From: Verrucomicrobiales bacterium
GTDB taxonomy: Bacteria > Verrucomicrobiota > Verrucomicrobiia > Verrucomicrobiales > DEV007
DNA: 37,599 nt
NCBI GenBank assembly: GCA_029233965.1
Contig: JARGOP010000008.1
Coordinates: 75,007 to 112,605, forward strand
Reading direction: 5' to 3'
Position numbers and translations under genes: made by a program. Of this stretch, positions 1 to 37,599 are shown piece by piece (within the stretch, counting starts at the first letter, position 1; the number at the start of each line of letters is the position of its first letter). The notes under the pieces were generated by a model. That model made no database searches. It was given only the letters and a program-made list of their open reading frames with translations, and had not been told where the DNA came from.

Positions 1-975
1 CGCAGCTTTCTTTTTCGGCGCTGCTTTACGTTTCGCGACTTTTTTCTTTGTGCCGCTGCGTCCGGGGAAGGTGAGTTCAGCGATGCCGGACTTGTCGAGT
101 TCTCCCAGACCGAGTTCGATCATTTTCCTGTATTGATCGGTCGTGGCATTGTTGAGAGGAAGGTTGAGCTTCTTCGCCCTGGCAAGACCACCGGCGATAC
201 CGGAATCCTTGGCGGCGTGAGAGGCGGAGAACCAGCACTCGTGATCGCGGTCGATCATGTCATCGGCATCGGTCTCGAGGACGCGTGAATTCGCGCCGGT
301 TTGGGAAAACACTTCGCAGATCATCTTGAGGTCATGCCCGAGTGACTTGGCGAGACCGAGTCCTTCAGCGAGACCGGCCGTATTGATGTTCATGACCATG
401 TTCACGAGCGCCTTCACTTCGGCTGCTTTTCCGATCTTACCGATGTGGCGGAGATTCAGGCTGAGGTCTTTGAGAAGCTTCTCGTTTTTCTTGTATACAT
501 CGTCGTCGGCTCCGACCATGAGGTAGAGCTTTCCGGTGCGGGCATGACTGATGCTGCTCGCCATGCAGGCTTCGATCGAACTCGCCTTGCGTCGCTTCGC
601 GGCCGTGGCCACGGTTTTTTGAATCTCAGGACTCAGGGTCGCGCAGTTGATGAAGGTCTTGCCGGCAGCTGCGGTGAGAAGGTTGTCACTCTTGCCGAGG
701 AAGATCTTCTTCATCGCGGCATCGTTGGTGACGACCGTGAAAATGATGTCCGCATTCGCCGTGACATCAGCGAGCCTGGTGTAGGCTGTGGCCCCGAGTT
801 CCTCCGCGAGCGAATCCGCAGCAGGACGGTAAACATCGTAAACAGCGGTGATGTTATAATTGAGGTCTTTAAGGTGACGGGCCATATTGGCTCCCATTCG
901 CCCAACTCCGACAAAGCCGATTTTTCTGGTGCTGGGACGGGGGACTGTTTTCTTTTTTGCAGTTTTTTTGCTCAT
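1..975 (-). CDS. Beta-hydroxyacid (3-hydroxyisobutyrate-type) dehydrogenase family protein with Lys/Ala-rich tails, C-terminus cut by window edge
   Basis: Reading the minus strand from the ATG at 975 gives 325 open codons running off the window. An N-terminal Rossmann motif GFVGVGRMG (residues 20-28) indicates NAD(P) binding. The family catalytic Lys is probably K188 in EVKALVN, with the partner Asn at N192, and a degenerate substrate loop lies near residues 135-155 (EACMASS..., then GKLYLMVGA). Family members oxidise or reduce 3-hydroxy acids such as 3-hydroxyisobutyrate, tartronate semialdehyde or gamma-hydroxybutyrate; the substrate here cannot be told. Odd features: a basic lead (KKTAKKK, residues 3-9) and a basic Lys/Ala tail from residue 310 to the edge. 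These lie outside the usual 290-residue enzyme and resemble histone-H1-like tails. The gene is divergent from dgkA. The real C-terminus lies outside the window. Confidence 0.85.
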   Translation of the reverse strand, partial: MSKKTAKKKTVPRPSTRKIGFVGVGRMGANMARHLKDLNYNITAVYDVYRPAADSLAEELGATAYTRLADVTANADIIFTVVTNDAAMKKIFLGKSDNLLTAAAGKTFINCATLSPEIQKTVATAAKRRKASSIEACMASSISHARTGKLYLMVGADDDVYKKNEKLLKDLSLNLRHIGKIGKAAEVKALVNMVMNINTAGLAEGLGLAKSLGHDLKMICEVFSQTGANSRVLETDADDMIDRDHECWFSASHAAKDSGIAGGLARAKKLNLPLNNATTDQYRKMIELGLGELDKSGIAELTFPGRSGTKKKVAKRKAAPKKKAA

Positions 976-1043
976 GAGACTATCCTGAATTAATCAAGGT
1001 TTGTGAAAGGTGTAACCAATTCTCGTTTTCCGCCAAGCAATTT

Positions 1044-1427
1044 ATGAGTGAGTCATCAGGCCAAACTAATTTCGTAATGTGTTTTGTCGATGCACTCAGA
1101 GGGATCGGATGCGTTCTCAAGAGTGAACGGAATTTCCGAATCCATGTCATGGCCGCCGTTTTGGCTGTTGTAATTGGATTTGTGTTAGGGCTTTCGGCGG
1201 GCGAGTGGGTCGCGGTTGTTCTCGCCATTGGAATCGTCATGGCGACGGAAGTGGTAAACACGGCGATTGAATATCTTGCGGATGCCGTCCATCCGGAAAT
1301 GGACCCGGGAATCCGACGTGCTAAGGATGCGGCGGCGGGAGGTGTTCTCATTGCTTCGGTTGCAGCCGCCGCGGTCGGCGCTATCGTTTATCTTCCAAAG
1401 CTATGGGAGTGGGTATCGAAGAGTTAA
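1044..1427 (+). CDS. dgkA: Prokaryotic diacylglycerol kinase / undecaprenol kinase family
   Basis: A 127-residue integral membrane protein of the DagK_prokar family, which phosphorylates diacylglycerol or undecaprenol at the inner membrane. The family motif EVVNTAIE (about residues 69-76) holds the catalytic Glu and the Asn/Glu that bind Mg-ATP. It is followed by RRAKDAAAGGVL (about residues 90-101). Three hydrophobic segments fit the trimeric DgkA fold, and the length matches the family (about 120-130). Whether it uses diacylglycerol or undecaprenol cannot be decided from sequence alone; a separate lipid salvage gene is not visible nearby. No clear Shine-Dalgarno precedes the ATG. Its 3' end overlaps the next gene by 25 bases in another frame, suggesting co-transcription. 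Confidence 0.9.
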   Translation: MSESSGQTNFVMCFVDALRGIGCVLKSERNFRIHVMAAVLAVVIGFVLGLSAGEWVAVVLAIGIVMATEVVNTAIEYLADAVHPEMDPGIRRAKDAAAGGVLIASVAAAAVGAIVYLPKLWEWVSKS

Positions 1428-2803
1428 AAGCGGAGTGGATCGGCGGCCTGATTGAAGCCGTCGGGAAAGACAAGGTTGTCACCTCGGAGTCGGTCAGGGA
1501 GGAATTCGGAAAAGATCGATGGCATGCCGCCTCGATGCCGGAAGCGGTCGTCCATGCCGGTTGTCGCGATGATGTCGTCGCAACCTTGAAGTTTGCCAAT
1601 GAGCGCGGCGTTCCCGTGACGACCCGCGGAGCGGGTGTCGGCTATGTGGGAGGATGTGTCCCCGTGCAGGGCGGGATTTTGCTTTCGGTCGGAAAGATGG
1701 ACCGGATTCTCGAAATCAATCCATCGGATGGTGTCGCCGTCGTCGAGCCCGGTGTGATTTTGAATGATCTTCAGACAGCGGTGAGGGCGCAGGGTTGGTA
1801 TTACCCGCCGGACCCCGCGAGTCTCAGGGAATGTTCGATCGGAGGAACAATTGCGACGAATGCGGGAGGTCCACGCTGCGTGAAGTACGGAGTCACGAGG
1901 CATTATATTCTCGGTTTGGAAGTAGTCCTGCCGGGGGGCGGGATTCTCGAGACCGGGGGGCGTTGTCACAAGAACAAGACCGGCCTCGACCTCATCGGAA
2001 TGTTTGTAGGATCGGAGGGACTGCTGGGTGTCGTCACCAAAGCCACCCTGCGGCTGATCCCTCATCCCGAAGCCCGTGCCATGCTCACGGCAACCTTTGC
2101 GGAATTCGAGGAAGCTGCTGAGGCGGTCCAGACCATTTTGAATACGGGTTGGCAACCTTCGGGGCTTGAGATCACGGATGGTTTCACCTTGAAGGCGGCC
2201 CGCGACTATCTCGGGCCGGAAACCCTGCCCGATGGAAATGCTCATCTTATCGTTGAACTCGACGGGCGAAAGGACACCGTCCTGCAGGACCTCGCGAAAC
2301 TTCACGAGTTGGTGAGTTCTCTCGGTGCGATTGCCGTGGACGAAGCGCGCGACAGGGAATCATGTGAAGCGATCTGGCAGCTGCGCCGGGAATTTTCCTA
2401 CTCGCTCCGCGCAACGGGGCTCATCAAATTGAATGAGGATATTGTCGTGCCGAGGTCCCGGCTCGTTGATCTCGTCAAATTTGCGCGGCAGCTGGAAAAG
2501 GACACCGGCATTCCGGTGGCCTGCTTTGGCCATGCCGGGGATGGGAATATCCACACCAATCTCATGGTGAAGGATTACGACACCGACGAGGCAGCCCGTG
2601 AGAAAGCCGATGCGGCGCTCGACGTTCTCTTCCGCTGGGTCATCGAAAATGACGGCAAGATCACCGGAGAGCACGGGGTGGGGCTCGCAAAGAAGCGCTG
2701 GTTTAAAGATGCGGTGACACCGGTCGCAGCAGATGTTCATCGACGACTGAAGGCCGCACTCGATCCTAACGGAATCCTGAATCCCGGAAAATTTATCGAA
2801 TAG
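1403..2803 (+). CDS. glcD: FAD-linked oxidase, glycolate oxidase GlcD / D-lactate dehydrogenase type
   Basis: A 466-residue flavoprotein of the FAD-linked oxidase (PCMH-type) family, oxidising 2-hydroxy acids such as glycolate or D-lactate. The FAD-binding half contains TTRGAGVGYVGG (residues about 73-84) and the SIGGTIATNAGG region, which in GlcD-type proteins contacts FAD. The C-terminal FAD-oxidase half contains FGHAGDGNIH and GKITGEHGVGLAKK, the metal/substrate site and family signature. No 4Fe-4S domain is fused, so it resembles GlcD rather than the long D-2-hydroxyglutarate dehydrogenases that carry Fe-S clusters. No glcE or glcF neighbour is present, so electron partners must be encoded elsewhere. 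The ATG at 1403 lies inside dgkA; GTG at 1409 is in frame and would shorten the overlap. The next in-frame ATG is far into the fold, so the upstream start is preferred. Confidence 0.88.
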   Translation: MGVGIEELKAEWIGGLIEAVGKDKVVTSESVREEFGKDRWHAASMPEAVVHAGCRDDVVATLKFANERGVPVTTRGAGVGYVGGCVPVQGGILLSVGKMDRILEINPSDGVAVVEPGVILNDLQTAVRAQGWYYPPDPASLRECSIGGTIATNAGGPRCVKYGVTRHYILGLEVVLPGGGILETGGRCHKNKTGLDLIGMFVGSEGLLGVVTKATLRLIPHPEARAMLTATFAEFEEAAEAVQTILNTGWQPSGLEITDGFTLKAARDYLGPETLPDGNAHLIVELDGRKDTVLQDLAKLHELVSSLGAIAVDEARDRESCEAIWQLRREFSYSLRATGLIKLNEDIVVPRSRLVDLVKFARQLEKDTGIPVACFGHAGDGNIHTNLMVKDYDTDEAAREKADAALDVLFRWVIENDGKITGEHGVGLAKKRWFKDAVTPVAADVHRRLKAALDPNGILNPGKFIE

Positions 2804-2813
2804 TTTTAATCCT

Positions 2814-3518
2814 ATGTCAGACGAACCCTCCTATGATGAGTCGACGGAAGCCCCGGCTCAGGAACCACTGTTGACGTTCACCGAGGCCCGTGTCCTTGGC
2901 TGCCTTCTTGAAAAAGAAGCGACGACGCCGGATCACTATCCGCTGACACCGAACAGTCTTCACTCAGCGTGCAATCAATCCAGCAACCGGGAACCGGTCA
3001 CGGACCTCGGGACGGATGAGGTGGAGGAAGCAATGGAGGGACTCCGCTACAAGAAACTCGCAATCCTCGTGCACCAGTCCGGCGCTCGTGTCCCCAAGTG
3101 TAAGCACACCCTGGAAAACAAGCTTCCCTACATCACGAAGGGGCAGCAGGCTCTGCTCTGTGTCCTTCTCCTTCGCGGGCAACAGACGGCGGGTGAGCTT
3201 CGTCAACGCACTGAACGGATGTATCCTTTTGTCGATGTCGAGAAAGTGGAGTCCACCCTCGCGTTGATGGCAGAGTATGAACCTGAGCCACTCGTGAGAA
3301 TCATTCCGGCAGGGGGTGGTCGTCGCGTCGTTACCTATGTCCACACGCTTTGCGGGGAAGTTTCGACGGCGGCTCCGGAAGTCACGACGAAATCCGGGTC
3401 TGCCGTTCCGGTATCCACCTGGCGGGAGGAAATGGAGGAGGAAATTGAATCATTGAAAGCGGAAATCATTGCCCTGAAGTCTGAACTGGAAGAACTGAAA
3501 TCGAATCTTGGAGTATGA
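2814..3518 (+). CDS. YceH/UPF0502 (DUF480) family protein
   Basis: A 234-residue protein matching the DUF480 (YceH) family. The N-terminal signature reads ARVLGCLLEKEATTPDHYPL, followed by LHSACNQSSNREPV. The family folds as two winged-helix domains and is annotated as unknown function, and a direct biochemical role should not be assumed. Residues about 200-232 form a Glu/Lys/Leu-rich heptad-like helix (EEMEEEIESLKAEII...), so a short C-terminal coiled coil for self-association is likely. No signal peptide is visible, so it should be cytoplasmic. It lies 10 bases after the oxidase gene, and its stop overlaps the next start (ATGA), so it is translationally coupled to a secreted esterase. No functional link to that neighbour is evident. 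Confidence 0.88.
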   Translation: MSDEPSYDESTEAPAQEPLLTFTEARVLGCLLEKEATTPDHYPLTPNSLHSACNQSSNREPVTDLGTDEVEEAMEGLRYKKLAILVHQSGARVPKCKHTLENKLPYITKGQQALLCVLLLRGQQTAGELRQRTERMYPFVDVEKVESTLALMAEYEPEPLVRIIPAGGGRRVVTYVHTLCGEVSTAAPEVTTKSGSAVPVSTWREEMEEEIESLKAEIIALKSELEELKSNLGV

Positions 3519-4744
3519 AATTGAGACCTTATTTTCTGTATTTGTATGTCGGCTTTTTGGGTTTTGTCTCATTGCAGGGGCAGGAGGAAACCTTGCTCTG
3601 GTCCGCTGGCGAAACGCCGTTTCTAAAAATTCGGGCGGCCGCAGAAGAACCTCCGGTTCTGCCCTCGCTGCATTTGTACGCGACGCAGGGAAGTGAGAAT
3701 CATACCGGTGCCGCCGTGGTCATTTGTCCCGGGGGAGGCTATGGTGGACTGGCGATTGATCATGAGGGGCATCAGCCTGCGCAGTGGTTCAACGAACAGG
3801 GAGTCTCCGCTTTCGTTCTTCACTACCGACTCGGTTCGCAGGGATACCATTACCCGACCCAACTCGCCGATGTGCAGCGTGCGATTCGTTTCGTTCGCGG
3901 CCGGGCAGAGCAGTTTGGCATTGATCCGGATCGTATTGCCGTGATGGGATTTTCTGCCGGTGGTCATCTCGCGAGTATGGCCGCGACTTTGTATGACCGT
4001 TCGGTCTATGAAGCGCAGGATGAAATCGACGAGGTGAGTGCGAGACCGGACTTCGCGATCCTGTGTTATCCGGTCATCAGTATGGATCCGGCGATCACTC
4101 ACGGCGGTTCCCGCAAAAACCTTCTGGGGCCTGAAAGAGTGGACGATGAGAATCTCGCAGCGGACCTTTCTTCGGAGAAGAATGTGACAGCGGAAACCCC
4201 TCCGACTTTTCTTTTTCAAACGAATGCCGATACGGCGGTTCCAGCGGAAAACGCGGTGAGATTCTACCTGGCCCTCCGCGAGAACGGGGTTCCAGCGGAA
4301 ATACACAGCTACCAGGACGGCCCTCACGGGGTGGGACTCTATCGCGGCGATCCGGTGCTCGGGACGTGGTCGGGATTGCTCTCGAACTGGTTGCGGGCGA
4401 ATTCCTTTTTTGCCCCGCCGCAACCAAGCGTTCCGGTGAAAGGCAATGTGACCCTTGATGGTGAGCCGGTCAGCTGGGGGGTGTTGGCTTTTCATCCGGA
4501 AGACGAAAATCTCCCGGTTACCTCAGTGAGAGTCCGCCGGGGAAAATTCGCGGCAACGGAAGAGGTGGGTCCGGTGCCGGGACCCGCAACCCTCAGTTTC
4601 GAAGGAAGCATCTGGGAGGCGACCTCCAACCCCGGCGATAAAGCGGTCTCTCTGAAGTCGCTCAGTCCGGGAAACCCTTCGCCGATAGAAGTCGAGGTGA
4701 AGGCGGAAATGGAGCCGTTGCAGCTCGATTTTTCCTCGAAATGA
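3515..4744 (+). CDS. Secreted alpha/beta hydrolase (acetylxylan-esterase/BD-FAE-like) with C-terminal beta-sandwich-like domain
   Basis: A 409-residue exported esterase candidate. A hydrophobic N-terminus ending near LQGQ (residues 1-23) looks like a signal peptide. The alpha/beta-hydrolase domain (about 50-300) has CPGGGYGGL as the oxyanion-hole region and GFSAGG as the nucleophile elbow. An Asp in TNADTAVP and a His in DGPHGVG complete a plausible Ser-Asp-His triad. Relatives deacetylate xylan or other acetylated sugars. After about residue 305 a separate domain begins with VKGNVTLDGEPVSWGVLAFHPED. This matches the short carboxypeptidase-regulatory-like lipoprotein domain common in Planctomycetota/Verrucomicrobiota secreted proteins. 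The fusion suggests surface or polymer attachment, which is inference. The start overlaps the upstream stop (ATGA) and GGAG lies just before the ATG. Confidence 0.82.
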   Translation: MKLRPYFLYLYVGFLGFVSLQGQEETLLWSAGETPFLKIRAAAEEPPVLPSLHLYATQGSENHTGAAVVICPGGGYGGLAIDHEGHQPAQWFNEQGVSAFVLHYRLGSQGYHYPTQLADVQRAIRFVRGRAEQFGIDPDRIAVMGFSAGGHLASMAATLYDRSVYEAQDEIDEVSARPDFAILCYPVISMDPAITHGGSRKNLLGPERVDDENLAADLSSEKNVTAETPPTFLFQTNADTAVPAENAVRFYLALRENGVPAEIHSYQDGPHGVGLYRGDPVLGTWSGLLSNWLRANSFFAPPQPSVPVKGNVTLDGEPVSWGVLAFHPEDENLPVTSVRVRRGKFAATEEVGPVPGPATLSFEGSIWEATSNPGDKAVSLKSLSPGNPSPIEVEVKAEMEPLQLDFSSK

Positions 4745-4748
4745 TCAA

Positions 4749-5132
4749 TCAGTCTTCCTCTTCGACCAAGGCATACTCCTCAAGGATGCTTCGTGAAACA
4801 TATTGGAGCGCAGCTTCGGAAGTCGCTTCGAGAACGACGGGGCAGGCGTAGCCTGCATCAAGGGCCTCTTTCCAGCGGCCCGCGCAGACGCACCACCGAT
4901 CACCGGGCTTCAAGCCGGGGAATCCGTAGATTGGCATGGGTGTGGAAAGATCGTTCCCCATGGACTTGCTGTAGGCGAGAAATTCTTCGGTAAGTTCACA
5001 ACAAATCGCGTGGCAGCCATGATCCTCGGGACCGACCTGGCATCGTCCGTTGCGATAGAATCCAGTGAGCGGATCCATACTGCACGGAATGAGTTCTTGT
5101 CCTAACACGTTCTTGTTTTCCTGCGGGTCCAT
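4749..5132 (-). CDS. DUF2237 family protein
   Basis: A 127-residue protein matching the DUF2237 family almost end to end. It has NVLGQELIPCS near the N-terminus, then GFYRNGRC, GPEDHGCHAICC, LTEEFLAYS, GNDLSTPMP, FPGLKPGDRWCVCAGRW and a closing ATSEAAL. The many conserved Cys (C17, C31, C40, and the CC and WCVC pairs) and His residues suggest metal binding or redox chemistry. No function is established for the family, which is found in bacteria, algae and other eukaryotes. There is no signal peptide. The gene is convergent with the esterase (4 bases between stops) and divergent from the RND efflux operon, so it is probably a single-gene unit. No Shine-Dalgarno is visible before the ATG at 5132. 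Confidence 0.9.
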   Translation of the reverse strand: MDPQENKNVLGQELIPCSMDPLTGFYRNGRCQVGPEDHGCHAICCELTEEFLAYSKSMGNDLSTPMPIYGFPGLKPGDRWCVCAGRWKEALDAGYACPVVLEATSEAALQYVSRSILEEYALVEEED

Positions 5133-5203
5133 CTTATGGGTAGTTTGCGGCGGGAAAGACGGATTTTCCAGATGAAATCCCGGCTCATCTTAAGGAATCA
5201 TCC

Positions 5204-5231
5204 CTTGCCTCGTCCACTGGAGGCGTAGACT
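5204..5231 (+). promoter_or_regulatory. Possible promoter for the RND efflux operon
   Basis: CTTGCC (5204-5209), 16 bases, TAGACT (5226-5231). It would start transcription only a few bases before the Shine-Dalgarno. It was found by eye and the -35 match is partial. Confidence 0.25.
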
Positions 5232-5234
5232 ACG

Positions 5235-5240
5235 AAGGAG
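5235..5240 (+). promoter_or_regulatory. Strong Shine-Dalgarno (AAGGAG) before the efflux adaptor
   Basis: AAGGAG sits just upstream of the ATG at 5243. This is notable because most starts in this window have no recognisable Shine-Dalgarno. The spacing is short (2 bases). Confidence 0.5.
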
Positions 5241-5242
5241 AC

Positions 5243-6520
5243 ATGTCGAAGAACGAACAGGAAACGGAAGAACCGGCGTCAAATCCCGGCGGTGGCGGGT
5301 GGAAATGGCTCATTCTCGCCGTGATGCTCCTCGTTGGCTTCTGGTTTGGCGTTCAGGCACTGCGAAATGCTCAGCCTGCGGGTGCCGGGGAGGGCATGGG
5401 ACCGGGCGGAATGCCTCAGGGCCCGCCGCCTGCGACAGTAGTGGTGGCTCCGGTTTCCCTCGAAGCAATTCAGGAGCACCGCCGGGTTACAGGAAGTCTG
5501 CGGGCAGTGGAGCGTGCCGATGTCGCAGCTCAGGAGTCGGGTGCGGTGGTCGAGGTGAAGGTCGACGTGGGTGATTCGGTGGAGAAAGGAGACCTTCTCG
5601 TGAAGCTGGATGATCGACGGGTCAAAGCGACGCTGGCAGAAGCGAAATCGATGGCGACGGCGGCGGCCGGGGTGGTCGATGAGCGGGCGGCGGAAGCCTC
5701 GCGCGCCGAAACGGACCTCGCTATGAAAAAGGACCTTTTTTCCCAGCGGGCGGTTTCGGAGCGTGAATTTCTTGATGCTCAGCGCGAGGCTTCTGTGGCG
5801 GTAGCGCGACAGAAGTCGGCGGTCGACGAGGCGAAAGCCAGAGAGGCTGCGCTTGATCTGCTCCGGGTCCGGCTCGAAGATCTGCAGGTGGTGGCTCCTT
5901 TTTCCGGTCAAGTCGTGACCCGCCATGTTGATCCCGGCGAATGGCTCGCCGCAGGTGAAGCGGTCGTGACTCTGATTTCTTCGGGTACCGTCGAAGCCTG
6001 GATCAACGTGCCGGAGCGTTTCATGGGAGCGATTTCAAGCGGGGACGAAAAATTTGAAGTGGTGGCCGACGGGACCGGGATTCGTTCCGGAGTGAAATCG
6101 ATCCGCCAGGTATCGGATATCGATCCGGGGACGCGATTGTTCCCGGTCGTGGCGGAGGTCGATGATCTCGACGGCAAGCTCGTGCCCGGACAGTCCATCC
6201 ATGCCGAATTGGTGGTGGGGGCTCCGCGCGAGTTGCTTGCGGTGCCGGTCGATGCCGTGATCGAGACCTTCAACGGAGCGTCTGTTTTCCTAGCCGCACC
6301 CGACCCTGATGGAGGCCTGCCGGTCGCGACGAAAGTGGCGGTCGTGGTCGCATTCCGCGAGGATGGAAAGGTTTTTCTGGAGTCCGGTGAGCTGAAGCCG
6401 GGCGACCTCGTGGTTGTCGAAGGAAATGAGCGTCTTTTCCCCGGAACACCGCTCATGGTGGAAGAACCGGGAGCAATGGAAGTTCCGCCCGGTCAAATTG
6501 AGGAAGCTTCGAAACTGTAG
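5243..6520 (+). CDS. RND efflux periplasmic adaptor (membrane fusion protein)
   Basis: A 425-residue adaptor that would link the inner-membrane RND pump to the outer-membrane channel. A cytoplasmic lead precedes one membrane anchor (about residues 20-40, WKWLILAVMLLVGFWFG). A Gly/Pro/Met-rich linker follows. The two lipoyl half-motifs surround a coiled-coil hairpin: ESGAVVEVKVDVGDSVEKGD at about 98-117 and APFSGQVVTRHVDPGEWLAAG at about 218-238. The hairpin is Ala/Glu/Arg-rich, about residues 125-210. The beta-barrel and membrane-proximal domains follow (VEAWINVPERF; LVPGQSIHAELVV). The order adaptor, pump, outer-membrane factor on one strand makes a complete tripartite operon. The substrate cannot be inferred. 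No regulator gene is adjacent. Confidence 0.92.
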   Translation: MSKNEQETEEPASNPGGGGWKWLILAVMLLVGFWFGVQALRNAQPAGAGEGMGPGGMPQGPPPATVVVAPVSLEAIQEHRRVTGSLRAVERADVAAQESGAVVEVKVDVGDSVEKGDLLVKLDDRRVKATLAEAKSMATAAAGVVDERAAEASRAETDLAMKKDLFSQRAVSEREFLDAQREASVAVARQKSAVDEAKAREAALDLLRVRLEDLQVVAPFSGQVVTRHVDPGEWLAAGEAVVTLISSGTVEAWINVPERFMGAISSGDEKFEVVADGTGIRSGVKSIRQVSDIDPGTRLFPVVAEVDDLDGKLVPGQSIHAELVVGAPRELLAVPVDAVIETFNGASVFLAAPDPDGGLPVATKVAVVVAFREDGKVFLESGELKPGDLVVVEGNERLFPGTPLMVEEPGAMEVPPGQIEEASKL

Positions 6521-6538
6521 ACGGGGTGGGAATTTGTT

Positions 6539-9500
6539 ATGATTCAGAAAGCCATTGATCAGCCAATCAGCGTTGCCGTCGGAGTACTCCTGAGCGTTTT
6601 CGCGGGGCTCATGGCGGTGTCGCAGGTGCCGATCCGGATGACTCCGGAAGTTGAGTCTGTTGTTGTCTCAGTGATGACGAACTGGGAAAGCGCCTCGGCT
6701 GAGGAGATCGAAAGCGATATCGTGGAAGAGCAGGAGAAGGTGCTTGGAGAGGTCACCGGTCTCGCGGCGATGACTTCGATCAGTGCGGCGGGTCAGGGCA
6801 CGGTCCGGCTTGAGTTCGAAACCGGCACTGATATCGAGGCCGCGCTCTCCGAGGTGCTGCAGAAACTGGATGAAGTTCCGGGTTATCCCGACGGAGTCCT
6901 CCAGCCCGTGGTCGAAGGAGTCGATCCGGAGTCCGTCGATTACATTTCCTGGATCGGGCTCGCCTCGACCGATCCTGAGTTTGATTCCGCCCTCCTTTTC
7001 GATTTCATGGAGCGCCGCCTTCAGCCCCGGTTTGACCGTGTCAAAGGCATCTCTCAAGTCGGGATTCGCGGGGCGGTGCAGTCGGAGCTTCACATCAACG
7101 TCGATCCCGTTGCGATGGCGAATCGTCGCATCACCTACTCGCAACTGAAGGCGGCGATCGAGTCAGCGAACGTCGATGTTTCGGCCGGGCGGATCGAGGA
7201 GGGGAAGCGTGACATCCAGGTTCGCAGCATGGGACGCTTTCAGAGTCCGGAGGATGTGGAGAATATGGTTCTCACCAATGATGCCGCCGGGCCGGTCTAT
7301 CTTCGCGATATCGCCAGCGTCGAGGCCGCCTACAAGGAGCCCTCAAGCTGGGCCCGGGCGCGCGGCTACAAGATGCCCTTCTTCAATTTCCAGCTTGAGC
7401 GCGGGGCGAATCTGCTTGAGACGATGGAGTTGCTCATGGCCGAAGTCGATGCGCTCAATGCTCCGGGCGGACTTCTCGAACAAAAGGCTCAGGAACTCGG
7501 ACTCGACGGTCGTCTCGAACTCATCAATACCTACGATTCGACCACCTATGTGCGCGACGCGGTCGATCTCGTGCGGTCGAACCTGCTTCTCGGCGGAGTC
7601 CTCGCCACGTTCACGCTCCTCTTTTTCCTCCGCTCTTTCCGAAGTGTCGGGATCATTGCTATCGCGATTCCGGTCTCAGTGATCGCTTCTTTTGTGGTCC
7701 TTGTGGCCCTGGGGCGGTCCATCAATATCATTTCGCTCGCCGGTCTCGCTTTCGCCGTCGGCATGGTTGTGGACAACGCCATCGTCGTGATCGAAAACAT
7801 TTACCGCCATCTTGAAATGGGAAAACGCGCCCCGGTTGCCGCGCTCGACGGGACAAAGGAAGTTGCCGGTGCGGTTGTCGCCTCGACCCTGACGACTCTG
7901 GCGGTGTTCTTTCCCATTCTCCTGATTCAGGAGACCGCCGGCCAGCTGTTCCGTGATATCGCGCTCGCAATCATGGCGGCCGTGGGGCTCAGCATGATCG
8001 TTTCGATCACGGTGATCCCGGCGGCATCTGCCCGTTTTCTTCATCGCAGCGACGTCAATCAGGCGGAGGCGAAAACCCGGATCGGGCGATTTTTGACCGC
8101 GCTGCTCAATCCCCTGATCCGCTTGATTGAAGCGCTTCCGGTCCGCATCGCATCGCTCGTCTCCATCGGCACGAAAACCTGGCCGCGCCGCATTGCGATC
8201 ATCACGGTTTTCAGCCTCGTCACGATTCTGGGCACCCGTATCCTCCTGCCGCCGCTCGATTATCTTCCGACGGGAAACCGGAATATTGTCTTTGGTCTGC
8301 TCTTTCCGCCGCCCGGGTACAACCTCGACCAGCTCTCGGAAATGGGTGAGCGGATCGAGGCCCGAATGCAGCCGGCCTGGGAGACAACAGGGAACAAATT
8401 CGGGATCGAAGATGTTATCGAAAAGGAAAAAGGGATTTCGCTCGGGGCCCGTGATGAGCGCACGCCGGTTCCTCTTGGCATGGGAGGACCTCCCGGTGCT
8501 ACGGTGATGCCCCCGCCGCTCGATCATTACTTCCTCGTCAGTTTCGAGGGCCGCATGTTTCACGGCTCGATTTCGCAGGATAAAAAACGCACCAAAGACG
8601 CGGTCCCGCTCATGAACTACGCGACCTCGGGCGTCTCCGCGCCGGACACGATCGCCTTTGCTTTTCAAATGCCACTCTTCCGCGTCGGCGGGGCGACAGG
8701 GTCGGCGATCAAAATAGACCTGACGGGCGATGACCTCGATCAGGTGAGCGGCGCGGCGGGCGCTCTTTTCGGAACGCTTATGGGCGAATTCGGACCGGGG
8801 ACGCTGAAGCCGGAGCCGCCGAACTTTTCCCTTCCTCTTGCGGAGCTTAGAATCGTCCCCGATGACGAGCGTCTCCGGGAACTCGGGATGACCCGCGCTG
8901 ATCTCGGCCTTGCCGTCCAGGCGAACGGCGACGGCATTCTTCTCTTCCGCGATTACGAAGAGAGCGGCGAGTTGAAGGATATCAAAATCCTCAGCCGCTA
9001 CTCGCGGGGAAAAGAAGCGCTCGAGCAACTCCTCGAAGCTCCCGTCGCCACGCCCGGCGGGGCGGTCGTCGATTTTGCAAGCATCGCTTCGCTCCAGCGG
9101 GTTCGGGGACCGGATGAAATTCGCCACGTTGACCGCCTCCGTGCCGTCACGATCGAACTCACTCCGCCTCCCGGCATGCCACTCGAAAATGCGATCGAGC
9201 AGGTCGAGGGCACGATCAACGGCCTCCGCGCGGGCGGGGTCATCCCGAACGCGGTCGGGGTCAACCTGTCCGGTTCCGCCGGAAAATTGAACGAGATCAA
9301 GACCGTCCTGCTTGGCGACGGCAGCCTTTTCGGGACGATTTCGAGCACACTCTTTCTCGCGTTTTTTGTGATCTACCTCCTTCTTGTGATTCTCTTTCAA
9401 AGCTGGACCTACCCGCTCGTGATCATGATCAGTGTTCCTCTCGCGACCTTCGGAGGTTTCATCGGGCTCGCGCTCGTTCACTGGGTCAGCGTGGTCGATC

Positions 9501-9919
9501 GCTACGCACCCATTCAGAATCTCGACATGCTGAGCATTTTAGGTTTCGTCATTCTTGCCGGGGTCGTCGTGAACAATGCGATTCTCATTGTGCACCAGAC
9601 CCTGAACTTTCTCCGCAATGAACCGGACCTCGATCCACTCAAGGCGATTCATCTTTCGGTGGAAAGCCGGGTCCGTCCTATTCTCATGAGCACGCTCACC
9701 AGTGTCGGGGGCATGCTTCCGCTTGTGCTCCTGCCGGGGGCGGGCTCTGAGTTGTATCGCGGCCTCGGAGCTGTCGTCGTGGGCGGTCTTGTCGTCTCGA
9801 CGGTCTTCACGCTCTTTCTCGTGCCCACAGTCCTGAGTGCGATGTTTGCCTTTGGGGGAAAGGAGCGGGCCAAAGAAGCGCCGGAGGGCGGTGCAACGGG
9901 GGAGATGGTCTCGGCATAG
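6539..9919 (+). CDS. RND family inner-membrane efflux pump (AcrB/HAE1-like)
   Basis: A 1126-residue resistance-nodulation-division transporter, slightly longer than AcrB (1049). It starts with an amphipathic lead and the first transmembrane helix. Two large periplasmic loops follow TM1 and TM7, and two blocks of helices (about residues 340-500 and 930-1110) complete the 12-TM plan. TM4 carries GMVVDNAIVVIENIY, aligned with the AcrB proton-relay region: the first Asp is kept and the second is Asn. TM10 has GVVVNNAILIVHQ, where AcrB has Lys940. The RVRPILMSTLTSVGGMLPL segment after TM10 keeps the conserved Arg. This VNNAI variant is common in PVC and MdtB-unlike RND pumps, so it is probably functional. 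It follows the adaptor by 18 bases. Drug, lipid and metabolite export are all possible. Confidence 0.93.
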   Translation: MIQKAIDQPISVAVGVLLSVFAGLMAVSQVPIRMTPEVESVVVSVMTNWESASAEEIESDIVEEQEKVLGEVTGLAAMTSISAAGQGTVRLEFETGTDIEAALSEVLQKLDEVPGYPDGVLQPVVEGVDPESVDYISWIGLASTDPEFDSALLFDFMERRLQPRFDRVKGISQVGIRGAVQSELHINVDPVAMANRRITYSQLKAAIESANVDVSAGRIEEGKRDIQVRSMGRFQSPEDVENMVLTNDAAGPVYLRDIASVEAAYKEPSSWARARGYKMPFFNFQLERGANLLETMELLMAEVDALNAPGGLLEQKAQELGLDGRLELINTYDSTTYVRDAVDLVRSNLLLGGVLATFTLLFFLRSFRSVGIIAIAIPVSVIASFVVLVALGRSINIISLAGLAFAVGMVVDNAIVVIENIYRHLEMGKRAPVAALDGTKEVAGAVVASTLTTLAVFFPILLIQETAGQLFRDIALAIMAAVGLSMIVSITVIPAASARFLHRSDVNQAEAKTRIGRFLTALLNPLIRLIEALPVRIASLVSIGTKTWPRRIAIITVFSLVTILGTRILLPPLDYLPTGNRNIVFGLLFPPPGYNLDQLSEMGERIEARMQPAWETTGNKFGIEDVIEKEKGISLGARDERTPVPLGMGGPPGATVMPPPLDHYFLVSFEGRMFHGSISQDKKRTKDAVPLMNYATSGVSAPDTIAFAFQMPLFRVGGATGSAIKIDLTGDDLDQVSGAAGALFGTLMGEFGPGTLKPEPPNFSLPLAELRIVPDDERLRELGMTRADLGLAVQANGDGILLFRDYEESGELKDIKILSRYSRGKEALEQLLEAPVATPGGAVVDFASIASLQRVRGPDEIRHVDRLRAVTIELTPPPGMPLENAIEQVEGTINGLRAGGVIPNAVGVNLSGSAGKLNEIKTVLLGDGSLFGTISSTLFLAFFVIYLLLVILFQSWTYPLVIMISVPLATFGGFIGLALVHWVSVVDRYAPIQNLDMLSILGFVILAGVVVNNAILIVHQTLNFLRNEPDLDPLKAIHLSVESRVRPILMSTLTSVGGMLPLVLLPGAGSELYRGLGAVVVGGLVVSTVFTLFLVPTVLSAMFAFGGKERAKEAPEGGATGEMVSA

Positions 9920-9929
9920 GTTGTTGGAA

Positions 9930-11348
9930 ATGATGGGATCACTCAAGAGCTTCTTTGGCGTTGCGGCATTTGCGATCCTGCCCGGCTTGACGGGCTGTGT
10001 CGTCGATCCGTCTGAGCTCGGTGATTCGACGATCGACGCGGGGGCGGCTTACGAAAACTCGGGAGCTTACGCTGCGATCCTTCCGATCGGTCGCTGGTGG
10101 GACTGTTTCAGCGATGCCGGACTCAATCAACTCATCGAGAAGCTCGACGCCGACAACCCCACTCTTGCGATCGCCCTGGCAAGGTATGACCGGACCCGTG
10201 CCGAACTTGGTCTCGCAAAGGCGGACCAGTATCCGACGATTACGGGTGACGGCTTTGCCGAAACGAGAAGAGATTCCTCCAGCAGTATTTTTGTTCCGCC
10301 TGATGTGACCTACAACGAATTTCGAAGCGCGCTGAACCTCGATTATGAAATCGATCTTTGGGGGCGTGTCAGGAAAACAGTGGAAGCGGCTCAAGCCGAG
10401 TCGGAAGCCGCAGAAGCGGACTGGGCTGCGGCGAAGCTTTCACTTCGATGCGAACTCGCCCGGACCTATTTCAACCTGCGCTTTATCGACGCGGAGATCG
10501 ATGTGCTGAAACGCAGTTTCAAAGTGAGGGAGGAAAATCGAAAGCTCGTCGAGGCCCGAGTGCGGGGTGGTGAAACAACGGATCTTGATCTGGCTCGTGC
10601 CGAAACGGAGCTGGAGGCGAACCGGGCGGAATTGCTCGGACTGGAGCGAACCCGGGCCACCTATTTCAACGCGCTGGCTTTTCTCACTGGAGAGGTTCCG
10701 GGTTCATTTCAACTTCCGGGCGGAGGAGTTCGACAACCGCCGAAGATTCCCCCCGGGCTTCCTTCGCAGTTGCTGACTCGCAGGCCCGATATTGCGGCAG
10801 CAGATGCCCGCATGAGAGCGGCGGCGTCACGCATCGGCGCGGTGCGTGCCTCTTATTTGCCGAGGATCAACCTGGTCGGAGTGGGTGGGTTGACCAGCCT
10901 TGAGTTGGAGGATTTTTTCAATCCCACCAGTTTCTTCGGCGAGATCGGGCCTCAGGTTCAGATTCCGATTTACAACGCGGGTCGCTCAGGGCTTGATGAG
11001 GACCGTGCCTTTGCGGACTCCGACGAGGCCATTGCAGTCTATCGGGAAACTGCTCTCGGTGGGTTCCGTGATGTCGAGGACGCTCTCTCGGGAATGAGGT
11101 TTCTGGACCGTGAAATCGGGGCCAGGGAGCAGGCTTCCTCATCCGCCGAGCGGGCTTCCCGGCTTTCGCGGAAGCGATACGATGGCGGTCTGGTCAGTTA
11201 TCTGGAGGTCGTCGATGCCCGGCGTACTGCCCTTGATGAAGAGCGAAAACTGGTTCAGGCCAGGTCGGCCCGGCTCATCGCAACGGTGCAGCTGATTGAA
11301 GCTCTCGGCGGCGGGTGGGAAGTGCCGATCCCTGATCCGGAAGCGTAA
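9930..11348 (+). CDS. NodT/OprM-type outer-membrane efflux lipoprotein
   Basis: An outer-membrane factor of about 472 residues that would form the exit duct of the RND system. The start at 9930 (second ATG at 9933) is chosen because it gives a clean lipoprotein signal ending in the lipobox LTGC, with C23 as the lipidated residue. The longer upstream extension is Arg-rich, lies inside the pump gene and lacks a signal. The protein shows two outer-membrane efflux protein repeats with long alpha-helical stretches, for example LNLDYEIDLWGRVRKTVEAAQAES cut into ordinary OprM motifs (DLWGR, TYFNLR). LLTRRPDIAAADARMRAA and YDGGLVSYLEVVDAR are strong family signatures. It ends the operon 10 bases after the pump stop. 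The protein lacks any sign of truncation. Confidence 0.92.
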   Translation: MMGSLKSFFGVAAFAILPGLTGCVVDPSELGDSTIDAGAAYENSGAYAAILPIGRWWDCFSDAGLNQLIEKLDADNPTLAIALARYDRTRAELGLAKADQYPTITGDGFAETRRDSSSSIFVPPDVTYNEFRSALNLDYEIDLWGRVRKTVEAAQAESEAAEADWAAAKLSLRCELARTYFNLRFIDAEIDVLKRSFKVREENRKLVEARVRGGETTDLDLARAETELEANRAELLGLERTRATYFNALAFLTGEVPGSFQLPGGGVRQPPKIPPGLPSQLLTRRPDIAAADARMRAAASRIGAVRASYLPRINLVGVGGLTSLELEDFFNPTSFFGEIGPQVQIPIYNAGRSGLDEDRAFADSDEAIAVYRETALGGFRDVEDALSGMRFLDREIGAREQASSSAERASRLSRKRYDGGLVSYLEVVDARRTALDEERKLVQARSARLIATVQLIEALGGGWEVPIPDPEA

Positions 11349-11388
11349 TGATCGAAATCGGACCACTGGACATACGTTCTTGCGTGGA

Positions 11389-11418
11389 TTGGAAATCTTG
11401 CGAAATCGACCGTAGTTA
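11389..11418 (+). promoter_or_regulatory. Possible promoter before the DUF1552 gene
   Basis: TTGGAA (11389-11394), 18 bases, TAGTTA (11413-11418), six bases before the ATG at 11424. If real, the mRNA would have almost no leader. The match is weak. Confidence 0.22.
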
Positions 11419-11423
11419 GTGGT

Positions 11424-12707
11424 ATGGAAGCCAAAGCTCCTTCTTTCTTTCAATCATCGGTGGATCGTCGTTTCTTCCTTCGGAGCGCGGTCGCAACGAT
11501 TGCGCTGCCTTCTCTCGAAGCGTTTGCGGACGAGAAGAAACAACCGGAGTCCGGAACCGCCCGTAATTTTGTCGCGATCGGTGCATACCTGGGGTGGCAT
11601 CAGAAGGCCTTTTATCCGGCGGCAACCGGTCGTGGTTATGAAATGCCCCGAACCCTCAAGCCAATAGAGGCTTACCGCGATCAGTTCACGATTTTCTCCG
11701 GTCTCGATCATCGGGCTCCCAATGGACACGGAGCCTGGATCAACTTTTTGAGCGGGAAGGCGCCGGGAACTTACTCGCTGGATCAACAGATCGCCGATCA
11801 GGTCGGCGGGAAATCACGGTTCGCTTCGATCGAGCTCGCGACAGGAGTGGGAGAAGGCGCGAAAACGATGAGCTTCACGAAGCAGGGGGTCGGTCTGCCC
11901 ACGATCATGCGCCCCAGCGTGTTCTATAAGCAGCTCTTCGTCTCGAAAGAGGATCGCGAGCGGGCGGAGTACCTGATCAAAAGCGGCAAGAGTTCGCTCG
12001 ACAGCGTTCTCGGCGATGCGAAGCGCTTTCAGTCGACGCTTCCAAAGCGGGATCGCGAAAAACTGGACGAATACTTTGATTCCTTTCGCGCCGTGGAGAA
12101 GCGGATGGATCGTCAACTCGCGACCCTCGATGAGCCGGTTCCTGAAACCGGCTATCAGTTGCCGAGCTACGATCCGATCACGCCGAACCTGCAGATGGAG
12201 GCCGGGAGCATCATGTATGATCTCATGGTCCTCGCGCTCGAGTCCGGTTCGACCCACGTCCTTTCGCTTTTTCTCGACGGTCTCGGTCAGGTTTTTGCGA
12301 TCGATGGAGAGACGCTCAAGGCCGGTTATCACGCGCTCTCACACCACGGTAACGATCCTGAAATGATCGAAGATCTTGTCGCGATCGAACGGGCGCACAT
12401 CGATTGCTTTGCCGGGTTCCTCCGGCAGCTTTCCGAAAAGAAGGATCCCACGGGGAAGACGCTTCTCGATGATACCGTGATTTTGTTAGGCACCGGCATG
12501 GGGGATGCGAGTCGGCATAGTAACGCGAATCTCCCGACGCTCGTGGCCGGAGGCGGGTTCAATCATGGACAGCATCTCGCGATCGATGCAAAGAAGCCGG
12601 ATGCTCCGCTTCTCGGTGATTTGTATCTCACTCTGATGGAGCGCATGGGGATCGAGCAGGAGAGCTTCTCCAATGCTTCCAGAAACCTGAATCAATTGTT
12701 TTCGTGA
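11424..12707 (+). CDS. DUF1552 domain protein, Tat-exported
   Basis: A 427-residue protein of the DUF1552 family, which is typical of Planctomycetota, Verrucomicrobiota and Myxococcota. The N-terminus carries a twin-arginine signal (DRRFFLRSA, R15-R16, then a hydrophobic stretch to about A35), so it is exported folded. The body resembles the alkaline-phosphatase/sulfatase-like DUF1501 group: GAYLGWHQKAFYP, LDHRAPNGHGAW, LDGLGQVF, HHGNDPEM and GTGMGDASRH are recognisable blocks with His/Asp residues that might bind metal. No enzymatic activity has been assigned to the family. It is translationally coupled (TGATG) to the following DUF1592-type cytochrome, its usual neighbour in PVC genomes. The two probably act together outside the cytoplasm. 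Confidence 0.85.
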   Translation: MEAKAPSFFQSSVDRRFFLRSAVATIALPSLEAFADEKKQPESGTARNFVAIGAYLGWHQKAFYPAATGRGYEMPRTLKPIEAYRDQFTIFSGLDHRAPNGHGAWINFLSGKAPGTYSLDQQIADQVGGKSRFASIELATGVGEGAKTMSFTKQGVGLPTIMRPSVFYKQLFVSKEDRERAEYLIKSGKSSLDSVLGDAKRFQSTLPKRDREKLDEYFDSFRAVEKRMDRQLATLDEPVPETGYQLPSYDPITPNLQMEAGSIMYDLMVLALESGSTHVLSLFLDGLGQVFAIDGETLKAGYHALSHHGNDPEMIEDLVAIERAHIDCFAGFLRQLSEKKDPTGKTLLDDTVILLGTGMGDASRHSNANLPTLVAGGGFNHGQHLAIDAKKPDAPLLGDLYLTLMERMGIEQESFSNASRNLNQLFS

Positions 12708-15343
12708 TGTCAGGATTGAATCCGGTTTACGGAGGTGTCCTCGCCGCTGCCGTGCTTTTCGGGTTGCCAGTGAGCCTGAGAGCTGAGCTTGAGTCGGTCC
12801 CGGAACCGGTTCAGGATATTCTCTTTGAGAGTTGTTTTGAATGCCACGACGGCGATTCGGAGAAGGGTGGAATCAATCTGGATCAAGTCGAAATCCCCTG
12901 GGGTGATCCCGGGGCGGTGGCGCAGTGGTATAAGGTTTTCAAGGTGATCGATCACGGTCACATGCCGCCGCCGGATAAACCGCAGCTATCAGAGGAAAAG
13001 AAAAAAGAACTCCTCGCCTTTCTTGATGCCGAGCTGCGCGAGCACACCTCGATCGGGGGAACGCTTCCGCGACGTCTCAACCGGCTGGAGTATCAAAACA
13101 CGATTCGAACCACCTTTCGCATGGACGAATTTGAGCTTCCGATCGGGTTCCCCAAAGACAATCGGGAGCACGGTTTTGATACGGTGAGCGAAGCCCTCGT
13201 GCTTTCGCCGCCTCTGCTCGCCGCCTACCATGAAGTCGCCGGGCAGATTGCGGATGAGCTTTTTCCTCCGGCAAGGACATTGCCCGGGCCGACCCTGCGG
13301 CGCGCCGGGGTGGAAGATCTCGTCCTCAGCTTTTCCGCCGCGACGGTGCATGGCGATGCGTTGAGGCTGGCCTGCAGCAGCACGGATTCGATCATGCGAA
13401 GCAGCACCTGGCCGAGCAAGATTGAGGTGACCACTTCGGGGATGTATCGTGTCACCATTGATGCCTCGACTTTCCGACCGCGCGATGACTCATCGCTAAC
13501 GCTCGAAGTGAGAGCGCGGGATGTCGCCGCGAGTGATCGGTCCTCCACTAAGGTTCATCGCCTCCTCAAGGAATTCGAAGTGACTTCCGAATCACCGGAG
13601 ACATTTTCCTTGGAGGCCGAACTCTACGAAGGGCAGACGCTCCTTTTCCGATGGGCCGATGCGGAGCTGACGCATGACCCGAAGGTATTCGCTCCGCTCC
13701 TTAAAAAGCGTTTCGAAGAAGATCCACGATTTCTTGCGGCGTGGCAGGAGATGCTTTTCCCGAAACGAAAGGGACGCGCCCCGGTGCCGAGCCTGAGGGG
13801 GAGAAATGGATGGGAGATTTATCAGCGTCATTTAAATGATCCGAATCTCGATCTCTCGGATGCGACGATGGATTCCCGCTACACGAAGGAAATTTTGAAA
13901 CTTGCGCAGGATCCCGGTGCGGTGAGGAATCTCGGAGACAGCCTGACTTACGAGTATCACGAGTTCGGCCCTGCTCTGGAACTCCACGGTGTGACGATTG
14001 AGGGCCCCTTTTCCGCGGTGGATGGTCCGAAGGATATACGCCGGACCAGCATCCGCGAATACAGTTTCGGGAAACGACTGGAGACGGATACGGACGAAGC
14101 CTACGCCCGCCGCGGTATTTCCGGTTTTCTGACCCGTCTCTTTCGCCGACCTGTCGATTCCGAAACAATTGCCGCCTTCCTTCAGGTCGCCAAAGACCAT
14201 TGGGAAGCCGGGCACTCTTTTGATGAGGGAATGCATTTGGTGCTCCGGCAGGCGCTTGTTTCCCCCCGGTTTTTACTCCGCGAGACTTCGCCCGGAAAAC
14301 TGGACCAGCACGACCTTGCGAGCCGGATCGCGTATTTCCTGACCCGCTATCCTCCCACAAGCCAGATTGTGCATTTCGCGCGGGCGGGGAAACTGAGCGA
14401 TCCTGAAGTTCTCCGCAGCGAAATTGAGCGACTCATCCCGACAAGCCCGTCCGCCCCGATGATCAAAGACTTCGCCGGGCAGTGGCTGCATACCCGTCTC
14501 CTGCCGGAGATCATGCCGGATGCGTCGTTCGACTTTACGGTTGAGGAAGTTGAATTGGCGAGAATCGAAGCGGAGCGCTTCTTCGCGAAAATGATCGAAG
14601 AAAACCGGCCTATGACGGATTGGATCGCGCCGGACTTCATGCTCACGTCGCGCCGCTTCGCAGAGGAGAACTACGGGTATCCTCCAAAGGGGGGAAAGCT
14701 CGCGGGTGCTTCGGTGACTTACCGGTCGGACCACATGAAAATCGAACGGCTGCAAATTGACCCAAAAGGAATCCACGGAGGATTGCTAGGGCAGTCAGCA
14801 ACGATGATGGCAACCGCAAACGGGGTCGATACCCAGCCGGTTCTGCGCGGCGTCTGGGTCCTCGAAAACATTCTCGGAATGCCAACTCCTCCGGTCCCCC
14901 AGAATGTCCCGGCGCTGACGCCCGATGTGCAGGGAACGACGACCCCCCGCGAACTGCTCGCGGCGCACACGAAATCGGCGGATTGTGCCAGCTGCCACCG
15001 GCATATCGACCCGATCGGTTTTGCGCTTGAGAATTTTGACCCGGTGGGGCGTTGGCGCGAAAACTGGCCTGAGACCGGTGTCCCGATTGACTCGACCGGG
15101 GTGCTTCCGGATGGCACGAAGATCGCCGGCTATCTCGACTTTAAGCAATGGCTCGTTTCAAACATCAGTCTCGTCTCCGAGTGCCTTGCGGAGAAGCTCA
15201 TGATCTACGCGACCGGTCGCATTCCCTCCTACGCCGAGCAGGTCGAAATCAAAGGAATCGTAGATCGCATCGAAGCGGAGAAGGGTGGTTTCCGGGATTT
15301 GCTGGTCGCCTTGATCGAAAGTGAAACCTTTCAAACCCGCTGA
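12707..15343 (+). CDS. Secreted planctomycete-type c-type cytochrome protein (DUF1587/DUF1592/DUF1588/DUF1585 architecture)
   Basis: An 878-residue exported protein read from the ATG at 12707, which overlaps the previous stop as TGATG. A GTG three bases upstream is an alternative. A signal peptide covers about residues 1-26. The N-terminal haem-binding motif is CFECH (C43-C46-H47) followed by KGGINLD, the PSCyt1 signature. A second motif CASCH (C760-C763-H764) with HIDPIGFALENFDPVGRWR is the DUF1588 signature. Between them lie LPRRLNRLEYQNTIR (DUF1587), RLFRRPVDSETIAAF (DUF1595/1592 region) and FAGQWLHTRLLPE (DUF1592). The C-terminal ECLAEKLMIYATGRIPSYAE is typical of DUF1585. Family members are proposed to be multidomain cytochromes acting on polymers, but no reaction is proven. 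Two CxxCH motifs leave room for two haems. Confidence 0.88.
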   Translation: MSGLNPVYGGVLAAAVLFGLPVSLRAELESVPEPVQDILFESCFECHDGDSEKGGINLDQVEIPWGDPGAVAQWYKVFKVIDHGHMPPPDKPQLSEEKKKELLAFLDAELREHTSIGGTLPRRLNRLEYQNTIRTTFRMDEFELPIGFPKDNREHGFDTVSEALVLSPPLLAAYHEVAGQIADELFPPARTLPGPTLRRAGVEDLVLSFSAATVHGDALRLACSSTDSIMRSSTWPSKIEVTTSGMYRVTIDASTFRPRDDSSLTLEVRARDVAASDRSSTKVHRLLKEFEVTSESPETFSLEAELYEGQTLLFRWADAELTHDPKVFAPLLKKRFEEDPRFLAAWQEMLFPKRKGRAPVPSLRGRNGWEIYQRHLNDPNLDLSDATMDSRYTKEILKLAQDPGAVRNLGDSLTYEYHEFGPALELHGVTIEGPFSAVDGPKDIRRTSIREYSFGKRLETDTDEAYARRGISGFLTRLFRRPVDSETIAAFLQVAKDHWEAGHSFDEGMHLVLRQALVSPRFLLRETSPGKLDQHDLASRIAYFLTRYPPTSQIVHFARAGKLSDPEVLRSEIERLIPTSPSAPMIKDFAGQWLHTRLLPEIMPDASFDFTVEEVELARIEAERFFAKMIEENRPMTDWIAPDFMLTSRRFAEENYGYPPKGGKLAGASVTYRSDHMKIERLQIDPKGIHGGLLGQSATMMATANGVDTQPVLRGVWVLENILGMPTPPVPQNVPALTPDVQGTTTPRELLAAHTKSADCASCHRHIDPIGFALENFDPVGRWRENWPETGVPIDSTGVLPDGTKIAGYLDFKQWLVSNISLVSECLAEKLMIYATGRIPSYAEQVEIKGIVDRIEAEKGGFRDLLVALIESETFQTR

Positions 15344-15441
15344 AGACTTCGTGGAGTGGATGCGGGAAAATGCCCCGGTTGTTCACGTAATCCCGCTGTC
15401 TGCATCCCGTGCTTTCGACGGGAATCGGCTTAGATTGAAGG

Positions 15442-17745
15442 GTGACCAAGTCGTTATTCTTCCCCGGTTTCCTGACTTTTCTTCTCTTCGGGATCTGCCT
15501 GCCTTTCGAGAGCAGGGCGCAGCCGGAGGGTGAGATGAGTGGTACGGAGTTCTTCGAGCGCCGCGTCCGACCGCTTCTCGTGAAGCATTGTTATGAATGC
15601 CATTCCGAGGCGGAGGGTTCGCAGAAGGGCGGTCTTCTCCTCGATCGCGAAAGCGGTTGGCTTGAAGGCGGCGATACCGGCAAAGCAGTCGTTCCCGGGA
15701 ATGTTCAAGGGTCACTCCTGCTCGAGGCGGTGGCCTACACCGACCCGGATTTCGAAATGCCGCCGAAGTATCAGCTCGAACCCGGCGAGATTGCGATCCT
15801 GAAACGCTGGGTCCTCGACGGAGCCGCCGGTCCTGCTGAGGACATGGGCGAAACGGAGTTCTCGCAGCTGGGCGATCAGACGGTCATTTTTGAAAAGGCC
15901 AAGGATCACTGGTCCTTTCAGCCGGTCGGGAAAGTGACTCCGCCTCAAGTCTCCGATGCGGAATGGAACGGGAATCCGATCGATCAGTTCGTTTTCGCCA
16001 GGCTCGCGGAAAAGGGACTTACTCCATCACCGCCAGCCGATCGGCGAACCATCGTGAGAAGGCTGAGCTACAAGCTGACCGGCCTTCCTCCCTCGGCGGA
16101 GGATATGGGGGTGAAGAATCTCAATCTTTACCTCAATGAACTGATCGATTCGCCGCGCTTCGGCGAGCATGTGGGGCGTTACTGGCTCGACGTGGCGAGA
16201 TATGCCGACACCGCGACCACTTACCGCGCTGACACGAAGACGCCGCATTATTACCCCTACGCCTTCACCTACCGGGACTATGTCATTGAGTCATTCAACG
16301 AAGACAAGCCCTTTGACCTTTTTGTGAAAGAGCAACTCGCGGCGGACCTTCTCGGACTGGAGGCAAAAGACCCCCCTCTCACCGCTCTCGGGTTTCTCGG
16401 GGTTTCACCGCATCGCAACATGTCTGCGGACTTCGTCGATGACGTCATCGATGTGACAACCCGCGGGATTCTCGGGATGACGGTCTCCTGTTCGCGTTGC
16501 CACGATCACAAATTTGAGCCGGTTCCGACGGCCGACTATTACTCGCTCTATGGAGTCTTCAATTCCATCAATCGTCCCGAGCCGTGGGATTTGGAAGACT
16601 ATCCTGTGATCGATGGCTACCACCCTCCGCAGGCTGAGGTGGCCAGTTACACGAAAGCGAAAGCTGCGATCGACAAAAAGATCAAGGACGCCGGTGAGTC
16701 CGTGAAGAAGGGAAACAACCGCTCCGTTGCGGAAGAGATTGAGCAGACCGACCTCGCTGAACTGCTTCTCTTTCACGAGGGGGCTCCGGTCAGAGCGATG
16801 GCCGTTTCCGAAAAGCCGAAGCCAACCGAGCCCTTCATTTTCGTTCGGGGCGAAGCGTCGAGCCGGGGGGATCGGGTTCCGCGACGTTTCCTGAAAATCA
16901 TCGATCCTGAGCAGGAGCCGTTTAGCAGGGAAAACAGCGGGCGTCTCGATTTGGCGGAAAAACTGGTTGATCCAGCGAACCCGCTTACCGCGCGAGTTTA
17001 TGTGAACCGGATCTGGGCCATGCTCATGGGCGATGCGATTGTCGACACGCCCTCTGATTTCGGTCTTCAGGGAGAGGCTCCGAGTCATCCGGAGTTGCTC
17101 GACTTTCTCGCGGCGCAATTTGTCGAGGAAGGTTGGTCGACGAAGAAGCTGGTCCGTCTCATCGCGACTTCAAAGACTTTCCGACAGGCGAGTTGGAATC
17201 GTGAGGAAATGGCGGCGATCGATCCTGAGAACGAATTTTTCTGGAGGGCGAACCGGACCCGTCTTCGCATTGAGGAAATTCGCGACTCCCTGCTCTCGGT
17301 CGCGGGCGAGCTTGATCTGAAAATGCGGGGGCGCCCCGGTCAGATTTGGGGCGACGATTATACGAAGCGCCGCAGCGTTTACGGCTACGTGAACCGCTTC
17401 AACCTCGATCCGACCCTGCGCAATTTCGATTTTCCCTCACCGATGCAGACGCAGGATTCACGCACCGAAAATATCGTGGCTCCGCAGGCCCTCTTTCTCA
17501 TGAACTCGCCGTTCATGATCGATCAAGCCGCCGCGCTACTTGAGGATCTTGCCTTCGAAGATTCCGTGAGCAGGGAGGAGCGCATCGATGCGGTTTTTGA
17601 GCGGGTTTTGCAACGTGCCCCCACCCCCGGAGAGGTGGAGCAGGTGAAGCGTTTCGCTGAAATCGAAGAGGGGCGCAAGGTTTCGCCGTGGCGGTTGCTC
17701 GCGCAGTCACTCTGCATGTCGAACGAATTTTTGTACGTGGACTGA
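15442..17745 (+). CDS. Secreted DUF1549/DUF1553 planctomycete cytochrome C domain protein
   Basis: A 767-residue exported protein starting at GTG (15442), chosen because it opens a clear signal peptide (hydrophobic residues 5-21, cleavage near SRA) and is preceded by a GA-rich segment. The PSCyt1 domain has CYECH (C50-C53-H54) and KGGLLLDRESGWLEGG. DUF1549 follows (FARLAEKGLTPSP, RLSYKLTGLPPS, YWLDVARYAD). It includes a second CxxCH, CSRCH at C350-C353-H354 in CSRCHDHKFEPVPTADYY. The C-terminal DUF1553 has NPLTARVYVNRIWAMLMG and RRSVYGYVNRFNLDP, with NSPFMIDQA near the end. It is shorter than the roughly 1000-residue members that carry an extra concanavalin domain. It is followed after 3 bases by a DUF1501 gene, its standard partner. 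Confidence 0.9.
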   Translation: MTKSLFFPGFLTFLLFGICLPFESRAQPEGEMSGTEFFERRVRPLLVKHCYECHSEAEGSQKGGLLLDRESGWLEGGDTGKAVVPGNVQGSLLLEAVAYTDPDFEMPPKYQLEPGEIAILKRWVLDGAAGPAEDMGETEFSQLGDQTVIFEKAKDHWSFQPVGKVTPPQVSDAEWNGNPIDQFVFARLAEKGLTPSPPADRRTIVRRLSYKLTGLPPSAEDMGVKNLNLYLNELIDSPRFGEHVGRYWLDVARYADTATTYRADTKTPHYYPYAFTYRDYVIESFNEDKPFDLFVKEQLAADLLGLEAKDPPLTALGFLGVSPHRNMSADFVDDVIDVTTRGILGMTVSCSRCHDHKFEPVPTADYYSLYGVFNSINRPEPWDLEDYPVIDGYHPPQAEVASYTKAKAAIDKKIKDAGESVKKGNNRSVAEEIEQTDLAELLLFHEGAPVRAMAVSEKPKPTEPFIFVRGEASSRGDRVPRRFLKIIDPEQEPFSRENSGRLDLAEKLVDPANPLTARVYVNRIWAMLMGDAIVDTPSDFGLQGEAPSHPELLDFLAAQFVEEGWSTKKLVRLIATSKTFRQASWNREEMAAIDPENEFFWRANRTRLRIEEIRDSLLSVAGELDLKMRGRPGQIWGDDYTKRRSVYGYVNRFNLDPTLRNFDFPSPMQTQDSRTENIVAPQALFLMNSPFMIDQAAALLEDLAFEDSVSREERIDAVFERVLQRAPTPGEVEQVKRFAEIEEGRKVSPWRLLAQSLCMSNEFLYVD

Positions 17746-17748
17746 ATC

Positions 17749-19173
17749 ATGGAGAACGAATTTAATCTTTCACGCAGGACCGCTTTGCAGCGTCTTGGTT
17801 TCGGGATGGGCGCCATCGCCGCCTCGGACCTTCTCGCGAGTGTTCAGGGGCGCGGTTTATCGGATTCTCCACTCTCCGTGCGCCAGCCGCATTTTCCCGC
17901 AAAGGCAAAACGCGTCATCCATCTTTTCATGAATGGCGGGCCGTCGCAAATTGACACCTTCGATCCAAAGCCCGGGCTGAAAAAACTCGACGGACAGGAG
18001 CTGCCGGAGTCCGTCAAAAAGACCCTCCAGCCGGCGCAGCGCAACCGGGTCGGTGAGATCTGGGCCTCGCCTTTTGAATTCTCGAAACACGGGGAGAGCG
18101 GACTCGAAATTTCCTCGTTGTATCCGAATGTCGCGAAGCATGCGGACAAGCTCTGTGTGATTCGTTCGATGCAGAGTGAGATCGCGAATCACTCTCCGGG
18201 ACTTCTCATGATGAATTGCGGTCACCCTGTGCTTGCCCGACCCAGCATCGGCTCGTGGGTGCTCTACGGTCTCGGAACAGAGAGCGAGGATCTTCCCGGG
18301 TATGTCGTTCTCATGCCGAGTGGAATGCCGACGGCTCAGTCCCGCAATTGGACGAGTTCTTTCCTTCCCGGCGTTTACCAGGGAACGCACATCGAAACGA
18401 ACGGCAAAGGCGGCGAAATGATCCCGCATCTCCACCGCGATGATATTCACACGGGGACCCAGCGAAATTTGCTTCGACTCACCAAGTCGTTGAATGAACG
18501 TCACGCCGCGAACCGGCCCGGCGATGAAAGACTCGATTCCCGGATCTACTCCATGGAGTTGGCCTTCCGGATGCAGAGCGCGGCCACCGACGCCTTTGAT
18601 GTCACGAAAGAGCCCGAGCCAGTTCGCGAGAGTTACGGCGACACGCCGGTGGGACGGAATTTGCTCATGGCACGTCGTCTCGTGGAGCGCGGGGTTCGCT
18701 ACGTGCAGTGTTACCATGGCGCCGGCCAACCGTGGGACAGCCACAGTGGACTCCTTCCGAATCACCAGCGCCTTGCGAAGGAATCCGATCAGCCGATTGC
18801 GGCTTTGTTAGGGGACCTCGAAGCACGCGGGATGCTGGAGGATACCCTCGTCGTCTGGGGCGGGGAAATGGGCCGCACTTCGACGATTCAGAAAGTGGCG
18901 AAGAAAGACGTGAATCGCATCGGTCGCGATCACCATGTCGATGGCTTCACCGTCTGGATGGCAGGGGGCGGCGTCAAAGGGGGAATGGCCTATGGCGAGA
19001 CGGACGATTTCGGGTTGGGGGTGGCTTCGAATCCTGTTCACGTCCACGATCTCCATGCCACGATGTTGCATCTCCTCGGCTTTGATCACGAGAAATTGAC
19101 TTACCGTTTCTCCGGTCGGGATTTCCGGCTCACCGATGTGCATGGATCCGTCGTGAAAGACATTCTCGCCTGA
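17749..19173 (+). CDS. DUF1501 domain protein, Tat-type signal
   Basis: A 474-residue member of DUF1501, a sulfatase/alkaline-phosphatase-fold family usually encoded next to DUF1549/DUF1553 cytochromes in PVC genomes. A twin-arginine-like signal (SRRTALQRL, R9-R10) points to export in the folded state. Family blocks in order: MNGGPSQIDTFDPKP, SMQSEIANHSPG, PSIGSWVLYGLG, GRNLLMARRLVERGVRYVQ, WGGEMGRTSTIQ, GRDHHVDGFTVWMAGGGVKG, and GRDFRLTDVHGSVVKDIL at the C-terminus. The His/Asp-rich positions (DHH, HDLHATMLHLLG) could bind metal as in phosphatases, but no activity is demonstrated. It lies 3 bases after the cytochrome gene, so the two are almost certainly co-expressed. The protein is complete. 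Confidence 0.92.
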   Translation: MENEFNLSRRTALQRLGFGMGAIAASDLLASVQGRGLSDSPLSVRQPHFPAKAKRVIHLFMNGGPSQIDTFDPKPGLKKLDGQELPESVKKTLQPAQRNRVGEIWASPFEFSKHGESGLEISSLYPNVAKHADKLCVIRSMQSEIANHSPGLLMMNCGHPVLARPSIGSWVLYGLGTESEDLPGYVVLMPSGMPTAQSRNWTSSFLPGVYQGTHIETNGKGGEMIPHLHRDDIHTGTQRNLLRLTKSLNERHAANRPGDERLDSRIYSMELAFRMQSAATDAFDVTKEPEPVRESYGDTPVGRNLLMARRLVERGVRYVQCYHGAGQPWDSHSGLLPNHQRLAKESDQPIAALLGDLEARGMLEDTLVVWGGEMGRTSTIQKVAKKDVNRIGRDHHVDGFTVWMAGGGVKGGMAYGETDDFGLGVASNPVHVHDLHATMLHLLGFDHEKLTYRFSGRDFRLTDVHGSVVKDILA

Positions 19174-19207
19174 TAGTCGGAGTTTTGCCGATTGGTCACT
19201 TTTTTTT
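19174..19207 (+). terminator. Possible weak Rho-independent terminator after the DUF1501 gene
   Basis: AGTCGG and CCGATT can form a short stem with one G-U pair. A run of eight T (19200-19207) follows a 6-base gap. The stem is short, so this is tentative. Confidence 0.3.
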
Positions 19208-19223
19208 GGCGCGAATTGGCTTC

Positions 19224-19252
19224 TTGTTGGAAGGCACTCCTCTCGCTAGGAT
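19224..19252 (+). promoter_or_regulatory. Putative promoter giving a leaderless mRNA
   Basis: TTGTTG (19224-19229), 17 bases, TAGGAT (19247-19252). Transcription would begin at about 19259, the A of the ATG. No Shine-Dalgarno is present, which fits leaderless initiation. This was read by eye and not scored. Confidence 0.4.
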
Positions 19253-19258
19253 GTCACC

Positions 19259-21361
19259 ATGAAAATCCCCGGCTCCCTTATTCTGGCATCTGTCGTCGCA
19301 CTTTTTTCCCCGGCATGCGCGGAAGAAAAAGCAGAACATGACCTCGTTATCTACGGCGGGACCTGTGCGGCTGTCACCGCTGCGGTCCAGGCGAAGAAGA
19401 TGGGCAAATCGGTCGTCATCGTCAGTCCCGATACGATTCTCGGTGGTCTTTCCAGCGGAGGGCTCGGGTGGACCGACACGGGGAACAAGGCGGTCATCGG
19501 GGGGCTTTCCCGCGATTTCTATCACCGCGTTTGGAAGGAGTATCAGAAGCCTGAAACCTGGAAGTGGGAGAAGCCGGAAGAGTATGGAAATACCGGTCAG
19601 GGGACCAAGGCGATGGATGGAGAAAACCGGACGATGTGGGTCTTTGAGCCGAGCGTTGCGCAGAAGGTCTTTGAAGACTATGTCACCGAGTTCGATCTCA
19701 CGGTTCACCGCGATGAATGGCTCGACCGCGAAAACGGAGTGAAATTAGAGGACGGTCGGATTGTTTCGATCACGACTCTGAGTGGAAAGACTTTCACTGG
19801 AACGATGTTTCTCGACACGACCTATGAGGGCGATCTCATTGCGGCAGCCGGGGTCGACTACCATGTCGGGCGCGAGGCGAATTCCGAGTATGGTGAAACC
19901 TGGAACGGCGTTCAGACCGGGGTGGATCATCACCGGCACCACTTTCAAGTTTTCGACAAGCCCGTCAGCCCTTATGTCATTCCCGGCGATCCTTCGAGCG
20001 GAGTGCTCGCCAGAATCAGCACCGAGCCGCCGGGTGAATACGGATCCGGAGATCATCGCGTGCAGGCCTACTGTTTCCGGATGTGTCTGACGAATCATCC
20101 GGAGAACCGGATTCCATTTCCGAAGCCGGATGGCTACGATCCGAAACAATATGAACTTCTCATCCGGTGCTTCGAAGCGGGTTGGGGCATGGAGCTTTTC
20201 AATAAGTTCGACATCATTCCCAACCACAAGACGGACACGAACAATCACGGCCCCTTCAGCTTCGATAATATCGGCTACAACTACGAGTATCCCGAGGCAA
20301 GTTACGAAGAGCGCCGCGAAATCATCAAAGAGCACGAGACCTATCAGAAGGGCCTGCTCTATTTCGTCGCCACTGACCCCCGGGTTCCGAAGGATGTGCA
20401 GGAGGAAATGAACACCTGGGGGCTCCCCAAAGACGAGTTCACCGAAAGCGGAAACTGGTCCCATCAGCTCTACATCCGTGAGGCCCGTCGTATGATCGGG
20501 GACTTCGTGATGACTGAAAACGAGCTGCGCAAAGTGAAGCCGACGCCGGATTCAGTCGGGATGGGTTCCTACGCGATCGATTCGCACAACACGCAGCGCC
20601 ACATCGACGAGAATGGACACGTCCAGAACGAGGGTGACATCGGCGTGAGCACGCGCGGGCCCTACGAGATCGCCTATGGATCGCTCGTTCCGAAAAGAGA
20701 GCAGTGCACGAATCTCTTTGCGCCGGTTTGCGTTTCGAGCACCCACATTGCCTTCGGTTCGATCCGGATGGAGCCGGTTTTCATGATCCTCGGCCAAAGT
20801 GCCGCGACCGCGGCAGTCATGGCGATCGATGGAGATCTCGACGTCCAGGATGTTCCCTACGAAGACCTCAAGGCGCGCCTTCTCGAGGATGGTCAGGTCC
20901 TTCACTATGATGGTCCTATCGCAGGCGGCAAAGGCAAAGCGGTGAGCGAACTGGAGGGGATCGTCGTGGATGATGAAAGAGCGGAGTTGACCGGCTTTGC
21001 GAAGACGAGTGCTTCGAACGGGCCTTTCGTCGGATTCGGGTATCGGCACGACGACAATAAGGACAAGGGTTCTTCTTCCGCCGTCTTTTCGACGACGATC
21101 AATGAGGCCGGCACGTATTCGATCCGGGTTGCGTATCCGAAGAACAGCAACCGGGCCTCCCATGTTCCGGTGACTGTGCAGACACCTGAGGGAACCATCA
21201 CGAAAATCCTCAATCAGAAGGAGGCTCCCTCTCATGAGCCCTTTCACGAGCTCGGAACGTTCACGATCGGAGCCGGCGAGGTTTCCACCGTGACGATCAG
21301 CAATGAAGGAACCGACGGGCACGTCATCATTGATGCGGTCCAGTGGCTGAAAACAGAGTAG
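19259..21361 (+). CDS. Secreted FAD-dependent oxidoreductase with C-terminal golvesin/xanthan-lyase-like domain
   Basis: A 700-residue exported flavoprotein of the FAD_oxidored (PF12831-type) group. Residues 1-21 form a signal peptide ending near CAEE; a lone Cys there is not a clear lipobox. The FAD-binding motif is HDLVIYGGTCAAVTAAVQAK (residues about 28-47), where the usual Gly-rich loop reads YGGTCAA. GGLSSGGLGWTD and later FAPVCVSSTHIAFGSIRMEPVFMILGQSAATA are strong family blocks that close the cofactor site. From about residue 570 a separate beta-sandwich resembles the C-terminal domain of golvesin and xanthan lyase (ETFV-like blocks, GTYSIRVAYP, GHVIIDAVQWL). It may bind polysaccharide. 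It lies downstream of the DUF1501 block but appears to have its own promoter. Confidence 0.85.
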   Translation: MKIPGSLILASVVALFSPACAEEKAEHDLVIYGGTCAAVTAAVQAKKMGKSVVIVSPDTILGGLSSGGLGWTDTGNKAVIGGLSRDFYHRVWKEYQKPETWKWEKPEEYGNTGQGTKAMDGENRTMWVFEPSVAQKVFEDYVTEFDLTVHRDEWLDRENGVKLEDGRIVSITTLSGKTFTGTMFLDTTYEGDLIAAAGVDYHVGREANSEYGETWNGVQTGVDHHRHHFQVFDKPVSPYVIPGDPSSGVLARISTEPPGEYGSGDHRVQAYCFRMCLTNHPENRIPFPKPDGYDPKQYELLIRCFEAGWGMELFNKFDIIPNHKTDTNNHGPFSFDNIGYNYEYPEASYEERREIIKEHETYQKGLLYFVATDPRVPKDVQEEMNTWGLPKDEFTESGNWSHQLYIREARRMIGDFVMTENELRKVKPTPDSVGMGSYAIDSHNTQRHIDENGHVQNEGDIGVSTRGPYEIAYGSLVPKREQCTNLFAPVCVSSTHIAFGSIRMEPVFMILGQSAATAAVMAIDGDLDVQDVPYEDLKARLLEDGQVLHYDGPIAGGKGKAVSELEGIVVDDERAELTGFAKTSASNGPFVGFGYRHDDNKDKGSSSAVFSTTINEAGTYSIRVAYPKNSNRASHVPVTVQTPEGTITKILNQKEAPSHEPFHELGTFTIGAGEVSTVTISNEGTDGHVIIDAVQWLKTE

Positions 21362-21386
21362 GGGAGTCACCGGGGATCAAGACCCT

Positions 21387-21418
21387 GGACAGGGTTGCGT
21401 CAGGAACCTAACCCTGTT
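21387..21418 (+). other. Inverted repeat after the FAD oxidoreductase gene
   Basis: ACAGGGTT (21389-21396) and AACCCTGT (21410-21417) are perfect complements separated by 13 bases. There is no T-run, so it could be a Rho-associated stem, an operator or nothing. It lies 26 bases after the stop at 21361. Confidence 0.4.
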
Positions 21419-21467
21419 GGAACAGAATCGACTGACGTTGAGGCTCTAACTTATCTTCACCCCGCCC

Positions 21468-21821
21468 ATGCATCCACCCGCCCGTGACCCAGACGAACTG
21501 GAGCGCTTCTTTGTCGCGCGTGCCAATGCGGGCGACGTTGAGGGGCTTGTTGCGCTTTATGAAGCAAACGCCACTCTCGATTCCGGGGACGGTGAATCGG
21601 TGGTCGGGAATGAGGAGATTCGGAGATTTTTCACTGACTACCTCGCGAGTGCTCCGCAGTTTGATCCCAGCCTCCAAACCCCTGCGGTGTGCAGCGGGGA
21701 TCTCGCTCTCACCTCATCCAGACTCGCCAACGGCGACATCACCGGGGAGATTGCGCGCCGCCAGGCGGATGGGACCTGGCTTTGGGTCATTGATCGTTTT
21801 ACTCTCGGGAAGATCAGGTAG
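21468..21821 (+). CDS. SnoaL-like / NTF2-superfamily small protein
   Basis: A 117-residue cytoplasmic protein with the NTF2-like (SnoaL, DUF4440) pattern: an N-terminal helix PDELERFFVARANAGDVEGLVALYEANATLD, cut here into the recognisable ANAGDVEGLVALYE block. GNEEIRRFFTDYLA comes next, and the C-terminal strands finish RQADGTWLWVIDRF. The fold is a cone-shaped alpha+beta barrel used by ketosteroid isomerases, polyketide cyclases and many proteins of unknown role. No ligand can be inferred. It stands alone on the plus strand, converging on the TPR-redoxin gene. Confidence 0.78.
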   Translation: MHPPARDPDELERFFVARANAGDVEGLVALYEANATLDSGDGESVVGNEEIRRFFTDYLASAPQFDPSLQTPAVCSGDLALTSSRLANGDITGEIARRQADGTWLWVIDRFTLGKIR

Positions 21822-21852
21822 GCAGCGCGGCTTTCCGCCGTGATCGCAAAAT

Positions 21853-24138
21853 CTAACTTGCCGGTGAGGTCAGTTCCAACAAGCGCACGCATTCCTCCAG
21901 CAGCCAGTCGGGATGCATGAAGGGTTCGTAGCTGATCTCCTGCCAGCGGATGCGACTGCTGCCGTCGATGAGGAAGGTGCCATGGAGGGCCATCTCTTCG
22001 AAGTCATCGTAGGCGCGGTAGGCTTTGAACTGATCCAGTGAGGGGTCGGCAAGGAGTGGAAAGGGGAATGGCTTCGTCTCGGTGTCGAAGGTTTTGCTCA
22101 GTCCGTCGATGCTGTCCGTGCTCACGGCGATCAGGTTAATTCCGGCGTCTGAAAATTTCTTCGCGGCCGGAGCGAAGGCATTGAGCTGCTCCATGCAGTG
22201 CGTGCATTCTTTTCCAAGGTAGAAAATCACGAGGACAGGTTCGCCGGCGAAGTCTTTGAGGCTGTGTATTTTTCCCTCTGCATCAGGAAGGGCAAGAGAC
22301 GGCGCGGGCGGTGGCGTCCAGCGGAAAGGGCCCAGCGAATCCAGAGGGGGGCGTTCCCCGAGATCCTGCGCTACGGCGGGAGCTTTTTTCCATTGATCCG
22401 GATAGCCCAGTGCTTTTGCCACCGGTTCGAGTCGCTTGAGAATGGGAAGGTCAGGGTCGGCGGAGTGAGCAAGAGTCCGGAGCGCCTCGAAGGCTTTCTT
22501 CGCTTCGTCTTTCTTTCCGGCGTCATAGAGAATTTCCACCTGCGTCGCAAGAGGGAGGACTTCGCCTGCGTCCGATTTGACCGATTCGGCGGCCAGCTGC
22601 ATGGCTTTGTCAGGATCTCCGGCGCGACGCCAGAGTCCGGCATGCCGCCATTTCGCGAGGTCTTTGAGGTCAGGGAGGAGTTGCTTTGCCTGATCCAGGT
22701 CAGCCGGTTCCCGGGTGAGAGCCTCATACACGGTGAGTTCGTTGACGAGGTTGCTCAGGGTTTCGATGTCCTTCTTGAATTCCTTTTCGGCCGACTCTTT
22801 GGCGCTGGTGATTTCTTTCTCCGGCTTGCTCTTGTCTTTGGCTTGTTTCTCCGCGTCGGCGACGGCGGCGTCTCTCGCGGTTGTTTTTTTCCGGAGCGCG
22901 CCGGTCAGTGCGGTGAGGTGCTGCTTCCCGCCGTCAAGGTCACCGCTCTCAAATTTTGCGATGCCGACGAAGCGGTCGTAGTCGCGTTGGAGGATGGATT
23001 TGTCATCCACGTCGAGGAGGCCGTTTTCGGAGAGTTTGATGAGTTGTTCCCACTGCTCAAAGCGGACGAGGGTATCGCGGAGGCGCTGACGACCGTATTG
23101 CCAGCTGCTTCCCTTGGGATTGTAGGTTTCCGGCTTGTCCTCCTTTTCGAATTTTGCGAGACGCGGCAGCGAGATCATGTTCATTGCCAGTTCCACGGAT
23201 CGGTCGAGTTGGCCGAGGTAGTTCAGATTACGAATGAGCCATTCGTTATTGTGCGCGAAATTGTGGATCTGATCGGGAACGATCTGAAACCGCATCATGT
23301 GAGCGTGATCGATCCGGGCGGAGGCTTCCTGTTGCCAGACCGCGTCTTCGTAGCGGTGGAGTTTCGAATAGATATGCCCGGGCATGTGCCACATGTGGGC
23401 GATCCCGGGGGCGGCGGGGCCACAGTTGGCGGCGGCGGCTAGGGCTTTGGTCGCATCCTCTTTGTCCCAGAGATGGATCTGGTAGTGGTTCGCGGGATGA
23501 TCGGGATCAGCGGTGAGGACCTTTTCAGCGAGAAGGTTGACCGCGTAGTGACTTGGGATCTCGAGTCCTTTGCCGTGGTTGTAGTAAATCTGTTTGAGGA
23601 GAAAAGCCTGGGCTTCGATGTCATCCGGGGACTCCGTCGCGATATTTTCTAACGAACGCACAAAATCCCGGAGCCGTTTCTTGGCATCGAGCTTGGTGTC
23701 GCGGAAGTAGTCGGCGAGGCCATCGATCCAGGCCTGCTCGCGGGGGGAGGCACTGTCTTTGCGTTCGACCGCTTTCTCGATGAAGCCTTTGCCCCGTTTG
23801 TCGTTTTTGAAATTGGCCATCGCCATGCCCCAGTAGGCCATGGCGCAGTCGGGATCGATCGCGGCGACCTGCCGGAAGCTGCGTTCCGCTTCGAAGTCCC
23901 AGAAGCCATGGAGCTGGCCGAGGCCCTGATCGAAGAACTGCTGTGCTTTTTCCGAGTCCGTCGAGACCTTGAAATGAACGTCCCCGGTTCCCGGAATCAG
24001 CACCGCCGCCTGGCGGGGGCCTTCATTGAAAACTTCACCATGGTAAGAGTGCCCGAGGGTGGGGTCCTTTTCTTCGGCCGCGGCGAGAGGCAGGAAAGCG
24101 AGAAAAGCGGTGGAAAGTAGAGCGGCTCTCGTGATCAT
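21853..24138 (-). CDS. Exported TPR protein with C-terminal thiol redoxin (AhpC/TSA-type) domain
   Basis: A 761-residue protein with a signal peptide (residues 1-21, ending LAAAE). The middle is helical TPR-like repeat material (for example FDQGLGQLHGFWDFEAERSF and AMAYWGMAMANF), with a DUF-type segment typical of PVC secreted TPR proteins. A Lys/Glu-rich stretch falls around residues 430-475. The last 160 residues form a peroxiredoxin/TlpA-like domain: DAEGKIHSLKDFAGEPVLVIFYLG, then the CxxC motif ECTHCMEQ (C645, C648), and LIAVSTDS. The domain probably uses the periplasmic thiol couple to reduce or handle a partner. The gene starts at ATG 24138, overlapping the DUF1080 stop by one base (TAATG), so the two are coupled. 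The substrate is unknown. Confidence 0.85.
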   Translation of the reverse strand: MITRAALLSTAFLAFLPLAAAEEKDPTLGHSYHGEVFNEGPRQAAVLIPGTGDVHFKVSTDSEKAQQFFDQGLGQLHGFWDFEAERSFRQVAAIDPDCAMAYWGMAMANFKNDKRGKGFIEKAVERKDSASPREQAWIDGLADYFRDTKLDAKKRLRDFVRSLENIATESPDDIEAQAFLLKQIYYNHGKGLEIPSHYAVNLLAEKVLTADPDHPANHYQIHLWDKEDATKALAAAANCGPAAPGIAHMWHMPGHIYSKLHRYEDAVWQQEASARIDHAHMMRFQIVPDQIHNFAHNNEWLIRNLNYLGQLDRSVELAMNMISLPRLAKFEKEDKPETYNPKGSSWQYGRQRLRDTLVRFEQWEQLIKLSENGLLDVDDKSILQRDYDRFVGIAKFESGDLDGGKQHLTALTGALRKKTTARDAAVADAEKQAKDKSKPEKEITSAKESAEKEFKKDIETLSNLVNELTVYEALTREPADLDQAKQLLPDLKDLAKWRHAGLWRRAGDPDKAMQLAAESVKSDAGEVLPLATQVEILYDAGKKDEAKKAFEALRTLAHSADPDLPILKRLEPVAKALGYPDQWKKAPAVAQDLGERPPLDSLGPFRWTPPPAPSLALPDAEGKIHSLKDFAGEPVLVIFYLGKECTHCMEQLNAFAPAAKKFSDAGINLIAVSTDSIDGLSKTFDTETKPFPFPLLADPSLDQFKAYRAYDDFEEMALHGTFLIDGSSRIRWQEISYEPFMHPDWLLEECVRLLELTSPAS

Positions 24139-24878
24139 TAATTCAGTTCACGAATGAAGAGGTTCCGGAATTGAACGAGACTGGAGGATGACGAGAGTTC
24201 CCCGTCTTTCCCGAGGCCGCCGTGATGCTGCAGGGCGATGGCACCCTTCTCAGGAACATCGGGAAGGAGCGCATTCTCGATGATGAGGTGGTCGTTCAGG
24301 ACGACGGTGAGGCGGTCTCCTTTCACGGTGATGACAAAGGTGTTCCACTCGCCGACCGCATGGTCGGCCTTTCGCGACGGCGTGACGCCCGCACGAACTT
24401 CGGGGGGATTTTTCTCGTTGTTTCGAATGCCGTAGACTTCACCGGATCCGATCGGCCAGCACCAGATGTTGATTTGATAGGTTCCCTGGCCGCGAAGGTA
24501 GATGCCGGAGTCGGCGTTGGGGGCGAGGTGGGTGATCTTCTGACCGTTATCGTCCTTCACGTAGGAGCCGTCCGGGAGGACATAGGGCATAGCGTAGAAG
24601 CCGTGCGTTTTCTTGATACGCCAGTCGAGGCGGAGTTCGAAGTCGCCGAATTCCTCTTTCGACCAGAGGTTTTTGTCTCCCTTTGCTTCCGAAAGGGCAT
24701 CGTAGTCGATCACTCCATCAACCACCTTCCAATGCCCGTTGTCGCCCTCCGGGATGATCCAGTGGCTCAGATCCCTGCCGTTGAAAAGCGATTGGAAGCC
24801 TTCCGGCGTTTTATCAGGTGCTGCATCGGCAGGGGTGAGACTGGTTAGAAGAAACAGTGCAGGGAAGATTCGTTTCAT
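24138..24878 (-). CDS. Secreted DUF1080 (3-keto-disaccharide hydrolase family) protein
   Basis: A DUF1080 protein of 246 residues, translated from the ATG at 24878. This start begins a signal peptide (MKRIFPALFLLTSLTPADA), whereas an in-frame upstream ATG at 24929 adds only a basic lead. The signature GFQSLFNGRDLSHWIIPEG is followed by GHWKVVDGVIDYDA, FELRLDWRIK and NADSGIYLRGQGTYQINIW. This concanavalin-like jelly-roll domain has recently been linked to 3-keto-glycoside hydrolysis in some members. Others may simply bind sugar, so hydrolase activity here is inference. The gene overlaps the TPR-redoxin start and is divergent from the kinase-like gene. It is probably the first gene of a two-gene unit. 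Confidence 0.88.
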   Translation of the reverse strand: MKRIFPALFLLTSLTPADAAPDKTPEGFQSLFNGRDLSHWIIPEGDNGHWKVVDGVIDYDALSEAKGDKNLWSKEEFGDFELRLDWRIKKTHGFYAMPYVLPDGSYVKDDNGQKITHLAPNADSGIYLRGQGTYQINIWCWPIGSGEVYGIRNNEKNPPEVRAGVTPSRKADHAVGEWNTFVITVKGDRLTVVLNDHLIIENALLPDVPEKGAIALQHHGGLGKDGELSSSSSLVQFRNLFIRELN

Positions 24879-25020
24879 ACGAAGCACTATGATCGTTGCG
24901 CTGCGGGTGCGGCGACCTCTTTTTTCCACGCGATTTCGCCATCGTTGAAGTTTTGGGGATACGGAATGACGAAGGTGAAATCAACTTGCGGAGAGACGCA
25001 TTCCGGTAGACGAGGTTTCC

Positions 25021-26232
25021 ATGAGTGAAGCCGAACCGCCGGTCAAAGAGACGCCCGTGCTGACCGACGTCGAAATCAAAGACGCCCAGGTCATTTTCAA
25101 TGCCGTGTGGAAAGGGCTTGTCGACGAACGGGGGGTCGAAAATCTCCGGTTTCCGAAGGAGATTATATTGCTGGGTGGAGCTCCCGGGTCCGGAAAGGGA
25201 ACGAACACGGGCTTCATCATGAAAGCGAGAGGATTCACCTGCCCGCCGATCATCGTCAGTTCGCTCCTCGACAGTCCCGAAGCGAAAGCGCTTAAGGACA
25301 GCGGTCAGCTCGTCGGAGACCGTGAAGTCATGGGGATTCTCCTTAGGAAAATGCTGGAGCCGGAGTTTCGCGACGGCGCTGTGCTCGACGGATTTCCCCG
25401 CACGAAAGTGCAGGTGGAATGTATGAAGCTGCTTGTCAAAAAGATCAGTAAACTGCACCGCGAGCATGCAGAGACGGATCTGGCGATTCATTTCCGGCGT
25501 CCGGCGATTCACGTCATGGTGCTTTTCGTTGATGAGAAAACCAGCGTCGAGCGTCAGCTCTTCCGTGGCCGGCAAATTGCGAAGCACAATGAAGAGGTCC
25601 GGATGACAGGAGTGGGTGAGCTCCAGGAGTTGCGACCTACAGATCTCGACGTCGAAGCGGCGAAGCATCGTTACCGGGTCTTCAAAGAGAGCACCTGGGA
25701 CGCCTTGCAGTCGCTCCGTGAGGTTTTCTTCTATCACCTCATCAATGCACAGGGCTCGGTTCAGGAAGTGGAGCAGAATATTTTGCAGGAGCTTCAGTAT
25801 CAGAGTTCGCTCGAGCTGGAGCCGGAAACCTTCTCACTGATTCGGGGGATCCCGCTGGCAAGTGAACTGGTGCTGCACGCCCGCCAGGAACTGGTAAAAC
25901 GCCTCGATGAGTATGCGAGGAAAGATCACGCGTTGTTTCAGGAGGTGGTCGATCTTATCAACACCAAGTTCATTCCCATTATCGAGCGACACGCTATCTC
26001 GGGACGGGCTGTGATTAACAACGAGGATGAGGTGCTCTCCAATCCGCTTGCCCTCGCGATGCTCATCGACATTTTTTCCGACCGCGGCTACCACGCGGTC
26101 GTCGACAAGCAGCTTTCCAAGATTCCCGAGCGCGTCAACGTAGCAACAGGCGAAATCGAATTCCGCCCGAATACCACATATCGCATCCGGGTTTACTTCG
26201 AAGGCTCAGAGATCCGCCGGGGCGACCGCTGA
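25021..26232 (+). CDS. Adenylate-kinase-like NMP kinase with long C-terminal extension
   Basis: A 403-residue cytoplasmic protein. The P-loop reads GGAPGSGKGT (residues 52-61) and the NMP-binding motif DGFPRT sits at 123-128, followed by the partner Q131. The LID/ATP region has RGRQIAKHNEEVR and RPTDLDVEAAKHRYRVFKEST, keeping the adenylate-kinase Arg and TD..EA..R pattern. The residues usually involved in adenylate transfer are therefore present. About 150 residues (from about 255) follow the usual C-terminus and do not match a domain I recognise (for example HARQELVKRLDEYARKDHALF). The N-terminus also has an extra helix before the P-loop. A nucleoside monophosphate kinase role is likely but the exact substrate is uncertain. 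Confidence 0.78.
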   Translation: MSEAEPPVKETPVLTDVEIKDAQVIFNAVWKGLVDERGVENLRFPKEIILLGGAPGSGKGTNTGFIMKARGFTCPPIIVSSLLDSPEAKALKDSGQLVGDREVMGILLRKMLEPEFRDGAVLDGFPRTKVQVECMKLLVKKISKLHREHAETDLAIHFRRPAIHVMVLFVDEKTSVERQLFRGRQIAKHNEEVRMTGVGELQELRPTDLDVEAAKHRYRVFKESTWDALQSLREVFFYHLINAQGSVQEVEQNILQELQYQSSLELEPETFSLIRGIPLASELVLHARQELVKRLDEYARKDHALFQEVVDLINTKFIPIIERHAISGRAVINNEDEVLSNPLALAMLIDIFSDRGYHAVVDKQLSKIPERVNVATGEIEFRPNTTYRIRVYFEGSEIRRGDR

Positions 26233-26251
26233 GCCTTCTGAAAGTGGTACG

Positions 26252-28705
26252 TTACTTGATCTCAATCTCAATCGCTTCGGTTTTGGTGAAGCGCTCACGG
26301 GTGTCGCCGCGGCGAACGAGTCGGGCGTGGAAAGATTCCCATGGTTCGATATCAGCGCGGGGTTGGCCCCCTTCGAGGAGAATCTTGCTCGCCGTAGTGC
26401 GGAAGCTCATTGAGCGTCCACCCCATGAAGGGCCGGTCACATCCATGTCGCGAATTCCGCTGGGAAGGCGACGAATCAGCTCATCGAATTTTCGCGTGTT
26501 GTAACCGGGCTCGAACCCGAGTTCTGCCCATCCTTTCGCATAACGGTCACGCTCCTGCCTTGGAAGATTGAAGATGACCTCATTTGGTTCCACAACGGCA
26601 CGGACATCGTCCAGTTTCACACCGTCGGCGGGGAAGTCATACCCGAAGTAGCGATCACTGCGCTCCTGTGCCAGAGCCGGAATCACAAAGTGGATGTGAG
26701 CCCAGTCTCGTCTCCGCTGCTCTTCATCTTCCGAATACTCCGCCACGTAAGTGGCGTTCATTCCTTTGCGGCCAAGGTAAAGGTGGACATCGAATTCGAG
26801 ATCCCCTTCCAGGACCATCTTCCAGATAATTTCCTTGCCGTCAAAGCTCGGCTCCTCCTGCAGGCGGAGGAATTTGCGGTGGCGAATCTGGTGACGTGGA
26901 TCCGGAGCCTCAGGGACGTAAATCCAACTATGGTAATGAAAGCGAATCGGATTCTGGATGAATTGCCCGTCTGCGTTCTTCAAAAAGATATACGCTCTCG
27001 CTTCCGGTCCATAAAAGACTGCTTCGTATTCAGGCTCAACGATCCGGTGAATCTCGGTCCAATCCTTCCCCGGACGGAATCCGTAGAATTCCGGGCTTGT
27101 GATCTCGGGCCGCGGTGCAGCATAGGTGTAATCGATGTCGGTCAATGGCTTCTTTTCCTCAGGCTTGGGAGGAAGCAATGAGGTCGGCATGTCTTCATCG
27201 ACCCCGCCACCGCCAAGGATGGAAACCAGCGTCGGCATCTGACGCCCGAGAGTTCGGTTGGCGATCTTTTTCGTGACCACATCCAATGGCTCGGTCTTCT
27301 TCTCAGCCGGCTGAATGTAGGTGCGGATCTTCCGGCGTCCCAACATCTGCCCGATCGTAAGGGCCACGTCTTCATCGACGAAGTCCTCGAAGTCGGAGAA
27401 AATGTAGAGCGAATCGATCTTTTCCTCCATGAGGAATTCGATCGCGGATTGGACACGGCTCCGGTCCCAGCGTCCATCCGCAAGAAACTGATTCGGGCGG
27501 GTTTTGTAAGTCTCGATGAGACGGTCCACATAGCGCTGAGGTGCTTTTTTGGGAAGATCGTGCCACAGGAACCAGTAAGGAGTCCGTGTCTTCAGCTCGG
27601 GATGATACGGAACGACTTCTTCGGGAACGATGAGGCGCACAGTCTCAAGATCATCAGGATTCCTCTCCTGACGCATGACCATGTTGCGAACATAAACAAC
27701 AGGAGCGTCTTTGAAGTTTTTATCGACCTCACGGACCACCATCGGCAGGTATTCCGCCATTGAACCGGAGACGTCGAGAATGACGCCGAGGACGTCACCT
27801 TGCATTTCCTGGCCGAACATCATCTTCGACTCAGAGGAAGTCGGCATGCCGAGGCTCATGGAGGGGTTGAAGGAAACGATGTTCTCCATCGCCATGTCGG
27901 CGACTGGGACGTCGAGGCTGGAAATGGAGAGGCTGGACTCTGCTGAGACGGAAATAATGTCGGTCACGGCGGTGTTGACGGCCGTCGTTGGATCGACGGT
28001 CGGCTTCTCCATTGTCGTGTCATCGATCGTTTCCTCCTGCTGCTCAGCGGCGTTCGAGGCCACAATCTGAGGAGGAACGTTGGGTGGAATCTTGGTTGCG
28101 ACTGAGATCAAGAGCGCAAAAATCGCGACGTGCAGGAGCACGGTAATAATGATCGAATTGTATTTGTCTCGCTTGATTGACGCTTCGCGGAGACGCTTGG
28201 CTTCCTCCTCGGCCGCGTGGAGAGCGTCCATCTCATCGCTGGAGAAAGAGACCTTCGGAAGAGCGATGGGATCGTTTGATCCGCCACCGGACTTGAGCGC
28301 CTCAACGATCGCCGGGGCCGCAGCGGTGGGTGGCGGAGGAGATGTGCTCTCCACTTCTTCGTCGATATCCTCCGCGGAAAGAGCTACCGGAGTCGGCGCC
28401 ACTGTCGCAGCGATTTGCTGTTCGATTTGTTGCTGATAGATCAGTGACGGCTCATACTCAGGATCAATCTCAAGAGAGCTGGCAACAAGGCCTCTGGCCT
28501 GTTCCAGTGCGCCCACTGCGGCGTAACATTTCGCGGCATCAAGCCATGGCCCCGGTTCGCGGGGCAGGGCTTCTCCCTGATTCACGACCTCGACGGCGGT
28601 ATCGTGGCGGCTCTCGGCGACGAGAGCTTCAACGAGGGAAAGGCGCAGCTCCCAATTTTCGGGGTTGGCGGCGAGCGCTGACTGGAGTTCTGGAGTAGTA
28701 GGCAC
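26252..28705 (-). CDS. TPR + TonB-like single-pass anchor + vWA domain protein
   Basis: An 817-residue protein starting at GTG (28705). Residues 1-100 are TPR-like helices, then an acidic and Pro-rich stretch. The hydrophobic segment SIIITVLLHVAIFALLISVA (184-203) followed by TKIPPNVPP resembles the TonB/ExbD-type N-terminal anchor, although no TonB C-terminal domain was found. The vWA domain starts with GVILDVSGSMAEY, a perfect MIDAS motif (D311, S313, S315). The region after about residue 600 is of unknown fold (HYHSWIYVPEAPDPR, WGGRSMSFR). A cytoplasmic TPR and a periplasmic vWA are predicted. MoxR-associated vWA proteins are comparable, but no MoxR gene is nearby. Convergent with the kinase-like gene. 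Confidence 0.75.
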   Translation of the reverse strand: MPTTPELQSALAANPENWELRLSLVEALVAESRHDTAVEVVNQGEALPREPGPWLDAAKCYAAVGALEQARGLVASSLEIDPEYEPSLIYQQQIEQQIAATVAPTPVALSAEDIDEEVESTSPPPPTAAAPAIVEALKSGGGSNDPIALPKVSFSSDEMDALHAAEEEAKRLREASIKRDKYNSIIITVLLHVAIFALLISVATKIPPNVPPQIVASNAAEQQEETIDDTTMEKPTVDPTTAVNTAVTDIISVSAESSLSISSLDVPVADMAMENIVSFNPSMSLGMPTSSESKMMFGQEMQGDVLGVILDVSGSMAEYLPMVVREVDKNFKDAPVVYVRNMVMRQERNPDDLETVRLIVPEEVVPYHPELKTRTPYWFLWHDLPKKAPQRYVDRLIETYKTRPNQFLADGRWDRSRVQSAIEFLMEEKIDSLYIFSDFEDFVDEDVALTIGQMLGRRKIRTYIQPAEKKTEPLDVVTKKIANRTLGRQMPTLVSILGGGGVDEDMPTSLLPPKPEEKKPLTDIDYTYAAPRPEITSPEFYGFRPGKDWTEIHRIVEPEYEAVFYGPEARAYIFLKNADGQFIQNPIRFHYHSWIYVPEAPDPRHQIRHRKFLRLQEEPSFDGKEIIWKMVLEGDLEFDVHLYLGRKGMNATYVAEYSEDEEQRRRDWAHIHFVIPALAQERSDRYFGYDFPADGVKLDDVRAVVEPNEVIFNLPRQERDRYAKGWAELGFEPGYNTRKFDELIRRLPSGIRDMDVTGPSWGGRSMSFRTTASKILLEGGQPRADIEPWESFHARLVRRGDTRERFTKTEAIEIEIK

Positions 28706-28708
28706 GGC

Positions 28709-29269
28709 TTGCGAGGTGTTTGGGATTGGGCGGCATTAAGCCAGAATTTGTTGGCTTCGGCCAGTGTAAAATGTGACTTCAATATCAGGTTTTTTTTCAT
28801 TCCCTTGAGCGAGCGTATTTCAGAATCGGGCCGGGAGCGGTCAAAATGGGCCTTCTTGAAGCATTTTCCCGTGACCATATTGGGGATCGTTCTGGTTTCT
28901 CTGGCCGTGTTCGGGTGGTGGCAGAGCGGCCATTATTCGGAGAGGAGGCTTCACTACTTCGGATTGCGGTCAGCAGAAGTGTTCACCTCCAGCTCACTGA
29001 TCCGGATCAGTGTTGTCGACGGCTACATTGATCCTCACGGCCGGCCGAGGGGGTATAAACAGCGGAATGCACGGGGAAAAATGATGATCCGCCCGATGGT
29101 GCCCTCGTTGAGATTCGCCCCGACTATTTGGGAACTCACTCTGGGATTCTGGCATTTGGTTCTGGGGATCGCTGTTGCGACGGGGATTGCCGCTGTGTGT
29201 GAATGGCGGATTTTAAAGAAGCGGAGGGGGGAGCATGCTGCCATCGGGCTCGCCACGGGTCGGAATTGA
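28709..29269 (+). CDS. Hypothetical small membrane protein, start uncertain
   Basis: The longest in-frame reading starts at TTG 28709 and gives 186 residues. The first 45 or so residues look unlike a protein start and overlap the promoter region of the minus-strand vWA gene. A later start, TTG 28856 or GTG 28871, just before the hydrophobic segment TILGIVLVSLAVFGWW, is likely. Two hydrophobic segments flank a soluble part with GLRSAEVFTSSSLIRISVVDGYIDPHG. The second, LTLGFWHLVLGIAVATGIAAV, is followed by WRILKKRR. This layout resembles a common PVC family of short two-TM proteins that often end in a CxxCGYDLR zinc ribbon; that tail is absent here. Function unknown. Confidence 0.5.
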   Translation: MRGVWDWAALSQNLLASASVKCDFNIRFFFIPLSERISESGRERSKWAFLKHFPVTILGIVLVSLAVFGWWQSGHYSERRLHYFGLRSAEVFTSSSLIRISVVDGYIDPHGRPRGYKQRNARGKMMIRPMVPSLRFAPTIWELTLGFWHLVLGIAVATGIAAVCEWRILKKRRGEHAAIGLATGRN

Positions 29270-29270
29270 A
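29252..29270. repeat. Copy of the tRNA-Thr 3' end (18 of 19 bases)
   Basis: The 19 bases at 29252-29270 match the first 19 bases (plus-strand order) of the tRNA gene at 29415-29433 with one mismatch (G for T at 29257). The copies are in the same orientation, 163 bases apart. The rest of a tRNA is not present here, so this is a fragment. It overlaps the end of the small membrane protein gene. Confidence 0.7.
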
Positions 29271-29272
29271 TT

Positions 29273-29294
29273 GTCTGCCCGCAAGCGGTCAGAC
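29273..29294. other. Inverted repeat just after the membrane protein stop
   Basis: GTCTG c CCGC aa GCGG t CAGAC forms a 9-pair stem broken by one mismatch. It lies 3 bases after the stop at 29269. With no T-run it could end transcription only with Rho, or it may belong to the palindrome cluster reaching to 29365. Confidence 0.5.
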
Positions 29295-29325
29295 CGGCGG
29301 GGCGCTGCTGCGCAGAGTCCCGAAT

Positions 29326-29365
29326 TTCGCCTTTGGCGAACCGGGGGCCGTGACTTCGCCGGTTC
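29326..29365. repeat. Nested palindromes in the tRNA 3' flank
   Basis: TTCGCC-TTT-GGCGAA (29326-29340) is a perfect hairpin. It overlaps GAACCGG (29338-29344) paired with CCGGTTC (29359-29365). The two structures are mutually exclusive in part. They could serve as a tRNA 3' processing or termination region or as a small REP-like element. No U-run is seen on either strand. Confidence 0.45.
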
Positions 29366-29413
29366 AATGAGTTTCTTCTTCCGGCTTGGTAAACCACCGG
29401 ACGCCCGGAGGCG

Positions 29414-29485
29414 AGCCACTGGTCGGAATTGAACCGACGACCTATTCATTACGAGTGAATTGCTCTACCCCTGAGCTACAGTGGC
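29414..29485 (-). tRNA. tRNA-Thr (anticodon CGT)
   Basis: The minus strand folds as a full tRNA. Acceptor GCCACTG (5' end at 29485) pairs with CAGTGGC ending at 29415. The D-arm contains GCTC...GAGC. The anticodon stem ATTCA/TGAAT encloses the loop CTCGTAA with anticodon CGT, reading ACG threonine codons. The T-arm is GTCGG-TTCAATT-CCGAC. Position 29414 would be the discriminator base (U). The CCA end is not encoded. A perfect -35 and good -10 lie upstream. Confidence 0.93.
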
Positions 29486-29494
29486 GGGAAGGAT

Positions 29495-29508
29495 GCCCGA
29501 AATCGGGC
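29495..29508 (-). other. Short hairpin in the pre-tRNA leader
   Basis: GCCCGA-TT-TCGGGC (minus strand) is a perfect inverted repeat placed between the predicted transcription start (about 29509) and the mature tRNA 5' end. It could affect RNase P processing or early elongation, or be incidental. Confidence 0.4.
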
Positions 29509-29515
29509 GGGCGGA

Positions 29516-29543
29516 AATCTAATCCAATTGGGTCCAGTGTCAA
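29516..29543 (-). promoter_or_regulatory. Sigma-70-type promoter for tRNA-Thr
   Basis: On the minus strand TTGACA (29543-29538) is a perfect -35 hexamer. After 16 bases comes TAGATT (29521-29516). Predicted start is near 29509, about 24 bases before the tRNA 5' end. Confidence 0.6.
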
Positions 29544-29645
29544 TGAGAGCGCACAGCTCGCGTTTTCAGCAATTTCACGGTAGATTATTTTTCGGGAATC
29601 AGGTCACACTGAACCGGTTGAAGGCAAGATAGGGTAGAAATCAAA

Positions 29646-30200
29646 ATGGATCGGACCACGCAGGAGCTGTTTGTTGAGCAGGTCCGCGAGCACCACGCGG
29701 GCTTGCGGGGCTTTGTTCGTGCGCTCGGGGTGGATCCTCTCTGGGTCGATGATGTCGCGCAGGAGGCCTTCATTGTCGCCTACAACCGCCTGGAGGAATT
29801 TGACCGTGAGCGCGATTTCGGCGCATGGCTCCGGGGCATTGCGAGGAATCTCGTGATCAATGAACGACGTAAAGATGCACGACGGAAGCGAATTCTTTCC
29901 GACAATCTGACGGACGTGCTGCTTTCCAGTTCGTCCGCGAGCGATCATGAGGAAGAGGAAATTGGAGACAATGGCCTCGCCAAACTCAACGCGCTGCGGG
30001 CGTGTGTAGCGGATCTTCCTGAAAAAAGTCTGAGGCTGCTTCGCTCGCGCTACGAAGACGAGAACTCGGCGCTTGATATTGCCGATGAATTTGAAATGAA
30101 GGCTCCTGCGGTCCGTAAAGCGCTGGAGAGAGTTCGTGTTTCCCTGCGCAAGTGCATGGAGAAGCGGTTGGAAGCGGGTCCGGTCACAGAGTCTGCCTGA
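29646..30200 (+). CDS. ECF-type RNA polymerase sigma factor
   Basis: A 184-residue sigma-70 family factor with only regions 2 and 4. Region 2 (about residues 10-78) has VDDVAQEAFIVAYNRLEEFD, with the core-binding helix, and DFGAWLRGIARNLVINERRK, the -10 recognising helix. An acidic, Ser-rich linker follows (about 90-105). Region 4 (about 118-172) has LPEKSLRLLRSRYEDENSALDIADEFEMKAPAVRKALERVRVSLRKCM, here quoted by its key blocks SRYEDE, IADEF and VRKALERVR, forming the -35 helix-turn-helix. It is immediately followed by a FecR-type protein, its likely anti-sigma partner, with the stop and next start one base apart. Target promoters are unknown; autoregulation cannot be judged. Confidence 0.88.
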   Translation: MDRTTQELFVEQVREHHAGLRGFVRALGVDPLWVDDVAQEAFIVAYNRLEEFDRERDFGAWLRGIARNLVINERRKDARRKRILSDNLTDVLLSSSSASDHEEEEIGDNGLAKLNALRACVADLPEKSLRLLRSRYEDENSALDIADEFEMKAPAVRKALERVRVSLRKCMEKRLEAGPVTESA

Positions 30201-30201
30201 A

Positions 30202-31833
30202 ATGATGGAGTCAAATTCACGAGCCGAAGCGTTGCTGTCCGAATTCCTCAGTGGAGATGCGTCGGAAGAGGTGCTTCGTGAGTTGGCGGATCTTGCTTCC
30301 GGGGATGCCTCCCTGGCGTCCCGGATCCGGACAGAGTTGGAATTTTCCGAGATGCTGAGGCAGTCGATCGGGGAAGATGCCACGGGTGGAGATGTCCTGT
30401 TTTTTCAATCGAAAGCGGCATTTGAGGTGCCGAAGAGCGGGCTTTTCGAGAAGGCCTGCGATGGCGACATCAGCTCCGTGGAATGCGACCAGCTCGCCAA
30501 GTTTTTGTTCGATTCGCCCGGGGAAGTGGCTTCCCTGAAAAAGCGGCTTGCCGAGGATGAGTGGATTCGTGAAGCGGTTTCCGGGTCACGGAGTGAGGAG
30601 GCGTTTATTGAAGCTCTCGAAACAAGGATGTGGGCTGAGACGGTCCGGGATCATTTTGTCGAAGATTTTCAGGATCGACTGGAGCGGGAAATCTCAGTCG
30701 TCGGCGAAGCGGATAACATCGTTGAAATGCCGGTCTCGTGGACGCCAACCGTGCTGAAAATGGCGGCGGTCGCGGCGGCAGTGGTCTTTGGTGCATTCAT
30801 GATGACCCAGGTCGGAGTGAATGGCCTTCCGGCTTCGAATTCGGTCGCGACGGTCACAAAGTCGAGCGCCGATGTGAAATGGTTGGGCGAACATGTTCCC
30901 GGTGCGGACGGGGAAGTGAGCGTCGGGCCGTATGAGCTGGAGCGTGGCATCGTGGCGCTGAAATTTGCCAATGGTGGAGAAATGACCGTCGAGGGGCCGG
31001 CTCTTTTTGAAGTGAAGGATGATGCGACCGCCCATGTCTATCATGGTGTCGCGATGGCCCGGAATAAGCCCTTCAAATCCGGGATCACGCTGAAGTCGAA
31101 CGGACTCAGTGTCTCCGAGCCGGTGCCGCTCATCGGAATCGACGCACGTTCGGAGTTTTCCACGGAAGCAATCGTCTTCGAAGGGGACGGGGGGGTCTGT
31201 CTTGACGGGGGTAGTTGCCGCTCGCTGTTTGAATTTGAAGCGGTCAAAGCGGATCGGAACCGCGACCGTCTTGTCGATATTCCCTACAACCCGCAGCCAT
31301 TCCTCGGAGGTTGGGAGCTGCTTTCCGGGGTGGAAAAGAATCTGGGTTCGGTCCGGATTGAAATGCCGGGAACGACAATTGAGTCTACGGATCGGGAAGG
31401 GGAAGTTCAGGTGTTTGTCGAAAATGAATCGTTCCGGCCCGAAGCCGATCTCGAGGTCGATCAGATTCGCACGGGACACTTTGCTTCTGCGGAGCTGAAT
31501 CCCGGGCAGGCTCTCCAGGCGCGGGGGGACTTGAGAAGTTATCTGCTCCAGCTTTGGCCGACCAACGGGGTCGAAGGCGAAGAGGTCGAGGCCTCCCTGA
31601 CCTTCGATCATGAAGTGGTCGGTGTGATTTATTCTTCAGACCGCCTTACCGATTCAGACCTGTCGGTCGGAACGTCGATTCCCCATGTCGGAGCAGAGTT
31701 CAACAAAGAGCGTGGCCTCGACCTCGGTCGGGATGAAATCCTGTTGAGTGATGATCGGCGCACGCTGAATTTGAAACTCAAGGGCGGCGAACTCGAGGTC
31801 GATCAGATCCGGGTGCTGGTCGCGTTGAACTAG
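30202..31833 (+). CDS. FecR-like transmembrane anti-sigma factor with two N-terminal anti-sigma-like modules
   Basis: A 544-residue protein read from the ATG at 30202 (second ATG 30205). This start is preferred over an upstream in-frame one inside the sigma gene because it restores the usual coupling. Two related helical modules lie at residues 8-56 and 80-126, each with a pattern L-x-E-x(3)-GD-x-S and a following helical stretch. One membrane span follows (about 183-203, VLKMAAVAAAVVFGAFMMT). The FecR domain is about 228-350 (ALKFANGGEMTVEGPALFEVKDDATAHVYHG, recognisable by VEGPALFEV). The last part has Cys C-x5-C (about 334-340) and a repeated LEVDQIR at mid and end. Cytoplasmic modules would hold the sigma factor and the periplasmic part would sense. 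No TonB-dependent transducer is present. Confidence 0.78.
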   Translation: MMESNSRAEALLSEFLSGDASEEVLRELADLASGDASLASRIRTELEFSEMLRQSIGEDATGGDVLFFQSKAAFEVPKSGLFEKACDGDISSVECDQLAKFLFDSPGEVASLKKRLAEDEWIREAVSGSRSEEAFIEALETRMWAETVRDHFVEDFQDRLEREISVVGEADNIVEMPVSWTPTVLKMAAVAAAVVFGAFMMTQVGVNGLPASNSVATVTKSSADVKWLGEHVPGADGEVSVGPYELERGIVALKFANGGEMTVEGPALFEVKDDATAHVYHGVAMARNKPFKSGITLKSNGLSVSEPVPLIGIDARSEFSTEAIVFEGDGGVCLDGGSCRSLFEFEAVKADRNRDRLVDIPYNPQPFLGGWELLSGVEKNLGSVRIEMPGTTIESTDREGEVQVFVENESFRPEADLEVDQIRTGHFASAELNPGQALQARGDLRSYLLQLWPTNGVEGEEVEASLTFDHEVVGVIYSSDRLTDSDLSVGTSIPHVGAEFNKERGLDLGRDEILLSDDRRTLNLKLKGGELEVDQIRVLVALN

Positions 31834-31836
31834 TCT

Positions 31837-32631
31837 TCACTCCTTCTCAAGCACCAGGGAGATTGCTTCGGCGGCGGCGGTGAATCCGAAAGTTCCGGTT
31901 ACGGGCGTGGCGGTTCCAAATCCGGTCGCGCAGTTGAGCCGGAGATGGCTGCCGGGTTCAGGGTCTTCCCGGACCGTTCCGTCTGCCCAGGGGAAGCGGG
32001 CGTTTTCCGTGCTGAAAACGGCGCGGACGCCAAAGGGTAATTTCAGTTGCTCTGCCGGGAAGTCATAATTTTGGCGGAGCGTTTTCCGGACGAGACGAAG
32101 AAGCCGGTCGTTGGTAGCGTAGGCGAGGTCGTCGCTGCTTACCCCGGCCGGGTTGCTTTTTCCGCCCGCTCCCCCGGCGACGACGAGCGGGATCCCGCGG
32201 TCGCGACAGGTGGCGATGAGAAAGGCCTTTTCTTTGACGGCATCGATTGCGTCAATGATCACATCGAAGCCGGTCGCGAGGAGTCGGTCGGCCGTGTTTT
32301 CGGTGAAAAAGGCGAGGCTCTCGTGGACGATGATCTCCGGATTGATGAGGCGCATTCGCTCCCCGAGCGAGGTGACCTTGAAACGGCCCACGGCTCCGTC
32401 GAGAGCGGGGAGCTGGCGATTGACATTCGTAATACAGACTTCGTCGAGATCGATGAGGGTGATTTCCCCGACCCCGCTTCGGGCGAGAGCTTCGGCGCTC
32501 CAGGATCCGACGCCGCCTACTCCGATCACCGCGATGTGGGCTCTCCGGAGTTTCGGCAGAGCCGGGGTTCCGTAGAGGCGGGCGATGCCGGAAAACCGGT
32601 CGAGATAATCAGATGGGAGCTCTTCGTTCAA
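31837..32631 (-). CDS. tcdA: tRNA threonylcarbamoyladenosine dehydratase
   Basis: A 264-residue ThiF/E1-like enzyme matching TcdA (CsdL), about the E. coli length (268). It catalyses ATP-dependent dehydration of t6A37 to cyclic t6A in ANN-decoding tRNAs. The nucleotide-binding loop GVGGVGSWSAEALARSG (residues about 36-52) is intact. LIDLDEVCITNVNRQLPAL carries the Asp and Arg that bind ATP, and DVIIDAIDAVKEKAFLI the Mg-binding Asp. The C-terminal TGFGTATPVTGTFG matches the family end. It is convergent with the anti-sigma gene (3 bases between stops) and divergent from rlmH. No signal peptide. Confidence 0.93.
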   Translation of the reverse strand: MNEELPSDYLDRFSGIARLYGTPALPKLRRAHIAVIGVGGVGSWSAEALARSGVGEITLIDLDEVCITNVNRQLPALDGAVGRFKVTSLGERMRLINPEIIVHESLAFFTENTADRLLATGFDVIIDAIDAVKEKAFLIATCRDRGIPLVVAGGAGGKSNPAGVSSDDLAYATNDRLLRLVRKTLRQNYDFPAEQLKLPFGVRAVFSTENARFPWADGTVREDPEPGSHLRLNCATGFGTATPVTGTFGFTAAAEAISLVLEKE

Positions 32632-32691
32632 TCAGCGTGATCTTGCGTTCAAGGGAGGCCCGTTGCAAGTTGAGCTTCAGGCTTTGAAACC

Positions 32692-33141
32692 ATGAAGTGG
32701 CAAATTGCAGCAGTCGGAAAACCCTCGCTCGCCTACGCGAAGGATGGCGTCGCGGAATATCGGAAACGGCTCCGGCGTTATGCAACGGTCTCCATCGATC
32801 TGATCCAGCGCGATGGGGGGAAAGAGAAGAACGGGCAGCAACTGCTCCAGATGAGTGAAGGCTCGCTCCGGGTGGTTCTCGATGAGCGTGGCAAAAGCTG
32901 GACCACCGGTGAGTTTGTCGAGCGTGTCGAAGGTTGGCAAATGGACGGGGTGAAGCGGGTTTCCATTCTCATCGGGGGAGCTGACGGACACTCTGACGAA
33001 ACACGGGCAGCGGCGGATCATGTCATTTCGATGAGCGGATTCACCCTGCAGCACGAGTTGGCGTTGCTGGTTCTGATGGAGCAGATCTACCGGGTTCATA
33101 CGGTGATGAAAGGCGAACCCTATCACCGCGAGGAGGCGTGA
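32692..33141 (+). CDS. rlmH: 23S rRNA (pseudouridine1915-N3)-methyltransferase RlmH
   Basis: A 149-residue SPOUT methyltransferase that methylates pseudouridine 1915 in helix 69 of 23S rRNA (E. coli RlmH 155 residues). The SAM-binding trefoil knot includes LDERGKSWTTGEFV (residues about 64-77), the ILIGGADGH loop (about 92-100) and the C-terminal HELALLVLMEQIYRVHTVMKGEPYHR, here matched by EQIYR and PYHR. The YHR end is diagnostic. Divergent from tcdA with only 60 bases between, so their promoters overlap. Confidence 0.95.
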   Translation: MKWQIAAVGKPSLAYAKDGVAEYRKRLRRYATVSIDLIQRDGGKEKNGQQLLQMSEGSLRVVLDERGKSWTTGEFVERVEGWQMDGVKRVSILIGGADGHSDETRAAADHVISMSGFTLQHELALLVLMEQIYRVHTVMKGEPYHREEA

Positions 33142-33220
33142 ACCTGTTTTCCACCCGCATGAAAAAGAGGTTTCCAAGGATGCGTCACGGCTTTAGATTG
33201 TAATTTCAATAAATACAAAA

Positions 33221-34864
33221 ATGAGACTTTCCCTGAATTTTACCCTCATTCTCCTCCTGACATTGGCGGTCGGAAGTGTGCTGAACGCGGAAGAGGCAAA
33301 GCCTGCACCGAAGAATAAGAAAGCCGCCCCCAAGGTCGAAGCGAAGGAGGGGAAAAAAGCGCCGAAGAAAGAGGCTGCTGAAAAGAATCCTCTTCCGCCA
33401 AAGAAAGAGGACGGTAACAAAGACAAGGCGGACGGAAAGGATGAAGATCAGGAAGGCGGAAAGACTGAGGAAAAAGAAGTCAAGACCCACAAGGTCGAGA
33501 AAGGACCGATCGAGGTAACGGTGAAGGTTTCCGGGATTATCGAGGGTAAAAAGAGCACGCCGCTGGCGATGGACCTGTTGCGTTGGGCTGACCTTCTCGT
33601 CGTGAAATCCGTTCCTCACGGCACGGAAGTGAAGAAGGGCAATGTGCTGGTTGAGTTGGACACGAGGACCCTCCGGAAAAAAATCGAAGAGTTGGAAATG
33701 GGAATGCCCTTGAAGCATTTGGATCTCGAGGCCGCCCGGTTGAATCTCGAAACGTTGCAAAAAACGACACCGATTGCCCTCGAGAAAGCGCGCAAAGCAA
33801 AAATGCAGGCCGAAGAGGATTTCGCCTACTTCGAAGATGTGAGCCGCCCGATGCGGGAGAAGGATGCCGAGCAGGATGTGAAGCAGGTGAGAGAGTATTT
33901 AGCCTATGCCGAGGAAGAGCTGAACCAGCTCAGGAAAATGTATGAGGCAGATGATCTCACCGAAGAAACCGAGGAGATTATTCTGCGTCGTGCGGAGAAC
34001 ACGGTGAACGACTATCGCTGGATGCTGGAGCAGTCCGAAGAGCGGTCGAGACGCACCCTGAACACGCTGATTCCCCGCGAACACGAGAGCCTGCAGCGCA
34101 GCCTTCTGGAAACGCAGCTGAATTGGAGGGCGAATGAAAAATCTCTTCCGGATGCCCTGAAGAAGGCCGAACTGGAGTTTCGGGCGAAGACTCATGAGAT
34201 GGTTGAGTCAGAGAAGTCGCTTGAGGAACATCGGAGAGATCTGGACGCGTTGACGGTCCGCGCGCCCCATGATGGCATCGTTTATCTGGGCATGTCGCAG
34301 CGGGGGAAATGGACGACAGCTTCCACGGTGGAGCGGAAGTTGATTCCCGGGGGGAAGCTCACAATGCGGGAGATTTTCATGACCGTGGTCGATCCTTCGA
34401 ATCCGGAACTCATTCTTTCGATCTCTGAAAACCAGCTCGCGGATCTTGAGGTCGGGCAGGCTGCTGCGGTGAAGCTGACTTCGGATCCGGAAGCGGAAAT
34501 TTCCGGGAAAGTGGCTTCACTCTCCCGGGTTCCCTACGCGGATAACACCTTCAGCGGGGTGATCCAACTCTCGAAGGGGGATCCTGATGCGGTGCTCTTT
34601 CCGGGGATGAAGGCCGAGGCGGAAATCACAGTATACAAGAATCCGGGGGCGCTCCTGATTCCATCCAAGGCGGTGAAGAAAGAGGGCGAGAAAGAAATTG
34701 TGACTCTCAAGGGAGGGGCTGAGCGGGTCATTGAGACCGGTCGTGCTTCGGATGGGAATGTTGAGGTTCTCAAAGGACTGAAGGTCGGTGAGGAAATCGA
34801 ACTTTCCGCGAAACCGGCTGACGACGCTCCTGAGAAGGCGGACCCAAAGGAAGAGAAAAAGTGA
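33221..34864 (+). CDS. HlyD-like membrane-fusion/efflux adaptor with long charged linker and coiled coil
   Basis: A 547-residue exported protein. Signal peptide about 1-23, then a Lys/Glu/Ala/Pro-rich low-complexity linker (24-90), then a biotinyl-lipoyl-like half (IEVTVKVSGIIEGKK, about 97-111, and VPHGTEVKKGNVLVELD, about 131-147). A very long helical coiled-coil region follows (about 150-345, rich in Glu/Lys/Arg/Leu). The second lipoyl half is TVRAPHDGIVYLG, and a beta-barrel segment leads to SKAVKKEGEKEIVTL. The layout matches periplasmic adaptors of RND/ABC systems, but no transporter gene adjoins. The gene ends at GTGA, overlapping the start of the cyclase-fold gene. An AT-rich leader without Shine-Dalgarno precedes the ATG. 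Confidence 0.82.
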   Translation: MRLSLNFTLILLLTLAVGSVLNAEEAKPAPKNKKAAPKVEAKEGKKAPKKEAAEKNPLPPKKEDGNKDKADGKDEDQEGGKTEEKEVKTHKVEKGPIEVTVKVSGIIEGKKSTPLAMDLLRWADLLVVKSVPHGTEVKKGNVLVELDTRTLRKKIEELEMGMPLKHLDLEAARLNLETLQKTTPIALEKARKAKMQAEEDFAYFEDVSRPMREKDAEQDVKQVREYLAYAEEELNQLRKMYEADDLTEETEEIILRRAENTVNDYRWMLEQSEERSRRTLNTLIPREHESLQRSLLETQLNWRANEKSLPDALKKAELEFRAKTHEMVESEKSLEEHRRDLDALTVRAPHDGIVYLGMSQRGKWTTASTVERKLIPGGKLTMREIFMTVVDPSNPELILSISENQLADLEVGQAAAVKLTSDPEAEISGKVASLSRVPYADNTFSGVIQLSKGDPDAVLFPGMKAEAEITVYKNPGALLIPSKAVKKEGEKEIVTLKGGAERVIETGRASDGNVEVLKGLKVGEEIELSAKPADDAPEKADPKEEKK

Positions 34865-35985
34865 AAGCCGCCTCTTTCATCGCGGTTTGGGCCGTTGCTC
34901 TTCTCTCTCCGTGCCTTCGCACGGCGGACGGGAGTCCCGTCGAAGAAGCAATCGTCGCCGGCGTCGAGTTTCTCATTCAGGACCAAAACCCCGATGGCAG
35001 CTGGGGCTCCGCGAGGCAGACGAAGGGACTCAACATCTACGCACCGGTGCCGGGAGCTCACGATGCATTCCGCGCGGCGGTGACCGCAATGGCCGTCTCC
35101 GCGATGATTGATTCCGGCCTTGCCGACGATCCGGGAGAAGCGGCTGAAGCGCTTCAGAAAGGGGAGCTTTATCTGTTGGACTCATTGCCCAAAGTCCGGC
35201 GTGCCGACGCGACGGCGATCTACAACGTCTGGACGCATGCCTACGGGATTCAGGCGCTGACGGACATGTATCCGCGGGCGAAGGGAGAGCGGAGAGAGCA
35301 AATCCGCGAACTGATCGCGCAGCAGATTGACCGCCTCGGGCGTTATGCCTCGGTCGACGGCGGTTGGGGCTACTATGACTTCCGGGTGGGAACGGCAAGA
35401 CCGGCGTCGAGCTCGATCAGCTTCACCACGGCAACTTGTCTCGTCGCGTTGCACGAGGCTTCCAAAATTGAAGGGATTGAAGTTCCCGGGAGGATGGTGG
35501 AGGCGGCCGTGGCTTCCATCAACCGGCAGCGGAAGTCGGATCACAGCTACCTCTACGGCGAATACTTGAAAGCCCGCCCGATGTACGGCATCAACCGTCC
35601 AGCCGGCAGTCTCGGCCGGTCCCAGGCCTGCAACTACGCACTCCGAATCTGGGGCGATGAGACGATTGAAGATCCGGTCATTGAGGGATGGCTCGTTCGT
35701 CTCGGAGACCGGAACGGCTGGCTCGATATAGGACGAAAACGTCCCGTTCCGCATGAGGCCTGGTTCGCCGTTGCAGGATATTTTTTCTACTACGGTCACT
35801 ATTACGCGGCGCTCTGCACCGAGTTGCTGCCCGAAGCGGCGAGGGCTCCTCATCAGGAGATGCTTGCCGGAATTTTGATGAATCTTCAGGAAGACGACGG
35901 CTCCTGGTGGGATTTTCCGTTTTACTCCTATCATCAACCCTACGGTACAGCGTTTGCGGTGATGACACTCGCGAAGTGCCGGTAA
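34861..35985 (+). CDS. Secreted terpene-cyclase/prenyltransferase-fold (squalene-cyclase-like repeat) protein
   Basis: A 374-residue protein starting at GTG 34861, overlapping the adaptor stop as GTGA. The N-terminal residues 1-25 look like a signal peptide ending near RTADG. QW-type motifs QNPDGSW (near residue 42) and QEDDGSW (near residue 345) frame an alpha/alpha-barrel, with a degenerate SVDGGWGYYD copy in the middle. The class II cyclase catalytic motif DxDD was looked for and not found, so squalene or terpene cyclisation is unlikely. The fold is also used by prenyltransferase beta subunits, pectate-type lyases and thioester-domain proteins. Coupling to the adaptor suggests a joint envelope function; the substrate is unknown. 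Confidence 0.72.
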   Translation: MKAASFIAVWAVALLSPCLRTADGSPVEEAIVAGVEFLIQDQNPDGSWGSARQTKGLNIYAPVPGAHDAFRAAVTAMAVSAMIDSGLADDPGEAAEALQKGELYLLDSLPKVRRADATAIYNVWTHAYGIQALTDMYPRAKGERREQIRELIAQQIDRLGRYASVDGGWGYYDFRVGTARPASSSISFTTATCLVALHEASKIEGIEVPGRMVEAAVASINRQRKSDHSYLYGEYLKARPMYGINRPAGSLGRSQACNYALRIWGDETIEDPVIEGWLVRLGDRNGWLDIGRKRPVPHEAWFAVAGYFFYYGHYYAALCTELLPEAARAPHQEMLAGILMNLQEDDGSWWDFPFYSYHQPYGTAFAVMTLAKCR

Positions 35986-35996
35986 AGGAAGGGTAG

Positions 35997-36016
35997 CGAA
36001 AGTCGTAAGACTTTCG
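35997..36016. repeat. Perfect palindromic hairpin after the cyclase-fold gene
   Basis: CGAAAGTC-GTAA-GACTTTCG forms an 8-pair stem with a GTAA loop, 11 bases after the stop at 35985. No T-run follows, so it is not a standard intrinsic terminator. Similar short palindromes occur as dispersed repeats in PVC genomes as I recall; this cannot be tested on one window. Confidence 0.6.
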
Positions 36017-36113
36017 AATCGATCGCGCTTCTCCAGGTCTCCCCAAGCACGACAAATCCGGTGGCATAGAATCACCTCTTTCATTCAGGAAAAAGTGGAC
36101 GAAGCATTCCGTC

Positions 36114-37097
36114 ATGCAGACAAGTGACTTTGACTATCATTTGCCCGAAGAGCTCATCGCCCAGCGCCCCCTTGAGCGACGGGATGCCTCCCGCATGATG
36201 GTCATTCGCCGCGAGACCGGCGAAATTGAGCACGCCCGTTTTTCAGATTTCCCTTCGCTCGTGGATGAAGACGATCTGCTTGTCCTGAACGACACCCGCG
36301 TCGTCCCGGCCCGTTTCTTTTCCAATGACGAAACCCGCGAGGTCCTCCGTGTCGATGTCGTCGCCCCCCGACGCTGGAAGTGCCTCGTTCGACCGGGGAA
36401 GCGTTTCAAAGTCGGGCGCACCGTTGAAATCGGGGACTCCGTCGGGACCGTCATCGACATCTGTGAAGAGGGAGGGGAACGCATCATCGAGTTCGATGTC
36501 GAGCCGGATGAAAATGTTCACGGGCACCTTGCTCTTCCACCCTACATCGAGCGCCCTGACGAGGCATCGGACAAGGAGCGCTATCAGACTGTCTTCGCGA
36601 AAAACGCCGGCGCGATCGCCGCTCCCACCGCGGGCCTTCATTTCTCAGACGAGATGCTGTCCGCGTTGCCTCATGCCTTTGTCACGCTGCACGTCGGGAT
36701 CGGGACCTTCCGTCCTGTCTCGGAAGAGGACGTCACGAAGCACCACATGCACAGCGAGCATTACGAATTGCAGGAAGCAACGGTGAAGGCGATCCGGGAG
36801 GCGAAGCGGACCTTTGCAATCGGAACCACGGTGGTGCGCGTTCTCGAGAGTTGCGCCGGCGGGAAGGGAAAGTCCAGCCTCAAAGCAGGTCAGGGTGAGA
36901 CCGATATTTTTATCTACCCCCCCTACGAGTTTCAGGCGGTTGACGCCCTTCTCACCAATTTTCATTTGCCGAAATCCACGCTCCTCATGCTGGTGAGTGC
37001 CCTCGCCGGTGAGGAGTTAATGCTTGAGGCTTATCACAAAGCGGTCGAAGAGCGCTACCGCTTCTTCAGTTACGGGGATTGCATGGTGGTCATTTGA
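36114..37097 (+). CDS. queA: S-adenosylmethionine:tRNA ribosyltransferase-isomerase QueA
   Basis: A 327-residue QueA, close to the usual 340-350. It transfers and isomerises the ribosyl part of SAM onto 7-aminomethyl-7-deazaguanine in tRNA, making epoxyqueuosine. Motifs in order: FDYHLPEELIAQRPLERRDASR (residues about 6-27), VLNDTRVVPAR (about 59-69), YQTVFAKNAGAIAAPTAGLHFS, read as AGAIAAPTAGLHF, then GIGTFRPV and the C-terminal TNFHLPKSTLLMLVSALAG. All blocks typical of the active family are present. The start ATG at 36114 follows a GA-rich stretch. A strong candidate promoter for the next gene lies just after its stop. Other queuosine genes are not in the window. Confidence 0.96.
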   Translation: MQTSDFDYHLPEELIAQRPLERRDASRMMVIRRETGEIEHARFSDFPSLVDEDDLLVLNDTRVVPARFFSNDETREVLRVDVVAPRRWKCLVRPGKRFKVGRTVEIGDSVGTVIDICEEGGERIIEFDVEPDENVHGHLALPPYIERPDEASDKERYQTVFAKNAGAIAAPTAGLHFSDEMLSALPHAFVTLHVGIGTFRPVSEEDVTKHHMHSEHYELQEATVKAIREAKRTFAIGTTVVRVLESCAGGKGKSSLKAGQGETDIFIYPPYEFQAVDALLTNFHLPKSTLLMLVSALAGEELMLEAYHKAVEERYRFFSYGDCMVVI

Positions 37098-37120
37098 ACA
37101 AATTAAACTGCATTTCGCAG

Positions 37121-37149
37121 TTGTTGAGGGGGTTAAAAAGGGCTATCTG
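37121..37149 (+). promoter_or_regulatory. Putative promoter for the membrane protein gene after queA
   Basis: TTGTTG (37121-37126), 17 bases, TATCTG (37144-37149). Predicted start is near 37156, giving about 60 bases of leader before the ATG at 37215. Confidence 0.45.
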
Positions 37150-37165
37150 TCTTTCACAGACACGA

Positions 37166-37200
37166 CCTCCGCACGGAATTCAACGGGTTTAGACCGGAGG
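37166..37200 (+). promoter_or_regulatory. Inverted repeat that could hide the Shine-Dalgarno
   Basis: CCTCCG (37166-37171) is complementary to CGGAGG (37195-37200), the only Shine-Dalgarno-like stretch before the ATG at 37215. The loop is 23 bases. The Shine-Dalgarno is 14 bases from the ATG, longer than ideal. Confidence 0.35.
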
Positions 37201-37214
37201 AAGACAGACCGCAC

Positions 37215-37599
37215 ATGTTCCATTTTTTCTCGCAGAAGCGACTTCAGAGCCGTGGGTTTTCCAGCGGACAGAAGCGTCGTAAACCGAATGAGACTGCTGC
37301 TTCAGAAATGATGCGGACGGGCTGGCAAATTTGCGGCCTGCTTTTCATTCTCTTCGCAGTGCTGGTTTCCTCGTGGATTGTGTTCACCTCGAGCGACACC
37401 TCGATTTTTGCTGGGAATCCGCTTCAGGCATTCGTCGTCGTGACCGTGATCTGCGCGACCTTTATGGTGCACTGGCACGTGAGCCTTCCGCAGACCTTTC
37501 GACAGAACTCGACTGTCACCCTGATGCTGACGATCATCCTGACTCAGCTCATGCTGGTGAAATTGAGCGAGTATGTCGCGACCACGTTTGCTCCGGGGG
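37215..37599 (+). CDS. N-terminal part of a membrane protein, possibly 7TM-HD (HDIG) phosphohydrolase type; runs off window
   Basis: The ATG at 37215 opens a frame without a stop up to the end (128 codons). A basic cytoplasmic lead (about 1-33, with QKRRKP) is followed by hydrophobic segments at about 38-57 (QICGLLFILFAVLVSSWIV), about 70-86 (FVVVTVICATFMVHWHV) and about 100-115 (TLMLTIILTQLMLVKL). The last part, KLSEYVATTFAPG, reminds me of the 7TM region of 7TMR-HD proteins (PgpH/HDIG class, cyclic-di-AMP phosphodiesterases), which often have such a lead in Verrucomicrobiota. The catalytic HD domain would lie beyond the window, so this is an inference from topology and the short motif. Confidence 0.55.
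   Translation, partial: MFHFFSQKRLQSRGFSSGQKRRKPNETAASEMMRTGWQICGLLFILFAVLVSSWIVFTSSDTSIFAGNPLQAFVVVTVICATFMVHWHVSLPQTFRQNSTVTLMLTIILTQLMLVKLSEYVATTFAPG

Follow-up and report, generated by a model that had tools for sequence, protein, structure and literature searches.

An MFP/PAP-family adaptor gene and, directly downstream, a gene for a predicted secreted alpha/alpha6-toroid protein of squalene-cyclase-like fold were found to form a two-gene unit that is conserved in two bacterial phyla and inherited jointly. The pair points to an undescribed cell-envelope machine, and no description of it was found in the open-access literature searched. The reading put forward here, tentatively and as a little short of an even chance, is that the two products form a dedicated pair in the periplasm and serve an export route, unlinked in the genome, that runs through a TolC-type channel. 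Adaptors are known as pump parts; here one is co-inherited with a cyclase-fold protein in place of a pump, in phyla with unusual and little-understood envelopes. The window (the whole stretch of DNA analysed, 37,599 nucleotides) carries the following features of the pair.

33221..34864, + strand: adaptor gene, MFP/PAP family (547 aa, ATG start), with an N-terminal hydrophobic segment.
33290..33484, + strand: K/E-rich linker, codons 24-88, mostly predicted disordered.
33665..34249, + strand: antiparallel alpha-hairpin of two 94-residue helices, codons 149-343, from the AlphaFold2 model and alignment.
33914..33991, + strand: hairpin tip EELNQLRKMYEADDLTEETEEIILRR, codons 232-257, with Q236-M240-T247 in RLS-motif spacing.
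34607..34810, + strand: membrane-proximal-type beta domain, codons 463-530, from the AlphaFold2 model, PDB comparison and alignment.
34861..34864, + strand: GTGA, adaptor stop and toroid GTG start, from ORF calls and sequence.
34861..35985, + strand: alpha/alpha6-toroid gene (374 aa, GTG start), squalene-cyclase-like fold, product predicted secreted.

The ORFs and the sequence bore out the overlap of the two genes as GTGA. Calling it the strongest form of translational coupling, as the original prediction had done, overstates the case, because 4-nt gene overlaps are frequent in bacterial operons; an overlap of exactly 4 nt was found in just 31 of 72 homologous loci (starts taken as the longest ORF). 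The claim that no pump stands beside the adaptor was correct for the immediate neighbourhood, no adjacent transporter being found in the window, and had passed over a tripartite RND set at 5243-11348, about 22 kb upstream of the pair, which has an adaptor of its own.

Homologous loci were taken as the best 80 of 476 relatives and came from Verrucomicrobiota and Planctomycetota. Lack of conservation beyond this genome, the refuting condition set beforehand, was clearly contradicted: in 72 of these 80 loci the adaptor lies upstream of the toroid gene on the same strand. Of the eight loci without an upstream adaptor, four begin where a contig ends or close to it, and in the other four the same genome holds a cognate adaptor elsewhere (401-505 bits; any other MFP there scored at most 109 bits) that carries the same tip, with one residue changed in G430. 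Flanks were too short to reach the adaptor at L172 and L175, and partly so at L163, L165, L167, L169 and L185. The neighbourhoods of the four unlinked adaptors (L208-L211) had no common theme: by eye, FtsH-like genes adjoin the adaptor in L208 and L209 and a glycosyltransferase-like gene in L211, and in L210 it lies downstream of GntR and ABC_tran genes (Pfam), with an intervening 546-aa gene without a Pfam match.

Within genus g1, 27 genomes held both genes and six held neither (33/33 concordant; toroid E<1e-90, adaptor E<1e-50), and within family f2 the figures were 48 and 12 (60/60 concordant; adaptor over 200 bits), the adaptor cut-offs in both cases being set by the analysts. Adaptor and toroid distances were correlated over 65 loci (Mantel r 0.883; none of 999 permutations as high), and common ancestry accounts for part of both the joint inheritance and the similarity of the trees. 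ORF clustering over the 80 loci returned only the adaptor and the toroid at high frequency, followed by sulfatase-like proteins (22 loci) and a queA-like gene (16 loci), both named by eye. An opposite-strand cluster in 64 loci was rejected as a third gene, as it overlies the pair and was read as shadow frames.

These counts directly support the gene pairing and joint inheritance, and they bear on the possibility that an ordinary efflux adaptor is co-transcribed with an unrelated gene by chance. Relatives hold several MFPs, the window holds another and its genome has 20 OEP matches, and 4-nt overlaps are common, all as such a pairing would have it; the 72/80 linkage, the concordant presence in both genome sets and a signature tip absent from the other MFPs compared make it extremely improbable, and chance pairing was ruled out by this conservation.

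The adaptor scored above the curated cut-off of NCBIfam RND_mfp TIGR01730 (97 bits, cut-off 94.9) and matched Pfam HlyD_D23 (30, cut-off 30) and HlyD_3 (27.2, cut-off 22.2). Its AlphaFold2 model (pLDDT 84.2) has the MFP fold, with the hairpin predicted between lipoyl halves, a beta-barrel and a membrane-proximal domain. MacA, AcrA and EmrA were among the top PDB matches of the model, the best being MacA 9qgy_G (Z 19.6, rmsd 6.2, 321 aligned). As no cysteine occurs among the first 30 residues, the adaptor lacks a lipobox. The 65-residue charged linker of the original prediction was confirmed (residues 24-88; 19 K, 12 E, 5 D); the number of residues preceding the same point ranged from 0, in the truncated L100, to 209 across 48 aligned adaptors.

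The coiled coil, given earlier as about 195 residues, was recovered as residues 149-343, or 195 residues. A 196-residue hairpin core counted from residue 141 had a single length in all 48 adaptors aligned, at a median 34% identity to that of the window. A control MFP family lacks the adaptor's anchors, so length was compared through alignments instead; its segments beginning within the first 200 residues took 7-8 lengths (20 members, median 65-73% identity), this control being one other MFP family, in which some segments were nearly as constant. With loose regular expressions the first hairpin anchor lay at 102 residues in 87 of 92 adaptors, the five misses being diverged or truncated anchors, and the second at 113 in 68, at 114 in eight and unmatched in 16; with stricter expressions the second anchor was matched in about half and the first was once placed at 77. 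Helices of 94 residues at 1.5 Å per residue give a hairpin of about 141 Å. This is long for an adaptor, exceeding the EmrA hairpin (168 residues, 127 Å), and stays below the periplasmic spans of 170 and 225 Å of tripartite pumps, both as given in PMC4158417, so that the earlier statement that the hairpin is long enough to span the envelope found no support.

The tip, EELxQLxKMYxxDDLTEETEEIILxR, is the adaptor's most conserved 26-residue window, with a mean majority fraction of 0.86 against 0.41-0.55 in the other folded parts. The RLS motif of TolC-docking adaptors is defined as RxxxLxxxxxxS in PMC3391258. A search of the window adaptor's hairpin for RxxxLxxxxxxS/T found no match, and Q-M-T occupies the same spacing; each of the three residues was present in 48 of 48 adaptors of alignment A4. 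Among 84 proteins selected by QLxxMY, the third position was A in ten and D in one. The signature tip was absent from all four other MFPs that align across it (L199, L205, L212, L213), and none of the long frames in the 11 other MFP loci scanned contained EE[TS]EE. The exact DNA form of the tip was found in four of 387 genomes of the phylum, all four also holding the toroid gene, an undercount because most family-f2 members have diverged tips that so strict a pattern does not pick up. Seven adaptor ORFs without a tip match to the regular expression were short, truncated ORFs. The constancy of hairpin length and the near-invariance of the tip, both directly supported by the alignments, are new here; they are the most telling features of the pair and were invisible to the original prediction. 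A length-locked hairpin with a tip conserved above the rest of the adaptor gives a sharp prediction of its contact partner.

Transporter and channel genes were sought in the flanks of the 80 loci (flanks of up to 8 kb, 1,024,431 bases in total, many flanks ending at contig ends) with eight single query proteins and then with small OEP, ABC ATPase and RND profiles, MFS lying outside this scope. Neither a transporter nor a channel was regularly linked: RND was found in two of 80 loci (L097, L124) and an ABC ATPase in two (L089, L109), counts that are lower bounds because both searches missed the OEP of L133. An OEP gene was present in at least two of 80 loci, L098, where the profile search found it and the single queries had not, and L133, where a Pfam scan placed it 2.7 kb upstream of the toroid gene on the opposite strand (59 bits). 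TolC-family genes were present in 56 of 56 relatives searched, with 20 OEP matches in the window's genome, so a channel partner is available; with presence in all 56 genomes, TolC-family copy number was uninformative as a phylogenetic profile and was dropped.

In the proposed export route, the adaptor would act as a membrane-fusion protein whose fixed-length hairpin of about 140 Å points to the outer membrane, and its near-invariant tip would dock one particular partner, most probably an outer-membrane channel of the TolC family whose mouth fits it. Docking would follow the classical RLS register while using Q-M-T and an acidic patch for its chemistry; as the RLS arginine is missing, TolC docking is proposed by analogy only. 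The inner-membrane transporter would have its gene at another site and may be a shared one. The toroid would be exported, probably by Sec, would contact the adaptor and would handle cargo at the conduit: its conserved, one-ended pocket would bind or modify an envelope molecule of hydrophobic or glycan type. Against this reading stand the facts that neither transporter nor channel is regularly linked and that the RLS arginine is absent. In six of the 48 aligned adaptors, moreover, at most 46 residues are left for the membrane-proximal domain, apparently too few to form this point of contact with RND or ABC transporters, which would also count against a conduit. The adaptor A2 match ended at model position 405 of 470 in five genus-g4 genomes, a genus with genomes of 2.2-3.5 Mb.

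The same features would suit a transporter-free trans-envelope scaffold or lipid bridge, in which an adaptor ring sets the distance to the toroid or the outer membrane and the toroid serves as tip partner or cap, with no pumping. Such a device would account for a hairpin of constant length and a tip that hardly varies, with no transporter regularly linked in either phylum, for the apparent dispensability of the membrane-proximal domain in those six adaptors and for the one-to-one inheritance of toroid and adaptor; the tip spacing is nevertheless the RLS register of TolC-docking adaptors and a TolC-family channel is on hand in every relative searched, and we place this alternative on the unlikely side. 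Its generalisation, a class of transporter-independent trans-envelope modules in Verrucomicrobiota and Planctomycetota in which a ruler adaptor with a hairpin of fixed length and a private docking tip would keep a repurposed cyclase-fold protein at one position in the periplasm, there to bridge, bind or modify envelope lipids or glycans, is considered unlikely.

The toroid model consists of 12 long helices and one short helix in a predicted alpha/alpha6 fold. Its top structural matches include squalene-hopene cyclases (2sqc_A: Z 23.6, rmsd 3.8, 292 aligned), closely followed by other toroid families (GH76, GH105, epimerases and AprG, Z 20-23). The claim that QW motifs are kept and DxDD is lacking was confirmed: QW-like motifs lie at residues 40 and 343, and DxDD was absent from the window toroid and from all 80 homologous ORFs (81/81), a directly supported absence. 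The toroid scored 28 bits against NCBIfam hopene_cyclase (cut-off 431.1) and is a single domain of 374 aa, as against the two-domain squalene-hopene cyclase of about 630 aa. It has an N-terminal hydrophobic segment, and of the 77 scored, 76 have a signal-peptide-like segment. Conservation was 0.83 in the long loops and 0.77 in the even helices, as against 0.59 and 0.53 elsewhere, and the conserved face is rich in invariant W, Y, H, R and acidic residues. Concentration on one face and on the helices that follow it fits an enzyme or a ligand-binding protein equally, so the earlier preference for a binding or scaffold protein over an enzyme was not sustained, an enzyme with other chemistry being expected to look the same. 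What stands of the uncharacterised envelope complex first proposed is a conserved two-gene unit with no regular transporter neighbour; the binding-or-scaffold role, as first stated, and the envelope span lack support.

A secreted enzyme that does not cyclise terpenes and has some other chemistry, such as one acting on glycans, with the adaptor tethering it or serving its export, would explain the invariant residues of the conserved face and the signal-peptide-like segments, and GH76, GH105, epimerases and dehydratases share its fold. A family-specific catalytic signature was not identified, squalene-hopene cyclases stand among the top structural matches with several toroid families close behind, and a Sec-type signal on the toroid makes an export route through the adaptor unnecessary; this explanation was judged quite unlikely. 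A far more improbable role is that of a terpene cyclase in hopanoid biosynthesis, the interpretation given in PMC7671984 to genes of Akkermansia muciniphila annotated as terpene cyclase/mutase. Annotation, fold and QW-like motifs agree with it, and four such Akkermansia gene entries rose slightly under ox-bile (log2 fold change 0.21-0.27), small changes from a source whose text gives RS03775 twice and whose figure legend gives RS10605 (PMC7671984); AMUC_RS03775/RS03780 are taken, by map position, to be the Akkermansia tandem pair. It is opposed by the lack of DxDD in all 81 proteins, the single 374-aa domain, the score far under the cut-off and the probable export of the toroid, and another open frame of the same genome, 686 aa long and containing DADD, is the better cyclase candidate. 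The export reading preferred here would correct hopanoid-synthesis annotations of such genes, among them probably some of the gut bacterium Akkermansia.

Compared with known systems, the toroid shares the alpha/alpha6 fold and QW-like motifs with squalene-hopene cyclases and differs from them as a single, probably exported domain of 374 aa without DxDD and far under the NCBIfam cut-off. With HlyD of type I secretion the adaptor shares the threonine of the RLT motif, its own third tip position (PMC3391258), whereas the R and L of that motif are replaced by Q and M and no ABC transporter adjoins the adaptor in the window. EmrA of EmrAB-TolC also has an exceptionally long hairpin (PMC4158417) and, as apparently do some homologues of the adaptor, lacks a membrane-proximal domain; the window adaptor has a longer hairpin and keeps a membrane-proximal-type domain, and its model matched EmrA structure 4tko at Z 16.6 and rmsd 11.3. 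The top PDB match, MacA of MacAB-TolC, has lipoyl, beta-barrel and membrane-proximal domains and an alpha-hairpin in common with the adaptor. Two MacA-like adaptors of relative G034 are without the tip, one of them standing beside ABC permease, ATPase and OEP-like genes (by eye). In contrast to MacA, the adaptor described here has no MacB-type neighbour, a 195-residue hairpin of fixed core length, a tip with Q-M-T and EETEE in place of RLS, and a toroid as its gene partner.

ORF calling and reading of the sequence placed both genes of the pair where the original prediction had put them, overlapping as GTGA. The features bearing on the pair and on its isolation from transporter genes, with domains assigned by Pfam for its neighbors, are as follows.

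5243-11348, + strand: RND tripartite set, comprising an HlyD-type adaptor (425 aa), ACR_tran (1126 aa) and OEP (503 aa)
Upstream of the pair, - strand: ThiF genes
32692-33141, upstream of the pair: SPOUT_MTase
33221-34864, + strand: adaptor ORF, 547 aa
34861-35985, + strand: second-protein ORF, 374 aa
Downstream of the pair: Queuosine_synth (queA-type) gene

A domain scan of the flanking ORFs found no transporter beside the pair in the window, as had been claimed. The RND set, which has its own adaptor and lies ~22 kb from the pair, held the only transporter genes among the other large ORFs scanned. Also on the + strand are a planctomycete-type cytochrome and DUF1552/DUF1501 gene run (11424-19173; HXXSHH, PSCyt and PSD families) and an ECF-type sigma factor with, after it, a 565-aa protein lacking any Pfam match (29646-31833); genes resembling these last two precede the pair in 8 and 9 of the best 80 of 476 loci. 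An 817-aa protein (26252-28705, - strand) has N-terminal TPR repeats, a membrane segment recognized by eye and, toward its C-terminus, a long region that matches no Pfam family.

When named genomes were scanned for the second protein, 476 of 528 pattern matches were confirmed and the best 80 kept; these belong to Verrucomicrobiota, Planctomycetota and one uncultured bacterium. The pair is conserved beyond the window's genome, with an adaptor gene upstream on the same strand at 72 of these best 80 of 476 loci. Measured from longest-ORF starts, 31 of the 72 linked loci have a spacing of -4 nt and 2 of -1 nt, 9 overlap to other extents, 24 have gaps of 0 to 60 nt and 6 have gaps above 60 nt, the widest (555 nt, locus L108) following an adaptor read as two pieces. 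Four of the remaining eight loci (L084, L101, L104 and L138) start at or near a contig end. At the other four (L099, L102, L106 and L133) a search of the flanks found no adaptor; these genomes encode one elsewhere (401-505 bits, next MFP ≤109 bits) and so retained both genes.

Joint presence was counted using analyst-set cut-offs (second gene E<1e-90, adaptor E<1e-50 in the window's genus; adaptor 200 bits in family f2). Both genes were found in 27 of 33 sampled genomes of the genus and neither in 6, one of which (G003) is only 53% complete. Family f2 had both in 48 of 60 genomes and neither in 12; its cut-off excludes a G297 hit of 140 bits, a type that four other genomes carry alongside their cognate adaptor. 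The genes adjoin in 47 of the 48 pair-bearing f2 genomes; in the other (G286) a 118-aa adaptor fragment adjoins the second gene and the main adaptor hit falls on a different contig, probably reflecting a contig break. All three genomes of family f6 carry both. Across the phylum-wide sample only 27 of 387 genomes matched the second protein (E 1e-30), which is thus far from universal. In that sample, genus g4 had at least two matches in each of 13 of 23 genomes and none in 10; three g4 loci (L064-L066) have tandem second-gene copies downstream of a short adaptor with the tip DQVAEETEE.

No description of an adaptor-toroid pair was found in the literature searched. Its closest published trace is in PMC7671984, which discusses Akkermansia muciniphila genes annotated terpene cyclase/mutase, among them AMUC_RS03775 and RS03780, whose numbers are consecutive. 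Four entries, RS03775 included, rose slightly with ox-bile (log2 0.21-0.27), and the raised entries were interpreted there as hopanoid synthesis. Map position suggests that RS03775/RS03780 may be the g4 tandem; were that so, the hopanoid reading would need revisiting.

The second protein was modeled (pLDDT 85.9) as an alpha/alpha6 toroid of 12 helices, with squalene-hopene cyclases leading the fold matches (2sqc_A, Z 23.6, rmsd 3.8, 292 aligned), GH76 tied (Z 23.3) and other toroid families slightly lower. The DxDD motif, already reported missing from the window protein, was found neither there nor in any of the 80 homologous ORFs (best 80 of 476). A candidate true cyclase in the window's genome is a 686-aa minus-strand open frame (L001, G000:C114), above the SQHop_cyclase_C cut-off and with a DADD motif. 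A Kyte-Doolittle window detected a hydrophobic N-terminal segment in 76 of the 77 second proteins, out of 81, that could be anchored. Among 51 aligned toroids, majority identity averaged 0.83 in the six long loops of one face, which are partly low-confidence in the model, and 0.77 in the even-numbered helices starting there; the short loops of the opposite face averaged 0.59 and the odd helices 0.53. Because conservation concentrates there, the long-loop face is, as judged from alignment and model, kept as a functional surface. Such a surface might be that of an enzyme for which the adaptor is no more than a tether, a reading we consider improbable.

The adaptor scored as RND_mfp by NCBIfam (97 bits, cut-off 94.9) and exceeded the Pfam cut-off for HlyD_3. 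Its AlphaFold2 model (mean pLDDT 84.2; low confidence from residue 19 to ~88) has helices at 149-242 and 250-343 joined by a turn at 243-249; lipoyl and barrel strands and a domain of membrane-proximal type are also present. MacA was the top PDB match (Z 19.6, rmsd 6.2, 321 aligned). In 48 aligned adaptors (median identity 34%, minimum 28%) the 196-residue segment from residue 141 has a single length. Residue 147 to the tip (244) is 97 residues in all 48, and the tip to residue 347 is 103 in 43 and 104 in 5. The parts on either side vary, spanning 0 (a truncated adaptor) to 209 residues N-terminally and 10 to 114 C-terminally. In a control of 20 MFPs from one family in the window's order, more alike than the target adaptors, same-size segments starting in the first 200 residues had 7 or 8 lengths (190-221; median identity 65-73%), starts at 221-361 gave 2 or 3 (194-196; 77-82%), and the last two segments had 5 and 9. 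The 26-residue tip (codons 232-257), coinciding with the modeled turn, is the adaptor's most conserved window (mean majority identity 0.86; other folded parts 0.41-0.55). It was absent from all four other MFPs alignable across it, two of them MacA-like adaptors of a relative (G034), and the window's genome contains its coding pattern a single time.

These constraints suggest that the adaptor has to span a fixed distance, contact one specific partner and have the toroid. On the inner-membrane side, no transporter is regularly linked and 6 of the 48 adaptors lack room for a transporter-contacting domain. We tentatively favor a conduit served by an unlinked transporter, where the toroid would bind or modify cargo; a scaffold that works without any transporter seems rather unlikely. 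That adaptor and toroid form one unit, as the conduit, scaffold and tethered-enzyme readings all hold, is very probable.

Individual loci have other neighbors. In a planctomycete (L210, 767-5377) an unlinked cognate adaptor follows GntR, ABC_tran and a 546-aa gene without a Pfam match on the same strand, possibly pointing to a transporter. At L133, whose genome has its adaptor elsewhere, an OEP-family protein (2800-4908, - strand) lies 2.7 kb upstream of the second gene. At two f6 loci the pair is followed on the same strand by a SelA-type gene and, after it, phosphonate-type ABC importer genes; Pfam confirmed SelA-type, Phosphonate-bd, ABC_tran and BPD_transp_1 at L067 and the last two at L068.

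Compared with known adaptors, the hairpin is long: two 94-residue helices at 1.5 Å per residue give a calculated ~141 Å, against 127 Å for EmrA, whose hairpin is termed exceptionally long in PMC4158417. The spacing of the tip favors a TolC-type channel as its putative partner. In the TolC-binding motif RxxxLxxxxxxS, as given in PMC3391258, classical adaptors have R-L-S, whereas the window adaptor has Q236, M240 and T247 at those places, invariant in all 48 adaptors; in a set chosen by QLxxMY, where only the third place is informative, that place is A or D in genus g4 and two others.
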